NCBI RefSeq assembly: GCF_024721115.1 | Contig: NZ_JAMDHK010000010.1 | Span: 1-64,000, forward strand | DNA from: Salipiger pentaromativorans | GTDB taxonomy: Bacteria > Pseudomonadota > Alphaproteobacteria > Rhodobacterales > Rhodobacteraceae | Direction: 5' to 3' | DNA length: 64,000 nucleotides | Shown: positions 1 through 64,000 of the stretch, piece after piece | How the letters are laid out: each line of letters starts with the position of its first letter | How positions within the stretch are numbered: position 1 is the stretch's first letter | The notes under the pieces: model-generated | Databases searched by the model: none | What the model was told of the DNA's origin: nothing | Seen by the model: the letters and a program-made list of their open reading frames with translations, nothing else | Position numbers and translations under genes: made by a program

Positions 1-365
1 GGGTCGTCATAGAACGCAGTCAGCGGAACGTAAGACCAGCGCTCGGGGTCGGCCGGCGCGCCGAAGGAGAGCGCGCCGGCGGTGTCGCCGCCGATGGCCG
101 AGAGCAGCGCCAGCGTGTCGGCGGCGGAAACGCCGAGCGTCCGGCTCAGCATGTCGAGCTGGTGTTCCTCGGGCAGCAGATTGGCGAGCCATGGCGCGAT
201 ATGCGCGGTGTCGTAGGGCGCGGCGCGCAGCGGCATGGTGACCGAGATCGGGAAGGCGGCGGCGGTGCCGAGCCAGCGCGGGTCGTAGGCAAAGGCCACA
301 TCCGTGCCGGCGGCAGAGACGGTGCCGACCTGAAAGCGGTGAAAGAAGACCGGGATTTCGGCCAT
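1..365 (-). CDS. hipA: HipA-family toxin kinase, N-terminal part (cut by window edge)
   Basis: Only about the first 121 codons are present; the gene runs off the left edge. The translation begins MAEIPVFFHRFQVGTVSAAG and continues through PLRAAPYDTAHIAPWLANLL and LPEEHQLDMLSRTLGVSA, which is the N-terminal subdomain of HipA serine/threonine kinases. In characterised members this kinase phosphorylates glutamyl-tRNA synthetase and induces dormancy. The start overlaps the hipB stop as TGATG, so the genes are translationally coupled. The catalytic core lies outside the window, so integrity of the toxin cannot be judged. Confidence 0.85.
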   Translation of the reverse strand, partial: MAEIPVFFHRFQVGTVSAAGTDVAFAYDPRWLGTAAAFPISVTMPLRAAPYDTAHIAPWLANLLPEEHQLDMLSRTLGVSAADTLALLSAIGGDTAGALSFGAPADPERWSYVPLTAFYDD

Positions 366-649
366 CAGACGAGATCCCCGAAATCGTAGCCGTCATCGCT
401 GGTGGGGGAGGGGGGGCGGCCTTTGCGCAGAAGCGCGTCCATCGGCACGCCGAGCGCGGCGGAGATCCGAAACAGGCTGGAGATGCGGATGTCGCGCTTG
501 CCGTTCTCGATCTCGGAGAGGGCCGAGCGCGGCAGGCCGCATCGCAGCGCGAGATCCGCGAGGGTCAGCCGACGGTCGGCGCGGCTGGCGCGGATGCGGG
601 CGCCGAGATCGACGAGCGCCTGGCGCTCTTCTTCGGTTTCGATGGCCAT
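365..649 (-). CDS. hipB: HipB-like antitoxin, XRE-family HTH
   Basis: A 94-residue protein with one helix-turn-helix: residues 12-70 contain LGARIRASRADRRLTLADLA and LPRSALSEIENGKRDIRISS, the classic XRE layout with the recognition helix around SALSEIENG. It lies directly upstream of hipA and overlaps its start by one base, the normal antitoxin-first order. Family knowledge says HipB binds operators at its own promoter, dimerises, and captures HipA. The short C-terminal tail (RPPSPTSDDGYDFGDLV) is low-complexity and acidic, which fits a protease-labile antitoxin. Repeated sequences upstream (661-772) are the likely operators. Confidence 0.85.
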   Translation of the reverse strand: MAIETEEERQALVDLGARIRASRADRRLTLADLALRCGLPRSALSEIENGKRDIRISSLFRISAALGVPMDALLRKGRPPSPTSDDGYDFGDLV

Positions 650-660
650 GGGTGTGTTCC

Positions 661-772
661 CTAATTCGCGAACTCTGGTCCTCTATACCATGGGTTCTTG
701 CGCGAAGTTATCTAATTCGGAAATTTTTTGGGACACGGTGCCTGAGAGCAAGAATATTCTCTAATTCGGAAA
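661..772 (-). promoter_or_regulatory. hipBA promoter/operator array
   Basis: Three direct copies of CTAATTCG followed by SGAA start at 661, 712 and 761, about 50 bp apart, immediately upstream of hipB. The cores are near-palindromic (TTCGCGAA at 665-672; AATTCGGAAATT around 714). On the minus strand a TATAGA -10-like hexamer lies at 687-682, so copy 1 would cover the transcription start and copy 2 the -35 region. This is the expected geometry for autorepression by HipB. The binding assignment is inference. Confidence 0.55.
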
Positions 773-1194
773 CACTTTGCATCGGATTGCACGCCGATTG
801 CCGTCGATGACATGCCCGCAAGATGAATTGGGGCCCCATTTGGTGTGCGTGGTCGTGGCGCGGCCGTGACGAACTTGCCCCATAGTGCTTCCTTCCATTC
901 CAGCGAATGGATCTCACCATCAAACCGTGGGATCAAACACCTAGCGGGCGCGTCCCGAGGGAATCGCTCACACCTGTCCGGCAGAGACGAAGAAGGCGAT
1001 CGGTCGGCTTTTGCCGCCGCAGATGGCATGCCGCTTGGCAATCAAGCCGCCCATGCCGGGCGGCTGCCTGCCCCGAATGCCGTGAGGCCGCGGGTGGTTG
1101 CGCCGGGGTCGGGTAGCCGCCAGAGTGACGCGACGAGACAGGAGGGCTGGTCCCGCTGTCGTCCCCCGCGTCCGGTCTTTGCCGAAGGTATCCG
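773..1194. other. intergenic stretch without a recognisable gene
   Basis: Separates divergent hipB and the MocR-type regulator gene. Short open frames here have no recognisable domain and look like chance frames in GC-rich DNA. An AAGG Shine-Dalgarno-like match sits about 7 nt before the ATG at 1195. No repeats or hairpins of note were seen beyond the hip operator array. Confidence 0.5.
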
Positions 1195-2664
1195 ATGGCC
1201 CGTTCCAGCGCCTTTGCGTTCCGCCTGCCGCACTCCTCGCGGCTCAAGCTGCGGGATCAGGTGTGCGAAGCGGTGACCCTGGCCATTTCGCAAGCGCAGA
1301 TCGCTCCGGGCATGGCGCTGCCCTCTTGCCGGGAACTGGCCGATCAGTTGCAGGTGTCGCGCAACACGGTGTTTGCCGCCTACACGCTTCTGGTCGATCA
1401 GGGCATCGTGGACGCGCGCGACCGGTCGGGCTATTACATCGCGCCCTCCGCCCTTACCCTCGTCCGGCCCGATGCCGCGCAGGACAGCCGCGGCGGGGCA
1501 GGGGGCTCTCCGCTTCCGCAACTGCGCAACCGCCCCTCGTCGCTGCGCCGGGTCGAGCATCCGGCGGACTGGGCCCGCTATCCCTATCCCTTCGTCTTCA
1601 ACCAGCCCGATCCGAAATATTTCCCGGTCGAGGCCTGGCGGGAATGTTCGCGCAAGGCGATGAACCGCAAGACCATTGCCGACTGGACGCAGGATTCCGT
1701 GCAGGATGACAGCCCGCATCTGGTGCGCGAGATCCGCCAGCGGCTGCTGACCTATCGCGGGATCACCGCGCATGAGGACGAGGTGATGATCACGCTGGGC
1801 GCGCAGAACGGGTTGGCGATCCTCGCCACGCTCTTCCACCACGCCGAGGGGGCGATCGCGATGGAGGATCCGGGGTTTCCCGATGCGCGCAACGCCTTTC
1901 TGACGGCGGGAAATCATGTGGTGCCCGTGCCGGTGGATGCCGGGGGGCTTGTTGCCGAGGCGGTGCCGGAGGGCTGTTCGCTGGTCTACACCACGCCCAG
2001 CCACCAGTTTCCAACCTCGGTCTCGATGTCCGGCGACCGGCGCGCGGCGCTGCTGGCTGCGGCGGAGCGGCGGAATTTCATGATCGTCGAGGACGATTAC
2101 GAGGCGGAGCTTCACAGTGGCCGGCGCCCGGAAGCCACGCTCCGCGCGCTCGATGAGACGGGGCGCGTCATCTATGTGGGCAGCCTTTCCAAGACGCTCG
2201 CGCCGGGTCTTCGGATCGGTTTTGTCGTGGCGCATCGCGATGTGATCCACGAGGCGCGCGCGGTGCGGCGGACGATGCTGCGCCATACGCCGACGCTGGT
2301 GCAGGAGACCCTGGCCTATTTCCTCCAGATGGGATTTTACGATGCCCATCTGCGCAAGATGATGCGGCACAAGCGCGAGCGCTGGCTGTGTATGGAGGCG
2401 GCGATAGCGGCCCATCTGCCAGGGTTCGCGGTGCAGTCGAGCGGGGGCACCTCGTTCTGGCTGACGGGGCATGACGGCTTCGACTCGAGCGATTTCGCCC
2501 GGCGGTTGCTGTCGCGCGGCGTGATCGTGGACGACGGCGCGCCGTTCTACATGAACGAGGGCATCAGCCGGTCGTTTCGCATGGGCTTTGCCATGGTCGG
2601 GACCAGGCAGATCGAGGCGGGGATGCGCGAGATCGCCGACGAATTCGCGCAGCAGCGGGTCTGA
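1195..2664 (+). CDS. MocR/PdxR-type regulator (GntR HTH fused to aminotransferase-like domain)
   Basis: 489 residues. Residues about 10-85 form a GntR winged HTH (LRDQVCEAVTLAISQAQIAP, then LPSCRELADQLQVSRNTVFA). From about residue 120 to the end it has a fold-type I aminotransferase domain, with the PLP lysine at K333 in VGSLSKTLAPGLRIGF and EDDYEAE upstream. Family members (GabR, TauR, PdxR, EnuR) use PLP adducts as effector sensors and act mostly as activators on direct repeats. The gene is co-oriented with, and just upstream of, a class III aminotransferase and a flavoprotein, and two 14-bp direct repeats precede those genes. Probable target: the 2811-6669 operon. The effector is unknown; an amine or amino acid is inferred. 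Confidence 0.9.
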   Translation: MARSSAFAFRLPHSSRLKLRDQVCEAVTLAISQAQIAPGMALPSCRELADQLQVSRNTVFAAYTLLVDQGIVDARDRSGYYIAPSALTLVRPDAAQDSRGGAGGSPLPQLRNRPSSLRRVEHPADWARYPYPFVFNQPDPKYFPVEAWRECSRKAMNRKTIADWTQDSVQDDSPHLVREIRQRLLTYRGITAHEDEVMITLGAQNGLAILATLFHHAEGAIAMEDPGFPDARNAFLTAGNHVVPVPVDAGGLVAEAVPEGCSLVYTTPSHQFPTSVSMSGDRRAALLAAAERRNFMIVEDDYEAELHSGRRPEATLRALDETGRVIYVGSLSKTLAPGLRIGFVVAHRDVIHEARAVRRTMLRHTPTLVQETLAYFLQMGFYDAHLRKMMRHKRERWLCMEAAIAAHLPGFAVQSSGGTSFWLTGHDGFDSSDFARRLLSRGVIVDDGAPFYMNEGISRSFRMGFAMVGTRQIEAGMREIADEFAQQRV

Positions 2665-2696
2665 CCCGCCGCTGTCCGGCGTGGCAGGATGCGCGC

Positions 2697-2732
2697 CATC
2701 TGTCCCTTATTTTGGTTTCATCTGTCCCTTAT
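2697..2732 (+). promoter_or_regulatory. 14-bp direct repeats, probable MocR operator with promoter
   Basis: CATCTGTCCCTTAT occurs twice as an exact direct repeat, at 2697-2710 and 2719-2732; the starts are 22 bp apart, about two helical turns. The second copy runs into TATGAT (2730-2735), a 5/6 match to a -10 box, while the -35 position (2707-2712, TTATTT) is poor, as expected for an activated promoter. MocR regulators typically recognise such direct repeats, and the gene just upstream encodes one. The aminotransferase start is at 2811. Confidence 0.65.
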
Positions 2733-2810
2733 GATGCGCGAGGCTTCGTCCTAACCTCCTGACAGACATCGCGCCGCAACCGGCGCGGACCGGATGATAA
2801 GGAGCGGAAC

Positions 2811-4145
2811 ATGGACGGTGCAGCAGCAGGCGCAATCGACTGGTCGACCGAGGCGATCATTGCCAAGCGGGAGCGCTATTACGCGGCGACGCAGCGCTCC
2901 TTTGTCCCTTACGCGAAGCCGCTGATCCTGAAGCGCGGCAAGATGCAATATGTCTGGGACGAGCAGGGCAACCGGCTGATCGACCTTCTGGGCATGAATC
3001 TCTGCATCAGCATCGGCCATGCCCACCCTGCGGTGGTCGAGGCGGTCACCGAGCAGGTCGCGCAGCTGACCCATTGCACCACGATGTTCTATCATCCGGT
3101 GCCCGCGCATCTGGCCGAGGAGCTGGCCGCGACCATGCCCAAGGGTGAGGACTGGGTGGTGCATTTCACCAACTCCGGTACCGAGGCGATCGACCTTGCG
3201 CTGATGCTGGCGCGCAGCTCGACCGGCAATCAGGACGTGATCGCGCTGCGGAACTCCTATCACGGGGCGACCTACGGGGCGCAGGCGGTGACCGGCGTCA
3301 AGAATTTCCGTCACAACATCGCGCAGTTGCCGAATATCAGCTTTGCCGCCGAGCCGAACCAGTACCGGGGTGCCTTTGGCGCGGGGACCGATCCCTATCT
3401 CGACGATCTCGACCGGCTGATCGCGCACACCACGTCGGGGGATCTGGCGGCGATGATCATCGAGCCGGTGCAGGGCTATGGCGGTATCATCGAGATGCCC
3501 GAGGGCTATATGGCGGGCGCCGCGAAGCGGGTGCGCGAAGCAGGCGGTCTGATGATCGTGGACGAGGTGCAGTCGGGCTTTGGCAAGACGGGCAGGGGGC
3601 TCTGGTGCTTTGACCATCACGGCGTGGTGCCCGACATCGTGGTCATGGCCAAGGGGCTTGGCAATGGCATTCCCATCGGCGCGGTGGTGGTGCGCAAGCA
3701 TATCGCCGAGGCGATGGCGGGCAAGTTCCTGTTCCACACCTATGGCGCAAATCCGGTGGCCTGTGCCGCGGGCCGCGCCGTGCTGAACGTGATCCAGCAG
3801 GACGGCCTGATCGAGAACGCGCGCGAGGTCGGCGCGGCGCTGCATGCGGGTCTTCAGGATCTGATGGCGCGTTACGAGATCATCGGCGACGTGCGGGGGA
3901 CCGGATTCATGCAGGCCATCGAACTGGTGCGCGACCGCGAGACCAAAGAGCCCGCGCCGGAAGAGACGGCCTTTGTCTTCGAGCGCACGCGCGAACACGG
4001 CATCGTTCTGTCCAAATCGGGGAACTTCAAGAACGTGCTGCGCATGGTGCCGCCGCTCTGCCTGTCCATGGACGACGTCGGGCCCGTGATGGAGGCCTAT
4101 GACCGCAGCTTCAAGGATCTCTACGCGGCGGGCTTCGGTCGCTGA
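2811..4145 (+). CDS. class III PLP aminotransferase, AGXT2-like
   Basis: 444 residues, full length for the family. The PLP lysine is K281 in VVMAKGLGNGIPIGAVV, preceded by the class III signature MIVDEVQSGFGKTGRGLWCF; the phosphate-binding segment is TNSGTEAIDLALMLAR. The overall pattern (YVWDEQGNRLIDLLGMN, GHAHPAVVEAV) resembles alanine-glyoxylate aminotransferase 2 and omega-aminotransferases. It precedes the dimethylglycine-dehydrogenase-like gene by 79 bp and probably shares its transcript. Glyoxylate/alanine or methylated-amino-acid transamination is a reasonable role in this context, but the substrate is not determined by the sequence. Start chosen because GATAAGGAG precedes the ATG at good spacing. 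Confidence 0.88.
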   Translation: MDGAAAGAIDWSTEAIIAKRERYYAATQRSFVPYAKPLILKRGKMQYVWDEQGNRLIDLLGMNLCISIGHAHPAVVEAVTEQVAQLTHCTTMFYHPVPAHLAEELAATMPKGEDWVVHFTNSGTEAIDLALMLARSSTGNQDVIALRNSYHGATYGAQAVTGVKNFRHNIAQLPNISFAAEPNQYRGAFGAGTDPYLDDLDRLIAHTTSGDLAAMIIEPVQGYGGIIEMPEGYMAGAAKRVREAGGLMIVDEVQSGFGKTGRGLWCFDHHGVVPDIVVMAKGLGNGIPIGAVVVRKHIAEAMAGKFLFHTYGANPVACAAGRAVLNVIQQDGLIENAREVGAALHAGLQDLMARYEIIGDVRGTGFMQAIELVRDRETKEPAPEETAFVFERTREHGIVLSKSGNFKNVLRMVPPLCLSMDDVGPVMEAYDRSFKDLYAAGFGR

Positions 4146-4173
4146 TCAGAGCCGCAGGTGCGGCGGCCCCGTA

Positions 4174-4191
4174 GCCCGTCGTTCGACGGGC
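4174..4191 (+). other. intra-operon hairpin
   Basis: A perfect inverted repeat (GCCCGTCG pairing with CGACGGGC) between the aminotransferase and flavoprotein genes. No U-tract follows, so an RNA-stability or processing element is more likely than a terminator. Confidence 0.4.
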
Positions 4192-4224
4192 GGCAAAAGA
4201 CGTGCATGAAGGAGACGAGGTTTC

Positions 4225-6669
4225 ATGATCCCCGACAAGGCGAGAGTTGTGATCATCGGCGGTGGCGTGGTTGGCTGTTCGGTGGCCTACCACCTGGCGC
4301 ATCTGGGCTGGACCGATATCGTCCTGCTCGAACGCAAGCGGCTGACCAGCGGCACCACCTGGCACGCGGCGGGGCTGATTGCGCAGCTTCGGCCCTCCTC
4401 CAACATGACCAAGCTCGCGCGCTATTCGCAGGAGCTTTACGGACGGCTCGAAGATGAAACCGGCCTTGCGACCGGGTTCCGGCAGCTCGGGGGGATCACC
4501 GTGGCGCTGACCGAGGAGCGGCGCGAGGAACTTTACCGGCAGGCGGCCATGGGCCGGGCCTTTGGTGTGGCGGTCGAAGAACTGAGCGCCGCCGAGGTGA
4601 AGGCGATGTATCCGATGCTGGACGACCGGGGCGTCACCGGCGGCATCTTTCTGGAAAAGGACGGGCAGGCCGATCCCTCGAACATCGCCATGGCGCTGGC
4701 CAAGGGTGCGCGGCAACTTGGCGCCCGCATCCATGAACAGACCCGCGTCACCGGCGTGCGGCGTGACGGGCGGCGGGTGACCGGGGTCGACTGGATCAGC
4801 GATGACGGGCAGTCGCAGGGGCACATCGAGACCGAGATGGTGGTGAACTGCGGTGGCATGTGGGCGCATGAGGTCGGGCGCATGATCGGTGTCAACGTCC
4901 CGCTTCAGGCCTGCGAACATTTCTACATCGTCACCGAGGCGATTGCCGGGCTGGGGCCGATGCCGATCCTGCGGGTGCCCGACGAATGCGCCTATTACAA
5001 GGAAGACGCGGGCAAGATGCTGGTCGGCGCCTTCGAGCCGCGTGCGAAACCCTGGGCCCTGGACGGCATTCCGGCGAATTTCGAGTTCGACCAATTGCCC
5101 GAGGATTTCGACCATTTCGAGCCCATCCTCGCTGCCGCCTGCGAGCGGATGCCGGTGCTTGCGACAACGGGCATCGGCACCTTCTTCAACGGGCCGGAAA
5201 GCTTTACGCCCGACGACGCCTATCACATCGGGCTTGCGCCCGAGCTCGACAATGTGTGGGTGGCCGCCGGGTTCAACTCGATCGGCATCCAGTCGGCGGG
5301 TGGCGCGGGCATGGCGCTGGCGCAATGGATGGATGCGGGCGAAAAACCCTTCGATCTGGGCGATGTGGACATCGCGCGGATGGAGCCTTTTCAGGGCAAC
5401 CGCCGGTATCTGGCCAATCGCGCGACGGAGACGCTGGGTCTGCTCTACGCCGATCATTTCCCCTATCGGCAGATGGAAACCGCGCGCGGCGTGCGCCGCT
5501 CGCCCTTTCACGCCGAGCTGCTTGCGCGCGGGGCTGTCATGGGCGAGGTCAACGGCTGGGAGCGCCCGAACTGGTTCGCGGTCGAGGGGCAGGAGCCCGC
5601 GTATCGTTATAGCTGGAAGCGGCAGAACTGGTTCGAAAATGCCGCCGCCGAGCACCGGGCCATCCGCGAGGGCGTTGGTCTCTATGACATGTCGTCCTAT
5701 GGCAAGATCCGTGTCGAGGGGCCGGATGCCGAGCCTTATCTGAACTGGCTGTGCGGGGCGAACATGTCGGTGCCGGTCGGGCGCATCGTCTATACGCAGT
5801 TCCTCAACCTGCGCGGCGGGATCGAGGCGGATGTGACGGTGACGCGGCTGGCAGGCGATGCCTATCTGGTGGTGACCCCGGCCGTGACGCGGCTACAGGA
5901 TCAAACCTGGATGCGGCGCCATGCCGGGGCGTTCCGGGTGGTGATCACCGACATGACCGCCGCCGAAGCGGCACTTGCGATCATGGGGCCGAGGTCTCGC
6001 GAGCTCCTGTCGCGGGTCTCGCCCAACGATTTCTCGACTGCGGCAAACCCCTTCGGCACCATGCAGGAGATCGAGATCGGCATGGGGCTCGCCCGCGCGC
6101 ACAGGGTGTCTTACGTGGGCGAGCTGGGCTGGGAAATCTACGTCTCGGCGGATATGGCCGGCCATGTGCTGGAGGTGCTTCTGGAGGCGGGCGAGGGCTG
6201 CGGTCTGCGGCTCTGCGGCATGCACACGGTCGATAATTGCCGGATGGAAAAGGCGTTCCGCCATTTCGGCCATGACATCACCTGCGAGGATCATGTCATC
6301 GACGCGGGGCTGGGCTTTGCGGTCGACCTCGGCAAACCCGATTTCATCGGCAAGGCGGCGGTTGCGGCACGCAAGGAGACCGGTCCGCAGGCACGGATGG
6401 TGCAGTTTCTGCTCGAGGATCCGGAGCCGCTGCTTTATCACAACGAGCCGATCCTGCGCGACGGCGTCTATGTCGGACACCTGACCTCAGGCGGATACGG
6501 GCATCACCTGGGTGCGGCGGTCGGGCTGGGCTATGTGCCCTGCGCGGGGGAAAGTGCCGCGGACGTTCTGGCCGCGCGCTACGAGATCGACGTGATGGGC
6601 GTCAGGGTTCCCGCGCGTGCCAGCCTGCGCCCGCTATACGATCCGCGCAGCGAACGGGCGCGCGCATGA
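4225..6669 (+). CDS. dimethylglycine/sarcosine dehydrogenase-like flavoprotein (FAD + GcvT-like domains)
   Basis: 814 residues, the usual length for the DMGDH/SARDH family. The N-terminal DAO domain has GGGVVG (12-17) and SGTTWHAAG, where H47 occupies the position of the covalent FAD-linking histidine of dimethylglycine dehydrogenase. The C-terminal half (from about residue 420, RGVRRSPFHAELLARGAVMG) is a GcvT/aminomethyltransferase-like folate domain ending with the glycine-cleavage-T barrel (LTSGGYGHHLGAAVGLGYV). Such enzymes oxidatively demethylate N-methylglycines and pass formaldehyde to tetrahydrofolate. The neighbouring betaine-type ABC importer fits this role. The exact substrate (dimethylglycine, sarcosine or another N-methyl amine) is inferred. 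GAAGGAG before the ATG supports the start. Confidence 0.88.
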   Translation: MIPDKARVVIIGGGVVGCSVAYHLAHLGWTDIVLLERKRLTSGTTWHAAGLIAQLRPSSNMTKLARYSQELYGRLEDETGLATGFRQLGGITVALTEERREELYRQAAMGRAFGVAVEELSAAEVKAMYPMLDDRGVTGGIFLEKDGQADPSNIAMALAKGARQLGARIHEQTRVTGVRRDGRRVTGVDWISDDGQSQGHIETEMVVNCGGMWAHEVGRMIGVNVPLQACEHFYIVTEAIAGLGPMPILRVPDECAYYKEDAGKMLVGAFEPRAKPWALDGIPANFEFDQLPEDFDHFEPILAAACERMPVLATTGIGTFFNGPESFTPDDAYHIGLAPELDNVWVAAGFNSIGIQSAGGAGMALAQWMDAGEKPFDLGDVDIARMEPFQGNRRYLANRATETLGLLYADHFPYRQMETARGVRRSPFHAELLARGAVMGEVNGWERPNWFAVEGQEPAYRYSWKRQNWFENAAAEHRAIREGVGLYDMSSYGKIRVEGPDAEPYLNWLCGANMSVPVGRIVYTQFLNLRGGIEADVTVTRLAGDAYLVVTPAVTRLQDQTWMRRHAGAFRVVITDMTAAEAALAIMGPRSRELLSRVSPNDFSTAANPFGTMQEIEIGMGLARAHRVSYVGELGWEIYVSADMAGHVLEVLLEAGEGCGLRLCGMHTVDNCRMEKAFRHFGHDITCEDHVIDAGLGFAVDLGKPDFIGKAAVAARKETGPQARMVQFLLEDPEPLLYHNEPILRDGVYVGHLTSGGYGHHLGAAVGLGYVPCAGESAADVLAARYEIDVMGVRVPARASLRPLYDPRSERARA

Positions 6670-6710
6670 CCGGCACCGGCGCGATGCTCGGGAACACGCG
6701 GGCAGGGGGG

Positions 6711-7403
6711 TCACTTGGCCGCCTTGTCGTAGCCCACGACCTTGAGCGCGAATTCCTCGACATAGTCGAGCAGCGCATGCACCGCAGCTTCGGCGCGGGT
6801 CGGGTCCTGCTCGCCGATGGCGCGGGCCACGGCGGAATGCAGGTTCGCCATCCTGAAGATGTCGCCGTGCTTTTCGTAGTGCAGCAGCCAGAACCGGCGC
6901 CAGAGCCCCTTGGTCGAGAAGACCGCCTTGGAGGCAAAGGGGTTGTCCGCCGCGTCGAGCATCAGCGCATGGCTGCGGAAATCGAGCTCGCGCATGGCCG
7001 CGGCATCGAGGGACAGGGAAACCGCCGCGAACCCTTCGGCGATCTCGATGAACTCCGCCCGCTGTTCCGGCGTGGCCCGTTCTGCCGCGGCGCGCGCCAG
7101 AAGGCACTCCAGCGCGCGGCGCAGCTCCAGCGACCGGAACTGCATCTTGAAGTCGAGCGGACAAACCTGCGCACCACGGCGCGGAAAGATTTCGAGCAAC
7201 CCCTGATCCTGGAGGCGTTGCATGGCCGAACGCACTGAGGCCCGGCTATGCCCCGAGAGCGACATGAGCTGCGTTTCCGAAACCCATTCCCCAGGCGCGA
7301 TCTCTCCGGTCACGATCATCCGTTCCAGAACGACAAAAGCCTCGTCACGCAACATGACTAGCATCTTTCCGGCGCCGGTCTGCTGCCGCTCATCGTCCTT
7401 CAT
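6711..7403 (-). CDS. GntR-family regulator with FCD domain
   Basis: 230 residues. N-terminal winged HTH at about 17-80 (VLERMIVTGEIAPGEWVSET, then SRASVRSAMQRLQDQGLLEI) and an all-helical FCD effector domain at about 90-220 (LELRRALECLLARAAAER, MRELDFRSHALMLDAADNPF) carrying the Asp/His pattern for a metal or carboxylate ligand. It is convergent with the flavoprotein gene (41-bp gap) and divergent from the betaine-type importer, so it is the likely repressor of the importer. Two palindromic operator candidates lie in the divergent gap at 7476-7508. FCD regulators are usually released by a carboxylate ligand; here a betaine or methylglycine is inferred. Confidence 0.88.
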   Translation of the reverse strand: MKDDERQQTGAGKMLVMLRDEAFVVLERMIVTGEIAPGEWVSETQLMSLSGHSRASVRSAMQRLQDQGLLEIFPRRGAQVCPLDFKMQFRSLELRRALECLLARAAAERATPEQRAEFIEIAEGFAAVSLSLDAAAMRELDFRSHALMLDAADNPFASKAVFSTKGLWRRFWLLHYEKHGDIFRMANLHSAVARAIGEQDPTRAEAAVHALLDYVEEFALKVVGYDKAAK

Positions 7404-7475
7404 GCCCCGATCCTCTCCAACTGCCTAAATTCCTACCACGCGACAAGTCGCGGGGTGCGTCAAGAAACGCTTCAA

Positions 7476-7508
7476 TTGACATGTCAATAATCGTATCTAA
7501 CATGTCAG
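7476..7508 (+). promoter_or_regulatory. paired palindromes, probable GntR/FCD operators over importer promoter
   Basis: TTGACATGTCAA (7476-7487) is a perfect 12-bp palindrome. A second, imperfect copy CTAACATGTCAG is at 7497-7508, centred exactly 21 bp (two turns) away. A TTGACA -35 match coincides with the first palindrome and TAACAT 16 bp later could be the -10, so a bound dimer pair would block the promoter of the binding-protein gene at 7539. The neighbouring GntR/FCD product is the obvious binder; this link is inference. Confidence 0.6.
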
Positions 7509-7538
7509 ATAAATTATCAACAGAACAGGGTAGGTAAA

Positions 7539-8504
7539 ATGAAAATCTTCCGGAATATTTTGTTTGCAGCGCAATGTGTTGCCTTCGCTCCGGCGGCCGC
7601 CATGGCGCAGGATGCCATTGCGGTGGCAGAGCCGAACTGGGCCAGCGGCCGGGCGATGGCGGCGCTGGTTTCGGTGGTCATCGAAAGCAAACTCGGCCAG
7701 CAGGTCGAAATCGTGCCCGGCGCCAATGCGGTGATCTTTGCGGGCATGGACCGGGGCAAGGGCGAGATCGACGTGCATCCCGATGTGTGGCTGCCCAATC
7801 TCGAAAGCCTGCGCAAAGAGTTCATCGAGGAGAAGCAGACGGTCCGCCTGAGCGAAAACTACTACACCGGCTTTTCGGCGTTCTGTGCGCTGCGCGAATT
7901 TGCCGAAGCCAACAACATCACCTCGGTCTTCGATCTGGCCACGCCCGAGGCGGCGGCGCTCTTCGACAAGGACGGCGACGGGATGGGCGAAATCTGGGTT
8001 GGCGCTCCGGGCTGGACCTCGACCAACCAGAATCTCGTGAAGGTGCGCGATTACGGCATCGCCAATTTCTTCGAGCCGGTGCAGACCGAGGAGCAGGTGG
8101 CAAGCGCCTCGTTCTCGAGCGCGATGGAGCGCGGCGAGGGGGCGGTGTTTTACTGCTACGCGCCGCATTACAACTGGTTCGTCTTCGACATGATCCGGCT
8201 GGAAGAGCCGCCGTTCGACCCCGAACACTATGTGATGGTGAATCCGAACGAAGATCCGGCCTGGTTCGAGAAGTCGAAGATCACGGTGGGCGATCAGGAC
8301 AAGACGGTGCATGTGGCCTATTCCGCCTCGCTTGAAGAGCGCGCGCCGCTGGTGGCCGAGTTCCTGTCGCGGATCGCGATGGATACCGACACGGTCAACG
8401 CCTTCACCAACGAGATCGTGGTCAAGGGTCGCGCGCCGCGCGAGGTGGCCGAGGAATGGGTCGCCGCCAACAGCGAGCGCATCGACGAATGGCTGGGCCT
8501 GTGA
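7539..8504 (+). CDS. glycine betaine/quaternary-amine ABC substrate-binding protein
   Basis: 321 residues. A cleavable signal peptide is visible (MKIFRNILFAAQCVAFAPAA, cleavage near AMAQ-DA). The mature part has the OpuAC/ProX pattern: VAEPNWASGRAMAALVSVVI, EIVPGANAVIFAGMDRGKGE and DVHPDVWLPN. Aromatic residues for a cation-pi cage are plentiful (YYTGFSAFCAL, YNWFVFD). It heads a three-gene importer operon with ATPase and permease downstream, separated from them by a strong hairpin. Substrate in the betaine/choline class is likely by family; the flavoprotein nearby suggests an N-methylated glycine derivative. Confidence 0.88.
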   Translation: MKIFRNILFAAQCVAFAPAAAMAQDAIAVAEPNWASGRAMAALVSVVIESKLGQQVEIVPGANAVIFAGMDRGKGEIDVHPDVWLPNLESLRKEFIEEKQTVRLSENYYTGFSAFCALREFAEANNITSVFDLATPEAAALFDKDGDGMGEIWVGAPGWTSTNQNLVKVRDYGIANFFEPVQTEEQVASASFSSAMERGEGAVFYCYAPHYNWFVFDMIRLEEPPFDPEHYVMVNPNEDPAWFEKSKITVGDQDKTVHVAYSASLEERAPLVAEFLSRIAMDTDTVNAFTNEIVVKGRAPREVAEEWVAANSERIDEWLGL

Positions 8505-8520
8505 GCCAAGCCGCAACCCA

Positions 8521-8555
8521 CCCTGGGCAGGGTCAGCCCTGCCCAGGGTTTCTTT
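8521..8555 (+). terminator. attenuator-type terminator after binding-protein gene
   Basis: A perfect 12-bp stem (8521-8532 pairing with 8537-8548, arm CCCTGGGCAGGG) with a TCAG loop, followed by TTTCTTT. It lies inside the operon between the binding-protein and ATPase genes. Partial termination here would give more periplasmic binding protein than membrane complex. Confidence 0.75.
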
Positions 8556-8583
8556 CCAAGGACGAGCGAAGGACGCAGGGCGC

Positions 8584-9648
8584 ATGACTGATCCTCTGGA
8601 GACCGCCGAGATCGTCGTGGAGGTGGCCAATGTCTGGAAGATCTTCGGCGCGCGGGATGCCGAGGCCATGGCCGCCATCCGCGCCGAGGGGCTGGGCAAG
8701 GCCGAGGTGCTGGAGCGGTTCGATTGCGTGGTCGGCGTGGCCGATGCCAGCTTTCAGGTGCGGCGCGGCGAGATCTTTTGCGTCATGGGATTGTCGGGCA
8801 GCGGCAAGTCGACGCTGGTGCGCCACATCAACCGTCTGCTGAGCCCGACGGCGGGCAAGGTGGTGGTGGCGGGCCGCGACGTGACCGCGCTCTCCGAGTC
8901 CGAGCTGCTGGCGGTGCGCAACAAATCCATCGCCATGGTGTTCCAGGATTTCGGGCTGATGCCGCACCGCTCGGTGCGGGACAATGTGGCGATGCCGCTG
9001 GAGATCCGGGGCGTGTCGCGCAACGCGCGCTGGACGCGGGCGCAGGATGCGCTGGATCTGGTGAATCTCTCGGACTGGGGTGACAAGTTCGCCCATGAGC
9101 TTTCGGGCGGCATGCAGCAGCGCGTGGGGCTGGCCCGCGCCATCGCCGCCGATGCCGAGGTGCTGCTGATGGACGAGCCCTTCTCGGCGCTCGACCCGCT
9201 GATCCGGCGGCAGTTGCAAGAGCAGTTCATGACGCTGGCCAAGGACATGGGAAAGACCACGGTCTTCATCACCCACGATCTGGAAGAGGCGGTGCGCATC
9301 GGCGACCGGATCGCGATCATGCGCGACGGGGTGATCGTGCAGACCGGCACGCCGGAAGAGATCATCCTCGACCCAGCCGACGATTACGTGGCCGATTTCG
9401 TCTCGGGCATCTCGCGGATCAATCTCATCAAGGCGCATTCGCTGCTGCGGCCGCTCGACAGTTTCACACCGGGCCTGACCGCCGATGCGCCGCATATGCC
9501 CGAAAGCGCGACACTCCGGCAGCTCATCGAGATCGCCGCCGAAACCGACAGCCCCATTGTCGTCGACGATGCGCAGGGGCGGCCGATGGGCGCGGTCTCG
9601 CGCCACGAATTGCTGAACGGAGTCATCACGGGAACCGCCGCCACATGA
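8584..9648 (+). CDS. ProV-like ABC ATPase of quaternary-amine importer
   Basis: 354 residues from ATG 8584. It carries the ProV/OpuAA-specific N-terminal segment (VWKIFGARDAEAMAAIRAEG), Walker A GLSGSGKST (69-77), signature LSGGMQQR (173-180), Walker B LLMDEP (194-199) and the switch His in FITHD. The C-terminal 100 residues, ending IVVDDAQGRPMGAVSRHELL, resemble a degenerate single CBS-like tail; the paired CBS osmosensor of classic OpuA appears shortened. A longer upstream frame overlapping the binding-protein gene is rejected because homology begins at this ATG. The stop overlaps the permease start as ATGA. Confidence 0.9.
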   Translation: MTDPLETAEIVVEVANVWKIFGARDAEAMAAIRAEGLGKAEVLERFDCVVGVADASFQVRRGEIFCVMGLSGSGKSTLVRHINRLLSPTAGKVVVAGRDVTALSESELLAVRNKSIAMVFQDFGLMPHRSVRDNVAMPLEIRGVSRNARWTRAQDALDLVNLSDWGDKFAHELSGGMQQRVGLARAIAADAEVLLMDEPFSALDPLIRRQLQEQFMTLAKDMGKTTVFITHDLEEAVRIGDRIAIMRDGVIVQTGTPEEIILDPADDYVADFVSGISRINLIKAHSLLRPLDSFTPGLTADAPHMPESATLRQLIEIAAETDSPIVVDDAQGRPMGAVSRHELLNGVITGTAAT

Positions 9649-11144
9649 CCAGACCGATAAACGATGCCCTGCCCGAAGACAGCATCCGCGATTTCGTGGG
9701 GCAGAATGCCAGCTATTACCGCGCCCAGTTCCGCCGGATCGGCGATGCGCAAAGCTATGTCCCGAGCTTCAACCCGGCCGCGGCGCTTCTCGGATCGGTC
9801 TGGTTCGGGATGCGCAACCTCTGGGCGCTCTTCACTGTCTTCCTGATCCTCGAAACCGTCGCGGTGGTGCAGTTCGTCCGGGGCCTTTCGGGCGATCTGG
9901 GCGGGCCGCTGCGGCAGCGGGTCGAGATGATCGAGCAGACGCTCGAGATCCGCCGTCAGCAACTGGCCGCCGCCATCGAGAAATCGGCGGATAATGTGGA
10001 TTCGTTCCGCCGGACCATCGCGTCGCTGGAAGGCTCCATCGACGACATCCGCCAGCAGGCCGATGCGGCGGACGGGCAGGCGGCGGTGCTCATGACCACC
10101 GCCGTGGCGCTGATCCTGGGGATCAAGCTGGTGCAGGGTCTGCTGGCCAACCCCGCGCTGATGCGGCGCTATGTGGCGTGGCGGTCGCGCCCCACCCGGC
10201 TGGGAGGCCACGGCGGGCCGAGCCTGGTGTCGGCGGTGCTGCTTTGCCTGCTGACCTATGTGGCCTGCGCGACCGAGTTCAGCTTTCCCGGACGGATCGG
10301 CTTTCTACAGCAATTCCCCGTCGATCCCGCGATCCCCGCGACCGCCGCCGCCTGGGTCAAGGACTGGCTGGGCAGCGCCGCGACCGGATCGGCGTGGTTC
10401 TTCGATGCGCTGGTGGTGGCGATCCGCGGCGTGCTCGACACGCTGGAGACCATTTTCGTCAAGACGCCCTGGCCGGTGATGGCCGGGTTCACCATCCTGC
10501 TGACGGTGCTGTCGGCCGGCGCGCGTGCCGGCACCCTGACCGCCGCCGCGCTGGCCTATCTGGGCTTTCTGGGCTTCTGGGAAAAGAGCATGCAGACGCT
10601 GGCGCTGCTGGGCACGGCGGCCTGCATCTCGATCAGCCTCGGCATTCCGCTGGGTATCCTTTGTGCGAGAAAGCCAAAGGTCTACATGGTGGTGCGCCCG
10701 GTGCTGGATTTCATGCAGACGATGCCCGGCTTCGTTTACCTGATCCCGATCATCGCATTCTTCGGCACCGGCAAACCGGCGGCCATCGTCGCCACGATGA
10801 TCTTCGGCAGCTCGCCGGTGGTGCGGCTGACGGTGCTGGGCCTGCGCGGCGTGCCCCATTCGGTGCGCGAGGCCGCCATGGCCTTTGGCGCGAGCCCCCG
10901 CTACCTGCTCTGGAAGATCGACCTGCCGCTGGCCATGCCCTCGATCATGGCGGGCATCAACCAGACCATCCTGCTGAGCCTCGCGATGGTGGTCATCGCC
11001 TCGCTGATCGGGGCGCAGGGGCTGGGGCAGGATGTGCTCGAGGCGCTGCAATACGCCTCGGAAGGGCAGGGCATTCTGGCGGGCGTCGCCATCCTGTTCT
11101 GCGCCATGATCCTCGACCGGATCGTTCAGGGGCGGCGGCGCTAG
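9645..11144 (+). CDS. ProW-like ABC permease with long N-terminal coiled-coil region
   Basis: 499 residues, clearly longer than ProW (about 350). The C-terminal part from about residue 290 is a standard permease domain with the EAA loop around VREAAMAFGASPRYLLWKID. Ahead of it lie membrane segments at about 45-70, 145-165 and 187-207. Between the first two is a charged, heptad-like stretch (about 85-140: QRVEMIEQTLEIRRQQLAAA, then SFRRTIASLEGSIDDIRQQA) predicted as coiled coil. The ATGA overlap with the ATPase marks one complex. The extra domain may regulate gating or bind a partner; that is inference. Confidence 0.85.
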   Translation: MTRPINDALPEDSIRDFVGQNASYYRAQFRRIGDAQSYVPSFNPAAALLGSVWFGMRNLWALFTVFLILETVAVVQFVRGLSGDLGGPLRQRVEMIEQTLEIRRQQLAAAIEKSADNVDSFRRTIASLEGSIDDIRQQADAADGQAAVLMTTAVALILGIKLVQGLLANPALMRRYVAWRSRPTRLGGHGGPSLVSAVLLCLLTYVACATEFSFPGRIGFLQQFPVDPAIPATAAAWVKDWLGSAATGSAWFFDALVVAIRGVLDTLETIFVKTPWPVMAGFTILLTVLSAGARAGTLTAAALAYLGFLGFWEKSMQTLALLGTAACISISLGIPLGILCARKPKVYMVVRPVLDFMQTMPGFVYLIPIIAFFGTGKPAAIVATMIFGSSPVVRLTVLGLRGVPHSVREAAMAFGASPRYLLWKIDLPLAMPSIMAGINQTILLSLAMVVIASLIGAQGLGQDVLEALQYASEGQGILAGVAILFCAMILDRIVQGRRR

Positions 11145-11201
11145 GATGCGCCGCCCGACCTTCTTTCTCCCTTCCGACCAAGACAGAGCGGACCCTCCCA
11201 G

Positions 11202-12815
11202 ATGAGTACGACGATCTTTCACAACGGCAGCATCCTGACCATGGAGGACGGCGACGCACCCGAAGCGGTGGCGATCGACGGGGGCTATATCTGCGCGGTC
11301 GGCGCGCTCGGCGATGTGCGGGCAGTTTGTCCGGACGCGGTGGAGGTCGATCTGAAGGGGCGCGCGCTGCTGCCCGGCTTTATCGACGCGCATTCGCATC
11401 CGCTCTGGGCGGCCAAGACGCGCGGCGCGCCGGTGGTGGACATCCGGGCCGAGACGGTGCCGACCTATGCCGCCATCGTCGCGCGCATCAAGCGGCGGGT
11501 CGCGGCGGCGGCGCCGGGCGAGCACCTGATCTTTTTCGGGCTCGATCCGACGCTGCACCCGGACATGGAGAACCCGACGCGGGCGTTTCTGGACACGCTT
11601 GCGCCTGACAATCCCATCGGCATCCAGACCTCGAACTGTCACGCGCTGTTTCTGAACTCCGCCGGCTTTGCCGCCTGCGGCATCGACGAGACGACCCCGA
11701 CCCCCACCGGCAGCATCGTCGAGCGCGACGAGACCGGGCGCCCCACGGGGCGCATCGCCGAGGCGATCACCTGGACCGCGCTGGAAACCTTCTACGAAGC
11801 CTGGGGCGAGGATCGGCTGGCCGAGGAATTCCAGGCGCAAATCGCGGCCTTTCTGCGCAACGGCATCACCACGGTGACCGAGCATCTCTATATGCCGTTC
11901 TACAAGGCCTCGTACCGGGCGGCGCTGCGGCAGGGTCTGCCGATGCCGCGCATGGCGGCCTATCAGCAGGCCACCGCGCCGGATATGGCGGTGGAAAAGA
12001 TCGCCGACCCCGATGACCGGTTCTGGATGGCCGGGGTCAAGATTCACGCCGACGGATCGGTGTTCATCGGCAATATCTGGGTGACCGAGCCCTATCTCGA
12101 CACCCGCATCACGCGCGAGCGGATGAATCTGAAGCCCGGTCATGTGGGCGGGCCGAACTATCCGCAGGCCTTCTTCGAGACGATGCTGCGCCAGTATTTC
12201 GCGCAGGGCTGGCAGATGACGGTGCACACGCAGGGCGACCGGACCATCGACATGGTTCTGGATGTGCTGGAGCAGATCCTGGCCGAGACCCCGCGCGACG
12301 ATCACCGCTTCCGGCTGGAACATTGCGCGCTGATGCGCGCCGATCAGATCGAACGGGCGCGGCGGCTTGGCGTGCTGTGCAGCTTTTTCATCAACCACAT
12401 CACCCATTGGGGCGCGCCGATCGAGGACGCGCTGTTCGGGCCGGACCGCGCCGCGCATTACATGCCGGTCGGCTCGGCGGTGGCGGCGGGGATGCGTGTC
12501 TCGCTGCATGCGGATACGCCGATGACCGACGCTTCCGCGCTGGAGCTGGTGCAGGTGGCCACCGCGCGGCTGACCAAGACCGGCCGCTGCATCGGCCCGA
12601 CCGAACGGATCGACGTCGAGACGGCATTGCGGTCGGTGACGATTGATGCGGCCTATCAGATCCGCATGGAGGACAGGCTTGGCTCGATCCGGCCGGGCAA
12701 ACGCGCGGACCTTGTCATTCTGGAAGACAACCCGCTGACCGCCGCGCCCGACCGGCTGCGCGATATTCCGGTGGTCGCCACCTATCTCGACGGGATGCTG
12801 GTCCATGGCGGCTGA
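11202..12815 (+). CDS. amidohydrolase, YtcJ-like (amidohydrolase 3 family)
   Basis: 537 residues with the metal-dependent hydrolase pattern: LLPGFIDAHSHPLWAAK (H64, H66), a long insertion, MTVHTQGDRTIDMVLDVLEQ, HRFRLEHCALM, VSLHADTPMTDASALELVQV and the closing GSIRPGKRADLVILEDNPL. YtcJ-like enzymes hydrolyse C-N bonds of unidentified amides or imides. It follows the importer operon by about 57 bp and overlaps the CobW gene by 11 bp, so a dedicated metal supply from CobW is plausible. Substrate unknown; an imported amide is inferred. Confidence 0.85.
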   Translation: MSTTIFHNGSILTMEDGDAPEAVAIDGGYICAVGALGDVRAVCPDAVEVDLKGRALLPGFIDAHSHPLWAAKTRGAPVVDIRAETVPTYAAIVARIKRRVAAAAPGEHLIFFGLDPTLHPDMENPTRAFLDTLAPDNPIGIQTSNCHALFLNSAGFAACGIDETTPTPTGSIVERDETGRPTGRIAEAITWTALETFYEAWGEDRLAEEFQAQIAAFLRNGITTVTEHLYMPFYKASYRAALRQGLPMPRMAAYQQATAPDMAVEKIADPDDRFWMAGVKIHADGSVFIGNIWVTEPYLDTRITRERMNLKPGHVGGPNYPQAFFETMLRQYFAQGWQMTVHTQGDRTIDMVLDVLEQILAETPRDDHRFRLEHCALMRADQIERARRLGVLCSFFINHITHWGAPIEDALFGPDRAAHYMPVGSAVAAGMRVSLHADTPMTDASALELVQVATARLTKTGRCIGPTERIDVETALRSVTIDAAYQIRMEDRLGSIRPGKRADLVILEDNPLTAAPDRLRDIPVVATYLDGMLVHGG

Positions 12816-13734
12816 CGCGCCCGTCCCGCTGCTGTCGATCTGCGGCTTTCTGGGGGCGGGCAAGACCACCCTGGTGAACCGCCTTCTTGCGACGGCCTCG
12901 GGCCGGCGGATCGTGGTCTTCGTGAATGATTTCGGTGCGATCAACATCGACCTCGATCTGGTCGAGACCGTGACCGAGGACCGGATCTCGCTGAAGAACG
13001 GCTGTGTCTGCTGCACGCTGAACGCCGATTTTCTGCTGCAAGTGAAGACGCTGACCCGGCAGGAGGCGCCGCCCGACGCAATTCTTGTCGAGGCGAGCGG
13101 GGTGACCGACCCCGTTGCGCTTGACGGCTCGCTGCGCGAGGTCGAGGCGGCGGGGTTGGTGACGCGCGATGCCAGCATCTACATGATCGACGCAGAGCAG
13201 GTCGGCGCGCTCGACTACATCGACACCGAGCTGTTGCTGGACCATGCCAATGTCTGTGAGCTTGTGCTGGTGAACAAGACCGATCTTGTCGATGCCGCGC
13301 GGCTGACGGCGATCGAGGAGATGCTGGCCGTCTCGGCACCCTATGCGCATGTGCTGAAAACACGGCATGCGGATGTCGCCTTTCTGCCGCTGCTGGAGCT
13401 CGCCGGGATGGGAGCGCGAGGTCAGCCGAAACTGCCGCATCGCGTCACGCCGGGCCACGATTTCACAAGCTGGACCTTCGAGGCGCCGCATCCCGTCCCG
13501 CGCGAACGTTTCGAGGCGCTTGCAAGGCTGATGTCCTCGCAATGCCTGCGCGCGAAGGGCTTCGTCATCTTCGCGGATGCCCCGGAAGAACCGCGCCTGT
13601 TCAATATGGTGGGGAAGCGGGCAACGCTCGAGCCGGTATCGCAGTCTGTGACAGGTGGCTGCCGGCTCGTCGCGCTCGGTCTGAAAACGCGGGTCGATCC
13701 GGAGAGTCTGGCCCGGGTCATGCGTGAGGTATGA
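12805..13734 (+). CDS. CobW/COG0523-family GTPase metallochaperone
   Basis: 309 residues. G1 loop GFLGAGKTT (14-22), the metal-binding CVCC (67-70) of the COG0523 motif, VEASGVTDP, and G4 NKTDLV. The C-terminal CobW domain is present (TSWTFEAPHPVPRERFEALA). It starts inside the last codons of the amidohydrolase gene (11-bp overlap), so the two are translationally coupled. Family members deliver Zn, Co or other metals to client enzymes; the overlapping amidohydrolase is the natural client. Which metal is unknown: no Zur or cobalamin riboswitch element was seen upstream. Confidence 0.88.
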   Translation: MAADAPVPLLSICGFLGAGKTTLVNRLLATASGRRIVVFVNDFGAINIDLDLVETVTEDRISLKNGCVCCTLNADFLLQVKTLTRQEAPPDAILVEASGVTDPVALDGSLREVEAAGLVTRDASIYMIDAEQVGALDYIDTELLLDHANVCELVLVNKTDLVDAARLTAIEEMLAVSAPYAHVLKTRHADVAFLPLLELAGMGARGQPKLPHRVTPGHDFTSWTFEAPHPVPRERFEALARLMSSQCLRAKGFVIFADAPEEPRLFNMVGKRATLEPVSQSVTGGCRLVALGLKTRVDPESLARVMREV

Positions 13735-13768
13735 GCAGATAATGAAGATTATGTAAATAATTAATGCT

Positions 13769-13785
13769 TTTCACACGGCGTGAAA
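13769..13785. terminator. weak hairpin between convergent genes
   Basis: TTTCAC and GTGAAA form a 6-bp stem around ACGGC, between the ends of the CobW gene (plus) and the LysR gene (minus). T/A-rich flanks on the CobW side make a weak bidirectional terminator possible. Confidence 0.3.
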
Positions 13786-13798
13786 CAGCCCTGCGCCG

Positions 13799-14737
13799 CT
13801 AGGACTGTTCTAGGTTTTCAAGATCCGGCGCGCTGTCCCGTCCCGCATCTACATCGTAATGCCGGAGCTTGGCACGCAGCACCTCGACGATCCGCTCCGT
13901 GGCGAGCGATGGCGGGCGGGACGCCGGCAGCATGATCCAGACATTCATCGTGGTCAGCGGTACGACCGGGCGGCGGACGAGCTTGTCCTCGCCGTAACCC
14001 AGCCCGACGAAGGGCGGCACGATGGAAACTCCGGCACCGCCAGCGACGAAATCGCAGGCGGTTTCCGACATCGGCACCTCGACCACCGCGCGTTTCTGCA
14101 CCCCGCGCAACTGAAAGGCGCGGTCTATGGTCATGATCGAGCAATCGTCGCGGGCCAGGCCGATAAACGGTTCATCCTTGAGATCCTCCACCCGGATCAA
14201 CCGTTTGGACGCCAGCGGATGCGCGGCGGGCAGCGCGCAGATCATTGCGAAACGCATCACCAGCTCGGAGCGCACATTGGGGTGCTCGAAGGGCTGCACC
14301 GACAGGCCGATGTCGATCTGCTGGCCTTCGACCAGCTCGGCGACTCGCGGGCTCGACTGGCTGGTGATCGAGATGTGCATGTTCTTCTGCGCCGCCATCA
14401 GCGGGCCGAGCGCATGGGCCAGAAAACGGGCGGAAAGCGCCGGCGGCGCGGCGATGGTGACCTCGCCCCATTCGCGATCCCGCACCGCGCGGGCGAGCTT
14501 CTGAATCCGGTCCGTCCCCGAGAACAGACGCGAGACTTCGGAGGCCAAGAGCTGCGCGTCGGAGGTCGGCAGCATCCGGCCGCCGCTGCGGGTGAAGAGC
14601 CGGAAACCACAGTTTTCCGAAAACGATTTCAAGAGCTTGCTGACGGCGGGTTGGGAGATTCCCAGCCGCTCCCCTGCGAGTGTAACAGAACCCGTCTCCA
14701 TCACCGCGTGAAAGGCTTCGAGCTGGCGAATGTTCAT
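13799..14737 (-). CDS. LysR-family transcriptional regulator
   Basis: 312 residues. N-terminal winged HTH (MNIRQLEAFHAVMETGSVTL, AGERLGISQPAVSKLLKSFS) and a periplasmic-binding-like effector domain from about residue 90. It is divergent from the peptide-type ABC operon beginning at 14901, the usual position for the operon's own LysR activator. A perfect palindrome CGTTATAACG sits in the shared gap. The co-inducer is probably the imported amine or amino acid or its oxidised product (inferred). Confidence 0.9.
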   Translation of the reverse strand: MNIRQLEAFHAVMETGSVTLAGERLGISQPAVSKLLKSFSENCGFRLFTRSGGRMLPTSDAQLLASEVSRLFSGTDRIQKLARAVRDREWGEVTIAAPPALSARFLAHALGPLMAAQKNMHISITSQSSPRVAELVEGQQIDIGLSVQPFEHPNVRSELVMRFAMICALPAAHPLASKRLIRVEDLKDEPFIGLARDDCSIMTIDRAFQLRGVQKRAVVEVPMSETACDFVAGGAGVSIVPPFVGLGYGEDKLVRRPVVPLTTMNVWIMLPASRPPSLATERIVEVLRAKLRHYDVDAGRDSAPDLENLEQS

Positions 14738-14900
14738 CCCGGAGACCCCCTTGGTCCGCTACAGTATGAGGTTTCGTTATAACGCCTGGAGAATAAGCGA
14801 TTTGACTTTCATGTTATCCTGTCGCTCGCATGGTGTCATCCGGGAAAACCAGCTGGGCAACGCCAAGGATGAGACACATGCGAAACAGGAAGGTACTGAA
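14738..14900. promoter_or_regulatory. divergent LysR/importer control region
   Basis: 163 bp between divergent genes. CGTTATAACG at 14775-14784 is a perfect 10-bp palindrome about 37 bp from the LysR start, and is the best LysR-site candidate. AGGAAGG ends about 7 nt before the ATG at 14901. No consensus promoter pair could be assigned with confidence. Confidence 0.4.
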
Positions 14901-16508
14901 ATGAATAAACTGGCATATCTGTGCGGCGCTGCCGCGCTCGCCCTCGCGCCGGCTGCCCAGGCCCAGGTGCTGACGGTCTGCCTCGAAGGCGCGCCCGAGA
15001 TCTTCAATCCGGAGCTGACCAGCAACGGCACCACCGCCTATGTGCTGGGTCAGATTTATGACGGGCTCGTCTCGGTCGAGCGCGGCGGTTCGGGTATCGA
15101 GCCGGCGCTGGCCGAAAGCTGGGAGGTCTCGGAGGATGGCAAGACCTACACGTTCCACCTGCGCGAAAACGTGAGCTGGCAGTCGAACGGCGCCTTCACC
15201 CCCACCCGCCCGATGAACGCCGATGACGTGGTCTTCACCTTCGCGCGGATGATGGACCCCGAGCATCCGTTCTACGAGGTCTCGGGCGGCAATTACCCGA
15301 CTTTCAACGCCAAGCTGGCGGACAATCTCGAGACGGTGGAGAAGCTCGACGAGCATACCGTCGCCTTCACCCTGAAAGCGCCGCTGGCGGCGTTCATCGG
15401 CACCATGGCGCATGGCTCCATCGGCATCACATCCGCCGAATATGCCGATGCGATGATGGCCGCCGGCACGCCCGAGCAGATGGATCTGCAACCCATCGGC
15501 ACCGGCCCCTTCCAGCTTCAGGCCTATCAGACCGACGCCATCGTCCGCCTGCTGCCCTTCGCGGATACCTGGGGCGCGGCAATCGGTGACGCTCTGCGCA
15601 CGCCCATGGTGGACGCGGTGGTGATGGCGATCTCGGGCGATGCCACGGTCCGGCTGCAACGGGCGCTGGCCGGGGAATGCCTGATCGGGCTCTATCCCAA
15701 CCTCGCAGACAAGGAGACCATCGAGGCCTCCGACACGGTCGACGCGGTGCAGACTCCCGTCGCCTCCACCGGCATGCTGCATTTCAACTTCGGCGAGGAA
15801 AAATTTCAGGACCGGAAGGTGCGTCAGGCGCTGGCGCAGGCCATCGACATGGAGACGCTGGTGGAGGTGGTCTATAGCGGCATGGGCCATGTGACCGGCG
15901 CCGTGGTGCCGCCGGCGCTCTGGGGCCATGCGGAGGACATCGCGCCCTGGCCCTACGACCCCGAGGCCGCCAAGGCGCTGCTGGCCGAGGCCGGCTATCC
16001 CGACGGGTTCGAAACCCAGGTCTGGGCGGTTCCCGTGGCGCGCCCCTACATGCCGAACGGCCGCCGCGCCGCCGAGATCGTGCAGGCCGACTGGGCCGCG
16101 ATCGGCGTAAAGGCCGAGATCGTGACCTATGAATGGGCCGAGTACATCCAGCGCGCCCGCGCCGGAGAGGCGCAGGTGGGCATGTTCGGCGGCATCTACG
16201 ATTTCCCCGATCCCAGCCAGATCCCCAACAACTACCTGACCTGCTCGCCCGAGGGCAAAACCGCGCCCTCGAATATCGGCGCCTGGTGCGACGACGACTT
16301 CAACGCGGTGATGCGCGAGGCCGGCGCGATCACCGATCAGGAAGAGCGGATCGCGCTCTATCACGAGGCCCAGCAGATCGTGCATGACGAGGTGCCGGTG
16401 GTCGTCCTCGGCGGCGCCGACACCATCACCGCGGTGAACAAGAGCGTGCAGGGTTACGTGCCGGCGATTTTCGGCTCCTCGCGCCTGTCGGGGGTGACCG
16501 TCGAATGA
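14901..16508 (+). CDS. peptide-type (DppA/SBP family 5) substrate-binding protein
   Basis: 535 residues from ATG 14901, chosen because it gives a clean signal peptide (MNKLAYLCGAAALALAPAAQ-AQ) and has AGGAAGG upstream. Family 5 hallmarks: VLGQIYDGLVSVERGG, PALAESWEVSEDGKTYTFHL, MNADDVVFTFARMMD and the hinge segment VRQALAQAIDMETLVEVVYS. It is first in an operon with two flavoproteins, RidA, two permeases and two ATPases. Family 5 proteins bind peptides, opines and modified amino acids; the oxidases next to it suggest an amino-acid or opine-like ligand (inferred). Confidence 0.88.
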   Translation: MNKLAYLCGAAALALAPAAQAQVLTVCLEGAPEIFNPELTSNGTTAYVLGQIYDGLVSVERGGSGIEPALAESWEVSEDGKTYTFHLRENVSWQSNGAFTPTRPMNADDVVFTFARMMDPEHPFYEVSGGNYPTFNAKLADNLETVEKLDEHTVAFTLKAPLAAFIGTMAHGSIGITSAEYADAMMAAGTPEQMDLQPIGTGPFQLQAYQTDAIVRLLPFADTWGAAIGDALRTPMVDAVVMAISGDATVRLQRALAGECLIGLYPNLADKETIEASDTVDAVQTPVASTGMLHFNFGEEKFQDRKVRQALAQAIDMETLVEVVYSGMGHVTGAVVPPALWGHAEDIAPWPYDPEAAKALLAEAGYPDGFETQVWAVPVARPYMPNGRRAAEIVQADWAAIGVKAEIVTYEWAEYIQRARAGEAQVGMFGGIYDFPDPSQIPNNYLTCSPEGKTAPSNIGAWCDDDFNAVMREAGAITDQEERIALYHEAQQIVHDEVPVVVLGGADTITAVNKSVQGYVPAIFGSSRLSGVTVE

Positions 16509-17608
16509 AAGTGACTGTGATTGGCGCCGGGATCCTCGGCGCCAGTACCGCCTATCATCTGGCCATTGCCGGGCATGACGTGACCGTCGTGGATCAGGAA
16601 CACCAGGGCAAGGCGACCCTGGCGGGAGCGGGCATCGTCTGCCCCTGGGCCACCAAGCTCGACGAGCCGGAATGGTACAGGATGTACGCTGCCGGGGCGC
16701 GATACTATGAGGAGCTGGTCGTGGGGCTCGCCGAACGCGGGCAAAGCGATGTCGGCTATCGCAAGGTCGGCGCGCTGGTGACCGCCGAAGACCCTGCCGA
16801 TTACGACGCGGCGGGCGAGCGGCTGGCGCGGCGCACCGCCGAGGCGCCCGAGTCCGGCGGTTTCGAGGAGATCTCGCCGGAGCAGGCGCAGGTGCATTTC
16901 CCGCCGATCAACCCGGCGTTCAAGGCATTCTATGTGCCGGGCGGCGCGCGGGTGAATGCCCGGCAATTGGCGCCGGCGATGTTGCGCGCGGCGGTGGCGC
17001 TCGGCGCGACATTCCTCAGCGATCTCGCGACGCTGGAGCTCGACGGCGCCCGTGCCCGGGTGCTGGACGGGCGCGGCGAGGAGATCCCTTCGGACAAGAT
17101 CGTGGTGACCGCCGGTGCCTGGGCCTCGCAGATCCTCGGCCCGCTGGGGCTGCATCATCCGGTCAAGCCGCAGCGCGGGCAGATCCTGCATTTCGGCATG
17201 AAGGGCGCGGATACCTCGCGCTGGTCGGTGCTGCTGCCGATGGCGAGCCATTACCTGCTGGCCTTCGACGACAGCCGCGTCGTGGTCGGCGCCACCCGCG
17301 AGGACGGCAAGGGTTTTGATTACCGCGTGACCTGCGAAGGCCAGCACGAGGTGCTGAGCGCCGCGCTGCGCTACGCCCCCGGCCTCGCCGATGCCACGCT
17401 GCTGGAAACCCGCATCGGTTTCCGACCCGCCCCGCCCGGCTTCCGCCCGATCCTCGGCCCGGTGCCGGGCATCGACGGGCTGATCCTCGGCAACGGGCTG
17501 GGCGCCGCCGGCCTGACCATCGGCCCCTATGCCGGCCGTCAGCTCGCCCGCATCGTTGCGGGAGAGACCCCCGAGGTGAGCCTCGATCCCTACAGCCCCG
17601 CCGCCTGA
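16505..17608 (+). CDS. FAD-dependent amino-acid oxidoreductase, DadA-like
   Basis: 367 residues. N-terminal dinucleotide fold VIGAGILGASTAYHLAIAGH with GAGILG at 7-12, and C-terminal DAO features (FRPAPPGFRPILGPVPGIDG, GNGLGAAGLTIGPYAGRQLA). It overlaps the binding-protein stop as ATGA. The family oxidises D-amino acids, glycine or N-alkyl amino acids to imines. A RidA gene follows 32 bp later, consistent with clean-up of the imine product. Electron acceptor (oxygen or quinone chain) cannot be read from the sequence. Substrate not determined. Confidence 0.85.
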   Translation: MKVTVIGAGILGASTAYHLAIAGHDVTVVDQEHQGKATLAGAGIVCPWATKLDEPEWYRMYAAGARYYEELVVGLAERGQSDVGYRKVGALVTAEDPADYDAAGERLARRTAEAPESGGFEEISPEQAQVHFPPINPAFKAFYVPGGARVNARQLAPAMLRAAVALGATFLSDLATLELDGARARVLDGRGEEIPSDKIVVTAGAWASQILGPLGLHHPVKPQRGQILHFGMKGADTSRWSVLLPMASHYLLAFDDSRVVVGATREDGKGFDYRVTCEGQHEVLSAALRYAPGLADATLLETRIGFRPAPPGFRPILGPVPGIDGLILGNGLGAAGLTIGPYAGRQLARIVAGETPEVSLDPYSPAA

Positions 17609-17640
17609 GCGGGGCCAACCCAAAGACCGAAAGACAGACA

Positions 17641-17991
17641 ATGACCAAACGCTACAATTCCCGCCCGCATCTTCACGGCGGCGTCGTCCATAACGGCGTG
17701 CTTTACGCCTCGGGCCATGCGGCGACCGATCTCGAGCTCGACATGAAGGGTCAGACCGCCGAGATCTGCGAAAAGCTCGACGCGCTGCTGGCGCAGGTCG
17801 GCAGCGACAAGACCAAGCTGCTTCAGGCCCGCGTCTATCTCTCGGACATGTCCGCCAAGGCGCAGATGAACGAGGCCTGGATGGAATGGCTCGACACCGC
17901 GCATATGCCGTCGCGCGCGGCCATCGGCGGCTGCGATCTGGGCGACCCGAAACGCCTGGTGGAAATCGTGGTGACCGCCGCGGTCGACTGA
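17641..17991 (+). CDS. RidA/YjgF-family enamine/imine deaminase
   Basis: 116 residues. The pattern HLHGGVVHNGVLYASGHAAT near the N terminus, an internal QTAEICEKLDALLAQVGSDK helix and the end segment RLVEIVVTAAVD fit the YER057c/YjgF trimer fold. The usual active-site arginine segment is divergent here (MPSRAAIGGCDLGDPKRLVE), so it belongs to a subfamily other than archetypal RidA. RidA proteins hydrolyse reactive enamines and imines from PLP and flavin enzymes. Flanked by a DadA-like gene and a permease gene. No strong Shine-Dalgarno precedes the ATG. Confidence 0.85.
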   Translation: MTKRYNSRPHLHGGVVHNGVLYASGHAATDLELDMKGQTAEICEKLDALLAQVGSDKTKLLQARVYLSDMSAKAQMNEAWMEWLDTAHMPSRAAIGGCDLGDPKRLVEIVVTAAVD

Positions 17992-18002
17992 GCCTTGCGC
18001 AT

Positions 18003-18069
18003 GCGCGGCCCCCATCCCCGTGGGCCGCGCCGACTGCCGGGTCGCGCGTCCCTTTCGGCGCGACCCGGC
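18003..18069 (+). other. tandem hairpins between ridA-like and permease genes
   Basis: Two perfect stems in series: a 9-bp stem (18003-18011 with 18022-18030) and an 11-bp stem (18036-18046 with 18059-18069). The second ends only 6 nt before the GAAAGGA Shine-Dalgarno of the next gene. No U-tracts, so attenuation of translation or an RNA-processing boundary is more likely than termination. Confidence 0.5.
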
Positions 18070-18088
18070 CTTTCGAAAGGATGCATCC

Positions 18089-19096
18089 TTGCTCCGTTAC
18101 CTTCTGGGAAAGCTGGCGGTGCTGGTCCCGACCTTCTTCGGCATCACCGTCGTCGCCTTCGGGTTCGTCCGGGTGCTGCCCGGCGACCCGATCATGCTGA
18201 TGGCCGGCGAACGCGGCCTGACACCGGAACGGCATGCGCAGCTGATGGCGCAATACGGCTTCGACCGGCCGCTCTGGCAGCAATATCTCTCCTATCTCGG
18301 AGACCTGTTACGGGGCGATCTCGGCACCTCGCTCGTCACCCACCGCCCGGTGACCGAGGATTTCCTGACCTTCTTTCCCGCCACGATGGAGCTGGGCCTC
18401 TGCGCCATGGCGCTGGCGATCTGCATCGGCCTGCCGCTGGGCGTGCTGGCGGCGGTGAAGCGCGGTAGCTGGTTCGAGCAGATCTCGATGTCCGCCGCGC
18501 TGGTCGGCTATTCGATGCCGATCTTCTGGTGGGGCCTGCTGATGATCATCCTGTTTTCCGGCACCCTGGGCTGGACCCCGGTCTCGGGCCGCATCTCGCT
18601 GATGTATTATTTCCCGCAGGTCACCGGCTTCATGCTGATCGACAGCCTGATCTCGGGACAGGCGGGCGCCTTCCGCTCGGCGGTGCAACATCTGATCCTG
18701 CCCTCGGTGGTGCTGGCCACGATCCCGACGGCGGTGATCGCGCGGCAATCGCGTTCGGCCATGCTGGAGGTGTTGTCGGAGGATTTCGTGCGCACCGCGC
18801 GGGCCAAGGGGCTCGGCCCCGCTCTGGTGGTGGGCCGCCACGCGCTGCGCAATGCGCTGATCCCGGTGGTCACCGTGATCGGGCTTCAGGTCGGTTCGCT
18901 CATGGCGGGCGCCATCCTCACCGAGACGATCTTTTCCTGGCCGGGCATCGGCAAGTGGATCGTCGATTCCATCTCGAAACGCGATTACCCGGTGGTGCAG
19001 GGCGGCCTGCTGGTCATCGCCGTGGTGGTGATGATCGTGAACCTGATCGTGGATCTGCTCTATGCCGTCATCAACCCGAGGATCCGTCATGGCTGA
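18089..19096 (+). CDS. peptide-type ABC permease (DppB-like), TTG start
   Basis: 335 residues if started at TTG 18089. That start is chosen because GAAAGGA lies 7 nt upstream and the resulting N terminus MLRYLLGKLAVLVPTFFGIT is the canonical DppB beginning; in-frame starts further upstream lie within the tandem hairpins. Six membrane spans and the EAA loop (DFVRTARAKGLGPALVVGRH) are visible, as is LPGDPIMLMAGERGLTPE in the periplasmic loop. It overlaps the next permease gene by 8 bp. Confidence 0.88.
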   Translation: MLRYLLGKLAVLVPTFFGITVVAFGFVRVLPGDPIMLMAGERGLTPERHAQLMAQYGFDRPLWQQYLSYLGDLLRGDLGTSLVTHRPVTEDFLTFFPATMELGLCAMALAICIGLPLGVLAAVKRGSWFEQISMSAALVGYSMPIFWWGLLMIILFSGTLGWTPVSGRISLMYYFPQVTGFMLIDSLISGQAGAFRSAVQHLILPSVVLATIPTAVIARQSRSAMLEVLSEDFVRTARAKGLGPALVVGRHALRNALIPVVTVIGLQVGSLMAGAILTETIFSWPGIGKWIVDSISKRDYPVVQGGLLVIAVVVMIVNLIVDLLYAVINPRIRHG

Positions 19097-20000
19097 TCCC
19101 GTCACGCTCGCCACAGACGCCCCCGACACCGGCACCGCCCGCGCCGCGCTGGCCGGATTCTGGAGCGATTTCCGCCGCAACCGGGGCGCCGTGATCGGGC
19201 TCGCGGTGATCGGCCTGCTGGTGCTCGTCGCGCTCTTCGCGCCGCTGCTCGCGCCGCACGACCCGACGCAGCAATACCGCGATGCGCTGCTGCTGCCGCC
19301 GGTCTGGGAGACCGGGGGTCGGGGCGCCTATCTGCTCGGCACCGACGCGCTTGGCCGCGACATCCTCTCGCGGCTGATCTTCGGCGCGCGCTATTCGCTG
19401 CTGATCGGGCTGATGGTGGTGACTATCGCGCTGACCGGCGGCATCGCCATCGGGCTGGTATCGGGCTATTTCGGCGGCTGGATCGACACGCTGATCATGC
19501 GGGTGATGGACGTGATCCTCGCCTTCCCCTCGCTGCTGCTGGCGCTGGTGCTGGTGGCGATCCTCGGCCCCGGGCTCACCAATGCGATGATTGCCATCGC
19601 GCTGGTGCTGCAACCGCATTTCGCCCGGCTCGCGCGCGCCAGCGTGATGAGCGAGAAGACCCGCGAATACGTGGTTGCTGCGCGCATCGCCGGGGCCTCG
19701 CCGCTGCGGCTGATGGTGTGGACGATCCTGCCCAACTGTCTCGCGCCGCTGATCGTGCAGGGCACGCTCTCCTTCTCCACCGCGATCCTCGACGCCGCCG
19801 CGCTCGGCTTTCTCGGGCTCGGCGCGCAGCCGCCCACCCCGGAATGGGGCACCATGCTCGCCGATGCGCGCGAGTTCATCCTGCGCGCCTGGTGGGTCGT
19901 GACCTTTCCCGGCCTCGCCATCCTGATCACCGTGCTGGCGATCAACCTGTGCGGCGACGGGCTGCGCGATGCGCTCGATCCCCGGCTCAAGAGGAGCTGA
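19089..20000 (+). CDS. peptide-type ABC permease (DppC-like)
   Basis: 303 residues from ATG 19089. The N-terminal OppC segment (FWSDFRRNRGAVIGLAVIGL) is followed by LLGTDALGRDILSRLIFGAR, the DppC hallmark, and the EAA loop EYVVAARIAGASPLRLMVWT. Ends LRDALDPRLKRS, typical for the family. Forms the transmembrane heterodimer with the upstream permease. The start lies within the upstream gene, giving tight coupling. Confidence 0.9.
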   Translation: MADPVTLATDAPDTGTARAALAGFWSDFRRNRGAVIGLAVIGLLVLVALFAPLLAPHDPTQQYRDALLLPPVWETGGRGAYLLGTDALGRDILSRLIFGARYSLLIGLMVVTIALTGGIAIGLVSGYFGGWIDTLIMRVMDVILAFPSLLLALVLVAILGPGLTNAMIAIALVLQPHFARLARASVMSEKTREYVVAARIAGASPLRLMVWTILPNCLAPLIVQGTLSFSTAILDAAALGFLGLGAQPPTPEWGTMLADAREFILRAWWVVTFPGLAILITVLAINLCGDGLRDALDPRLKRS

Positions 20001-20001
20001 G

Positions 20002-20823
20002 ATGTCCCATCTTCTCGAAATCCGCAACCTGACGGTGACATTCGACACCGCCAAGGGCCCGCTCACCGCCGTCTCCGGCATCGACCTGCATGTCGATGGG
20101 GGCGAGGTGCTGGCCATCGTCGGCGAAAGCGGCTCGGGCAAGTCGGTGGCGATGCTGGCGGTGATGGGGCTTTTGCCCGACACCGCCACGGTCCGCGCCG
20201 ATCTGGTGCGCTTCGACGGCACCGATCTCATGGCGCTGAGCCCGCGCGCCCGCCGCCGCATCATCGGCCGCGACATCGCGATGATCTTTCAGGAGCCCGT
20301 CGCCTCTCTGAACCCGGCCTTCACCGTCGGCCTCCAGATCGGCGAGGTGCTGAAAAAGCACCAGGGGCTTGGCCGCGCCGCCCGCCGCGTGCGCACGCTG
20401 GCGCTGCTGGAGGCGGTCGGGCTGCCCGACCCGGTGGCCAAGCTCACGGCCTTTCCGCACCAGATGTCCGGCGGCCAGTGCCAGCGGGTGATGATCGCCA
20501 TGGCCATCGCCTGCGCCCCCAAGCTGCTGATCGCCGACGAGCCGACGACGGCGCTCGACGTGACCATTCAGAAGCAGATCCTCGACCTGCTCATCGACCT
20601 TCAGGAGGAGAGCGGCATGGGGCTGATCATGATCACCCACGACATGGGCGTGGTGGCGGAAACCGCCGACCGCGTTGTCGTCCAGTACCAGGGCGTGAAG
20701 CGCGAGGAAGCGGACGTGCTGTCGCTCTTCGAGACGCCGCAGGATTCCTATACCCGCGCGCTGCTCTCGGCCCTGCCGGAGCGCGGCGGCGACGGGCCGC
20801 TCGACGGGGTGACGTTCCAATGA
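20002..20823 (+). CDS. peptide-type ABC ATPase (DppD-like, short)
   Basis: 273 residues from ATG 20002 with GAGGAG upstream. Walker A GESGSGKSVAML, signature MSGGQCQRVMIAMA and Walker B LLIADEP are intact. It is about 50 residues shorter than typical DppD: the C-terminal oligopeptide-transporter extension with its Cys-rich RC..RC motif is missing, the protein ending soon after TPQDSYTRALLSALPERGGD. Catalytic competence should not be affected. Pairs with the next ATPase; the genes overlap as ATGA. Confidence 0.88.
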   Translation: MSHLLEIRNLTVTFDTAKGPLTAVSGIDLHVDGGEVLAIVGESGSGKSVAMLAVMGLLPDTATVRADLVRFDGTDLMALSPRARRRIIGRDIAMIFQEPVASLNPAFTVGLQIGEVLKKHQGLGRAARRVRTLALLEAVGLPDPVAKLTAFPHQMSGGQCQRVMIAMAIACAPKLLIADEPTTALDVTIQKQILDLLIDLQEESGMGLIMITHDMGVVAETADRVVVQYQGVKREEADVLSLFETPQDSYTRALLSALPERGGDGPLDGVTFQ

Positions 20824-21677
20824 CCGTCCGGCCTCCCATCGTGCTCGAAGCCCAGGGGCTGATCCGAGACTATCCCGGCAAGGGCGGCCTGTTGCGCAAG
20901 GCCAGTCCGGTGCGCGCCCTGAAGGGCGTCGACCTGGTGCTGCGCCAGGGCCGCACCCTGTCGGTTGTGGGCGAGTCGGGCTGCGGCAAATCCACTCTCG
21001 CCCGGATCCTGACGCTGATCGACCCGGCCAGCGGCGGTACGCTCCTTATCGACGGCAAGGCGGTGGACATCGCCCGCTTTCGCCCCTCGGCGGAGTTGCG
21101 GCGCAAGGCGCGGATCGTCTTCCAGAACCCTTATGGTTCGCTCAACCCGCGTCAGAAGGTCGGCGACGCGCTGGCCGAGGAGCTGCTGCTCAACACCGGC
21201 CTCAATGCGGCGGAGCGGCGCGCGCGGGTCGGCGACATGCTGGAACGCGTCGGCCTGAGCGCCGCCCATGCCGGGCGCTACCCGCATATGTTCTCGGGCG
21301 GTCAGCGCCAGCGCATCGCCATCGCCCGGGCGCTGATGGTCAACCCGCGCATCCTGATCCTCGACGAGCCGGTCAGTGCGCTGGATCTCTCGGTACAGGC
21401 CCGGGTTCTGAACCTGCTGGCCGATCTGCAACGCGATTTCGACCTTTCCTATATCTTCATCAGCCACGATCTCTCGGTGGTGCGCCGGATCTCGGACGAG
21501 GTGATGGTGATGCAGGCCGGAGAGGTGGTCGAGCGCGGCAGCCGCGACGCCGTCTTCGGCGACCCGAAACACCCCTATACCCGCCAGCTTCTCGCCGCGA
21601 CGCCCTCGACCGACACCGGCGCCATCCGCGCACGACTGGCCCGCCGGGCCGCGCTGCGTGCCGCACGCGGCGCCTGA
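20820..21677 (+). CDS. peptide-type ABC ATPase (DppF-like)
   Basis: 285 residues from ATG 20820, overlapping the previous stop. Walker A GESGCGKSTLARI, Q-loop IVFQNPYGSLNPRQKVGDAL, signature FSGGQRQRIAIARALMVNPR and Walker B ILILDEPVSALD are all present. The C-terminal Cys extension is again truncated (PSTDTGAIRARLARRAALRA). Completes a six-component importer with the genes at 14901 and 18089-20823. The next gene, an FMN enzyme, follows by 12 bp in the same operon. Confidence 0.88.
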   Translation: MTVRPPIVLEAQGLIRDYPGKGGLLRKASPVRALKGVDLVLRQGRTLSVVGESGCGKSTLARILTLIDPASGGTLLIDGKAVDIARFRPSAELRRKARIVFQNPYGSLNPRQKVGDALAEELLLNTGLNAAERRARVGDMLERVGLSAAHAGRYPHMFSGGQRQRIAIARALMVNPRILILDEPVSALDLSVQARVLNLLADLQRDFDLSYIFISHDLSVVRRISDEVMVMQAGEVVERGSRDAVFGDPKHPYTRQLLAATPSTDTGAIRARLARRAALRAARGA

Positions 21678-21689
21678 CAGGAGACCACG

Positions 21690-22793
21690 ATGACCGAGCA
21701 AGACGAGATCCGTCGTGACGACCGCTATGCCACATCCCGGAAATACGCCTCGATGCGCGGCATCCGCGTGGCGGCGCGGCGGGCGCTGTCGGAGACGGTC
21801 TGGAACTACCTGCATTGCGGCACAGGCGACGAGGTCACCGCCCGTACCAATGTGTCGGCCTTCGACGGCTATCTCTACGAGGTGCCGCTCTTTGCCGGGG
21901 TCGCCAATCCCGACACCAGCACAAGTTTTCTCGGCGAAGCGCTGTCCTTCCCCGCCCTCACCGCACCCTTCGGCGGCGGCGAGACGCTGTTTCACCCCGA
22001 CGGCATGCTCGCCGTGGGCCGCGCCGCCCATGCCGCCGGCATCCGCCAGATGGTGCCCGTCGCCGCCGGACATACACTGGAGGAGGTGCGCGCCGCCTCT
22101 CCCGCCGCGCTGGTCTTTCAGATGACCTTCTGCGGCAGGGAAAACCATGTGATCGACATGATGCACCGGGCCAAAGACGCGGGCTATCGCTATATCTGCG
22201 TCACCTATTCGCCGATCCGCCAGTGGCGCGAGCGCATGATGGAGGATCGCTTTTCCATGCCCGGCGCGGGGGCGCCGTCGAATTTCGGTCCCGGAAAATC
22301 CGACCCGGCGATGCTGCGCGAACTGCTCGATTTCACCGAACCGCGCTGGAGCTGGGAGCAGGCGGCGCGGGTGATCGGCGCGGCCCCCTTGCCCTGCCTC
22401 GTCAAAGGCGTGACCAGCCGTGCCGATGCGCGCGCCGCGCTGAAGGCCGGGGCGCATGGGCTCTATGTCTCCAACTACGGCGGCCGCACCATCGACCGCG
22501 AGCCCGCCGCGATCACCACGCTCGCCGAGGTGCGGGCCGAGGCCGGGCCCGATGTGCCGATTGTCTTCGACAGCGGCATAAGGCGTGGCAGCGACATCGC
22601 CACCGCCCTGGCGCTTGGCGCCGATGCGGTCGCACTGGGCCGCACCTGCGCGCTCGGGCTTGCCGCCGATGGCGAAGCCGGGGTCCGTCGCGTGCTGGAG
22701 CTGCTGAAGGATGAGTTCTGGACGACGCTCGGGCATCTGGGCTGCGCTTCCGTCCGCGGCCTGACACCCGGGATCTTCCGGGCACCGCGATGA
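21690..22793 (+). CDS. FMN alpha-hydroxyacid oxidase-like protein lacking the catalytic His
   Basis: 367 residues with the glycolate/lactate-oxidase TIM barrel: LPCLVKGVTSRADARAALKA (FMN lysine), YVSNYGGRTID, VPIVFDSGIRRGSDIATALA and LGADAVALGRT for FMN phosphate binding. In active enzymes the fourth motif reads SNHGGRQ-D, its His being the catalytic base. Here the codon at 22476-22478 encodes Tyr263. The barrel tyrosine normally in the QLY motif also appears replaced (VFQMTFCGRENH). FMN binding looks intact but normal hydroxyacid chemistry is doubtful. A changed reaction (amine or imine oxidation, or decarboxylation) is possible; its operon partners are two DadA-like flavoproteins and RidA. 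Confidence 0.8.
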   Translation: MTEQDEIRRDDRYATSRKYASMRGIRVAARRALSETVWNYLHCGTGDEVTARTNVSAFDGYLYEVPLFAGVANPDTSTSFLGEALSFPALTAPFGGGETLFHPDGMLAVGRAAHAAGIRQMVPVAAGHTLEEVRAASPAALVFQMTFCGRENHVIDMMHRAKDAGYRYICVTYSPIRQWRERMMEDRFSMPGAGAPSNFGPGKSDPAMLRELLDFTEPRWSWEQAARVIGAAPLPCLVKGVTSRADARAALKAGAHGLYVSNYGGRTIDREPAAITTLAEVRAEAGPDVPIVFDSGIRRGSDIATALALGADAVALGRTCALGLAADGEAGVRRVLELLKDEFWTTLGHLGCASVRGLTPGIFRAPR

Positions 22794-23899
22794 AGGTTGC
22801 GGTCATCGGCGCCGGGGCCATCGGCGCGAATATCGCCTACCGGCTGGCCGAGCGCGGTGCCGAAGTCGTGCTGATCGACGGGCGCGCGCCGGGCTCGGGG
22901 ACCAGCGGCGCCTCCTTCTCCTGGCTGTCTTCTTTTCCGCAGCTTAGCTGGCCCGAGGCCGAGGCGCGGCGACGCCTGCGGCGTTCGGTGAAGGCGCATT
23001 TCGACCGGCTGGCCGAAGAGATCGGCGGCGACTGGCTCGATTGGTGCGGCACGCTGACGACGCAAGGCGCGGTGCCTGAGTTCGACGATGCCGTGGCGCG
23101 CTGCCGCGAGCAGGGCGCGCAGATCGAGATCCTGGGCGCGGCGGATCTGCGCGACGTTGCACCAGAGCTCGCCCTGCCCGACGCCGAGCGCGTCGCCTTC
23201 GAGCTGCGCTCGGGCTGGATCGATGCTCCGGCGATGATCGGGCAGTTGCTGCGGGTCTTCCGCCTGAGCGGCGGCAGCTTGCGGCTGGGCCACGACGTGG
23301 TGGCGCTTGCGATCGGGGGGCCGGGTGCTGCCACGGTCGGTCTTGCCGATGGCAGCCGGATCGAAGCCGATCTCGTGGTCAATGCCGGCGGCGCTCAGGC
23401 GACCCATATCGCTGCCATGGCGGGGCTCGCGATTCCGGTCGCGCTCGTGCCCGGCGTGATGCTCTACGGCGGCGGCGGACGCACCGGCCTGCCGCGTCAT
23501 GTGGTGAACGGCGCCCGCTGGCTGATCCGGCCGGATCGCGCGTTCGGCACCGCCGTCCACTGGCGCGGCGCAGGGCTGACCGCCCGGCACGGCAACAACG
23601 GCCACGACGGCACGGCGATGCTGGCCGATGTCGCGCAAAGCGTGCCCGCACTTGCCGGGGTGTCACCCGCGGCGCACCGCGTGGGCATCAGGGCGATGCC
23701 CCAGGGCGGGCCAGTCATCGGCCGGCTTCCCTGGCTGCCGCGCTATTACTCCGCCGTTTCCCATGGCGGCATCGGTTGGGGTCCGGTCTGGGCAGAGATC
23801 GCCGCCGCCGAGATCCTCGACGGCACATCCGAGGCGGCGCTCGACACCATGCGCCCGGCACGGTTCTATTTCGAAGCCGCGCCAGACAAAGAGGTGTGA
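22790..23899 (+). CDS. second FAD-dependent DAO-family oxidoreductase
   Basis: 369 residues. VIGAGAIGANIAYRLAERGA is the N-terminal FAD fold and SGTSGASFSWLSSFPQLSWP the second conserved block; the C-terminal half contains HRVGIRAMPQGGPVIGRLPW and a final SHGGIGWGPVWAEIAAAEIL segment. It resembles glycine/D-amino-acid oxidases. Overlaps the FMN-protein gene as ATGA and ends the operon. Together with the gene at 16505 this gives two non-identical DAO-type enzymes in one operon, suggesting successive oxidations or two related substrates. Substrate unknown. Confidence 0.82.
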   Translation: MKVAVIGAGAIGANIAYRLAERGAEVVLIDGRAPGSGTSGASFSWLSSFPQLSWPEAEARRRLRRSVKAHFDRLAEEIGGDWLDWCGTLTTQGAVPEFDDAVARCREQGAQIEILGAADLRDVAPELALPDAERVAFELRSGWIDAPAMIGQLLRVFRLSGGSLRLGHDVVALAIGGPGAATVGLADGSRIEADLVVNAGGAQATHIAAMAGLAIPVALVPGVMLYGGGGRTGLPRHVVNGARWLIRPDRAFGTAVHWRGAGLTARHGNNGHDGTAMLADVAQSVPALAGVSPAAHRVGIRAMPQGGPVIGRLPWLPRYYSAVSHGGIGWGPVWAEIAAAEILDGTSEAALDTMRPARFYFEAAPDKEV

Positions 23900-24147
23900 G
23901 ACCGCATTCCAGCCGGACCGCAGAACAGAGCTTCCTGCCCTGTGCCGGCTACGTGCCTGCCCGGTTCGGACTCTGGCTGAAGAGCGACCCGGCGCAGGAT
24001 GCCGGGACCCGCTTTGACGCCCACAGGAGGGTGATTGCGCTCGAGGACGGTGGCTGTTCTTGCGTGCATGGCGAGGAGATCGCGAAGATGTCGCCGGTGG
24101 ACGGCCAATCTATCGAGGCAAGCAGACGGCCCATGACATGAAGCCGA

Positions 24148-24172
24148 CCGGACGCTCGCTGCGAGCGTCCGG
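24148..24172 (+). other. hairpin downstream of oxidase operon
   Basis: A perfect 11-bp stem (CCGGACGCTCG pairing with CGAGCGTCCGG) with a CTG loop. No T-run follows on either strand. It may still mark the 3' end of the 14901-23899 transcript. Confidence 0.4.
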
Positions 24173-24198
24173 CGCCGGTGAGGTTGCGACGCCCGCCG

Positions 24199-24318
24199 TC
24201 AAATCCGGTCGGGCGTTTCCACGACCCCTTCACTGCGCAAGAGCTTGGCCAGCCAGTCCATGAAGACTTTCAGGCGTTGCGGAAGATGACGTCTGCGCGC
24301 GTAGAGAAAAGACATCGG
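24199..24318 (-). pseudogene. C-terminal fragment of a LysR-family regulator
   Basis: On the minus strand 39 codons read PMSFLYARRRHLPQRLKVFM, then DWLAKLLRSEGVVETPDRI and stop. This is the standard C-terminal end of LysR effector domains (P-L-Y/PSRRHLPxRLRxFxDWLA). Upstream the frame meets a TAG at 24330-24328 after three unrelated codons and no HTH follows, so only the tail of the gene survives. Remnant of a deleted or exchanged regulator. Confidence 0.65.
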
Positions 24319-24373
24319 TGGCACGCTCTACACCATGATCCTGCTGTCGCGGCTGGTCGGACTGCACGCCTAG
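24317..24373 (+). pseudogene. possible C-terminal remnant of a membrane protein (ion-channel-like tail)
   Basis: Plus-strand frame GGTLYTMILLSRLVGLHA then TAG. It resembles the last transmembrane segment and tail of small two-span potassium-channel-type proteins (pattern ...xLYxxILxxRLVGLx). It abuts the LysR fragment on the opposite strand, at 24317-24320, suggesting a junction of two broken genes. Too short to be sure. Confidence 0.25.
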
Positions 24374-24382
24374 CCCTTGCGT

Positions 24383-25036
24383 CTAGCGGCTGTGTGGTCC
24401 CTGACCGCCGGAATTGAGCCCCATTCGCGTGGCGTGCCACGAGGCTTCGGCCCGCGACGAGATGCCGAGCTTGCGGTAGATGGACTTGATGTAGCTCGCG
24501 ACGGTGGTGTTCGCGAGGCCGAGTTCGCGACCGACCTCGCTGTTGCGCAGGCCCCGCGCGATCAGGGCAAGCACCTCGGTCTCGCGCTCGGTCAGATCCT
24601 GCCCGGCGGTGGCGTTCGGCCCGGTCAGGCTGAAATGCTCCATGATGCGCCGCGCGATCGACGGTGACAGCGCGGGCAGACCCATGTGGATCTGCCGGAG
24701 CTGGTGGATCAGAAGGGTGGCCGGGTTCTCCTTGAGCAGATAGCCCTGCGCCCCCGCCGACAGCGCGCCGACGACGCTTGCGTCGTCGCCCATCACGGTG
24801 GTGACCACACAGACCGTGGGGCTTTGCGCATCGCGTAGCTGCCGCAGCAGATCCAGCCCCGACCCGTCGGGCAGACCCAGGTCGATCAGTGCCAGATCGG
24901 GCGCGTTCGGCAGCAGCATCCGGGCCCGGCGCAACGTATCGGCGGTGTCGATCTGCGCATCGGGAAAGACCTCGGCGGCGATCTCTGCCAGCCAGCGCCG
25001 GGTCTCGGAAATATCCTCGACAATCAGGATCCGCAT
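24383..25036 (-). CDS. NarL/FixJ-type response regulator
   Basis: 217 residues. Receiver domain 1-120 with acidic pocket E7/D8, phosphoacceptor D52 (LALIDLGLPDGSG), T80 and K102 (GYLLKEN). LuxR HTH at about 148-207 (LTERETEVLALIARGLRNSE, ASYIKSIYRKLGISSRAEAS). The start shares one base with the kinase stop (TGATG), so the two are coupled. As the divergent neighbours are a surface lipoprotein and its translocator, those are the likely targets (inferred). Not convincingly assigned to any named system. Confidence 0.9.
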   Translation of the reverse strand: MRILIVEDISETRRWLAEIAAEVFPDAQIDTADTLRRARMLLPNAPDLALIDLGLPDGSGLDLLRQLRDAQSPTVCVVTTVMGDDASVVGALSAGAQGYLLKENPATLLIHQLRQIHMGLPALSPSIARRIMEHFSLTGPNATAGQDLTERETEVLALIARGLRNSEVGRELGLANTTVASYIKSIYRKLGISSRAEASWHATRMGLNSGGQGPHSR

Positions 25037-27270
25037 CAGCCAGCGCCTCCCGCTGCCGTCGCCCCGCCGGCCCCGTCGCAGACCAGCGGCAGCGCCGCGT
25101 CGATCCGGGTGCCATCGGGGCCGGAGGCGATCCGGAGCGTGCCGCCGCAGCCCTCGATCCGGAACCGCAGGTTCGCGAGCCCGTTGCCCCCGCCCGTCCC
25201 GGCCGCCGAATGCCCCGTCCCGTCATCGGCGATGCGGATCTCGAGCCACTCGCCCGACGGCCCCGCCACCCGGGCAAGCGTGACCGCGGCATGGCCGGCG
25301 CCGGAATGGCGCAGGATATTGCCCGCGCTCTCGCGCAGCAGCGCGCGCAGCGTCTGTACCAGCTGCGGCGGCAGCTCGTCAGCACCGTCCTCCGCCCGCG
25401 ACAGCCCGCCGTCCCGCCAGTCGAGCTCGACCCCCGCCGCTTCGAGATGATCGCCGATCTCGCGGCGCAGATCGCCCAGCAGCCGCGCCAGACCGACTGT
25501 CCCCTGCACCGGGTTCGAAATGATCTGGCGCAGATCCGAAAGAGTCTGCCGGATCAGCATGTCCTTGCGCTCGGTTTCGCTGGAATGCAGCGCGCCCAGA
25601 AGCTGCACCCCGATATTGTCGTGCATGTCGCGATTGATGCGCTGCCGCTCGGTCTCGATGGCCGCGTCATGGCTCCGCTGGCGGGCGACCGAACGTTCCA
25701 GCATGCCGGTCACGCTGCGCGCCAGACGCTCGTCGCGCGAGCTGAACAGCCGCCTGCCCTGCCGCGCCCAATGCAGCCGCACGCCGGGCAGGTCGTAGGG
25801 CAGTGGCATCTCCAGTATCTCGCCGCCCTGGCTCAGCCGGGTGAGGCCGCTGACCGGCCTGCCCTGCTCGATGCGCAGCGGGTCGAACAGCCGTTGCAGC
25901 AGCCGCGTCAATGCCGCGTCGCGGCCTGGCGCGTCCGCGGCCAGCGTCACCTCTTCCATCAGCGAGAACAGCTCCTCGCGGGACAGGCCCCGCTCGTTCC
26001 GCAGCCAGCGGGCCACAAGGTCGCGCAGCGGCAGATAGACCAGCCCCACAAGCGCCAGCGACAGGCCGAGCGCCGGGGCGCGGTCGAGCGCCAGAAGCAG
26101 CGTCAGCGCCGCGTCCAGCGCCAGCAGCAGGACCACGCCGCCGAGATAGAAGAGAATGCGGAACGACCAGTCGGCCAGATCGAACAGCCTGTAGCGCGCG
26201 ATCCCCATGGCGAGCCCGGCGAAAATCACCAGGAAGAACAAAAAGGCATGGCCTTGCGACAGAACGGGCGGCAGCCCCATGAGCAGCGGCAGGGTGACCG
26301 TCAGGCCAAAGCCCCCTGCCCCCAGCAGCACCGAGAGTCCGAACCATCCCAGCATGGCCCGGGTGGTTGGGTTGCCCCGCGCCTTCACCACCTGCACCAG
26401 GATCGCCCCGAGCAGCGCCAGCATGGCCAGCGCGACGGGAAGCTGCCGGTCGAGCAGCGCATCGGGCCAGTCGAGAAAGACCGCCAGAATGAAGCTCGAC
26501 AAAAATGCCGCCACGACCCAGAGCACCACCCGTCCGGCGATCCGCGCCGGGTAGATCAGGAACAGGTTGACCATGCCGATGCCGAACAGCAGGGTCCCGA
26601 GGAAATTGACCTTCGAGGCCAGCGGGAAAAGCACCGCTCCAAGCGCCAGCTCGCGGGTGCTGTAGAGGGCCGCGGCATAGGCCGAGGTCATCAGCCCGGC
26701 CCCGGCCAGACCAAAGCAGCGTACCGCGCGGTCGCCGGGCCGCAGCGCCATCACCCAGCCGCCGAGAACCATCCCGACGAGCCCGACGCCGATCTGAAGC
26801 CAAAAGGCGCCGGGCAGGTCCGACAAAGGCCGCGACGGCTGCGGAACAAGCGTCACCTCGACCGCTGCCCCCCCGTCCGGGGGCCGCGCCGTCGCCACGA
26901 CGGGCCCGCTTTGCAGAAGCGCGTGAATTGCGGCCTGGCGCCGGAGGAAGGCGCGCATGATGTCGGGACCGGGCAGCGCATCGGGCTCTTCGATCAGGTC
27001 TTCGGAGGACAGCGCCAGCGCCGTATCGCCCGGCGCGGTTCCGGCGCGCAGCGCCAGCAGTTCCGTACCGGGCGCGATCCGCCCTGCGGCACTGCCTCGC
27101 GGATGCACCGCCCGGACCGTCACCCCGTCTGACAACCCCGGTTCGAGGGTTAGCCCGAGCCATGGCTGACGATGGGCGAGCCAGAGCACCAGCGCCGCCG
27201 CCACGAGACCGGCGATCAGCACCGACAGGGCGACCGAGACCGGGGAGAGGTGAGAATAAGCCTGCTTCAT
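25036..27270 (-). CDS. sensor histidine kinase with PDZ-like input and multi-span membrane domain (NarX/HPK7 type)
   Basis: 744 residues from ATG 27270, which gives MKQAYSHLSPVSVALSVLIA, a clean first transmembrane helix; longer in-frame starts to 27408 add an unlikely leader. Next is an extracytoplasmic region of about 120 residues with a PDZ-like pattern (PWLGLTLEPGLSDGVTVRAV, GRIAPGTELLALRAG), then about nine transmembrane helices. The dimerisation box INRDMHDNIGVQLLGALH carries the phosphorylated H550. The ATPase domain has the N-box ESAGNILRHSG and G-box DDGTGH...GNGLANLRFRIE. This input arrangement, PDZ-like loop plus a many-helix sensor, is uncommon. It faces the lipoprotein gene divergently. 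Confidence 0.85.
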   Translation of the reverse strand: MKQAYSHLSPVSVALSVLIAGLVAAALVLWLAHRQPWLGLTLEPGLSDGVTVRAVHPRGSAAGRIAPGTELLALRAGTAPGDTALALSSEDLIEEPDALPGPDIMRAFLRRQAAIHALLQSGPVVATARPPDGGAAVEVTLVPQPSRPLSDLPGAFWLQIGVGLVGMVLGGWVMALRPGDRAVRCFGLAGAGLMTSAYAAALYSTRELALGAVLFPLASKVNFLGTLLFGIGMVNLFLIYPARIAGRVVLWVVAAFLSSFILAVFLDWPDALLDRQLPVALAMLALLGAILVQVVKARGNPTTRAMLGWFGLSVLLGAGGFGLTVTLPLLMGLPPVLSQGHAFLFFLVIFAGLAMGIARYRLFDLADWSFRILFYLGGVVLLLALDAALTLLLALDRAPALGLSLALVGLVYLPLRDLVARWLRNERGLSREELFSLMEEVTLAADAPGRDAALTRLLQRLFDPLRIEQGRPVSGLTRLSQGGEILEMPLPYDLPGVRLHWARQGRRLFSSRDERLARSVTGMLERSVARQRSHDAAIETERQRINRDMHDNIGVQLLGALHSSETERKDMLIRQTLSDLRQIISNPVQGTVGLARLLGDLRREIGDHLEAAGVELDWRDGGLSRAEDGADELPPQLVQTLRALLRESAGNILRHSGAGHAAVTLARVAGPSGEWLEIRIADDGTGHSAAGTGGGNGLANLRFRIEGCGGTLRIASGPDGTRIDAALPLVCDGAGGATAAGGAG

Positions 27271-27428
27271 GGCGACCGGTGAAAGACGGATGGTTTTGGC
27301 AAAACCTGAAATGTTCCCCCTGCTTAGAGGAGGTTGGATCACCTGCATACCCCTGAACGGGGGGGAGACAGGCCCCTTTTTGGCCTTCATATCGACGGGC
27401 ACTGTCATTTTTTAAGGGGATCAGACAG
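27271..27428. promoter_or_regulatory. divergent control region between kinase and lipoprotein genes
   Basis: Two small inverted repeats: CCCC-TGAACG-GGGG around 27350-27362, preceded by TA so that it begins TACCCCT as NarL-type heptamers do, and AGGCC-CCTTTTT-GGCCT at 27370-27386. AAGGGG lies 8 nt before the ATG at 27429. Either repeat could be the site of the adjacent response regulator; this is unproven. Confidence 0.35.
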
Positions 27429-28133
27429 ATGCGTATTCACGTTCTTGCGCGCGCCGGCCTGGCGCTGGCGCTCGCCACCGCTGTGGCCGGGTGCCTGGGC
27501 AACAGCGGCAGCGGCGGCGGCGGAAACGGCCAGGGGGCCGGCGCCGGCAGCGGCGGCTCCGGTTCGGGCTCCGCGATGAACTTCCAGCAAAATTTCGACC
27601 GTGTGAGCGCCATGGCGCCGACGTCGAACATGCCGACCTCGATCCAGGCGGCCTATTCCGGCAAGATGCGCGCGGATGTGACCGACGCCAACAATGTCGT
27701 GGCCCAGGTCGAGGGGGATCTGGACCTCAATGTCGACTGGACCGACGGCCAGACGACGAACCCGTTCACCGGCACCGCGTCGAACTTTACCGGGACGCTG
27801 GTCACCGGCGAGACCGGTACGATCAACGGCACCCTGACGGTGGACAACAGCTTTGGCGGCACCATCAACCGGACGGTGAACCCCGCGATGGTCATCAACG
27901 GCATCAACGTGCCCGCGACCCAGATCGGCGGACTCAGCGTCACGCTGACCGGCGATCTGACCCAGGGCGGCGTCACGGCGGACACGCTGATCACCCTTGG
28001 CGGCGCCTTCTTTGGCGACAAGGGCAAGGCCGCGCTTGGGCCGGTGGTCGGCGGCTACAAGCTTCCGAACTCGGCGAACCCGGCGATCTTCGACGGCGCC
28101 ATCGCCGGTCAGTACTACATCGAAGCCAAATGA
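27429..28133 (+). CDS. surface lipoprotein with TbpB-like beta-barrel domain (probable Slam substrate)
   Basis: 234 residues. Lipoprotein signal: a hydrophobic stretch to AVAGC, with Cys about residue 21 lipidated. A Gly/Ser-rich tether follows (residues 22-48), then a single Gly/Thr-rich beta domain with repeated strands (FTGTASNFTGTLVTGETGTI, GGLSVTLTGDLTQGG) ending in the TbpB-type closing motif LGGAFFGDKGKAALGPVVGG and a final beta strand AGQYYIEAK. Such domains occur in TbpB, HpuA and related Slam-exported lipoproteins. The next gene, with an ATGA overlap, encodes a Slam-like protein. The ligand is unknown: no TonB receptor is adjacent, so iron-protein binding cannot be assumed. Confidence 0.75.
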   Translation: MRIHVLARAGLALALATAVAGCLGNSGSGGGGNGQGAGAGSGGSGSGSAMNFQQNFDRVSAMAPTSNMPTSIQAAYSGKMRADVTDANNVVAQVEGDLDLNVDWTDGQTTNPFTGTASNFTGTLVTGETGTINGTLTVDNSFGGTINRTVNPAMVINGINVPATQIGGLSVTLTGDLTQGGVTADTLITLGGAFFGDKGKAALGPVVGGYKLPNSANPAIFDGAIAGQYYIEAK

Positions 28134-29476
28134 TGTCCTGGACGGCGCGGCGCGGCGAAACGCTTCGCCGCGCCGCCTTGATCTTTGTCTCCGGGATCGT
28201 TCTCGGCACCCTGCCCCTGTCTCACAAGGCAGGGGCACAGGGGACCGATGCGATGGCCCGTGCCGAAGCGCAGGTCAATGCCGGAGCCTATGGCGAGGCC
28301 ATCGCGGCGCTTGAATCCATGGGCGCGCAACCCCAGCCGGAGGCCGAGGCACGCAGGCTCTGGGCGCTGGCCATGGCCCATGTGCGCGCCGGGCGGCCGC
28401 GCGCCGCGCTGCCCCATCTGGAAAGACTGGTGTCGCTGGCCCCGGCCAACGCCAGCGTCCGTCTCGAACTTGCCGCCGCGCTGGAGAGCGCAGGCCAGAC
28501 GGAACGCGCCCGCTATCACTACGCGCTCGCACGCGGGGCCAACCTGTCCGGCGATCTGGCGCAGGAGGTGGACCGGCGCATCGACCGGATCGACCGCGCC
28601 AAGAACTGGGAGGGCAGTTTCCGCTTTGCCTACACCCCCGAAAGCAATGCCGCGCGGCGCACCGCTGCCGAGACGGTCGTCATCGGCGATCTGCCCTTCC
28701 GCCTGAAATCCGCGTCGCGCGCCCAACCCGCCAAGGGCGTCGAGCTTGCGTTCGGCCTTGCCGCCCTGCCGAAGCTCGGCGAGGATCTGCGCCTGCGGTT
28801 CGGCGCAAGCCTCGACGCCCGGCTTTACGACGGCGGCGCGCCCGACGACATCCAGGCCCGCGCCGAGCTGGGGTTTCTGCAATTCGGCGATCACCGCCGC
28901 CGGTTCGGTGGCGGGCTGATCCTGGGGCAGCGCTGGATCGACTCAAAGCCCTACTCCAGCTCACGCGGGCTTTATCTGAACTGGGGCCGCGCGCTGGATT
29001 CCAGGGCCCGCACCAACCTGTCGTTTACCCTCCTCCGCGAGCAGATCGACTACGAGCGGCGCACCGCCTCCGGGACCACCCGCAGCGTTCTCGCCGCCTC
29101 GCTGACCCATATCGCGAGCCAGCGGCTGCAACTGAGCTTCGGGCTGCAACTCGAACGCACCGACGACGTCCTTGCGTCCGAAGCCGGCGATACGGGCGCG
29201 ATCACGCTGGGCGCGCGCTATGCGTTTCGCGGCGGGCTTCTGGCGGATCTGACGATGACCTTCAGCCGGCAGGAGCGCGACGGTCCGGACAGTCTTTTGG
29301 GCATCACGCGCTCGGATCACCGGCAGAACATTGATCTGAAGCTGACCCATCGCGACTGGGCCGTGGGCGGCTTTGCCCCGGTGCTGGAACTCGGGGTGGA
29401 AAAGCAGCGCTCGACCAACACGCTTTACAGCTACGACAACCAGCGCATCCTGATCGGGGTCACGCGGCGCTTTTGA
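28130..29476 (+). CDS. Slam-like outer-membrane translocator (TPR + beta barrel, DUF560 type)
   Basis: 448 residues from the ATG overlapping the lipoprotein stop (a second ATG follows at 28133). A signal-peptide-like start (LIFVSGIVLGTLPLSHKAGA) is followed by TPR-like helices at about 45-160 (EAQVNAGAYGEAIAALESMG, GRPRAALPHLERLVSLAPAN, LRLELAAALESAGQTERARY pattern). From about 165 come alternating amphipathic strands to a terminal Phe (IGVTRRF), as in outer-membrane barrels. TPR plus a roughly 14-strand barrel is the Slam architecture (type XI secretion), which moves lipoproteins such as TbpB to the cell surface. Coupling to a TbpB-like lipoprotein gene makes the assignment strong, though substrate specificity is inferred. 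Confidence 0.78.
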   Translation: MMSWTARRGETLRRAALIFVSGIVLGTLPLSHKAGAQGTDAMARAEAQVNAGAYGEAIAALESMGAQPQPEAEARRLWALAMAHVRAGRPRAALPHLERLVSLAPANASVRLELAAALESAGQTERARYHYALARGANLSGDLAQEVDRRIDRIDRAKNWEGSFRFAYTPESNAARRTAAETVVIGDLPFRLKSASRAQPAKGVELAFGLAALPKLGEDLRLRFGASLDARLYDGGAPDDIQARAELGFLQFGDHRRRFGGGLILGQRWIDSKPYSSSRGLYLNWGRALDSRARTNLSFTLLREQIDYERRTASGTTRSVLAASLTHIASQRLQLSFGLQLERTDDVLASEAGDTGAITLGARYAFRGGLLADLTMTFSRQERDGPDSLLGITRSDHRQNIDLKLTHRDWAVGGFAPVLELGVEKQRSTNTLYSYDNQRILIGVTRRF

Positions 29477-29926
29477 GCGTCGCCGTTCCCGATCCTCGGC
29501 ACGTCAGGGGCCGCGCGACCGCCACCCTCCAGGCGTCTTTGGTGACGGAGGCACCGTTCTCGGACATGCCAGCCGCTGCGTCGGGAGGACATGGGGGAAA
29601 GGCATCGCCGAAAACGCCGGTCGCCCTTTCCAGACGCCAATCGCGCCACGGCTTGATCCGTGTCGCAATCCCGCGTCAGCATCCTGCCCCGGTTGCGAAG
29701 AGCAACCACATATCCCGGCGGGTCAGAAGTCCGGCCCCCACCTTTCCGAAGTTTGGATCCGAACACCGCGATGCCGCGTGGACCTGATGGCATCCAGTCT
29801 CGGGCCGTCTCATTCACGAAGGGGCGGCCATGGCCGCCCCTTCTGCTGTCCCTGAACGCGCCGAGCAACGACATCGACCGTCAACGCTGACAAGTGAGTC
29901 TGTCGCCGCGATGCCTGAAACTCTCG
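29477..29926. other. intergenic stretch between convergent genes
   Basis: No supported gene. It holds a 26-bp perfect palindrome (29818-29843, half-site GAAGGGGCGGCCA) that could fold at the 3' end of either convergent transcript; no T-run follows on either strand. The rest shows no recognisable motif or coding similarity. Confidence 0.5.
29818..29843. terminator. 26-bp perfect palindrome, possible bidirectional terminator
   Basis: Half-site GAAGGGGCGGCCA with its exact reverse complement and no spacer, between the ends of the Slam-like gene (plus) and the large RTX gene (minus). The ability to form a strong cruciform or stem suggests an end-of-transcript role, but poly-T is absent. Confidence 0.4.
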
Positions 29927-32900
29927 TCAGACGAGAATCTCCATGTTTGCAACGGTCTCCAGATCCGCACGCATGAAGACGACCGAGACGCCCTGATCCG
30001 CGAACACCAGGTCCTTTCCCACTTCGGTCATGTGCGACCGTGCGTCGTCCGCGTCGGCATAGCCGAAGCCGCTGAAACTCAGCGTATCCCAGGCATCGAG
30101 TTCCAGAACCCGATCGCGTCCCTTGTCCGATACGTCAAAGGCAAACTCGTCCGCCAGCATCCCGCCATAGATCAGATCGTTGTCTGGACCGCCGCGGAAA
30201 CTGTCGCCCTCGGTGGCGCGCATATAGGTCATGAACGCGGTTTCGGTCTTGGCGATGAACTCCGCGCTGGCGGCAAAGCCGAGCACGACCGCCTCGCGGC
30301 TCATCCCGTCCTCGAGGCGCTGCGTCCAGTTCGCCAGCCCGTTGGCATCGGGATCGCGGCCCAGCACATTGTTGTAAAGCAGCGTGACAAAACCGGTGTT
30401 GCTGACATTGCCATACACACTCTGGAATTCGGTGCTGTTCACAAAGCCCGAGATCACCGTGAGGATTTCGGTGCCCTCACCCAGCCTTGCAGACCAGTTC
30501 ATCAGGCCGTTGAGGTCCGGCGCCCGGTCGAGCGTCGCCTGATAGATCCGGAAGACGTCATCGGCATAGGTCGCCGCGACACCGGCCGCGACATAGGCGC
30601 TGGCGGGTTCGTTGGTATTGTCGATGAACTCGGCACTCTGGGCGAAACCGAGCACGACCTGCTCGCGCGACGTGCCGCTGTCGAGCCGCGCCGTCCAGTT
30701 GGCAAGGCCCGTGGCATCCGCCTCGCGCCCGAGCACGTTGAGATAGAGCAGCTCGACAAAGGCCCGGTTGTTCAGCGCGCCGTAGGTCGACTGGAACTCG
30801 GGGCTGTTGACGAAGCCCCCGATTACCTGGAGCAGAGTCATCTCGCCGCTGTCGATCCGCGCCGACCAGTTGTCATACCCCTGCGTGTCGGGCAGACGGT
30901 CGAGCGTCGCCTGATAGAGCCGATAGACCTGTGCCCCCGCGGTGGTGCTGACATCCTCGACCTCGCCGCCGATGAGCAGATCCGCGCCGGGACCGCCGTT
31001 CAGACGATCGGAGCCGGCACCGCCGATGATCGTATCGGCCCCATGGTTGCCGAAGGCGGTGTCGTTGCCCTCGAGCCCGCGATAATGGTCGCTGCCGGCC
31101 AGCAGGTCGATCAGATCATCGCCGACGGTGCCCACCAGAACGTCATCCTGCGGGCTGGGCAGCAGCGGCCCGGGGCGGATGTAGATCACGGTATCGGCGA
31201 TCGAGCCCGCATAGGGCGTGCCCGCCACCGGTTCGAGCGAGAGGGTAAAGGCCTCGGTCGTCTCGATGCTGGAGTCCCCCAGCACCTCGATGGTGATCGT
31301 CGCGACGCTCTGGCCCTCGGCAAAGTTCAGGCGGGTGTCCAAGAGCCGATAGTCCAGCCCCGCCAGCGCGGTCTGGTCGATGGCCTCGACGTTGAAGCTC
31401 AGCGGTGCGCTGGCGGGTGTCGAAAGCTCCACCGGGATCTCGTAGATGAAGGAAGCGACGCCATGCTCGCGCAGCACCATGGGCTGGACGGTGGCGGTAC
31501 GGTTCAGCCCGACCCCGTCATCGTCGAGGATCGTACCGCTGACCGAGACCGAGGGCGCCCCGTCGGCAAGGCTGGCGCCGATGACGTTGGAGAACTCCAT
31601 GAAGAAGACCTCGTCGCGTTCGTCGATGCTGTCTCTTTCGGAGTGGATGATCACCGTCTTCGAGGTCTGCCCGGGTTCGAAGGTCAGCGTCCCGGTGTTG
31701 TTGCGCGACGTCAGGCTGTAATAGAGGTCGTTTTCGTCCGCCGTGCCGACCAGCGGCTTGTAATCCACCGTCACGGCATCGTCCGACGGTTCAGACAGCG
31801 TCAGCGTGAACAGCAGGGCGTCGCCCTCGGTGGCCGTGGCCGGGCTGACGGTGATCACCGGGTTCGGCGTGGTGTCGTCGTCGCGGATCACCGCCTCGGC
31901 CTCGACATTCTCGATCCCCAGATAGGGCACGGCAGAGGCATCGACCCGCAGGCCGAAGCGTTCCGTGAACTCGACCTCGGTGTCGCCATAGACCGGCACG
32001 CGCACGACCTTGACCTCTTCCCCGACCGCGAAGCTGACCGTGCCGACCGCTGCCTCGTAATCCTCGCCGGCCTTGGCCGTGATGTCGCGGGTGCTGTAGG
32101 TGAGCAGGATCGCTTCCGACGCCGGTTGCGACAGGCGCAGTTCGAACACTGCCTCCTTGGTGCCGTCGTCGCCCTCGAGCAGAGTCGCGCCCGAGACCAG
32201 CAGCGTCATGTTCCCGCCAACGCCATCGTTGTCGAGGATTACACCGTTGGTGAAGAGCTGGTCCTCCCCCCCGGCAAAGCTGGCGTTCTCGGTAAGATTG
32301 TAGAGCCGCAGCCCGATGCTTTCATCGCGCTCGTCGGTGCTATCTCTTTCGGTGTAGACAATGATTGTTTTCGAGATCTGGCCCGGCGCAAAGCTCAGGG
32401 TGTTGATATTGCGGTCGGATTCGAAGTCGTAGTCGAGGTCGGCTTCGTCCGCAGTGCCCGCAAAGCTCTGATATCTCAGCGCCACCTCGTCCCCGGCGGG
32501 CTCGGAAAGCGTCACGGTATAGATCAGCGCTTCGCCCTCGGTCGCCCTGGCCACCGAAACCGAGACCACAGGGCCCGGGGTATTGTCGTCGTCGGCAATG
32601 GTCGCCTCACCGGCCAGGCCCGTCGTCGCGACGCTGAGCCCCGTGGGTTCATCAATGACAAGCGCAAAACTTTCGGTCATCTCGGCGACGGTGTCGCCAT
32701 AGACCGGCACCCGCACGACCTTGACCTCCTCGCCCTCGGCAAAGGACAGGCTGCCCACGGTCTCCTCATAATCCTCACCCGCCGTAGCCGAGATGTCGCG
32801 GGTGCGGTAGCCGACGCTGAACGCCGTCGGAGCGGGCTGCGACAGGCGGATTTCAAACACCGCTTCCTTGGTGCCGCTGTCGCCCTCGACCAGCCGCACA

Positions 32901-33997
32901 TCCGACACCAGAAGTGCAAGATCGCTGCCGGTGCCATCGTTGTCGAGAATGATGCCGGTGCCGGACAGGACCTCCTCGCCACCCGCAAAGCTCGCGTTTT
33001 CGGTCAGGCCGGACAGGTGGAGCACCACGCTTTCGTCGCGTTCGTCGGTGCTGTCTCTTTCGGTGTAGATGGTCACCGTCCTCGAGGTCTCGCCGGGCGC
33101 GAAGGTCAGCGTGTTCCAGTTGTAGCTGGAGGTCGGGCTGTAGTAGAGATCGCCGTCCGAAGCCGTACCGGGCACCGCGCGATAGGTCATGGTCACCGCA
33201 TCGAAAGTCGGCTCGGAGAGGGTGACGGTATAGACCAGCCCCTCGCCCTCGACCGCCTTGGCAGCGGAGATCGACACCACCGGCTGCGGTTGCGTGTCGT
33301 CGTCGCGGATCACTGCCTCGCCGACCAGGCCCTCCACCGGCAGGTTGGGGCTGCCGGGATCGGTCACGACAAGCGCGAAGCTTTCCGTCACTTCCGCAAG
33401 ATTATCGCCATAGACCGGCACGCGCACCGTCTTGATCTGGTCGCCCACGGCAAAGCGCGCGCTGCCGTTCCATTCCGCGTAATCCTCGCCGGCGGTGGCG
33501 GAAATATCGCGGGTGCGGTAGCTGACGCTGAAACTTTCATCGGCTGGCCGCGACAACACCAGATCGAATTCCGCATATTTGGTGCCACCGTCGCCCTCGA
33601 CGAGCTCGGCATCCGAAACCAGCAACGCCAGATTGCTGCCCTGCCCGTCGTTGTCGAGAATGATTCCCATGGCGCGCTCGATGTCCTCGCCGCTGGCGAA
33701 GCTGGCATTTTCGGACAGGCCCGACAGGCGCAGCATGATATTCTCGTCGCGCTCGTCATCGGAATCGCTACGGGTGTAGACGGTCAGCGTCTTCGAGGTT
33801 TCGCCGGGCGCGAACGTCAGCGTGCCGCGGTTATTGCTATTGGTGATAGCGTAATACAGATCGCTGTTGTTGGCCGTACCCAGAACGGTCTGGTAATTCA
33901 CCGTGACGACATCGAAGGCGGCTTCATCCAGAGTGACGGTGAAATAGAGAGCGTCGCCTTCGGTGGCGAAGGCGGTTGAGATGGAAACGACAGGCAT
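29927..33997 (-). CDS. large Calx-beta / RTX / DUF4214 protein, probable type I secretion substrate
   Basis: 1356 residues with no N-terminal signal peptide. Residues 1 to about 935 are eight Calx-beta-like domains of about 115 residues in alternating A and B forms (A: TEGDALYFTVTLDE, GTANNSDLYY, SDDERDENIMLRL; B: EGDGGTKYAEFDLVLSRPA, TRDISATAGEDYAEWNGS, VRVPVYGDNLAEVTESFAL). Residues about 944-1012 have RTX nonapeptides (GLEGNDTAFGNHGADTIIGG). Residues 1016-1255 hold four DUF4214 units in two pairs (IYQATLDRAPDLNGLMNWSA, NVLGREADATGLANWTARLD). A short RTX segment and an acidic/aromatic C terminus follow, the usual secretion signal. Likely a Ca2+-stabilised surface adhesin or matrix protein. 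GGGGAG precedes ATG 33997. No type I exporter genes lie nearby. Confidence 0.85.
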   Translation of the reverse strand: MPVVSISTAFATEGDALYFTVTLDEAAFDVVTVNYQTVLGTANNSDLYYAITNSNNRGTLTFAPGETSKTLTVYTRSDSDDERDENIMLRLSGLSENASFASGEDIERAMGIILDNDGQGSNLALLVSDAELVEGDGGTKYAEFDLVLSRPADESFSVSYRTRDISATAGEDYAEWNGSARFAVGDQIKTVRVPVYGDNLAEVTESFALVVTDPGSPNLPVEGLVGEAVIRDDDTQPQPVVSISAAKAVEGEGLVYTVTLSEPTFDAVTMTYRAVPGTASDGDLYYSPTSSYNWNTLTFAPGETSRTVTIYTERDSTDERDESVVLHLSGLTENASFAGGEEVLSGTGIILDNDGTGSDLALLVSDVRLVEGDSGTKEAVFEIRLSQPAPTAFSVGYRTRDISATAGEDYEETVGSLSFAEGEEVKVVRVPVYGDTVAEMTESFALVIDEPTGLSVATTGLAGEATIADDDNTPGPVVSVSVARATEGEALIYTVTLSEPAGDEVALRYQSFAGTADEADLDYDFESDRNINTLSFAPGQISKTIIVYTERDSTDERDESIGLRLYNLTENASFAGGEDQLFTNGVILDNDGVGGNMTLLVSGATLLEGDDGTKEAVFELRLSQPASEAILLTYSTRDITAKAGEDYEAAVGTVSFAVGEEVKVVRVPVYGDTEVEFTERFGLRVDASAVPYLGIENVEAEAVIRDDDTTPNPVITVSPATATEGDALLFTLTLSEPSDDAVTVDYKPLVGTADENDLYYSLTSRNNTGTLTFEPGQTSKTVIIHSERDSIDERDEVFFMEFSNVIGASLADGAPSVSVSGTILDDDGVGLNRTATVQPMVLREHGVASFIYEIPVELSTPASAPLSFNVEAIDQTALAGLDYRLLDTRLNFAEGQSVATITIEVLGDSSIETTEAFTLSLEPVAGTPYAGSIADTVIYIRPGPLLPSPQDDVLVGTVGDDLIDLLAGSDHYRGLEGNDTAFGNHGADTIIGGAGSDRLNGGPGADLLIGGEVEDVSTTAGAQVYRLYQATLDRLPDTQGYDNWSARIDSGEMTLLQVIGGFVNSPEFQSTYGALNNRAFVELLYLNVLGREADATGLANWTARLDSGTSREQVVLGFAQSAEFIDNTNEPASAYVAAGVAATYADDVFRIYQATLDRAPDLNGLMNWSARLGEGTEILTVISGFVNSTEFQSVYGNVSNTGFVTLLYNNVLGRDPDANGLANWTQRLEDGMSREAVVLGFAASAEFIAKTETAFMTYMRATEGDSFRGGPDNDLIYGGMLADEFAFDVSDKGRDRVLELDAWDTLSFSGFGYADADDARSHMTEVGKDLVFADQGVSVVFMRADLETVANMEILV

Positions 33998-34849
33998 AAG
34001 AACTCCCCTACGGAATTACGGATACATCCAAACACGCTAACCAAATTGGCTGGCATCTATGGCCTTAAGGGAACAGGTTTTCTTTCTCCGTGCAACGCCA
34101 TTCTAGGGTCAGGACGTCGGTAACGGGATCGCCCCAGTCGAGCCGTTCTGCGCAATCGAATTTGTCCGTCCGGGCGGAGAGAGCGGCTCTTCGATTTTTC
34201 CATGCCTGGATTTGAAACAGCCTTCTGTTGAGGCCCTTGGGGTATATGCTTCGGTCCGTGGCGTGGTCGGCGCGCCGGCAAAAGACACGCAGCCCCGGCC
34301 CGATGCCCGCGTTCTAAGAGCGCGTAAAAAAACCGGCGCAGTACCCAAATCGCGGCGGTCGCCGTTGCAAGAGAGCTCGCGGTTCTGATCTGGCGCATAT
34401 CGTTAATTTCCTCCCAAAGCTGGTCTCGCAACGCCCGGCGTCGGATCACGCTCAAAGATCCCAAGCCGATCACTCCCTTGCTCCCCGCTGATCACCTCAG
34501 TGGTGAGCTCAAACATGTGTCAGTTCCGAGTGGGAATTTCCGGGCTGACCGGGTCAGTTCTCTGCCGAAATCGACAGCCGGCGCAGCAAACCTGGTTGGT
34601 CCGCTCGACCGGCAGCCCGCCCAGCCTGCGCGCTGACCTCATGTCGAACACCCTTTGGCGGAGCGGCGTCTCAGTTTCTGCGCCCACTTTGGCATCAATT
34701 TCGACTAAAAGTAAAAATTAATCTACAAGTTGAGTAACTATTTCTCGACCTCGGTAACCGAATCGACACTTTGTAGAAATCGGGCCGCAAACAAAAACAG
34801 CGGCCAGGCGCCTCCGCCAAAGCACGGATCCTCACAGGGAGTACTTAAC
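33998..34849. other. 852-bp stretch with no supported gene
   Basis: More A/T-rich than its surroundings, especially 34690-34790. Open frames at 34057-34473 (minus) and 34500-34721 (plus) lack recognisable domains and good ribosome sites. A small inverted repeat TCACC-TCAGT-GGTGA lies at 34492-34506. It may be a decayed gene or a transferred segment joining the RTX gene and the amino-acid importer; the right end should hold the promoter of the gene at 34850. Confidence 0.45.
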
Positions 34850-35746
34850 GTGAAATACACTGAAGCCGCCGCCGCGCTCGGCCTTGCCGTCGCCCTCGCC
34901 GCCTCCCCGCTGTCTGCGCAAGCAATCGCCGACCTGACCAAGCAGACGCAGCTCTCGCCGAGCTTCGAGAAAGACGATGCGATCTTTGCCATGCTGCCTG
35001 CGGAGGTGCAGGAGAAGGGCAGCCTCGACGTGGCGCTCGCAAACGGCATCGCGCCGGTGAACTTCCCCGGCGACACCGCCGAGGACGTCCGCGGCCTGAC
35101 ACCCGATCTTGTCTCGGCCCTGGAGCAGATCATGGGTGTCGCATTCGACACCACGGTTTTCCCCAACACCGCCTCGCAGCTTCTGGCGCTGGATTCCGGT
35201 CAGATCGACCTGACCGTCTCCACCAATGCGGACAGTGCCGAGCGCGAGAAATCCTATACTTTTGTCGATTACATCCGGGCCGACAACTCCATCGTCGTTG
35301 CCAAGGGCAATCCGCTCGGAATCGAAAAGGCCCAGGATGTCTGCGGCATGACCTATGGCGAGGTGAAGGGGTCGTACTCGATCTTCTCGACCTTCGAGAC
35401 GGTCTGCGCCGATGCCGGCCTCGAAGTGCCGACCCTGTCCTCCTTCGACGATGCTCCCTCGATGATGCTGGCGCTGATCTCGCGCCGGATCGACGCCTAT
35501 GCCGGTTCGGACTTCAACACCGTCTACCAGAAATCCCAGGGCGTGCCGGTGGATGATGTGCCGCTGCCCGAGGCCGGTTTTTTCCTGCTCGGCATGACCG
35601 TGGCCAAGGACAACACCGCCATCGCCGAGGCCGTCGCGGCCGCGATGACCGTGATGGTCGAAAGCGGGTATTATCAGGAAGCGCTTGACCACTGGGGCAT
35701 CGGCTCCTCCGCGATCGAGCCCGGCATCAACCTCGTCACCAAGTAA
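34850..35746 (+). CDS. polar amino-acid ABC substrate-binding protein (family 3)
   Basis: 298 residues from GTG 34850, chosen because AGGGAG lies 8 nt upstream and the product starts with a signal peptide (MKYTEAAAALGLAVALAASP, cleavage near LSAQA). Family 3 pattern: LTPDLVSALEQIMGVAFDTT, TASQLLALDSGQIDLTVSTN, EREKSYTFVDYIRADNSIVV, KSQGVPVDDVPLP. It heads an operon that continues to 42174 with the matching permease and ATPase placed last. Ligand is an amino acid or derivative, unidentified. Confidence 0.88.
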   Translation: MKYTEAAAALGLAVALAASPLSAQAIADLTKQTQLSPSFEKDDAIFAMLPAEVQEKGSLDVALANGIAPVNFPGDTAEDVRGLTPDLVSALEQIMGVAFDTTVFPNTASQLLALDSGQIDLTVSTNADSAEREKSYTFVDYIRADNSIVVAKGNPLGIEKAQDVCGMTYGEVKGSYSIFSTFETVCADAGLEVPTLSSFDDAPSMMLALISRRIDAYAGSDFNTVYQKSQGVPVDDVPLPEAGFFLLGMTVAKDNTAIAEAVAAAMTVMVESGYYQEALDHWGIGSSAIEPGINLVTK

Positions 35747-35768
35747 ATCGTCCCTCCTCAAGATCCGG

Positions 35769-35793
35769 CCGGCGGCATCCTCAATGCCGCCGG
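35769..35793 (+). terminator. hairpin after binding-protein gene (attenuator candidate)
   Basis: A perfect 10-bp stem (CCGGCGGCAT pairing with ATGCCGCCGG) with a CCTCA loop between the binding-protein gene and the CoA-transferase gene. No T-run, so it may stabilise the upstream mRNA rather than terminate. Position matches the hairpins at 8521 and 46875. Confidence 0.5.
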
Positions 35794-35820
35794 GCTTCCA
35801 AGAAATGAAAGGCCTTTCCC

Positions 35821-36996
35821 TTGACCGATACACCGGCCGCCCCGCTCGACGGGATCACCGTCGTCGATTTCTCCCGCCTCATCGCCGGCCCTTGCGCGAC
35901 CGACCTGCTTGCCAGCCTGGGCGCGCGGGTCATCAAGGTCGAGGGGCACGAGGGCGATCCCATGCGCCTGACCCGCTCCAAGGAAGCCGGTGGCGGCCCG
36001 ACCGCGCCGACCTTTGCCGCCTTCAACGTCATGAAGGAGACCATCGCGCTGGATCTGAAGAACGCCGGGGATCTGGCCTTTGCCAAGCGCCTCTGCCGCG
36101 AGGCCGATGTGGTGGTCGAGGCCTTCCGCCCCGGCGTGATGGACCGCCTCGGGCTCGGCGCGGATGCGCTGCGGGCCGAGAATCCGGGCCTCGTTTATGC
36201 CGGGCTCTCGGCCTTCGGGGCGACCGGACCGGAGCAGGCCCGTGGCGGCGTGGACATCGTGTTGCAGGCGGAAACGGGTCTGATGTCGGTGACCGGCGAC
36301 GCCGGTCAGGAGCCCACCAAGGCCGGCGTGCCGATCATTGACGCGGCCTCCGGCGCCATGCTGACCGTCGGCATCCTCGCCGCGCTTGTCGGACGCGGCA
36401 AAACCGGCCAGGGCGATACCGTGCGGACCTCGATGCTTGATGTGGGGATCTTCCTGCAGGCCCAGCAATACGCCGAATTCCTCGCCTCCGGCATCGTGCC
36501 GCCCCGCGTCGGAAACAAGGCCGCCTATGCGGCGCCCGCCGATGTCTTTCCGGTCTCGGACGGTCAGATCGTGCTCTCGGCGCATATCGTGCCGCACTGG
36601 AAAAAGCTCTGCGCCATCCTCGGTCACGAGGAGTGGATCGAGGACCCCGCCTTCGTGACGGTCAAGGAGCGGGTCGAGAACCGCGAGACCCTGAACGCGC
36701 GGATTGCCGAGGTTCTGACCAGGAACAGCGCGGCCTTCTGGCTGGCGCAGTTCAATGCCGTCGGCATCACCGCCGGGCAGGTCAAGGACTACCGCGAAGT
36801 GATCGCGACACCGCAGGTCGACGCCAACGGCAGTGTGGTCGATGCGGTGAATGTCGATGGCTCGCCCTTGCGGATCATTCGCCCGCCGCTGCGGTTCGGC
36901 CATTTCGACGACCGCAGCCTGCCGCGCCGGGTGCGGGGCATTGACGAAAGCGGCGCCGAGCTGCGCAGCGAGTTCGCCGGGGAGCTGGCCCAATGA
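35821..36996 (+). CDS. family III CoA-transferase (CaiB/BaiF-like), TTG start
   Basis: 391 residues, starting at TTG 35821 (MTDTPAAPLDGITVVDFSRL after an AAGG-type site). Hallmarks: LASLGARVIKVEGHEGDPMR, FNVMKETIALDLKNAGDLAF, DVVVEAFRPGVMDRLGLGAD, and the catalytic aspartate D207 in TSMLDVGIFLQ. Family enzymes move CoA between acyl groups to activate carboxylic acids. It starts a six-gene block with hydratase, aminotransferase, thioesterase, regulator and RidA. The acid being activated is unknown; a product of the imported amino acid is inferred. Confidence 0.88.
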   Translation: MTDTPAAPLDGITVVDFSRLIAGPCATDLLASLGARVIKVEGHEGDPMRLTRSKEAGGGPTAPTFAAFNVMKETIALDLKNAGDLAFAKRLCREADVVVEAFRPGVMDRLGLGADALRAENPGLVYAGLSAFGATGPEQARGGVDIVLQAETGLMSVTGDAGQEPTKAGVPIIDAASGAMLTVGILAALVGRGKTGQGDTVRTSMLDVGIFLQAQQYAEFLASGIVPPRVGNKAAYAAPADVFPVSDGQIVLSAHIVPHWKKLCAILGHEEWIEDPAFVTVKERVENRETLNARIAEVLTRNSAAFWLAQFNAVGITAGQVKDYREVIATPQVDANGSVVDAVNVDGSPLRIIRPPLRFGHFDDRSLPRRVRGIDESGAELRSEFAGELAQ

Positions 36997-37760
36997 GCGC
37001 ATTGATCACCGAAATCCGCGACAATGTCGCCATTCTCACCAGCAACCGTCCCGAACGGCGCAACGCGATGTCGCTGGGTCTCATGCGTCTTCTGGACAGG
37101 GCGCTCGACGAGATGGCGGCGGACGAGGACGTGCGCGCGGTCATCCTGACGGGGGCGGGCGACAAGGCCTTTGGCGCGGGGCTCGACATCAAGGAAGCGG
37201 CGCTTCTGAGCGAAGAGGACCGCAGCGAGCAGCACGCGCTTTATGAAGGCACGCAGCGAAAGCTGGCCGCCTATCCCAAACCGCTGATCGCCGCGATCGA
37301 GGGGGTGGCCGCCGGTGGCTCGCTACAGCTCGCGCTGCATTGCGATCTCGTCGTGGTGGCCGAAGGCGCCCGGATCGGCATGCCGGAACTCTCCGCCGGG
37401 CGCCCCTGCATCATGGGTTCTTTCCTGCTGACCCGCAGCCTCGGTCCCTCGGTCGCGGCGCGGCTGGTTCTGGGACAGGACTGGATCGGTACCGCCGATG
37501 CGGCCGCCTGCGGGCTTGCGACCCGTGTCGTACCGCAGGGAGAAGCGCTCGAATGCGCCCTTGGCTACGGCGCAAAACTGGCGGCGACCGCTCCCAAGGC
37601 GCTGACGGCCACTCTCGGCTGGATGCGCGAGCTGCGCAACGGCGGGGCGGCAAGCCTTGCCGGAACCGTTGCCTATGCCGACCGTGTCCTACCGGAACTG
37701 GCCGCCAGCGACGAAGCCATGGCGGCCAGCGCAAGCTTCGCGGGGACCGGCAATGCGTGA
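36993..37760 (+). CDS. enoyl-CoA hydratase/isomerase family protein
   Basis: 255 residues. Crotonase fold with oxyanion-hole segments GAGDKAFGAGLDIKEAA (about 48-65) and AIEGVAAGGSLQLALHCDLV, and RIGMPELSAGRPCIMGSFLL in the active-site region, where the second canonical Glu is not in its usual context. It may hydrate, isomerise or cleave an acyl-CoA. Overlaps the CoA-transferase stop as ATGA and the aminotransferase start by 8 bp, so all three are co-translated. Reaction assignment within the crotonase family is open. Confidence 0.85.
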   Translation: MSALITEIRDNVAILTSNRPERRNAMSLGLMRLLDRALDEMAADEDVRAVILTGAGDKAFGAGLDIKEAALLSEEDRSEQHALYEGTQRKLAAYPKPLIAAIEGVAAGGSLQLALHCDLVVVAEGARIGMPELSAGRPCIMGSFLLTRSLGPSVAARLVLGQDWIGTADAAACGLATRVVPQGEALECALGYGAKLAATAPKALTATLGWMRELRNGGAASLAGTVAYADRVLPELAASDEAMAASASFAGTGNA

Positions 37761-38871
37761 CCTGTCCGATATTCGCGCCGACCTGCCCGCGCTTGCCAGG
37801 CTCGGCTATCTCAATACCGGCACCGCCGGGCCGATGCCCGCCGTCGCCGCCGACGCCATGCGCCGGGCGATTGCCGAGGACGCGGAACGCGGCCGCATTT
37901 CCGGCAAGCGGTTCGTGAAGATCGACGAGATGATGGAGCGCTGCCGCGTGGGGATGGCGGGGATCGTCGGCGCGCAGCCCGAGCAGATTGCCCTGACCTC
38001 CGGCACCGTGGACGGGCTCTCGATCGTCCTCGACCGGCTGACCCTGCCGCCGGGCGCCCGCCTGTTGACCAGCGACATGGAACATCCGGCGGCGCTCGGC
38101 CTGCTCAGGTCCTTTGCCGCCCGCCGGGGCCTGGTGGTCGAGGGTCTCGCGCTCGAAGGCACCGACGATGCCGAAGCCGCCGCGCGCGTCGCCGCCGCGC
38201 TGAAAACGCCCGCCGCGCTGCTGATGCTGTCGCATGTGGGCTATGCGAACGGTCGTGTCCTGCCTTTGCCGCAGATCGCGGCAGCGGCCCGAGCCGCCAA
38301 TGTGCCGCTCTTGGTGGATGGCGCGCAAGCTGCGGGCGCCATCGCCCTCGATCTTGTCGCACTGGGCGTCGATTTCTATGCCTGGCCGGGCCAGAAATGG
38401 CTGATGGGCCCGGAAGGGGCCGGGGCGCTCTATATCGCGCCTGACGCATTGTCGCTGCTCGGGGGGGCCTCGTCCCCGCCCGAAACCGCGAAGGACGTTC
38501 AGCGCGGCACGCTGCCCAAACCGGTCTGGGCCGGTATGGAGGCCGCGCTCGACTGGCGCGCCGCGCAGGGCAGCGAAGCCGAACTCACCGCCGCCACGGC
38601 CGAAGCGGCAGAGGCCATGCGCAGCGCCCTCGCCCAAGTGCCGGGTGTGGAGCTGGCCGAGGCGCCCCGGATGGCGGGGCTTGTCTGTTTCGCAATGGCC
38701 GGCCAGGAGGCGGGCGCCGTGCTGATGGCGCTTGGCAAGACCCGGCTGGCCGGACGGGACGTTCCGGGCCCTGCGCCCGTGCGCCTCTCCTGCGGTTTCT
38801 TCACCTCGCCGGACGAGATCGCCGCCACGGCCGGCACGCTCGCCACCCTGACCACGGATGCCGTCGCATGA
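37753..38871 (+). CDS. class V aminotransferase (cysteine-desulfurase/epimerase-like)
   Basis: 372 residues from ATG 37753. Fold-type I pattern: YLNTGTAGPMPAVAADAM, EQIALTSGTVDGLSIVLDRL, LLVDGAQAAGAIALDLVALG and the PLP lysine K215 in DFYAWPGQKWLMGPEGAGAL. It resembles isopenicillin-N-epimerase-like and SufS-like proteins. No conserved active-site Cys loop of true cysteine desulfurases was seen, so sulfur transfer is not supported. Possibly an epimerase, lyase or transaminase acting on the imported amino acid. The following RidA is consistent with an enamine or imine intermediate. Confidence 0.82.
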   Translation: MRDLSDIRADLPALARLGYLNTGTAGPMPAVAADAMRRAIAEDAERGRISGKRFVKIDEMMERCRVGMAGIVGAQPEQIALTSGTVDGLSIVLDRLTLPPGARLLTSDMEHPAALGLLRSFAARRGLVVEGLALEGTDDAEAAARVAAALKTPAALLMLSHVGYANGRVLPLPQIAAAARAANVPLLVDGAQAAGAIALDLVALGVDFYAWPGQKWLMGPEGAGALYIAPDALSLLGGASSPPETAKDVQRGTLPKPVWAGMEAALDWRAAQGSEAELTAATAEAAEAMRSALAQVPGVELAEAPRMAGLVCFAMAGQEAGAVLMALGKTRLAGRDVPGPAPVRLSCGFFTSPDEIAATAGTLATLTTDAVA

Positions 38872-39263
38872 CCCCCAAACCCGATTTCACCCCCCTCGCC
38901 GAGACCATGGGCATCGAGACCGTGTCCGAAGGGATCGACACCTATGTCTGCCGCATGCCGGTGGCACCGAACCGGCAGCCCTTCGGGCTGCTCGCCGGGG
39001 GCGCCTCGGCCATGCTTGCCGAAAGCACCGCCTCGCGCGCGGCGGTGCTGCACGCGGCCCAATTCGGCAAGATCGCCGTGGGCGTGGAGCTCAACGCCAG
39101 CCACCACAGCTCGGCCCGCGAGGGCTGGGTGGTGGCGACGGCGCGGGCCGCGCATCTTGGCAAGACCAGCGCCTCCTACGAGGTGGTCATCGAGACCGAG
39201 AGCGGTAGACGCCTCTGCACCGCCCGCGCATTATGCCTCCTGATCGAGCGTCCAGCACGATGA
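38868..39263 (+). CDS. PaaI-type hotdog-fold thioesterase
   Basis: 131 residues. Hotdog pattern PFGLLAGGASAMLAESTASR (catalytic region), GVELNASHHSSAREGWVVAT and SYEVVIETESGRRLCTARAL. Such enzymes hydrolyse aryl- or acyl-CoA thioesters and protect the CoA pool. ATGA overlap with the aminotransferase gene. Here it probably releases the end product or rescues a stalled CoA ester of the operon's pathway. Confidence 0.85.
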   Translation: MTPKPDFTPLAETMGIETVSEGIDTYVCRMPVAPNRQPFGLLAGGASAMLAESTASRAAVLHAAQFGKIAVGVELNASHHSSAREGWVVATARAAHLGKTSASYEVVIETESGRRLCTARALCLLIERPAR

Positions 39264-39292
39264 CGCTGCCCTTTCCGACCGGGAGAAACCGC

Positions 39293-40021
39293 ATGTCCAC
39301 CGACGTCAAAGCCGTTCCGCTGCAAGAGCTTCACCCCAATCTCGCCCAGGCGGCTGGCATGGTTGCGGGGCTGGCGGCGACCTTTGGCCCCCGGTCGGAG
39401 GTGGTGGTGCATGACCTGTCCCGCGTGCCCAACTCCATCGTCGCGATCGCCGGGGGGCTGACCGGCCGCAAAGCCGGCGGGCCGACGACGAATTTCCTGC
39501 TCGGCAAAATCCGGGCTCAGGATTTCAACGACAGCCTGAACTACATGTCCACCACGCCCGAGGGACGCACCCTGCGGTCCTCGACGCTCTTCATCCGTGA
39601 CGCGGAGGAGGTGCTCGGCTGTCTTTGCGTGAATGTCGATGTCACCGAGTGGAAACATGTCAGCGCCTTCGCCGAATGGAACCTGTCGGGCACCCACGCC
39701 CGTGCCGCCGACCTGCCCTCGCTGGGCATGAGCGAGGGGGAAAGCCGCGAGAGCTATCCCGTGGACGTGGACAGCCTGAGGCGCGAGCTGCTTTCGCGCG
39801 CGATCGAGGACATCGGCATCGCACCAGACGTGATGCATCGCACGCACAAGATCGCCATCGTCGAGCGTCTCGAGAACGAGGGGTTCTTCATGCTGCGGGA
39901 ATCCGTGCCGCAACTGGCCACCGCGCTCTCGGTCACCCGTCACTCCATCTACAACTACCTGAGTGAAGTGCGCGGCAATGCAGACGCCGCCGCGCCATCC
40001 TCTCCCAAGGATCCGAAATGA
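39293..40021 (+). CDS. YheO/DauR-like regulator (PAS-like + HTH)
   Basis: 242 residues from ATG 39293 (GGGAGA upstream; an in-frame ATG at 39260 is an alternative). The N-terminal YheO-like PAS domain is visible (AATFGPRSEVVVHDLSRVPN, SIVAIAGGLTGRKAGG, DVTEWKHVSAFAEWNL) and the C-terminal HTH carries HKIAIVERLENEGFFMLRES then ALSVTRHSIYNYLSEV. The best-known relative is DauR of D-arginine use, and such regulators normally control neighbouring amino-acid catabolism. Encoded inside the operon, overlapping the RidA gene as ATGA. Effector unknown. Confidence 0.85.
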   Translation: MSTDVKAVPLQELHPNLAQAAGMVAGLAATFGPRSEVVVHDLSRVPNSIVAIAGGLTGRKAGGPTTNFLLGKIRAQDFNDSLNYMSTTPEGRTLRSSTLFIRDAEEVLGCLCVNVDVTEWKHVSAFAEWNLSGTHARAADLPSLGMSEGESRESYPVDVDSLRRELLSRAIEDIGIAPDVMHRTHKIAIVERLENEGFFMLRESVPQLATALSVTRHSIYNYLSEVRGNADAAAPSSPKDPK

Positions 40022-40407
40022 CACTCGCTCTTATCGAAAGCCCCGAAGCGCCCGCCGCCATCGGTCCCTATTCCCATGCCGTCGGTTTTGGGGATCTGGT
40101 CTTCGTGTCCGGCCAGCTCCCGATTGATCCCGCAACCGGGGCCCTGACGGGCGATGACCCTGCCGGGGAACTGCGGCAGTCGCTCGCCAACGCCCGCGCC
40201 GTGCTTGCCACCGCCGGGGCCACGCTGGACGACGTGATCAAGACCACCGTCTTCGTCACCGACATGGGGGCCTTTGCCGAGATCAATGCCGCCTATGCCG
40301 AGATCTTCGGCGGCCATGCGCCGGCCCGTTCCGTGGTGGAAGTTTCCGCGCTGCCCAAGGGGGCCCGCGTCGAGATCGAAATGATCGCACGGAGGGGCGC
40401 CGCATGA
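40018..40407 (+). CDS. RidA-family enamine/imine deaminase
   Basis: 129 residues with strong RidA signatures: APAAIGPYSHAVGFGDLVFV, SGQLPIDPATGALTGDDPAG, and PARSVVEVSALPKGARVEIE with the active-site Arg and the terminal [11 protein letters not shown]. Closer to archetypal RidA than the protein at 17641. Hydrolyses enamines and imines from PLP enzymes, here presumably the class V aminotransferase three genes upstream. Overlaps both neighbours as ATGA. Confidence 0.92.
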   Translation: MTLALIESPEAPAAIGPYSHAVGFGDLVFVSGQLPIDPATGALTGDDPAGELRQSLANARAVLATAGATLDDVIKTTVFVTDMGAFAEINAAYAEIFGGHAPARSVVEVSALPKGARVEIEMIARRGAA

Positions 40408-41375
40408 GCGACAGCAACGGACATGGCCCCCAGGGCGGCCCGCTCACCGGCCCGCTGAAGCCCCGCCGTCATCCCGTCCGCGCCGTGATCGGCATCGTCG
40501 TGATTGCCCTGATCGCCGATCTGCTGTGGAAGGTCGCCAACAATCCCGGCTTCCAGTGGGACGTGGTCGGGCAGTACTTCACCTCCCGCACGATCCTGCT
40601 GGGGCTCTGGGCCACGATCTGGCTGACGCTTCTGACGATTGTCCTGGGCTTTGTCCTGGGAACGCTTCTGGCCGTGGCGCGCCTGTCGCAGAATCCCGTA
40701 CTGCAAGCCGCCAGCTTCCTTTATGTCTGGTTCTTCCGCTCGGTGCCGCTGCTGGTGCTGATCCTCTTCACCTTCAACATCGCCTACCTGCTGCCCGAGA
40801 TCCGTTTCGGCCTGCCGCTCCTGCCGCCATTCTGGACGGCGGATACGAACGACCTGATCACGCCCATCGGCGCCGCGATCCTCGCCCTGACCCTGCACGA
40901 AAGCGCCTACGCGGCAGAGATCGTGCGTGGCGGAATCCTCTCGGTGGATCAGGGCCAGTTCGAGGCCGCGTCGGCGCTTGGCATCAACCGTCGCCGGCAA
41001 ATGACCCGCATCGTCATTCCGCAGGCCATGCGCGCGATCCTGCCGGCCTTCGGCAATCAGCTGATCGGTCTGCTCAAGGGCACCTCGATGGTCAGCGTCA
41101 TTGCCGTGGGCGACCTGCTCTACTCGGCCCAGGCGGTCTACAACCGGACCTTTCAGGTGGTTCCGCTGCTTGTCGTGGCAACGCTCTGGTACGTGGCCGT
41201 GACCACGGTGCTCGCCGTCGTGCAGTACCATGTCGAACGGCATTTCGCGCGCGGGGCGCTGCGCAACGCCACCCCCGGCGTCATGACACGCATGACCGGT
41301 GCATGGCGCGCGATCTTCCCGGCCTCCGCCACGAAACCGGCCCCGATTGACGCTGAAACCGACCCGGAGACCTGA
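40404..41375 (+). CDS. amino-acid ABC permease (HisM/GltK-like)
   Basis: 323 residues. A cytoplasmic N-terminal Pro/Arg-rich tail ([20 protein letters not shown] opens the first helix), five to six transmembrane segments, [20 protein letters not shown] and the EAA loop [20 protein letters not shown]. The C-terminal tail after [12 protein letters not shown] is soluble. One permease gene only, so the channel is probably a homodimer. Belongs with the binding protein at 34850 and the ATPase downstream. Confidence 0.9.
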
Positions 41376-41376
41376 G

Positions 41377-42174
41377 ATGCTGGACGCGACACAGACCGAC
41401 AGCGACCCCATCGTCCGCATTCGCGGCCTGCGCAAGAGTTTCGGCACCCATGAGGTTCTGAAGGGGCTCGATCTCGACATTCATCGCGGCGAAGTCGTCG
41501 CGCTCATCGGCCCTTCGGGCTCGGGCAAGAGCACCTTCCTGCGCTGTATCAACCGGCTGGAAGTGATCCAGGAAGGCCGCGTCGAGGTGGACGGTCAGCT
41601 GATCGGCTATCAGGAGCGGCAGACCCGCCGCGGCCCCGAATTGCGCGAGCTGCCCCAAAGCCATATCGACCGGCAGCGCGCCGACATCGGCATGGTGTTC
41701 CAGAGCTTCAACCTCTTCCCGCACATGACCGTGCTGGAGAACATCACCGAGGCGCCCGTCTCGGTGCGTGGCCAGCGCCGTGCCGACGCCGAGGCAACCG
41801 CGCGCCAGCTTCTCGCCCGCGTCGGTCTCGCGGACCGGGCCGGAGCCTACCCCAAGGCGCTTTCCGGTGGCCAGCAGCAGCGCGTTGCCATTGCCCGCGC
41901 CCTTGCCATGAAGCCCAAGCTGATGCTTTTCGACGAGCCGACCTCGGCGCTCGACCCGGAACTGGTGGGAGAGGTCCTTGCCGTCATGGCCGACCTCGCA
42001 CGCCAGGGCATGACGATGATCGTGGTGACCCACGAATGGGGGTTTGCGCGCGAACTCGCGGACCGGGTCGTCTTTTTCGAAGGCGGCCACATCGTCGAAC
42101 AGGGGCCGCCGTCGGAGCTTTTCACCGCACCGAAAACCGAACGGATGCGGGAGTTTCTTGCAAAAGTGCTCTAG
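41377..42174 (+). CDS. amino-acid ABC ATPase (HisP/GlnQ-like)
   Basis: 265 residues from ATG 41377, one base after the permease stop. Walker [15 protein letters not shown]-loop [20 protein letters not shown], signature [20 protein letters not shown], Walker [21 protein letters not shown] and switch [12 protein letters not shown] are complete. A longer insertion than in HisP follows the D-box region ([20 protein letters not shown]). Last gene of the operon; a hairpin terminator follows. Confidence 0.92.
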
Positions 42175-42205
42175 AAACCGCAGCGCGCCGGGGGCATGCG
42201 AAGAC

Positions 42206-42234
42206 AAAGGGCCGCACAACGGTCCGGGCCCTTT
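42206..42234. terminator. bidirectional terminator between convergent operons
   Basis: AAAGGGCC pairs with GGCCCTTT around a 13-nt loop, between the ABC ATPase gene (plus) and the glycerophosphodiesterase gene (minus). T-rich ends on both strands (TTTCGT on plus, TTTGTCTT on minus) fit a shared terminator. Confidence 0.55.
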
Positions 42235-42251
42235 CGTCCGGTCGCGGCCTG

Positions 42252-42992
42252 TCAAACAGCCATCGCGTCGCGCAATTGCAGCGCGAGATCGGGGCGGTCG
42301 GTCGTCAGGTGCCCGACGCCGCGCGCCAGCCAGCTCTGCATCAGCACCGGATCGTTGACCGTCCAGGCACAAAGCCGCCCGGCGGGCCAGAGCCCTGTCG
42401 CGATGTCAAACACATCGGACAGGAAATCGTGGCGAAGCGCGATGATGTCCGCCAGATCGCCGACACTGGCAATGAACGCCTCAAGCCCGCCCTGCGCGGC
42501 GATCAGCGCCGCATCGGACGAAACCAGCAGCGGGATCTCGGGGGCGAGCGCCCTGCACGCGCGCAGGACGTCGAGATCGAAGGAGGTCAGATGCGCCCTG
42601 CCCGCCACACCGTGCGCCTTCAGCCGGTCGATCACCCGTGACGCGATGCCGGGATAGGCCACGCCCCGCGCATCAAGCTTGATTTCCACATGCAGAGCGA
42701 TCCCGGCGGGGGCCAGAACCGCCAGCACTTCGTCCAGCGTCGGGATCGTCTCGTCGCTGTGCTTCAGCCGGGTGACGGCGCGGTCGCCCGGCGCCAGCTT
42801 GCGCAGCTCGCCCCGGCCCTCGGTGGTGCGTTCCAGCGTCGGGTCGTGGATCACCACAAGCTCGCCCGCGTCGGTCAGATGAACGTCGAACTCGATCGCG
42901 TCGCAGCCGAGCTCCGCCGCCCCGCGAAAGCCGGTCAGCGAATTTTCGGGCCAGATGTCGCGCGCGCCGCGATGGCCGATGATGGCGGTCAT
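42252..42992 (-). CDS. glycerophosphodiester phosphodiesterase (GDPD family)
   Basis: 246 residues from ATG 42992 (GAAGGGAG about 7 nt upstream). GDPD catalytic block: GHRGARDIWPENSLTGFRGA, AIEFDVHLTDAGELVVIHDP (Glu/Asp metal ligands and catalytic His), and later ALHVEIKLDAR and AWTVNDPVLMQSWLARGVGH. No signal peptide, so cytosolic. It cleaves glycerophosphodiesters to glycerol-3-phosphate and an alcohol. It is the last gene of a peptide-type ABC operon, an arrangement like ugpQ after ugpBAEC, suggesting the importer brings in a glycerophosphodiester (inferred). Confidence 0.9.
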   Translation of the reverse strand: MTAIIGHRGARDIWPENSLTGFRGAAELGCDAIEFDVHLTDAGELVVIHDPTLERTTEGRGELRKLAPGDRAVTRLKHSDETIPTLDEVLAVLAPAGIALHVEIKLDARGVAYPGIASRVIDRLKAHGVAGRAHLTSFDLDVLRACRALAPEIPLLVSSDAALIAAQGGLEAFIASVGDLADIIALRHDFLSDVFDIATGLWPAGRLCAWTVNDPVLMQSWLARGVGHLTTDRPDLALQLRDAMAV

Positions 42993-43015
42993 GGTGTGTC
43001 TCCCTTCAAACACGC

Positions 43016-43885
43016 TCAGCGGATGGTCGGGTCGAGCCTGTCGCGCAGCCAGTCGCCGACCAGCGAAATCGACAGCGTGGTCAGCATGATGACAACGGCG
43101 GGCCCCAGCATGATCCAGGGCGCGGTGGTCAGATATTCGCGCCCGAAACCCACCATGTTCCCAAGGCTGGTTTCCGGCGGCTGCACGCCCAGCCCCAGAA
43201 AGGACAGCCCCGATTCCATCAGGATGATCTCGGGGAAGGTCAGCGTCATCGACACGATAAGCGTCGATGCGACGTTCGGCAGGATATGGTTCAGATAGAC
43301 CCGGCGCGGCGTCGCGCCAAGCTGCACCACCGCCGCCGCATAGCCCTGCGCCCCGGCGGAAATCGCCAGCCCGCGCGCGATCCGCGCATAACGTTCCCAG
43401 CCGTAGAACCCCATCAGCCCGACCAGCAGGACCATGGAGGAGCCGAAAAACGCCAGCACCGCCAGCGACATGATCAGGAAGGGCAGCGCCGCCTGGAAAT
43501 CGGCCAGCATCACCACGAAATGTTCGACCGCCCCGCGGAACTGCGCGGCGAGAAAGCCCAGCGTCGTGCCGAACACCGCCGAGATGATCGTGGCACCGAA
43601 GGCGATCACCAGCGACACGCGCACCGACTGGATCAGCCGCGAGAACACGTCGCGCCCCAGCTCGTCGGTGCCCAGCCAGTGGCCCGGCGTGCCCGGCGGC
43701 GAGAGCCGCGCCGACAGGTCCATCTGGGTGATGTCATAGGGGCGGATCAGGTCGGCGAAAACCGCCGTGAGCACCACCAGCCCCAGCCAGATGAGGCCAA
43801 AGCCGACGGCGGCGGGAACGGAGCTCATCCGGCGCGGCAAAAGGCGGCGGCGGGGGGCGGTATCGGGCTGGCTGGCAAGGGTCAT
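43016..43885 (-). CDS. peptide-type ABC permease (DppC-like)
   Basis: 289 residues. HWLGTDELGRDVFSRLIQSV is the DppC signature and GYAAAVVQLGATPRRVYLNH the EAA loop; the end (GDWLRDRLDPTIR) is canonical. Basic, Arg-rich N terminus before the first membrane span. It follows the DppB-like gene by 21 bp and precedes the glycerophosphodiesterase by 23 bp in a minus-strand operon read from 48565 to 42252. Confidence 0.9.
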   Translation of the reverse strand: MTLASQPDTAPRRRLLPRRMSSVPAAVGFGLIWLGLVVLTAVFADLIRPYDITQMDLSARLSPPGTPGHWLGTDELGRDVFSRLIQSVRVSLVIAFGATIISAVFGTTLGFLAAQFRGAVEHFVVMLADFQAALPFLIMSLAVLAFFGSSMVLLVGLMGFYGWERYARIARGLAISAGAQGYAAAVVQLGATPRRVYLNHILPNVASTLIVSMTLTFPEIILMESGLSFLGLGVQPPETSLGNMVGFGREYLTTAPWIMLGPAVVIMLTTLSISLVGDWLRDRLDPTIR

Positions 43886-43906
43886 GCGGCTCTCCTCATG
43901 TTCCGG

Positions 43907-44821
43907 TCACGCGCGCAGGCGCGGGTCGAGCCAGCCGTACAGCAGGTCGACGATCAGGTTGGACACCACCATCACCGCCGCGATCAGCAGCAGGATGCAC
44001 TGCACCACTGCAAGGTCGCGGTTCGACACCGAAACGATCAGCAGCCGCCCGATGCCGGGCCAGGAAAAGATCGTCTCGACCACCACGGCCCCGGCGATCA
44101 GCGATCCGACCATAAAGCCGACGATGGTGACGATGGGCACCGCCGCGTTGGGCAGCGCGTGGCCGCGCACCACGTCGCGCCATTTGACGCCCTTGGCCGA
44201 GGCGGTGCGGATATAGGGCTGGCCCAGAACCTCGGTCATCGCCGAGCGTGAGAACCGGGCGAGGATGCCGATGCCGCCGATGGAAATGGTGATCGCGGGC
44301 AGGATCGCGTGCTGCCAGCTGCCAAAGCCGCCCGAGGGCAGCACGCCCAGCGTGACCGCGAAAATCAGAACCAGCACCAGACCCATCACGAAAGACGGGA
44401 TGGTGAAGCCGAGGATCGCCAGGAAGATCACCCCACGATCCACCGCGCTGTCGCGATGCAGCGCGGCATAGACCCCTGCCGGAATGCCGATCCCGAGCTT
44501 CAGCAGCAGCGCCGGAATGGTCAGTTGCAGCGTCGCGGGTACCCGCTCCATCACCAGCTGGATCGCGGGCGAGCGGTCGCGCATGGACAGGCCGAAATCG
44601 CCCGAGAAAATCGCGCCGATATAGGAGAGGTACTGTTGCCACAGCGGCGCATCCAGACCCCATTGCTTGCGGAACGCGTCGATGACGGTCTGCGGCACGT
44701 CGGGGCCCAGCAGAACCTCGGCCGGGTCGCCGGACATGCGCAGCACGACAAAGGCGAAGGTCATCACCGCCAGCACGGTGATCACCGCGCGCAGCAGACG
44801 AATGGTGACAAAGCGGATCAT
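43907..44821 (-). CDS. peptide-type ABC permease (DppB-like)
   Basis: 304 residues from ATG 44821, chosen for GAGGAG 7 nt upstream and the canonical start MIRFVTIRLLRAVITVLAVM; a longer frame inside the ATPase gene is rejected. Shows LRMSGDPAEVLLGPDVPQTV, YLSYIGAIFSGDFGLSMRDR and the EAA loop YIRTASAKGVKWRDVVRGHA. Partner of the DppC-like permease. Confidence 0.9.
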   Translation of the reverse strand: MIRFVTIRLLRAVITVLAVMTFAFVVLRMSGDPAEVLLGPDVPQTVIDAFRKQWGLDAPLWQQYLSYIGAIFSGDFGLSMRDRSPAIQLVMERVPATLQLTIPALLLKLGIGIPAGVYAALHRDSAVDRGVIFLAILGFTIPSFVMGLVLVLIFAVTLGVLPSGGFGSWQHAILPAITISIGGIGILARFSRSAMTEVLGQPYIRTASAKGVKWRDVVRGHALPNAAVPIVTIVGFMVGSLIAGAVVVETIFSWPGIGRLLIVSVSNRDLAVVQCILLLIAAVMVVSNLIVDLLYGWLDPRLRA

Positions 44822-44831
44822 CGGTCGCTCC

Positions 44832-45815
44832 TCATGCGGCGCGGGACGCGGCGGTGCCGTCGGCGTGGTGGCAGGCGGCGGTCTGCTCGGGATCGGTCTG
44901 CCGCAGCTCGGGCACGGTGTTGCGGCAGACATCCGTTGCCAGCGCGCAGCGCGGGTGAAAGGCGCAGCCGGAGGGCCGCTTTGCCGGGTTCGGCGGCTCT
45001 CCCTGCAGGATCACGCGGCCATCGAGCGGGCGGCCCGGTTCGGGCACCGACGAGATCAGCGCGCGCGTATAGGGATGCCGGGGCCGCGCGAAGAGCAGCT
45101 CCGAAGGGCCTTCCTCGACGATGCGCCCGAGATACATCACCGCGACCCGGTCACACAGGTTGCGCACGACCTTGAGGTCGTGGCTGATGAAGACCATGCT
45201 CCGCCGCCCCTCCCGCTGCAGCTCGCGCAGCAGGTTGACGACCTGTGCCTGAATCGACACATCCAGCGCCGACACCGGCTCGTCGCAGACCAGAAGCTCG
45301 GGCCCGGAGGCCAGCGCGCGGGCGATCACCACCCGCTGGCGTTGACCGCCCGACAGTTCGTGCGGATAACGGCCCGCCTGATCCGGCCTCAGCCCGACCG
45401 CCTGCATCAGCTCTCCAACCCGCGCGGCCCGCGCCCGTGCATCGCCGATGCGGTGGATCTCCAGCGGCTCGCGGATCTGCGCCGCGATGGTCAGGCGCCG
45501 GTCGAGCGCGGCCAGCGGATCCTGAAACACCATCTGCATCCGCGCCCGCAGCGCCCGCCATGCGGGTGTGGCCCGTTCCGGCATCGGCGTCCCGCCGAAC
45601 CGCACCGTGCCGCCCTGCGCCGGGTCCACCCCCAGCAGCATGCGGCCCAGCGTGGATTTCCCCGACCCGCTTTCCCCGACGATGCCCAGCGTCTCGCCAG
45701 GCATCACCCGCAGGCTGACGCCATCGACAGCCCGCACCGGCGCGGCCTTTCCGAAAAGGCCCTGACGGCCAGTGTAGACACGCACCAGATCGGTCGCTTC
45801 GAGCAAGGCGGTCAT
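44832..45815 (-). CDS. peptide-type ABC ATPase (DppF-like)
   Basis: 327 residues from ATG 45815, overlapping the DppD stop as ATGA. Walker A GESGSGKSTLGRM, signature LSGGQRQRVVIARALASGPE and Walker B LLVCDEPVSALD. The C-terminal oligopeptide extension with paired Cys (SGCAFHPRCALATDVCRNTV) is intact, unlike the pair at 20002-21677. A longer open frame into the upstream gene is not coding. Confidence 0.9.
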   Translation of the reverse strand: MTALLEATDLVRVYTGRQGLFGKAAPVRAVDGVSLRVMPGETLGIVGESGSGKSTLGRMLLGVDPAQGGTVRFGGTPMPERATPAWRALRARMQMVFQDPLAALDRRLTIAAQIREPLEIHRIGDARARAARVGELMQAVGLRPDQAGRYPHELSGGQRQRVVIARALASGPELLVCDEPVSALDVSIQAQVVNLLRELQREGRRSMVFISHDLKVVRNLCDRVAVMYLGRIVEEGPSELLFARPRHPYTRALISSVPEPGRPLDGRVILQGEPPNPAKRPSGCAFHPRCALATDVCRNTVPELRQTDPEQTAACHHADGTAASRAA

Positions 45816-46813
45816 TGGAACACGCCCTCGCGCGCGGCCTGCCGCTCTCCGCCTTGCCCGCGTTCGGGCAGCGGATAGGCACAGGCGAGCTTGCGCCCGT
45901 CGCGCTGCGGCAGCAGGTCCGGCAGCGCGCTCTGGCAGAACGGCTGCGCATGGGCGCAGCGCGGCTGGAACGCGCAGCCGCCGGGCAGGTTGCGCGGATC
46001 GGGCACGGTGCCGGGGATCGGCACCAGCGCCGTCCGCGGCCCGAAGAGCCGCGGCAGCGCATCGAACAAGCCTCGGGTATAGGGATGGCGCGGATGCTCG
46101 AACAGCTGCCCGACCGAACCCTGCTCGACGATCCGGCCCGCATACATCACGCAGACCCGTTCGCAGACCTGCGCCACCGCGCCGAGATCGTGGCTGATAA
46201 ACACCGTGGCCATGTTCATTTCCGCCCGAAGCCGCGCCAGCAGATCCAGGATCTGCGCCTGAATCGTCGCATCCAGCGCCGTGGTCGGTTCGTCGGCGAT
46301 CAGCAGATCGGGCTCGCCCGCCAGCGCCATGGCGATCATCAGCCGCTGGCACTGACCGCCCGAGAATTCATGCGGATAGAGCCTGAACCGCCCCCGCGCA
46401 TCGGGGATGCCGACCAGATCCATCAGCCGCAGCGCCTCGGTCTTGGCCGCAGCGCCGGTCAGCCCGCGATGCAGCCTCAGCGCCTCGCAAAGCTGCCTGC
46501 CGATCTTCAGCACCGGGTTCAGCGCGCTCGACGGGTCCTGAAAGATCATCGCGATGCGCCCGCCGCGCACGGTCTCGAGCGCGCTTTGCGGCGCGCCCGT
46601 GAGATCGGTCTCGCCGAGCTGCACCCGGCCCGTGACCGACGCCTTCGACGGCAGCAGACCCAGTGCCGCGAGCCAGGTCACGGACTTGCCGCAGCCGCTC
46701 TCGCCCACAAGACCCAGCGCCTCGCCGGGGGCGACCTCCAGATCGACCCCATGCAGGACCGGAACGCCGTCGAAGGCGACGCGCAGATCCCGGATCTCGA
46801 CCAGATTGGCCAT
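45812..46813 (-). CDS. peptide-type ABC ATPase (DppD-like)
   Basis: 333 residues from ATG 46813 (AAAGGAAAG upstream). Walker A GESGCGKSVTWLA, signature FSGGQCQRLMIAMALAGEPD, Walker B LLIADEPTTALDATIQAQIL and the Cys extension (GGCAFQPRCAHAQPFCQSAL). Full-length DppD. Follows the binding-protein gene after a strong terminator-like hairpin, so expression relative to that gene is probably lower. Confidence 0.9.
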   Translation of the reverse strand: MANLVEIRDLRVAFDGVPVLHGVDLEVAPGEALGLVGESGCGKSVTWLAALGLLPSKASVTGRVQLGETDLTGAPQSALETVRGGRIAMIFQDPSSALNPVLKIGRQLCEALRLHRGLTGAAAKTEALRLMDLVGIPDARGRFRLYPHEFSGGQCQRLMIAMALAGEPDLLIADEPTTALDATIQAQILDLLARLRAEMNMATVFISHDLGAVAQVCERVCVMYAGRIVEQGSVGQLFEHPRHPYTRGLFDALPRLFGPRTALVPIPGTVPDPRNLPGGCAFQPRCAHAQPFCQSALPDLLPQRDGRKLACAYPLPERGQGGERQAAREGVFQ

Positions 46814-46874
46814 GAGCTTTCCTTTCCAGTCGGTAGAATACCGCCACGCCCCGAACGCGGGACGCGGCAACGGG

Positions 46875-46906
46875 AAAAACCCCGGCGGGCGCAAGGCCCG
46901 CCGGGG
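46875..46906 (-). terminator. strong rho-independent terminator/attenuator after binding-protein gene
   Basis: On the minus strand an 11-bp perfect stem (arm CCCCGGCGGGC at plus 46880-46890, complement 46896-46906) with a 5-nt loop is followed by TTTTT (plus AAAAA 46875-46879). It lies between the binding-protein gene and the downstream DppD gene of the same operon. Confidence 0.8.
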
Positions 46907-46924
46907 AGATCCTGAGCCGAAAGC

Positions 46925-48565
46925 TCAGCCGTTGGTCGTCCAGTTCTCGGCGCGGAAATCCATCGCGAAGGCGGGCGCCGCCTTCCAGTGCAGGTCCGAG
47001 CGCATGCCGGTGAAGACCGCGTTCTGGTGCAGCACCTGATAGGCGGGATCCTCGCGCTCGGCGATTTCCAGCATCCGGGCGATGGCCTGCTTGCGCTTGG
47101 CGCGGTCGGTCGAAGTTTCCATCACGACCGACAGGTCGTTCAGCTCGGCGTTGGACCAGTCCTTCTTCTGCTGCATTTCGCCATTCGGGCCGAACTGCAC
47201 CACCATCGGGGTGATCGGGTCGTTGATGGTGTTCGAGGCCGACCAGTCGCGCACGCCCTTGACCCCCGCCGGATCGTGGATCTGGCCCCAGTTCTCCTTC
47301 ATCTCGATCTCGACGTTCAGGCCGACCTGCTTCCACATCTCGACCATGATCTGCCCGTTGGCGGTCTGGTTGGTGTAGTAGTTGTTCAGCAGGCGGTAGG
47401 GGATCGCGTCGCCCTTGTAGCCCGCCTGCTTCAGCAGGTCTTTCGCCAGCTGCGGGTTGTATTCGGGCACCGTCCAGCCTTCGATGAACATGTCCGACGC
47501 GCGGAAGCTTTCGAATTGCAGACCGGCGGGGATGTTGGTCATGCCGCCCCAGAGCGCCTGAACGATGGCCTCGCGGTCGATTGCATGGGTCATCGCGCGC
47601 CGCACCAGCGGATCGGCCAGGATCTCGTTCTGGGTGTTGAACACCGAAATCCGGTGGTTCCAGATCGTCGAGTTCTGCACCTCGAACCCGTCCGCCTTCA
47701 TCACATTGCCGATCTGGTCCGGCGGCAGGTCGCAGGCGAAATCGTATTCGCCGGACAGCAGGCCGTTCACCCGGCTCGACACCTCGGGCACCTCGACAAA
47801 GGTGATCCGTTCGAGCGGCGGGCGGCCACCCCAGTAGTCGTCAAAGGCATGCAGCGTCAGCGACACGTCGGGGCGATGCTCTTCCACGTAATAGGGGCCG
47901 GTGGTGACGGGCTTGGCCGCCCAGTCGGCGTAGGTCGCGGCTTCGTCCCAGGCGCGGCGGTTCAGGATCTGGCTGCCACCGGCGTAAAGGCGGCCTTCCA
48001 GCGTGACATCCGGCGTCGCGTTGTGGAACCGCACGGTGTATTTGTCGACGATCTCGACCCCGGCCAGCGACGGCCATTTGCGGCGGCCGATCCCCGGCAC
48101 GTTCGCCGGAATGTCCTTGGCCGTCTCCGGCTTGAAGTTCTCGGCGAAGATGGTCTTGCCGCCCGCCGGTTCGGTGTCGCCGAAAACGCGTTCCTTGGAG
48201 AACGAGAAGGCGACATCCTCGGCGGTCATCTCGTCGCCGTTGTGGAACCTGACGCCCTGACGCAGCTTCAGCTCCAGCGTCTTGTCGTCGATACGGGTCC
48301 ATTCGGTGGCCAGACCGGGCACCGGCCCCTGGTCGCCCATCCAGTTGCGCAGGATCAGGCCTTCCCAAAGGTTGGGGTACAGCACGCGCTCGCCCACGTT
48401 GGACTGTTCGTTCCACGGGTCGAGCGTGTTGTTGTTGGTGATCTTCTGCACCGCAACCGTCACCGACGGGCGGGCGCCCTGGGCGCGCAGGCGTGCGGGC
48501 AGCAGCAGCCCGCCGGCGGTGGCGCCCATGACACCGAGTGCATGGCGTCTGTTCATACGGATCAT
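46925..48565 (-). CDS. peptide-type (family 5) substrate-binding protein, Tat-like signal
   Basis: 546 residues. The N terminus MIRMNRRHALGVMGATAGGL has the RR pattern of a twin-arginine signal, followed by LLLPARLRAQ. Family 5 features: NLWEGLILRNWMGDQGPVPG, LATEWTRIDDKTLELKLRQG, MTAEDVAFSFSKERVFGD, AMTHAIDREAIVQALWGG. GAGGAGACAGAGAG lies before the ATG. First gene of the minus-strand importer operon; divergent from the TIM-barrel isomerase gene. Ligand unknown; glycerophosphodiester or sugar-containing compound inferred from the GDPD and isomerase neighbours. Confidence 0.87.
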   Translation of the reverse strand: MIRMNRRHALGVMGATAGGLLLPARLRAQGARPSVTVAVQKITNNNTLDPWNEQSNVGERVLYPNLWEGLILRNWMGDQGPVPGLATEWTRIDDKTLELKLRQGVRFHNGDEMTAEDVAFSFSKERVFGDTEPAGGKTIFAENFKPETAKDIPANVPGIGRRKWPSLAGVEIVDKYTVRFHNATPDVTLEGRLYAGGSQILNRRAWDEAATYADWAAKPVTTGPYYVEEHRPDVSLTLHAFDDYWGGRPPLERITFVEVPEVSSRVNGLLSGEYDFACDLPPDQIGNVMKADGFEVQNSTIWNHRISVFNTQNEILADPLVRRAMTHAIDREAIVQALWGGMTNIPAGLQFESFRASDMFIEGWTVPEYNPQLAKDLLKQAGYKGDAIPYRLLNNYYTNQTANGQIMVEMWKQVGLNVEIEMKENWGQIHDPAGVKGVRDWSASNTINDPITPMVVQFGPNGEMQQKKDWSNAELNDLSVVMETSTDRAKRKQAIARMLEIAEREDPAYQVLHQNAVFTGMRSDLHWKAAPAFAMDFRAENWTTNG

Positions 48566-48878
48566 CTCTCTGTCTCCTCAAAGGCCGGGCGGTCGGGGAG
48601 AACGGCCCAGGGCGGTCGGGTTGGAGGGGCAGGCCGCAGGGCGCGGCCGTCAACAGGGCCGTAGAAACCCGGTCTTCATGACGGTTCGGCGACGCTTTGC
48701 TGAACCTTCGGAGAAATGTGGAGCATTTCTCCACATATCCACAAATATATGGAGTTTTGTAATCAATCCGTCATATGGCGCCCCTACCCCGGCGGCGCCG
48801 GTGCCGCTTTTCGCGCCGCCAGCGCTCCACCGGCCCGCCGCCCCGGCGGGCGATCCCCTAGCCACAGAGGCCCTGACG
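48566..48878. promoter_or_regulatory. divergent control region with paired inverted repeats
   Basis: 313 bp between the divergent binding-protein and isomerase genes. Two overlapping inverted repeats: GGAGAAATG-TGGAG-CATTTCTCC (48710-48732, perfect 9-bp arms) and CTCCACATAT-CCACAA-ATATATGGAG (48729-48754, 9 of 10 arm bases). Both contain TGGAG/CTCCA-type half-sites. The RpiR regulator two genes to the right is the likely binder. AGAGG precedes the ATG at 48879. Confidence 0.55.
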
Positions 48879-49694
48879 ATGTCCCTTCCCACCCTTGGCG
48901 CTGCCATGCCGCTCGATACGCTCGAAACCCACCGCGACTGGCTGATCGCCGATCAGCGCGACCTCGAGCTGCAGGATTTCATCACCGCCGAGGTGCTGAA
49001 AGGCGACTGGGCGCCGCTGGTCGACCGGGCGCTGGCGCTGCTCGACGGCTACGAGGGCCGGCTTGGCATCCACGGGCCGTTCTGGGGCCTGTCGCTCGCC
49101 AACCCCGATCCCGACCTGCGGGCAGTGGTCACCCAGCGCATGGATCAGGGGCTTGCGGTCTGCGCGGCCCTGGGCGCCACGCAGATGGTGATCCACAGCC
49201 CCTATTCCACCTGGATGTACAACAACCTCGACAATATGCCGAACGCCCGGCAGGACGTGGTGGATCTGGTCCATGCCACGCTCGACCCGGTCATCGCCCG
49301 TGCCGAGGACACCGGCGTGACCATGGTGCTGGAAAATATCGAGGACAAGGACGCCGACATCCGCTGCGATCTCGCCCGCAGCTTCGACAGCCCGGCGGTC
49401 AAGGTCTCCATCGACACCGGCCACGCCCATTACGCCCATGGCACCACCGGCGCGCATCCGGTCGATTTCTTCGTCCATCGCGCCGGTGACCTGCTGGAGC
49501 ATATCCACCTTCAGGATGCCGACGGCCATGCCGACCGTCACTGGGCCATCGGCAAGGGCACGGTCAACTGGCATGCGGTCTTTGCCGCGCTGGCCCGCCT
49601 CAATAGCAAGCCCCGCCTGATCATGGAGCTGCGCGACAAGAGCGGCATCCTCCCCTCTGCGGCCTATCTCGAAGAGCTGGGGCTCGCCCGCTGA
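48879..49694 (+). CDS. sugar phosphate isomerase/epimerase-like TIM-barrel protein
   Basis: 271 residues from ATG 48879. AP-endonuclease-2 TIM-barrel pattern: YEGRLGIHGPFWGLSLANPD, ATQMVIHSPYSTWMYNNLDN, GVTMVLENIEDKDADIRCDL, VKVSIDTGHAHYAHGTTGAH and LLEHIHLQDADGHADRHWAI, giving the Glu/His/Asp metal ligands. Family members isomerise or epimerise sugars, inositols or related polyols. It may process the sugar-like part of the importer's substrate. A longer upstream frame lacks homology and crosses the operator region. Confidence 0.85.
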   Translation: MSLPTLGAAMPLDTLETHRDWLIADQRDLELQDFITAEVLKGDWAPLVDRALALLDGYEGRLGIHGPFWGLSLANPDPDLRAVVTQRMDQGLAVCAALGATQMVIHSPYSTWMYNNLDNMPNARQDVVDLVHATLDPVIARAEDTGVTMVLENIEDKDADIRCDLARSFDSPAVKVSIDTGHAHYAHGTTGAHPVDFFVHRAGDLLEHIHLQDADGHADRHWAIGKGTVNWHAVFAALARLNSKPRLIMELRDKSGILPSAAYLEELGLAR

Positions 49695-49700
49695 GCCTCC

Positions 49701-49726
49701 GGCGGCGGGGCGCGTGCTCCGCCGCC
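49701..49726 (+). terminator. hairpin after isomerase gene
   Basis: GGCGGCGG pairs with CCGCCGCC around a 10-nt loop just after the isomerase stop. No T-run. May separate isomerase and RpiR expression. Confidence 0.4.
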
Positions 49727-49930
49727 CGCGCCTTGACACCAGCGCCGGGGAGGTCGCGTTCCGCCCATCCTGTCCGGCGCGCGCCTGTTGCACCGCCACC
49801 GCAGCGGGCGGCGCCGGGCCTGCCCTGCGGTCGCAGCGCTTGAGCTGCGGCAAGCCGCGCGACACTATACGACGATGCATGCCTGCATGCTGCGATGGAT
49901 CGGAACCCGCGGGGAGAGGTGTTCTTTACC

Positions 49931-50725
49931 ATGTCCGAAAAGACCCCGCTGATGCGTGACGCGCTGCGCGCGATCGAGGCCAGCCGCGACGATCTGCCGG
50001 ACGCGCTGGCCCGGATCGCCGATTTCATCCTGAAAGAGCCCGAAGTCGCGGTCCGCGCCTCGATGTCCGATCTCGCGGCGCTGTCGGGCAGCGGCGAGGC
50101 CAGCATCGTCCGGTTCTGCCGCAAGCTCGGGTTCGACGGCTTTCCCGCCTTCAAGATCTCTCTCGCCTCCGACATCGCCTATCGCAACGGCGCCGAACCG
50201 CGCGAGACCGATCTCGGCACGCGGATTTCCGACGCGGTGCGGGCGACGGTCGATGGCACCTCCGTGGAGGATCTGCGCGAGGTCGCCGCCCGTCTGACCG
50301 CCGCCCGCAACATCGACATCTTCGGCGCAGGCGTCTCGGGCATCGTGGCCCGGCTTTTCGCCTATCGGTTCTCGCGCATCGGTCTGGTGGCGCGCGGTCT
50401 CGACGACCCCGTGATCGCGGAGGAGATCGTCGGCGCGCTGGACGACCGCTCGGTCTATATGACGATCTCGGAAACCGGGCTGACCCGGCAGACCGAGCGC
50501 ATGCTGTCGCTGGCCGGCGACCGCGGGGCCTATCGCATCGCCGTCTCCGGCCGCCGGATCGCCGATCTGGGAGGGCTTTGCGACAAGCTGCTCATCGCCA
50601 CACCGCTCTCTCCCCTGCCCGAACGCGGCGAGATCGGCCCTTCGGTGGCCAAGGTGGTGCTGTGCGAATTGCTGGCCGATCAGGTCAAGCTGCGGCGCAA
50701 AGCCAGCCCGACCAACCGGAGCTGA
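49931..50725 (+). CDS. RpiR-family regulator (HTH + SIS domain)
   Basis: 264 residues from ATG 49931 (GGGGAGAGG upstream). N-terminal RpiR HTH, about residues 1-77: LARIADFILKEPEVAVRASM, SDLAALSGSGEASIVRFCRK. C-terminal SIS sugar-phosphate domain from about 120: RNIDIFGAGVSGIVARLFAY, SVYMTISETGLTRQTERMLS, GAYRIAVSGRRIADLGGLCD. SIS ligands are phosphosugars, so a sugar phosphate or glycerol phosphate from the imported compound may be the effector. Predicted target: the paired inverted repeats at 48710-48754. Confidence 0.88.
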   Translation: MSEKTPLMRDALRAIEASRDDLPDALARIADFILKEPEVAVRASMSDLAALSGSGEASIVRFCRKLGFDGFPAFKISLASDIAYRNGAEPRETDLGTRISDAVRATVDGTSVEDLREVAARLTAARNIDIFGAGVSGIVARLFAYRFSRIGLVARGLDDPVIAEEIVGALDDRSVYMTISETGLTRQTERMLSLAGDRGAYRIAVSGRRIADLGGLCDKLLIATPLSPLPERGEIGPSVAKVVLCELLADQVKLRRKASPTNRS

Positions 50726-50736
50726 CGCGCCAGCGC

Positions 50737-50772
50737 GCAGTTCTGCGGCCCACATCCGCGCCGCAGAACTGC
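50737..50772. terminator. 13-bp stem hairpin between convergent genes
   Basis: GCAGTTCTGCGGC (50737-50749) pairs perfectly with 50760-50772 around a 10-nt loop. It lies between the RpiR gene (plus) and the polyamine dehydrogenase gene (minus), so it probably terminates both; the downstream T content is modest. Confidence 0.6.
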
Positions 50773-50782
50773 CTGTTCTCCA

Positions 50783-52036
50783 TCAGCCCGCGTAGTCGGT
50801 CCAGGCCATGTCCTCGCCCTTGAGGCCGCCCTTGATCACGCGGGTCGGCAGGCCGATGCGGTCGAGCAGCGTGAAGAACGGCTTGGGGTCCAGCTCCTCG
50901 ACATTCTTCATGGTCTTCGCGTCCCACTCGCCGCTTGCCACCAGCATCGCCGCCGCGACCGGGGGCACGCCCGCGGTATAGGAGATGCCCTGGCTGCCGA
51001 CCTCTTCATAGGCATCCTTGTGATCGGCCACGTTGTAGACGAAAAGCTCGACCTCCTCGCCGCCCTTGGTGCCTTTCACCAGATCGCCGATGCAGGTCTT
51101 GCCGGTGTATCCCGGTGCGAGGCTCGCCGGATCGGGCAGACAGGCCTTGACCACCTTGAGCGGGATCACCTCCTGCCCCTCGGCGGTGGTGACGGGCTGT
51201 TCGGAGAGCAGGCCGATATTCTTCAGAACGGTGAACACGTTGATATAGTGATCGCCGAACCCCATCCAGAACCGCACATCGGCCTGCGGATAGTTGGTCG
51301 CCAGCGAATGCACCTCGTCATGGCCGGACTGATAGGCCTTGGAGGGGCCGACCACGGGCAGATCCCATTCATGGCCGGAGGCGAACATGGTCGTCTCCTT
51401 CCACTGCCGGTCTTCCCAGTAATAGACCACGCCGGTGAATTCGCGGAAATTGATCTCCGGGTCGAAATTGGTGGCGAAATACTTGCCGTGGTTGCCCGCG
51501 TTGATGTCCACGATGTCGATGCTCTTGACCTCGTCCATCTGGTCGATGGCAAAGCGGGCATAGGCGTTGACCACGCCCGGATCGAAGCCCGCGCCAAGGA
51601 TCGCGGTCACGCCCTTCTCGGCGCAGGTGTCGCGGCGCTTCCATTCGTAATTGGCATACCAGGGCGGGGTTTCGCAGATCTTGTCGGGCTCTTCGTGAAT
51701 CGCGGTGTCGATATAGGCGGCGCCGGTCGCGATGCAGGCATCCAGCACATGCATGTTCACGAAGGCGGTGCCGACATTGATCACGATCTGCGCGCCGGTC
51801 TCGCGGATCAGCGCAGCCACCGCCTCGACATCGGTGGCGTCGACGGCATGGGCGGTGAAGACGCCCGCAACCTTCATCGCGCCTTTTTCCTCGACGCTGG
51901 CGATGATCGCATCGCATTTCGCCTTGGTCCGGCTGGCGATATGCAGATCCCCCAGCACATCGTTGTTCTGCGCGCATTTATGCGCGACCACCTGGGCGAC
52001 GCCGCCGGCGCCGATGATGAGCACATTTCTCTTCAA
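50783..52036 (-). CDS. carboxynorspermidine/carboxyspermidine dehydrogenase
   Basis: 417 residues. Saccharopine-dehydrogenase-like fold: VLIIGAGGVAQVVAHKCAQN for NADPH, VDATDVEAVAALIRETGAQI, AAYIDTAIHEEPDKICETPP and ILGAGFDPGVVNAYARFAID. This matches CANSDH enzymes, which condense aspartate semialdehyde with putrescine or diaminopropane. The decarboxylase that finishes the pathway follows upstream at 53211. Together they make spermidine or norspermidine without S-adenosylmethionine decarboxylase, common in Alphaproteobacteria. Which polyamine is made cannot be told from sequence. Confidence 0.88.
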   Translation of the reverse strand: MKRNVLIIGAGGVAQVVAHKCAQNNDVLGDLHIASRTKAKCDAIIASVEEKGAMKVAGVFTAHAVDATDVEAVAALIRETGAQIVINVGTAFVNMHVLDACIATGAAYIDTAIHEEPDKICETPPWYANYEWKRRDTCAEKGVTAILGAGFDPGVVNAYARFAIDQMDEVKSIDIVDINAGNHGKYFATNFDPEINFREFTGVVYYWEDRQWKETTMFASGHEWDLPVVGPSKAYQSGHDEVHSLATNYPQADVRFWMGFGDHYINVFTVLKNIGLLSEQPVTTAEGQEVIPLKVVKACLPDPASLAPGYTGKTCIGDLVKGTKGGEEVELFVYNVADHKDAYEEVGSQGISYTAGVPPVAAAMLVASGEWDAKTMKNVEELDPKPFFTLLDRIGLPTRVIKGGLKGEDMAWTDYAG

Positions 52037-52119
52037 GTCTGAATCCCCTCAGATGATGAGGCGCACCGCCATGGCGGTCGCCAGGTCAACAGGCGCCCCA
52101 TCTTCGGGACGCGGATAGA

Positions 52120-53211
52120 TCACGACAGGGCCGCCGCGAAATCCTCGTAGGTAAAGCCGCGCACCAGACGTTCGGTGCCGTCCAGCTCGCGAATGGCGAT
52201 GGCAGGCATCTGCACGCCGTTGAACCAGTTCTTCTTCACCATGGTGTAGCCTGCGGCGTCCTGAATGGACAGCCGGTCACCGGGTCTCAGATCCTGCGGA
52301 AAGCGAAACTCGCCAAAAATATCCCCCGCCAGGCAGGACTTGCCGCAGACCATCCACTCCCGGTCGCCGCTCTCGGCCATCTTCGCGCTTTCGCGGTAGA
52401 TCAGCAGGTCGAGCATATGCGCCTCGATCGAGCTGTCCACGATGGCGAGATTTTTGCCGTTGAACAGCGTGTCGAGCACCGTGACCTCCAGCGTGGTGGA
52501 GTTGGTGATCGCCGCTTCTCCGGGCTCAAGGTAGACCTGCACGCCGTTCTCGCCGGCAAAGCGTTTCAGCCGCTCGGCGAGCCTGTCCAGCGGATAGCCT
52601 TCGCCGGTGAAATGGATGCCGCCGCCGAGGGAAATCCAGCTCATCCGCCGGATGAGCGGACCGAAGCGCGCCTCGATCTGGCCCAGCATCTCGTCGAAGC
52701 GCTCGAAGCTCGCGTTCTCGCAATTGTTGTGGAACATGAAGCCGCTGATCAGCTCGGCCACCGGTTCGATATCCTCGGGCGCATGCTCGCCAAGCCGGGA
52801 AAACGGCCGCGCCGGATCGGCGAGATCGAAGCCCGAGGTCGAGACGCCGGGATTGACCCGCAGCCCGCGGGTATGACCGCGGCTGACCTCTTCGAGCCGC
52901 CCAAGCTGCTGCGCAGTGTTGAAGATCACCTTGTCCGAATTCGCCAGCACCTCGTCGATCTCGTGCGGGGCCCAGGCGACGGAATAGGCATGCGTCTCGC
53001 CCGGGAATTTTTCTCGCCCGAGCTTCACCTCGAAGAGCGAGGACGACGTGGTGCCGTCCATATAGTCCGACATCATGTCGAAGACCGACCAGGTGGCAAA
53101 GCATTTGAGCGCCAGCAGCGCCTTGGCGCCGGAGCGCTCGCGCAGCCAGGCGATCTTTTCCATGTTCGGGAGAAGACGGGATTTGTCGATGAGGTAATAG
53201 GGTGTCTGCAT
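52120..53211 (-). CDS. nspC: carboxynorspermidine/carboxyspermidine decarboxylase
   Basis: 363 residues from ATG 53211. Fold-type III alanine-racemase-like decarboxylase: MQTPYYLIDKSRLLPNMEKI and the PLP lysine K36 in GAKALLALKCFATW. Further hallmarks are LRVNPGVSTSGFDLADPARP, MFHNNCENASFERFDEMLGQ, WISLGGGIHFTGEGYPLDRL and YLEPGEAAITNSTTLEVTVL. It removes CO2 from carboxyspermidine or carboxynorspermidine. Precedes the dehydrogenase gene by 83 bp on the same strand. No ornithine decarboxylase gene is in the window to supply putrescine. Confidence 0.88.
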   Translation of the reverse strand: MQTPYYLIDKSRLLPNMEKIAWLRERSGAKALLALKCFATWSVFDMMSDYMDGTTSSSLFEVKLGREKFPGETHAYSVAWAPHEIDEVLANSDKVIFNTAQQLGRLEEVSRGHTRGLRVNPGVSTSGFDLADPARPFSRLGEHAPEDIEPVAELISGFMFHNNCENASFERFDEMLGQIEARFGPLIRRMSWISLGGGIHFTGEGYPLDRLAERLKRFAGENGVQVYLEPGEAAITNSTTLEVTVLDTLFNGKNLAIVDSSIEAHMLDLLIYRESAKMAESGDREWMVCGKSCLAGDIFGEFRFPQDLRPGDRLSIQDAAGYTMVKKNWFNGVQMPAIAIRELDGTERLVRGFTYEDFAAALS

Positions 53212-53669
53212 ACGCGTCGGGGCCTCTGTCGGGTCGGGACGGGACTGCACCGGTCCAGGAGATGCCGGGGCCGTCTATAGCGCATGACCCCGGGCTGCAA
53301 GCCGCACGCTGCCCGTTCCCCCCGCCCTGCCCCAGCGCGATGACCTTGCGGGGCTCTTTCGCTCCCTATCCCGCCCAGACGTCCCACCCTTGTCGCTGGA
53401 CGCAATGTCCAACAATTTCCCGAACGGCCATGAAAGAATGTGCTCGGCACATTCCAAAGGAAATGCCCCAGATCTTATGGAGACCTGCCTGGTTCGGGTT
53501 CTGACCCCGGGTCTCGAAATCAACGGGCGACAGCAGGCCGATGCGGATGAACGCGTACCCGGACCTTTTCTTTTGAAAGAGGGTCTCACGCAGCGGCGGA
53601 CCTACGCAATGCCATCGGCGAGCGATGCCGGAACCGGGCAATATGGGCCTCAAACCTGCCGAACTCTCC
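53212..53669. other. intergenic stretch without a recognisable gene
   Basis: Lies between the decarboxylase start and the end of the large Mo-hydroxylase gene, both on the minus strand. It must contain the promoter of the polyamine genes and the 3' end of the 58653-53670 operon. Open frames here show no recognisable domain. Confidence 0.45.
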
Positions 53670-56003
53670 CTATCCCCGCGCTGCGCGGATCGCCTCCCAC
53701 ACCCGGCCCGGCGTTGCGGGCATATCGATGTGGTCGATCCCGAGCGGCGCCAGCGCATCGGCAATCGCGTTCATCGCCGCAGGCAAGGAGCCGACCGTCC
53801 CGGATTCTCCCACCCCCTTGACCCCCGCCGGGTTCGTGGCGGTCGGCACCGGGTGGCTCAGCACCTGCGGCGAGCAGCTGTCCGTCATGCGCGGCATGGC
53901 GTAGTCCATGAACGAGCCGGTCAGGTTCTGGCCGTCCTCGCTGAACACAAGGTTCTCCATCAGCGCCTGGCCCAGCCCCTGAAGCACCCCGCCCTGGATC
54001 TGCCCCTTGACCAGCATCGGGTTCAGCTCGAACCCGACATCGTCGCAGACCGTATGCGCGACGATCTCGACGGTGCCGAAGGCCGGGTCGATCTCGACCT
54101 CGCAGACATGGCAGCCGTTCGGGAAATTCGGCGCGTCGATCCGGGCCGAACCGTCCGCCCCGAGACCGGGAGCCAGATCTTCGGGCAGGGCCTCGGGCTG
54201 GAACGCCGCCTTGGCGACCTCGGTGAAGGCGATGCTCCGCCCGGTCGCGCCGACGCGATAAACCCCCTCGTCAAAGACCAGCTCCGCCGCCCCGGCCTGT
54301 AACAGATGCGCGGCGATGCGCCGTCCCTGCTCGACGCATTGCCCGATGCTCTCGAGGATCGCCGCCGCGCCAAAGGCGGCGCTGCGCGACCCGCCGGTGC
54401 CGTTGCCCGCGGCCATGAGCCGGGTATCGGATTCGACCACCGTCACGCTCTCGGGGTCCAGACCCAGCCGATCGACGAGATACTGGGTATAGATCGTCTC
54501 GTGCCCCTGGCCGTGATTGGTGCTGCCGGCCAGAACCGTGACACCTCCGTCCGGGGCGAACTTCAGCCCCACATGCTCGATCCCCGGTCGCGTCGCGATC
54601 TCGATCCCCATCGCCACACCGATGCCGCGCAGCTTGCCGCGCGCCGCCGCATCCGCGCGCCGGGCGGGAAACCCGGCGTAATCCGAAGCGACCAGGGCCT
54701 TGTCCATGACCTTTTCGAACTCGCCGCAATCGTAAGTGAACTCCAGCGGCGTCTTGTAGGGGAAGGCATCCTCGGGGATCAGGTTTCGGCGCCGGACCTC
54801 GACCGGATCCATGCCCAGCTTCTTTGCCGCAAGGTCGATCATCCGTTCGATGGCATAGGTCGCCTCCGGCCGGCCCGAACCGCGATAGGGCGAGGTCGGG
54901 TTGGTGTTGGTCCAGACCCCCAGAACCTCCACGAACATATGCGGGATGGTGTAGGTCCCCGCATGCGAGCCGATATTGTTGGTCGCGGGGGCTGCACCGT
55001 TGGTCGACATATAGGCGCCGATATTGTTGGTGTTGCGCGTGCGGAAGGCCAGCAGCTTGCCCGCGTCGTCAAACGCCAGCTCGGCATCGGCCACCATGTC
55101 GCGGGCGTGGTCGTCGGCGGTCAGCATCTCGCTGCGGGTCGCGGTCCACTTGACCGGACGGCCCACCCGTTTCGACGCCCAGGCCACCAGCGCCACCTCG
55201 GGCGGGATCGAGCCCTTGAGCCCGAAGGACCCGCCGATGTCGCCCGGCACCACATCGACCTTGTCGCGCGGAATGCGAAAGACATGGTCGGCCAGCGCGT
55301 TGCGGCATTCGAAGGGCCGGTGCACCCCGGCATAGACGGTAAGGTGATCGCGCCCGGCATCGTAATCGCCGGTAAAGGCGCGCGGCTCCATCGGATTGGC
55401 ATGCACCCGGTTCACCACCAGCCGCTGCCGCAGCACATGCGGCGCGGTCTCGAAGGCGCGGTCGGTCGCCTCCCGGTCGCCCTCGCCATGCAGAAAAATC
55501 GCGTTTCCGGGGCAGTCGTCCCAGACGCGCGGCGCGCCCTCGGCGATGGCGGCCAGCACATCGGCCACGGCGGGCAGCGCATCGTAATCGACCAGCACCG
55601 CCTCGGCGGCATCCACCGCCCGCGCCGGGCTGTCGGCGACGACAACCGCAATCGGCTCGCCGATATAGCGGACGCGCTCCATGGCCAGCGGGATACGCGG
55701 CGGGTTGGTGAAGACCACGCCGCCGGGGCTTTGCAGCGGTTCCGACAGAAGATGGCCCTTGAAGACCATCCCGCCCAGCCCGTCGGCAGCCCAGTCCTGT
55801 CCCGTCAGCACCGCCAGCACGCCCGGCATCTCCAGCGCCGCGCCGGTCTCGACCTCCGCGATCCGGGCGTGGGCGTGATCCGCGCGCACGATGGCGGCAT
55901 AGCTCTGGCCCGGCAGGCGCACGTCGTCGGAATACCGGCCCCCGCCGGTCAGAAGGCGGTGGTCTTCGCTGCGGGCGACCGCTTGTCCCGGACTGAATTT
56001 CAT
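53670..56003 (-). CDS. molybdenum hydroxylase large subunit (xanthine dehydrogenase/CoxL family), orphan
   Basis: 777 residues from ATG 56003. Aldehyde-oxidase/xanthine-dehydrogenase large-subunit layout: GRYSDDVRLPGQSYAAIVRA, VRYIGEPIAVVVADSPARAV, GDIGGSFGLKGSIPPEVALV. The Mo-cofactor segments are PYRGSGRPEATYAIERMIDL, GSTNHGQGHETIYTQYLVDR and the catalytic GVKGVGESGT glutamate. The loop PYRGSGR is closer to the form-II (AYRGAGR) type than to the CO-oxidising AYRCSFR type, so carbon monoxide is unlikely. The FAD-binding and 2Fe-2S subunits that normally accompany it are absent. Instead it sits with a GMC oxidase and a cyclase; electrons may reach a distant partner. Confidence 0.85.
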   Translation of the reverse strand: MKFSPGQAVARSEDHRLLTGGGRYSDDVRLPGQSYAAIVRADHAHARIAEVETGAALEMPGVLAVLTGQDWAADGLGGMVFKGHLLSEPLQSPGGVVFTNPPRIPLAMERVRYIGEPIAVVVADSPARAVDAAEAVLVDYDALPAVADVLAAIAEGAPRVWDDCPGNAIFLHGEGDREATDRAFETAPHVLRQRLVVNRVHANPMEPRAFTGDYDAGRDHLTVYAGVHRPFECRNALADHVFRIPRDKVDVVPGDIGGSFGLKGSIPPEVALVAWASKRVGRPVKWTATRSEMLTADDHARDMVADAELAFDDAGKLLAFRTRNTNNIGAYMSTNGAAPATNNIGSHAGTYTIPHMFVEVLGVWTNTNPTSPYRGSGRPEATYAIERMIDLAAKKLGMDPVEVRRRNLIPEDAFPYKTPLEFTYDCGEFEKVMDKALVASDYAGFPARRADAAARGKLRGIGVAMGIEIATRPGIEHVGLKFAPDGGVTVLAGSTNHGQGHETIYTQYLVDRLGLDPESVTVVESDTRLMAAGNGTGGSRSAAFGAAAILESIGQCVEQGRRIAAHLLQAGAAELVFDEGVYRVGATGRSIAFTEVAKAAFQPEALPEDLAPGLGADGSARIDAPNFPNGCHVCEVEIDPAFGTVEIVAHTVCDDVGFELNPMLVKGQIQGGVLQGLGQALMENLVFSEDGQNLTGSFMDYAMPRMTDSCSPQVLSHPVPTATNPAGVKGVGESGTVGSLPAAMNAIADALAPLGIDHIDMPATPGRVWEAIRAARG

Positions 56004-56037
56004 CTCGTTTCCCTGCCTTGTTCCCGCGTTCCGCGGA

Positions 56038-57678
56038 TCATGCGCGATCCCGCTCCGCATCGGCCAGAATCATCGCGGCGGCCTTTTCCCCGATCATCAT
56101 CGTCGGGATGCTGGTGTTGCCGGACACGATCACCGGCATCACCGAGGCATCGGCCACCCGAAGCCCCGCGATCCCCTTGACCCGCAGCTCCGCATCCACA
56201 ACCGACAGGCTGTCCTGCCCCATCTTGCAGGTGCCCGCCGGATGATAGCTGGTGGTGCCGGTGTTGCGGATGAAGGCGACGATGTCCTCATCGCTTTGCG
56301 TCGCGGGCCCCGGCGCCATCTCCTGCTCGATCAGCGGCGCCAGCGGTGCCGCCCCGGCGATGCGCCGCGCGAGCCGGATGCCCTCGACCGCCACACGCAC
56401 GTCGTTCTCGGTTTCCAGAAACCTGTAGTCGATGGCCGGCGGGACAGAAGGATCGGCGGATTTGATATGGATGCTGCCCGCGCTTTCGGGCCGCTGGATC
56501 TGCGGGGTGACGAAAAACGCCTCGACCCGCGACATCCGCCGCTTGCCGCCCACGCCGTTCTTGCCGCCGATGACATCGACGAGGAACGGATTGACGACCA
56601 TCTGGATGTCGCCCTCCTCCACGCCCTCATGCGAGCGCGCGCAAACCCGGATACCGCCGATCCCCTGGCCGATAAAGCCGCCGCCATAGGTCACATAGCG
56701 CAGGATCTCGCGCAGGAAGCGCCAGCCGTGGCCGCGATTGGCAAAGGAGATACCGCTCTGGTTCAGCCGCCATTTCATCTGCGGCCCGTAATGCTCGCGC
56801 AGGTTCTCGCCGACACCGGGCAGCGCCTGTACCGTCGCGATGCCGTGGCGCAGCAGGACCTCGGGATTTCCGATCCCCGACAGCTCCAGAAGTTTGGGGC
56901 TGTTGATGGTCCCGGCGCAGACGATCACCTCGCGGTTGGCGCGGATCTCTTCCACCCGGCCCTTGCGGCGCAGGCGCAGCCCGGTGCAGCGCCGCCCGTC
57001 GAAGGTCAGGGACAGCGCCTCGGCCCCGCCCCAGATGGTCAGGTTGGGCCGCTTGCGCGCGGGCGCCAGATACTGGGTCGCGGTGCTGTTGCGGCGGCCC
57101 TTTCTGACCGAGATCTGGGTCATCGCCACGCCTTCCTGCGTGTCGCCCAGATAATCGTCGTTATAGGGCAGCCCTGCGGCCTTGGCCGAGTCGATGAACA
57201 GATCGAAGAAGGGCGTGATCTTGTCGTATCGGGTGACGGTGATCGGGCCGTCCCGGCCGCGATCCTTGTCCGCGCCGATCCGGGTGTTCTCGACCTTCTT
57301 GAAATAGGGCAGCAGCTCGTCAAAGCTCCAGCCGGTGCAGCCCATCTGCGCCCAGTTGTCGTAGTCGCGCTTCTGGCCCCGGTTGACCAGGGTGCCGTTC
57401 ATCGCGCTCGACCCGCCGAGGATCTTGCCATGGGCGACATGGATCGGCCGGTTGCCATGGCTCGGGTTCGGCTCGGAGAAATCGTTCCAGTTCACCTTGG
57501 GGTTCTGGATCATGAAGGCGCTGCCGATGGGCGAACGGCTCCAGATATAGCGTTCTGTTTCGGTGCCCGCCTCGAGGCAAAGCACCGAATGCTTGCCGCT
57601 CTCGCTCAGCCGGGCAGCGATGACGCCGCCCGCCGAGCCGGAGCCGACGACGATATAATCAAAGGACGGTGCGGGCAC
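56038..57678 (-). CDS. GMC-family FAD oxidoreductase (choline/alcohol dehydrogenase-like)
   Basis: 546 residues, standard GMC length. GSGSAG FAD loop (12-17), GKILGGSSAMNGTLVNRGQK, VIVCAGTINSPKLLELSGIG (GMC signature 2), and the catalytic pair H479 (TSYHPAGTCKMG) and N521 (SGNTSIPTMM). It oxidises alcohols to aldehydes. The neighbouring Mo hydroxylase could take the aldehyde to the acid; such alcohol-aldehyde-acid order is attractive but inferred. Resembles choline dehydrogenase, but the family covers many alcohols. Confidence 0.87.
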   Translation of the reverse strand: MPAPSFDYIVVGSGSAGGVIAARLSESGKHSVLCLEAGTETERYIWSRSPIGSAFMIQNPKVNWNDFSEPNPSHGNRPIHVAHGKILGGSSAMNGTLVNRGQKRDYDNWAQMGCTGWSFDELLPYFKKVENTRIGADKDRGRDGPITVTRYDKITPFFDLFIDSAKAAGLPYNDDYLGDTQEGVAMTQISVRKGRRNSTATQYLAPARKRPNLTIWGGAEALSLTFDGRRCTGLRLRRKGRVEEIRANREVIVCAGTINSPKLLELSGIGNPEVLLRHGIATVQALPGVGENLREHYGPQMKWRLNQSGISFANRGHGWRFLREILRYVTYGGGFIGQGIGGIRVCARSHEGVEEGDIQMVVNPFLVDVIGGKNGVGGKRRMSRVEAFFVTPQIQRPESAGSIHIKSADPSVPPAIDYRFLETENDVRVAVEGIRLARRIAGAAPLAPLIEQEMAPGPATQSDEDIVAFIRNTGTTSYHPAGTCKMGQDSLSVVDAELRVKGIAGLRVADASVMPVIVSGNTSIPTMMIGEKAAAMILADAERDRA

Positions 57679-57702
57679 GCGCAGTCTCCGGTCTGGTTGC
57701 GG

Positions 57703-58653
57703 TCACTTGATGGCCTGCGGGTTGATCGGCGACCCGCTGCCGCCGGGCAGGTTCAGCGGCGGCGCACAGAAGAAGAATTCGTAGACGCCGTCCTCGGCGC
57801 AATCGGCGGCCAGCTCGCGCAGATAGAACATCTCGCCCATGGTCAGCCCCATGGCGGGGATCACCACGCCGTGCCAGGGATAGGAGAACCCCTCGCCCTC
57901 GGCGGGGCGCGCCTCGACCGCGTAATTGTCGGCGGCGACCGCCGCCACGTCCTTTTCCTTCAGCCAGTAGCAGCTTTCGAAATCGAGCCCCGGCGCCATG
58001 CCGGTGGTGTGCCCGGCCCAGTCGCCGCGCGCCCAGAACCGTTCCTGATAGCCGGTGCGCACGATCACGAAATCGCCCTTCTCGATGGTGACGTTCTGCG
58101 CGGCGGCGCAGGCGTCGAGCTCGGCGTTCGAGATCGCGTATTCGTCTTCGAGCGAGTCCACGCCCTTGAACCGCGCCACATCCAGCAGCACGCCGCGCCC
58201 GACCATCTTGTTGGCCATGTTCTCGATGCCGTTGACGCCAAAGCCCTTGGATCCGTATTTCCGGGCGTCGTGCCCGTTGTACATCCGCCCGTCATTGAAG
58301 ACATGGGCCAGCGCGTCCCAATGGGTCGAGCCGTGGGTCGGCATGTTGATCGCGTCGTCGGCATATTGCAGCCGCCCCTCGAACATGCCCGTCGCCACAT
58401 CGGCGCCGTCCTGCATGAAGGTGTGAATGGGGTTCCAGCGCTTGTGCGGCAGCGATTGCAGCGGCTGGTCGAGCGGCACGCCCAGGCCGAAGACCTTGCC
58501 CTTGCGGATCAGTCTGGCCGCATTGATGATCTGCTCGGCGCCGACATTGTTCAGCGTGCCGAGCTCGTCGTCTTGGCCCCACCGGCCCCAGTTCGACAGG
58601 GCCTGAAAGGTCTCCTCGATGCTTTGCTTGGTCAGTTTCTCGGACACGGACAT
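57703..58653 (-). CDS. cyclase-family (kynurenine-formamidase-like) metal hydrolase
   Basis: 316 residues from ATG 58653. Metal-binding core INMPTHGSTHWDALAHVFND (HxGTHxDxxxH pattern of the cyclase family) and KGDFVIVRTGYQERFWARGD. Family members hydrolyse cyclic amides, formamides or lactones and include isatin hydrolase. AGGGAGG abuts the ATG with almost no spacing, and the GTG at 58647 would have ideal 6-nt spacing, so translation may start there. Heads the operon cyclase, GMC oxidase, Mo hydroxylase, suggesting stepwise breakdown of a heterocycle or lactone. Confidence 0.8.
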   Translation of the reverse strand: MSVSEKLTKQSIEETFQALSNWGRWGQDDELGTLNNVGAEQIINAARLIRKGKVFGLGVPLDQPLQSLPHKRWNPIHTFMQDGADVATGMFEGRLQYADDAINMPTHGSTHWDALAHVFNDGRMYNGHDARKYGSKGFGVNGIENMANKMVGRGVLLDVARFKGVDSLEDEYAISNAELDACAAAQNVTIEKGDFVIVRTGYQERFWARGDWAGHTTGMAPGLDFESCYWLKEKDVAAVAADNYAVEARPAEGEGFSYPWHGVVIPAMGLTMGEMFYLRELAADCAEDGVYEFFFCAPPLNLPGGSGSPINPQAIK

Positions 58654-58734
58654 CCTCCCTATGCTTGCCGGTCGCATCGGCCGCCTTCGGGGCCGGCGTT
58701 GGGCAAACCTTATCGCGGCGGCGGCGCGCGATCT

Positions 58735-58752
58735 GTCATAACCGGGTATGAC
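58735..58752. promoter_or_regulatory. 18-bp inverted repeat, LuxR-type operator candidate
   Basis: GTCATA-ACCGGG-TATGAC, a perfect 6-bp arm dyad in the 247-bp gap between the divergent cyclase and LuxR genes. The length and symmetry fit LuxR-type boxes. The binder is inferred to be the adjacent LuxR-family product. Confidence 0.5.
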
Positions 58753-58900
58753 CCTTCGCCCTGCCCGCGCGCCCGCTGGCAGGATTTGTCATGAGTTTTG
58801 GCGATTTCAGACATGCGGGCGCGGCGCCGGCATCTCACCCTGTCGCGACCCGATCGGACCAGCCGACAAGGGCGGGCCGCGCGGGAGGGAGGAAAATACC

Positions 58901-59686
58901 ATGATCTTTACGCGCATAGACCCCTGGCACCCCGAAGCCACCAAGATTATCGACAGGCTGGGCGGCATCGTCGAGGCGGCGGGCTCCGACCTCTTCGCCG
59001 CGGCCCTCGCCGGACTGCTGCTCGACGCCATCGGCGCCGCCGGGTTCGCCATTCTCCGGCGTGAGGGGCGCGCAAATGCACTGCCCCACGTTACACTGCT
59101 GGAGAGCCGCGCCCCGCTGCCGCCTAGCTGGGCAGAGGCCTACGCCAAGGCGCTCTTCGGCGACCCCGCCGCCGCGCCGCAGCCGGGCGCGGACGGCCCC
59201 GGCATCCACCGCATCGCCGCCTCCGGGATCCGCGCCCCGATGCTGCGCAGCCTCTGCTTTACCGGACCCGGCTTCGCCGAGGCGCTGACGCTGGCGCAGG
59301 GCAGCGGCACCGACCTGATTGCGCTCAGCATTTTGGCAGATCGTGCCACGGGCGGGTTCAGCGCCTTCCAGCACGACGAACTCAACCAGTTGGGCAAGCT
59401 GCTGCTGCCGATCCTGCGGCTGCATGTCCGGCTGGCCGCACAGGCGGTGCCGCAGCGGCGCGTGTCGGCAGGCGAGATGGAAGAGCGCGTCGCCGCCACC
59501 TTCCCGGAACTGACCCGGCGCGAAGTGGCCGTCTGCGCGCGCTCGGTGCTGGGGGTGACCGCCGAGGGCATCGCGCTGGATCTGGGCATCAAGCAGACCA
59601 GCGTGCGGACATACCGGCTTCGGGCCTATACGCGGCTCAACATCAACTCGATCAACCAGCTCTCGACGATGCTCATCCAGTCCTAG
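58901..59686 (+). CDS. LuxR-family transcriptional regulator
   Basis: 261 residues from ATG 58901 (GGAGGGAGGAAAA upstream). The C-terminal HTH is clear: FPELTRREVAVCARSVLGVT, GIALDLGIKQTSVRTYRLRA, ending in INSINQLSTMLIQS. The N-terminal 180 residues hold no receiver or obvious autoinducer-domain motif (FAAALAGLLLDAIGAAGFAI, GTDLIALSILADRATGG); a GAF-like sensor is possible. Divergent from the cyclase/GMC/Mo-hydroxylase operon, its likely target. Convergent with the AraC gene, separated by 30 bp. Confidence 0.82.
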   Translation: MIFTRIDPWHPEATKIIDRLGGIVEAAGSDLFAAALAGLLLDAIGAAGFAILRREGRANALPHVTLLESRAPLPPSWAEAYAKALFGDPAAAPQPGADGPGIHRIAASGIRAPMLRSLCFTGPGFAEALTLAQGSGTDLIALSILADRATGGFSAFQHDELNQLGKLLLPILRLHVRLAAQAVPQRRVSAGEMEERVAATFPELTRREVAVCARSVLGVTAEGIALDLGIKQTSVRTYRLRAYTRLNINSINQLSTMLIQS

Positions 59687-59716
59687 CTGTTCGCCTGAAC
59701 GCCGCCGTGCCGGGTG

Positions 59717-60664
59717 TCAGCCCCGGCGCAGCACGCTGTTCGGCGGCACGCCGAACTTGCGCGAGAACGCGCGGCTGAACGTCGAACTGTCGTTGAAGCC
59801 GAAGCTGAATGCCGCCTCGGTGACATTCCGCACCCGGCGCTGCGCCAACACGTCATAGGCCAGCTCCAGCCGCCGGTCCAACACCCAGCGCATGGGCGTC
59901 GTGCCCTTTTCCGCAAACAGCCGGTTCAGCGTCCGCGCCGAGACACCCGCGGCGCGGGCAAGGCTTTCGAGGCTCAGCTCGCCGTTGTCGATATTGCGCT
60001 GCAAGAGATCCTCGAGCTTGTCCAGCAGCCATCGGTTCCGCGTGCTCCTGTCGTTGTCGGGCTGCGAGACGATGGTGGACATCACATCCAGCGTCGCGCC
60101 GACCAGCCGGTGCGCGTCGGTCGTGCTTTTGGTGATCGCGTTGACGCAGAGCTCGCGCACCATGGTCAGCGCCAGCAGTCCGTTCGTCGTTTCGGGTTTG
60201 ATCACCGTCGCGTTCTGCATCAGCAGCGACGGGCAATGCCGCTGCACCAGATCGGGATCGACCCGCAGCGACACCGCACCGTAGCGGTGGGGAAACTCGA
60301 TCTCGAAGGGCGAGCCATGGCGGTAGACCAGCGCCTCGCCGTGCCGGGCCTGAAGGAAATTGCCGTTCTGCACCATCTGCAGATCGCCCCGCAGGCTGAC
60401 CAGCACCACGAGACTGTCGAAACCGTCGCGCTGAATGGTCTGGCGGTCGCGGACGAAATGCCCCGCCGAAGACCGCACCTTGAGCATCCGGGCGCCGCCA
60501 TGCGAGGCAAAGCTCATCTCGCCCATGAACTTGTTGTCCGGGCGCGGCGTATAGCGCGTGTGGCAGAAGACTTCGCAAATGGCGTTGTGCCAGGACTCGA
60601 CATCATGCTTGCGCACGTGATGCACGACACTGGGCTGCGATCCGTCTGTCTCCTGCTGACCCAT
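59717..60664 (-). CDS. AraC-family regulator
   Basis: 315 residues. The N-terminal cupin-like AraC_binding_2 domain is visible (MSFASHGGARMLKVRSSAGH, LVVLVSLRGDLQMVQNGNFL, PFEIEFPHRYGAVSLRVDPD). The C-terminal AraC HTH pair follows (NGELSLESLARAAGVSARTL, NRLFAEKGTTPMRWVLDRRL, VTEAAFSFGFNDSSTFSRAF, then SRKFGVPPNSVLRRG). Downstream of, and co-oriented with, the TRAP importer genes at 60892-63861 but 227 bp away. It could regulate that importer or the neighbouring oxidase operon. Confidence 0.88.
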   Translation of the reverse strand: MGQQETDGSQPSVVHHVRKHDVESWHNAICEVFCHTRYTPRPDNKFMGEMSFASHGGARMLKVRSSAGHFVRDRQTIQRDGFDSLVVLVSLRGDLQMVQNGNFLQARHGEALVYRHGSPFEIEFPHRYGAVSLRVDPDLVQRHCPSLLMQNATVIKPETTNGLLALTMVRELCVNAITKSTTDAHRLVGATLDVMSTIVSQPDNDRSTRNRWLLDKLEDLLQRNIDNGELSLESLARAAGVSARTLNRLFAEKGTTPMRWVLDRRLELAYDVLAQRRVRNVTEAAFSFGFNDSSTFSRAFSRKFGVPPNSVLRRG

Positions 60665-60891
60665 CTTCCGATCTCTTCTCCCCCCGGAGAGACTGTCCCC
60701 GCTGGCGGCAGCCTGTCAATGGCCACGCCTTGCCCCCTCGACCGGGCAACCGCTCCGGCCCAGACGCTGCAATTTGCGTGCCATTGCGGCAGGGGTCAGG
60801 GGAGAACAGCCGGGCCAAGGGTCGGGGCCGGGCCGGTCATGGGCGCGCGGGAAATCTCTCCCCCGCGCGCCGGGAGGATGGAATCAGGCGC

Positions 60892-61986
60892 TCAGAACGG
60901 GAACTTGCTCATCAGGTGTTCCTTGACGATGGCCACCAGCGCCGCCTCGTCGCTGCGGTCGACGCCTTCCAGACGCGCGGCCCACTCCGCCTGCATCGCG
61001 CTGAACTGGTCATAGACCGCCTGACCGTCAAAACCTTCGGCACCGGCGATCAGATCGGCCACGTATTTCGCCTTGTAGTCGTCGATATGCGCCGCAAGAT
61101 CGGGTGCGGCGTCATGCAGGGCGATCCCCTTGGCGGTGGCGTCCTCGAACGCATCCTTCACGTTCTGATCGAACTCCATGTGGGTGCCCACGATGGCCAC
61201 CGCCATCTCGTCCTTCATCAGCGCCTTCTGCGCGTCGGTCAGATCGTCCCAGCTATCCTTGTTGAAGGCCCAGATCGCGCCGGTCACCACACCCAGCGGA
61301 ACCGTGGTCACATCGGTCACCACCTCGTTGAACGAAAAGCTGACCAGCGTGTTCGGGTCCGCGATGATGCAGTCCAGAGAACCGCGCTGGATACCGCTGT
61401 AGGCGTCGCCGATGGGCACCGACACCGGCGTGCCGCCCAGAGAGTCGACCAGCCCCGTGAACGAGGCACCGGCGGTGCGCATGCGCTTGCCCTGTGCCTC
61501 TGCGGTCGTGGTCACCGGCGTGTTGCACAGGATGTTGTAAAGCGGCGTCGCATGCGCCCCCGGCATGATGACATTGTGCTTGGCCCATTCGGCGATGGCG
61601 TCGGCATTGGTGTAGTTGAACTCGGTATAGGCCAGCGCAACGGTCCACATGTCGTCGCTGACAAAGCTCGCATTGTTCAGGAAGGACTGGATCGGCAGAT
61701 CCGCCGGGGTGTAGGCCGGATAGACATAGCCGACATCGGCCACGCCGTCTCCGATGCCGGACAGCGTCGTCCGCGCCGGAAGCAGCGAGCCGCCGAAAAA
61801 GATCTCGGTATTCAGCTCGCCGCCGGTCGCTTGGCTGATGCGGTCGAACATCTCGGTATAGGCGTGTTTCGAATGGGCGTAGCTTTGCGGCAGCCAGGAG
61901 CTTGCCGTCAGGTCCTTGGCCTGGACCGCGCCCGCCGTGACGGCAAGCGCGGCAGAGGCCGTCAGGGCACAGAATGTTTTCCGCAT
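60892..61986 (-). CDS. TRAP transporter periplasmic binding protein (DctP type)
   Basis: 364 residues from ATG 61986 (GGGAGGAGA upstream). Signal peptide MRKTFCALTASAALAVTAGA then VQAKD. TRAP/DctP pattern: LPQSYAHSKHAYTEMFDRIS, GGSLLPARTTLSGIGDGVAD, MPGAHATPLYNILCNTPVTT, GKRMRTAGASFTGLVDSLGG, PIGDAYSGIQRGSLDCIIAD. DctP-type proteins bind organic anions through a conserved Arg (here in GKRMR). Last gene of the operon small permease, large permease, binding protein. No terminator with a U-tract was seen after it. Confidence 0.88.
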   Translation of the reverse strand: MRKTFCALTASAALAVTAGAVQAKDLTASSWLPQSYAHSKHAYTEMFDRISQATGGELNTEIFFGGSLLPARTTLSGIGDGVADVGYVYPAYTPADLPIQSFLNNASFVSDDMWTVALAYTEFNYTNADAIAEWAKHNVIMPGAHATPLYNILCNTPVTTTAEAQGKRMRTAGASFTGLVDSLGGTPVSVPIGDAYSGIQRGSLDCIIADPNTLVSFSFNEVVTDVTTVPLGVVTGAIWAFNKDSWDDLTDAQKALMKDEMAVAIVGTHMEFDQNVKDAFEDATAKGIALHDAAPDLAAHIDDYKAKYVADLIAGAEGFDGQAVYDQFSAMQAEWAARLEGVDRSDEAALVAIVKEHLMSKFPF

Positions 61987-62027
61987 GGTATAGTCTCCTC
62001 CCGAGAGTTTGTTTGAGGGTCTTCCGG

Positions 62028-63338
62028 TCACTGCGCGGCGCCAGGCAGCCACAGCGACAGGATTGGAAAGGCGATGATCAGGGCGAGCGTCACGAAATCG
62101 GACGCCAGAAACCCGAAGGTGCCCCGGAAGATCTGGCCGAGGGTCACCTCGTCCCCCATCGCCCCTTTGACGACGAAGATGTTCAGCCCCATCGGCGGCG
62201 TGACCATGCCCATTTCGAGCAGCTTCACGGTGATGACCGCGAACCAGACGAGATTGACGTCGAAATGCTCCAGGACCGGGGTCAGGACCGGCAGGGTCAG
62301 CAGCATGATCGAGACGGGTTCCAGAAAGCAGCCCATCACCAGATACAGCAGCGCGATGGACAGGATCAGCCCAAGCTGCGTGTGGATATGGGTCGAGACG
62401 AGATCCGAGAAATACCCGGCGATCCCGGTCAGCCCCAGCAGGCGCTGGAACAGCGCGGCGCCCACCACGATGATAAAGATCGACGCGGTCCCGGTGGCCG
62501 TGCGCCGCAGCGCATCGCGGAACCCCGCGACGGTGAAGGACCGCCGCAGCACCGCCAGAAGGATGGTCAGCCCCGCGCCGATGGCGCCCGCCTCGGTCGG
62601 TGTGAAGAGCCCGGCAAAGATCCCGCCGATGACGCAGACGATGATCAGCGGCAGCGGCCAGACATCGCGAAACGCCTCGCGCCGCTCCTCTTCCGAAACC
62701 TCCTCGGTCACGCGGGGGGCCAGCGACGGGTTCAGCGTCACCCGCAGCGTGATGTAGAGGATGAACATCGCCGCCGACAGGATGCCCGGCAGCAGCCCCG
62801 CGAGGAACAGGCTGTTGATCGATTCCGACATGGTGATGCCGTAGACGATCATCAGCACCGACGGCGGGATCAGCGCGCCCAGCGTACCCGCCGCCGCGAC
62901 CGCGCCCGTGGCAAGGCCGGGATGGTAATTCGCGCGCAGCATCTCGGGCACGGCGGTGCGCGAAAAGGCTGCGGCGGTGGCCACGCTCGACCCGCTGGCC
63001 GAGGCGAAAAGCGCCGCCGAGATCACCGTGGCCGACGCCAGCCCGCCGGGCAGCCAGCCAAGCGAGATCCGCGCCGAGCGGAAGAGGTTCTTGGTCAGCT
63101 CGGTCGATGCCGCGACATAGCCCATCAGCAGGAACATCGGGATCGCCGAGAGATTCCAGTCGCCCACCAGCTCGAAAGGCACCGCCGAGAGGATGCCAAG
63201 GCCCGCCTTGACGCTGATCGCCGCCGAGATCCCGCCGAAGGCGACCAGGCCCATCGCGATGCCCACGGGGACGCGCAGGGCGACCAGAAGCATGACAATC
63301 GCAACGCCGAGGGCGCCAATGGTTTCTCTTTCGCTCAT
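62028..63338 (-). CDS. TRAP transporter large permease (DctM type)
   Basis: 436 residues with about a dozen membrane spans and DctM blocks: VPFELVGDWNLSAIPMFLLM, SGSSVATAAAFSRTAVPEML, LIPPSVLMIVYGITMSESIN, TPTEAGAIGAGLTILLAVLR and TPPMGLNIFVVKGAMGDEVT. This is the Na+-driven transport channel. It starts one base after the DctQ stop and precedes the binding-protein gene by 41 bp. Substrate unspecified. Confidence 0.9.
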   Translation of the reverse strand: MSERETIGALGVAIVMLLVALRVPVGIAMGLVAFGGISAAISVKAGLGILSAVPFELVGDWNLSAIPMFLLMGYVAASTELTKNLFRSARISLGWLPGGLASATVISAALFASASGSSVATAAAFSRTAVPEMLRANYHPGLATGAVAAAGTLGALIPPSVLMIVYGITMSESINSLFLAGLLPGILSAAMFILYITLRVTLNPSLAPRVTEEVSEEERREAFRDVWPLPLIIVCVIGGIFAGLFTPTEAGAIGAGLTILLAVLRRSFTVAGFRDALRRTATGTASIFIIVVGAALFQRLLGLTGIAGYFSDLVSTHIHTQLGLILSIALLYLVMGCFLEPVSIMLLTLPVLTPVLEHFDVNLVWFAVITVKLLEMGMVTPPMGLNIFVVKGAMGDEVTLGQIFRGTFGFLASDFVTLALIIAFPILSLWLPGAAQ

Positions 63339-63339
63339 G

Positions 63340-63861
63340 TCAGAATGCTCCCGAGGACTGGTGCGGCGGCGGCGGTGTGCCAGCGATCAGGTTGCGGATT
63401 GCCAAGGCGGTCTTCACAAGCGCCGCCAGCGACCCGAGGAACAGCCCCGCCGGCATCAGGATCCGCGCGGGCCAGATCGGAACGTTCCAGGTGCCGGTGA
63501 TATATTCCTTCACCTCGAAGGCCTCGATCGCGACACGGTAGTAGATCCAGCCGAGCAGCAGATAAAAGAGCACCGCCAGAAGATGGGCGAGCACATCCAG
63601 AAGATCCTGCACAATCGTCGGCAAGCGGTCGTAAAGCGCATCGACGACGATGTTTTCGTCCAGCACCTGCAACAGTGCCAAGGGCAGAAAGATCGCCGCG
63701 ACCATCAGATAAGAGGCAACGATCGTGTCGTTTCCGGGGATCGACACGTTGAAGAACGTCCGCAGAAGCACATCCGCGACAACAAGCACAAGCATGAGAA
63801 TAATGCCGAACCCAGAGAGCCCGACCGCGAATCTGCTGATCGCTTCCGTGATCTTTTCCAT
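63340..63861 (-). CDS. TRAP transporter small permease (DctQ type)
   Basis: 173 residues from ATG 63861 (GTGGGGGAA upstream; an upstream in-frame ATG is not favoured). Four transmembrane helices: FAVGLSGFGIILMLVLVVAD, TIVASYLMVAAIFLPLALLQ, LLDVLAHLLAVLFYLLLGWI and LMPAGLFLGSLAALVKTALA. Short charged loop DENIVVDALYDRLP between helices 2 and 3 is typical. First gene of the TRAP operon. Confidence 0.88.
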   Translation of the reverse strand: MEKITEAISRFAVGLSGFGIILMLVLVVADVLLRTFFNVSIPGNDTIVASYLMVAAIFLPLALLQVLDENIVVDALYDRLPTIVQDLLDVLAHLLAVLFYLLLGWIYYRVAIEAFEVKEYITGTWNVPIWPARILMPAGLFLGSLAALVKTALAIRNLIAGTPPPPHQSSGAF

Positions 63862-64000
63862 TTCCCCCACTTTCGTCCGGTCCACGTCCAGCCGCCAATC
63901 CGGCTGACAAGAGCCGGAGTATTCCGGGGATCCGAGAAAGCGCAAGCGCCCGGTTCCCGGAACGTCTGGCTTCTGGCTCCGCCTCGCTTTCGAAGAAGAT
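63862..64000. promoter_or_regulatory. upstream region of TRAP operon
   Basis: No gene. Contains the dyad CCGGA-GTAT-TCCGG (63914-63927), about 53 bp upstream of the small-permease start, which could be an operator for the AraC- or LuxR-type regulator nearby. No clear promoter hexamers were identified. Confidence 0.3.

Follow-up and report, generated by a model that had tools for sequence, protein, structure and literature searches.

The window analysed here, a stretch of 64,000 nucleotides of Salipiger pentaromativorans DNA, carries a lipoprotein gene that runs into the gene of an outer-membrane barrel protein, and this raises the question of whether the two form a surface-export pair of the Slam (type 11) kind and, if they do, what determines when the pair is expressed. 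A sequence-only reading had described the first product as a lipobox protein with a Gly/Ser tether and a closing motif, and all of these elements were present: the cargo lipoprotein gene (27429..28133, + strand) encodes 234 aa with a hydrophobic leader (signal peptide), a lipobox ending at Cys22 (VAG-C22), a Gly/Ser stretch at about residues 24-48, approximately 186 folded residues (barrel, 49-234) and the closing motif LGGAFFGDKGKAALG. Cys22 was conserved without exception across the 14 aligned cargo proteins. The overlap with a gene for a TPR and outer-membrane-barrel protein ending in Phe was likewise observed, as an ATGA that joins the cargo gene to the gene of the Slam-like translocator (28130..29476, + strand; 448 aa), in which a leader recognised by eye precedes a TPR region and a SlipAM barrel at residues 160-448 and whose C-terminal residue is Phe.

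Likeness to Slam barrels, the lack of which had been named beforehand as the point that would speak against the proposal, was found with the SlipAM model PF04575, which matched the Slam-like protein along the full length of the model (1-288 of 288) at 8.8e-31 and 107.9 bits against a cut-off of 22. Two TPR models scored above their cut-offs (TPR_19 with 29.9 bits and TPR_14 with 25.3 bits), and the TPR_Slam model stayed below its own (17.1 bits, with 35.2 needed). This Slam was the single match to PF04575 in the genome of the window.

Searches with the cargo against Pfam and NCBIfam gave no match at E up to 1. The cargo of the window, the only one modelled, was predicted with AlphaFold2 from 14 aligned sequences, and the model reached a pLDDT of at least 90 in 157 of 234 residues, with residues 1-48 below 50. 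Eight long strands (71-85, 90-105, 113-124, 129-138, 164-179, 182-195, 201-211 and 223-233) are consistent with an eight-stranded barrel, whose closure we infer from the model; the structure prediction proposed as a check on the earlier claim thus returned a barrel-like lipoprotein, and no handle or second lobe was seen in it. The best PDB matches that Foldseek retrieved for it were generic barrels, PsbO and PagP among them, alongside other proteins; no match had an E of 0.001 or below, and TbpB was not among the best 50 PDB matches listed. When the cargo profile was searched against PDB sequences, the matches were weak, with a best E of 0.076, and lay mostly over the linker.

Profile comparison with hhalign aligned the cargo with TbpB_B_D-type ORFs at 93.3% (E 2.7e-7), colinearly through Y-x-G and the closing motif F-(F/Y)-G. 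The comparison profile consisted of the C-terminal 160 residues of 19 family ORFs found through PF01298, one of the 20 TbpB_B_D loci (L097) being left out because the excised frame there was Slam, and eight controls (Slam, kinase, a reversed profile and five column shuffles) all remained at or below 1.0%. PF01298 itself (TbpB_B_D) matched neither the cargo, at E up to 1, nor anything else in the window's genome. In G191, which has a related module, the cargo region scored above the PF01298 cut-off when the DNA was searched (E 1.3e-5), and hmmscan of the whole ORF as excised showed no PF01298 match at E up to 0.1; the cargo relatives in L079 and L070 reached 0.002, below the cut-off. The claim of a single TbpB-like beta domain therefore held for the fold, through the eight strands and the hhalign result, and failed as a Pfam match, just as the proposed HMM check succeeded with the SlipAM profile on the Slam and missed the cargo with the TbpB_B_D profile. 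As PF01298 misses the cargo, membership in Pfam TbpB_B_D is ruled out, and given the remote profile similarity we call the cargo TbpB-barrel-like instead. Judged from the model, the cargo is nearly only the part said to direct cargo to the translocator, a role that passages of PMC12282271 give to the barrel.

A class-wide search for the cargo, in which up to 8 candidates were scored in each of 337 genomes, found matches in at least 8 of them. Outside the family these were short Gly-rich or N-terminal stretches, with the exception of G345 (2.4e-9 over 6-184 of 219), whose 3.6 kb, searched with a linker-free model, had no match to cargo, Slam or kinase at E up to 1. Because matches outside the family were short or lost without the linker, the cargo family is taken, as far as seen in these sequences, to be confined to Rhodobacterales.

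Altogether, these observations support a Slam/type 11 pair at 27429-29476, and the substrate/translocator arrangement suggested earlier is upheld by the SlipAM partner, the predicted eight-stranded barrel, the remote TbpB_B_D likeness and the co-inheritance described below; the pair is predicted, very probably, to place a small lipoprotein of barrel shape at the cell surface. Such a pair is of a known kind. Slam1 and Slam2 of Neisseria (type 11), with TbpB, fHbp and other partners, also combine the gene of a SlipAM and TPR protein with that of a lipidated barrel protein beside it. Unlike these, the cargo of the window is one barrel without a predicted handle or second lobe, and a two-component system, not a TonB receptor, lies alongside; the 18 window ORFs scanned, four of which are the module itself, agreed with the earlier statement that TonB receptor and iron genes are lacking.

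Rhodobacterales type 11 proteins beside predicted barrel lipoproteins have already been published (Grossman et al. 2025, passages of PMC12282271). In cluster 3 of that work (Rhodobacterales/Roseobacteraceae), 10 of the 11 syntenic loci have a predicted lipidated barrel cargo next to the type 11 protein, so that the bacterial group and the adjoining of cargo and type 11 protein are shared with the window. According to the same passages, ThyX, GloA and DUF1194 are found at the cluster 3 syntenic loci and the cargo there measures 282-375 aa, whereas the window has a kinase-regulator pair and a cargo of 234 aa. ThyX, GloA and DUF1194 were not found in the 18 window ORFs scanned, nor among the families with at least two members listed (best 25 of 87) for 85 neighbours of 12 loci. 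The cargo of marine alphaproteobacterial type 11 systems is stated to be an open question in passages of PMC12282271, and parts of PMC8406197 treat the type 11 family at large. A compact, barrel-only cargo family, together with its translocator and a proposed promoter, is directly testable.

The sequence-only reading did not include a conserved two-component system or its proposed operator, which adjoin the export pair. Cargo and Slam sit head to head with a sensor histidine kinase (25036..27270, - strand; 744 aa from MKQAY) and a NarL/LuxR-type response regulator (24383..25036, - strand; 217 aa), whose genes overlap by one base. The longest kinase ORF reaches 27408, and relatives align from MKQAY at 27270. 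The kinase is laid out as a first membrane helix, a periplasmic PDZ-like domain, a membrane region, a His region and an HATPase; HATPase_c scored above its cut-off and HisKA_3 below (16.9 bits, cut-off 24), and in the motif R-D-x-H-D-N every position except x was invariant in 12 of 12 kinases. In the regulator (GerE 1.6e-16, Response_reg 9.8e-16), the acceptor Asp and the recognition helix, read by eye, were kept in 24 rows. With HATPase, receiver and GerE regulator all matched, the pair belongs to the NarL-type two-component systems. It shares the HATPase, the H-box region and the GerE-type regulator with NarL/UhpA-type systems and differs from them in its PDZ-like sensor and in a conserved proposed operator tied to a surface-protein gene.

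The sensor domain (26836..27171, - strand; about residues 34-145) follows the first membrane helix and carries a nearly invariant Q-P-W-L-G. Its model had a mean pLDDT of 88.1, and the best Foldseek matches in the PDB were PDZ domains or PDZ-bearing proteases (HtrA, Deg2, CtpA), headed by the PDZ domain 7l71 (probability 1.00, TMt 0.64, E 0.01); the probability was 1.00 in the first four rows and E was 0.01 at best. The Pfam PDZ model (PF00595) gave no match in the window kinase and weak matches, below cut-off, in 2 of 9 kinases scanned. The periplasmic domain thus models as a PDZ fold, and its ligand could be a peptide end. The PDZ part is shortened in three Slam-linked kinases (L070, L085 and L086), so that sensing through a PDZ cannot be universal. 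A periplasmic PDZ also serves as an envelope sensor in DegS, where it senses unassembled outer-membrane proteins (passages of PMC8103513); the PDZ of DegS belongs to a protease, whereas the PDZ-like domain of the window belongs to a histidine kinase. Under the phrases tried, no PDZ histidine kinase was found described in the open-licence literature.

The inheritance of the four genes was followed in 12 loci with a cargo relative, obtained by scanning named genomes with the cargo alignment. Laboratory strains that carry the module include Sagittula stellata E-37 and Sulfitobacter pontiacus. By record titles, 11 of the 12 are taken to be Rhodobacterales; the L046 record is titled Enemella evansiae, an actinomycete, and that label is probably wrong. 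Slam adjoined cargo in all 12 loci, and kinase and regulator were each present in 11, over cargo identities that descend to about 37%. At L048 the regulator was present, no kinase was found and two tandem cargo genes (6961-7701 and 8001-8690) precede Slam; at L052 the contig ends inside the kinase, before the regulator; and at L054 the gene order is rearranged with all four genes still together. Related loci do not count as independent observations. Among the 85 neighbours of these loci, no Pfam family was represented by more than four members (E up to 1e-5), and four further genes that flank the module in the window had no relatives at the 12 loci (E up to 1e-10).

Counted from the kinase, 17 of 295 family genomes had a match (E up to 1e-20), reduced to 15 by leaving out G113 (25% identity) and G264 (a fragment). 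Slam lay within about 5 kb of the kinase in 10 of the 15; in two the kinase was beside a cargo-like lipoprotein with no Slam near, in two neither Slam nor cargo was nearby, and one was at a contig end. Slam occurred anywhere in the genome in 99 of the 295. Four of the 12 named loci are apparently the same as G021, G069, G095 and G225, and the locus and genome counts are thus not independent. In a tree of 43 Slams, which includes four genomes twice, the kinase- or regulator-linked Slams formed one main group and a separate pair, L018 and L021 (support 1.0), with L029 joined to the main group weakly (0.198).

The cassette is also found on plasmids of marine bacteria, some of them from algal samples. 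In a plasmid collection, 11 records had cargo, and in 11 of 11 the kinase was 385-390 bases off, measured between match ends; the four records viewed were annotated with a regulator, an ATPase or ATP-binding protein, a hypothetical protein and a surface lipoprotein assembly modifier. Positions 20000-23823 of the window are 91% identical to the Salipiger abyssi plasmid NZ_CP015091.1, where repABC follows in the module's place, which indicates that the module is sporadic among close relatives.

Outside the family, the kinase-regulator pair occurred in seven genomes of other alphaproteobacterial families (318 searched, among them the window's genome and a few more of its family). In none of the seven was there a Slam or cargo near the pair (16 kb taken) or a palindrome of the kind described below within the 600 bases around the kinase start. 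A kinase dedicated to Slam is ruled out by these pairs, which indicate that the sensor was not made for Slam and that its wiring to Slam is not general; we infer that the sensor is older than that wiring.

The divergent intergenic regions share CCCC-(T/C)GAAC-(A/G)GGGG, followed by GAGAC. In the window, the palindrome CCCCTGAACGGGGG (27350..27363, + strand), of the form CCCC-TGAAC-GGGG, abuts the GACA of a proposed cargo-Slam promoter (27365..27393, + strand) with a -35 of GAGACA at 27365-27370, a 17-base spacer and a -10 of CATATC at 27388-27393; the cargo start codon is at 27429. The spacing was examined on rows anchored by GGGG and GAC, both demanded, so that the other columns alone count as evidence; L054, with its differing gene order, was left out of the promoter rows, and L075, close to L046, out of the spacing test. 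Besides the anchor, conservation was seen in the palindrome's left half, in a purine that follows GAC and in an ATA 20-22 bases on, which was exact in 10 of 13 rows, or in 11 of 14 once two plasmid loci were included. The observed 4.52 bits were reached in 0 of 2000 random shifts (best random 2.17). We propose that gaGACA - 17 bases - nATAnn reads as a sigma-70-like promoter, with the palindrome abutting its -35. A palindrome abutting the -35 is in the usual position of an activator (class II), and the one seen here may be the operator of the NarL-type regulator.

Upstream of the kinase, CCCC-N5-7-GGGG occurred in 20 of 22 loci, compared with a mean of 1.32 and a maximum of 5 of 22 in shuffles; in the remaining two (L054 and L082) it was missing upstream of kinase, cargo and Slam alike. 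The palindrome was degenerate in the kinase-less L048. A 20-base pattern had one site in each of 8 of the 295 genomes, five of the eight sites being this intergenic region and the other three, in kinase-less genomes, ending in CGAC; its reversed control had no site in the 295. As the pattern was derived from these loci, this test shows specificity, not discovery. With up to 3 mismatches, the 22-mer of the window had a single site in its genome, and a degenerate 20-mer at 3 mismatches was not specific (2 window matches, 1.09 expected).

These observations suggest that the adjoining sensor system probably turns the export pair on through its own DNA switch. The inner-membrane kinase would read an envelope signal via its PDZ-like domain, its membrane region or both, and, as its family suggests, phosphorylate the NarL-type regulator; the regulator, to judge from conservation and position, would bind the palindrome and activate cargo and Slam. 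After export and lipidation on Cys22, the lipoprotein would reach the outer membrane, where Slam, guided by the cargo barrel, may move it to the outer face for display on its flexible tether, as family likeness implies. We regard it as likely that the locus is such a regulated type 11 surface-lipoprotein module, running from PDZ sensor through regulator and palindrome to cargo and Slam. Export pairs of this kind are known; what looks new is the sensor with its switch, and sensor control of Slam export, as deduced from the sequences, would be new as well. No report that connects two-component systems with type 11 systems was found in the open-licence literature, nor anything on the palindrome in such a context. 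The main text of PMC12282271 does not mention 'two-component', 'histidine kinase' or 'response regulator', and a term search in PMC5449769 found no mention of Alphaproteobacteria or two-component systems. As far as the literature was searched, the module offers a first handle on when a type 11 system switches on.

A bolder version, which we think unlikely, is that the PDZ domain reads the exposed C-terminus of unassembled Slam or of other outer-membrane proteins and adjusts cargo-Slam output accordingly, with the cassette re-plugged in relatives to DUF4214 and RTX-type extracellular proteins. The listed Slams end in RRF or RSF in 13 of 13 cases. If this were true, the system would correspond to DegS in two-component form, with a single surface-lipoprotein exporter under its control.

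It is improbable, in our judgement, that the locus holds an ordinary Slam/cargo pair with a two-component system that shares the segment as a bystander, and with a palindrome that serves the kinase-regulator genes alone. Such an arrangement would fit the kinase-regulator pairs that have neither Slam nor cargo close by, which are 2 of the 15 in the family and all 7 in other families, as well as the palindrome kept in the Slam-less family loci L076 and L077; against this, the genes are co-inherited across the whole range of cargo identities, the -10 keeps a fixed distance on the cargo side, and in the Slam tree the linkage is seen on two branches that lie apart. We consider it very improbable that the barrel protein faces the periplasm and that the Slam-like barrel is a pore or serves another substrate. 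The missing Pfam TbpB_B_D match and the rarity of a TbpB_B_D gene at marine-cluster type 11 loci (8 of 145, in passages of PMC12282271) lean that way; the constant adjoining of Slam and cargo, the ATGA gene overlap, the one SlipAM protein of the genome and the remote TbpB_B_D similarity oppose it. A chance or spurious ORF is ruled out by the SlipAM match and the adjoining of Slam and cargo at every one of the 12 loci.

The output of the preferred, regulated module appears to differ between loci. On the Pseudosulfitobacter pseudonitzschiae plasmid NZ_CP087043.1 (L131, 4754-6043), the one viewed of 30 Pseudosulfitobacter plasmid records carrying the kinase, the same kinase and regulator face a divergent DUF4214 gene in the place of cargo and Slam, with the palindrome and the spaced ATA in between; no Slam annotation was seen in the 14 kb shown. 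At L076 the kinase lies opposite an RTX protein of 2491 residues. Given the DUF4214 and RTX partners, the regulated output seems to be 'one extracellular protein', with the Slam lipoprotein as the commonest case in the genomes and loci viewed.

Directly downstream of Slam in the window, and convergent with it, lies the gene of a 1356-aa protein (29927-33997, - strand) that contains RTX repeats, four stretches of DUF4214 and eight of Calx-beta repeats; DUF4214 is thus common to this protein and to the one that faces the switch on the Pseudosulfitobacter plasmid. No palindrome was found upstream of this gene, and it was rejected as a part of the module, since a search of the 12 loci (E up to 1e-10) brought up no relative of it next to the module. 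At L079 (5642-7879 and 1278-5393), the kinase and two palindromes have three lipoproteins in tandem beside them, of which one clearly matches the cargo model and two are alike by eye; this module adjoins a TamB gene (PF04357, 1.8e-48), and there was no Slam match in the 18 kb taken. Finally, G336 had twelve TbpB_B_D matches in one family genome, the most among the genomes listed, and this set is possibly a large pool of type 11 cargo.
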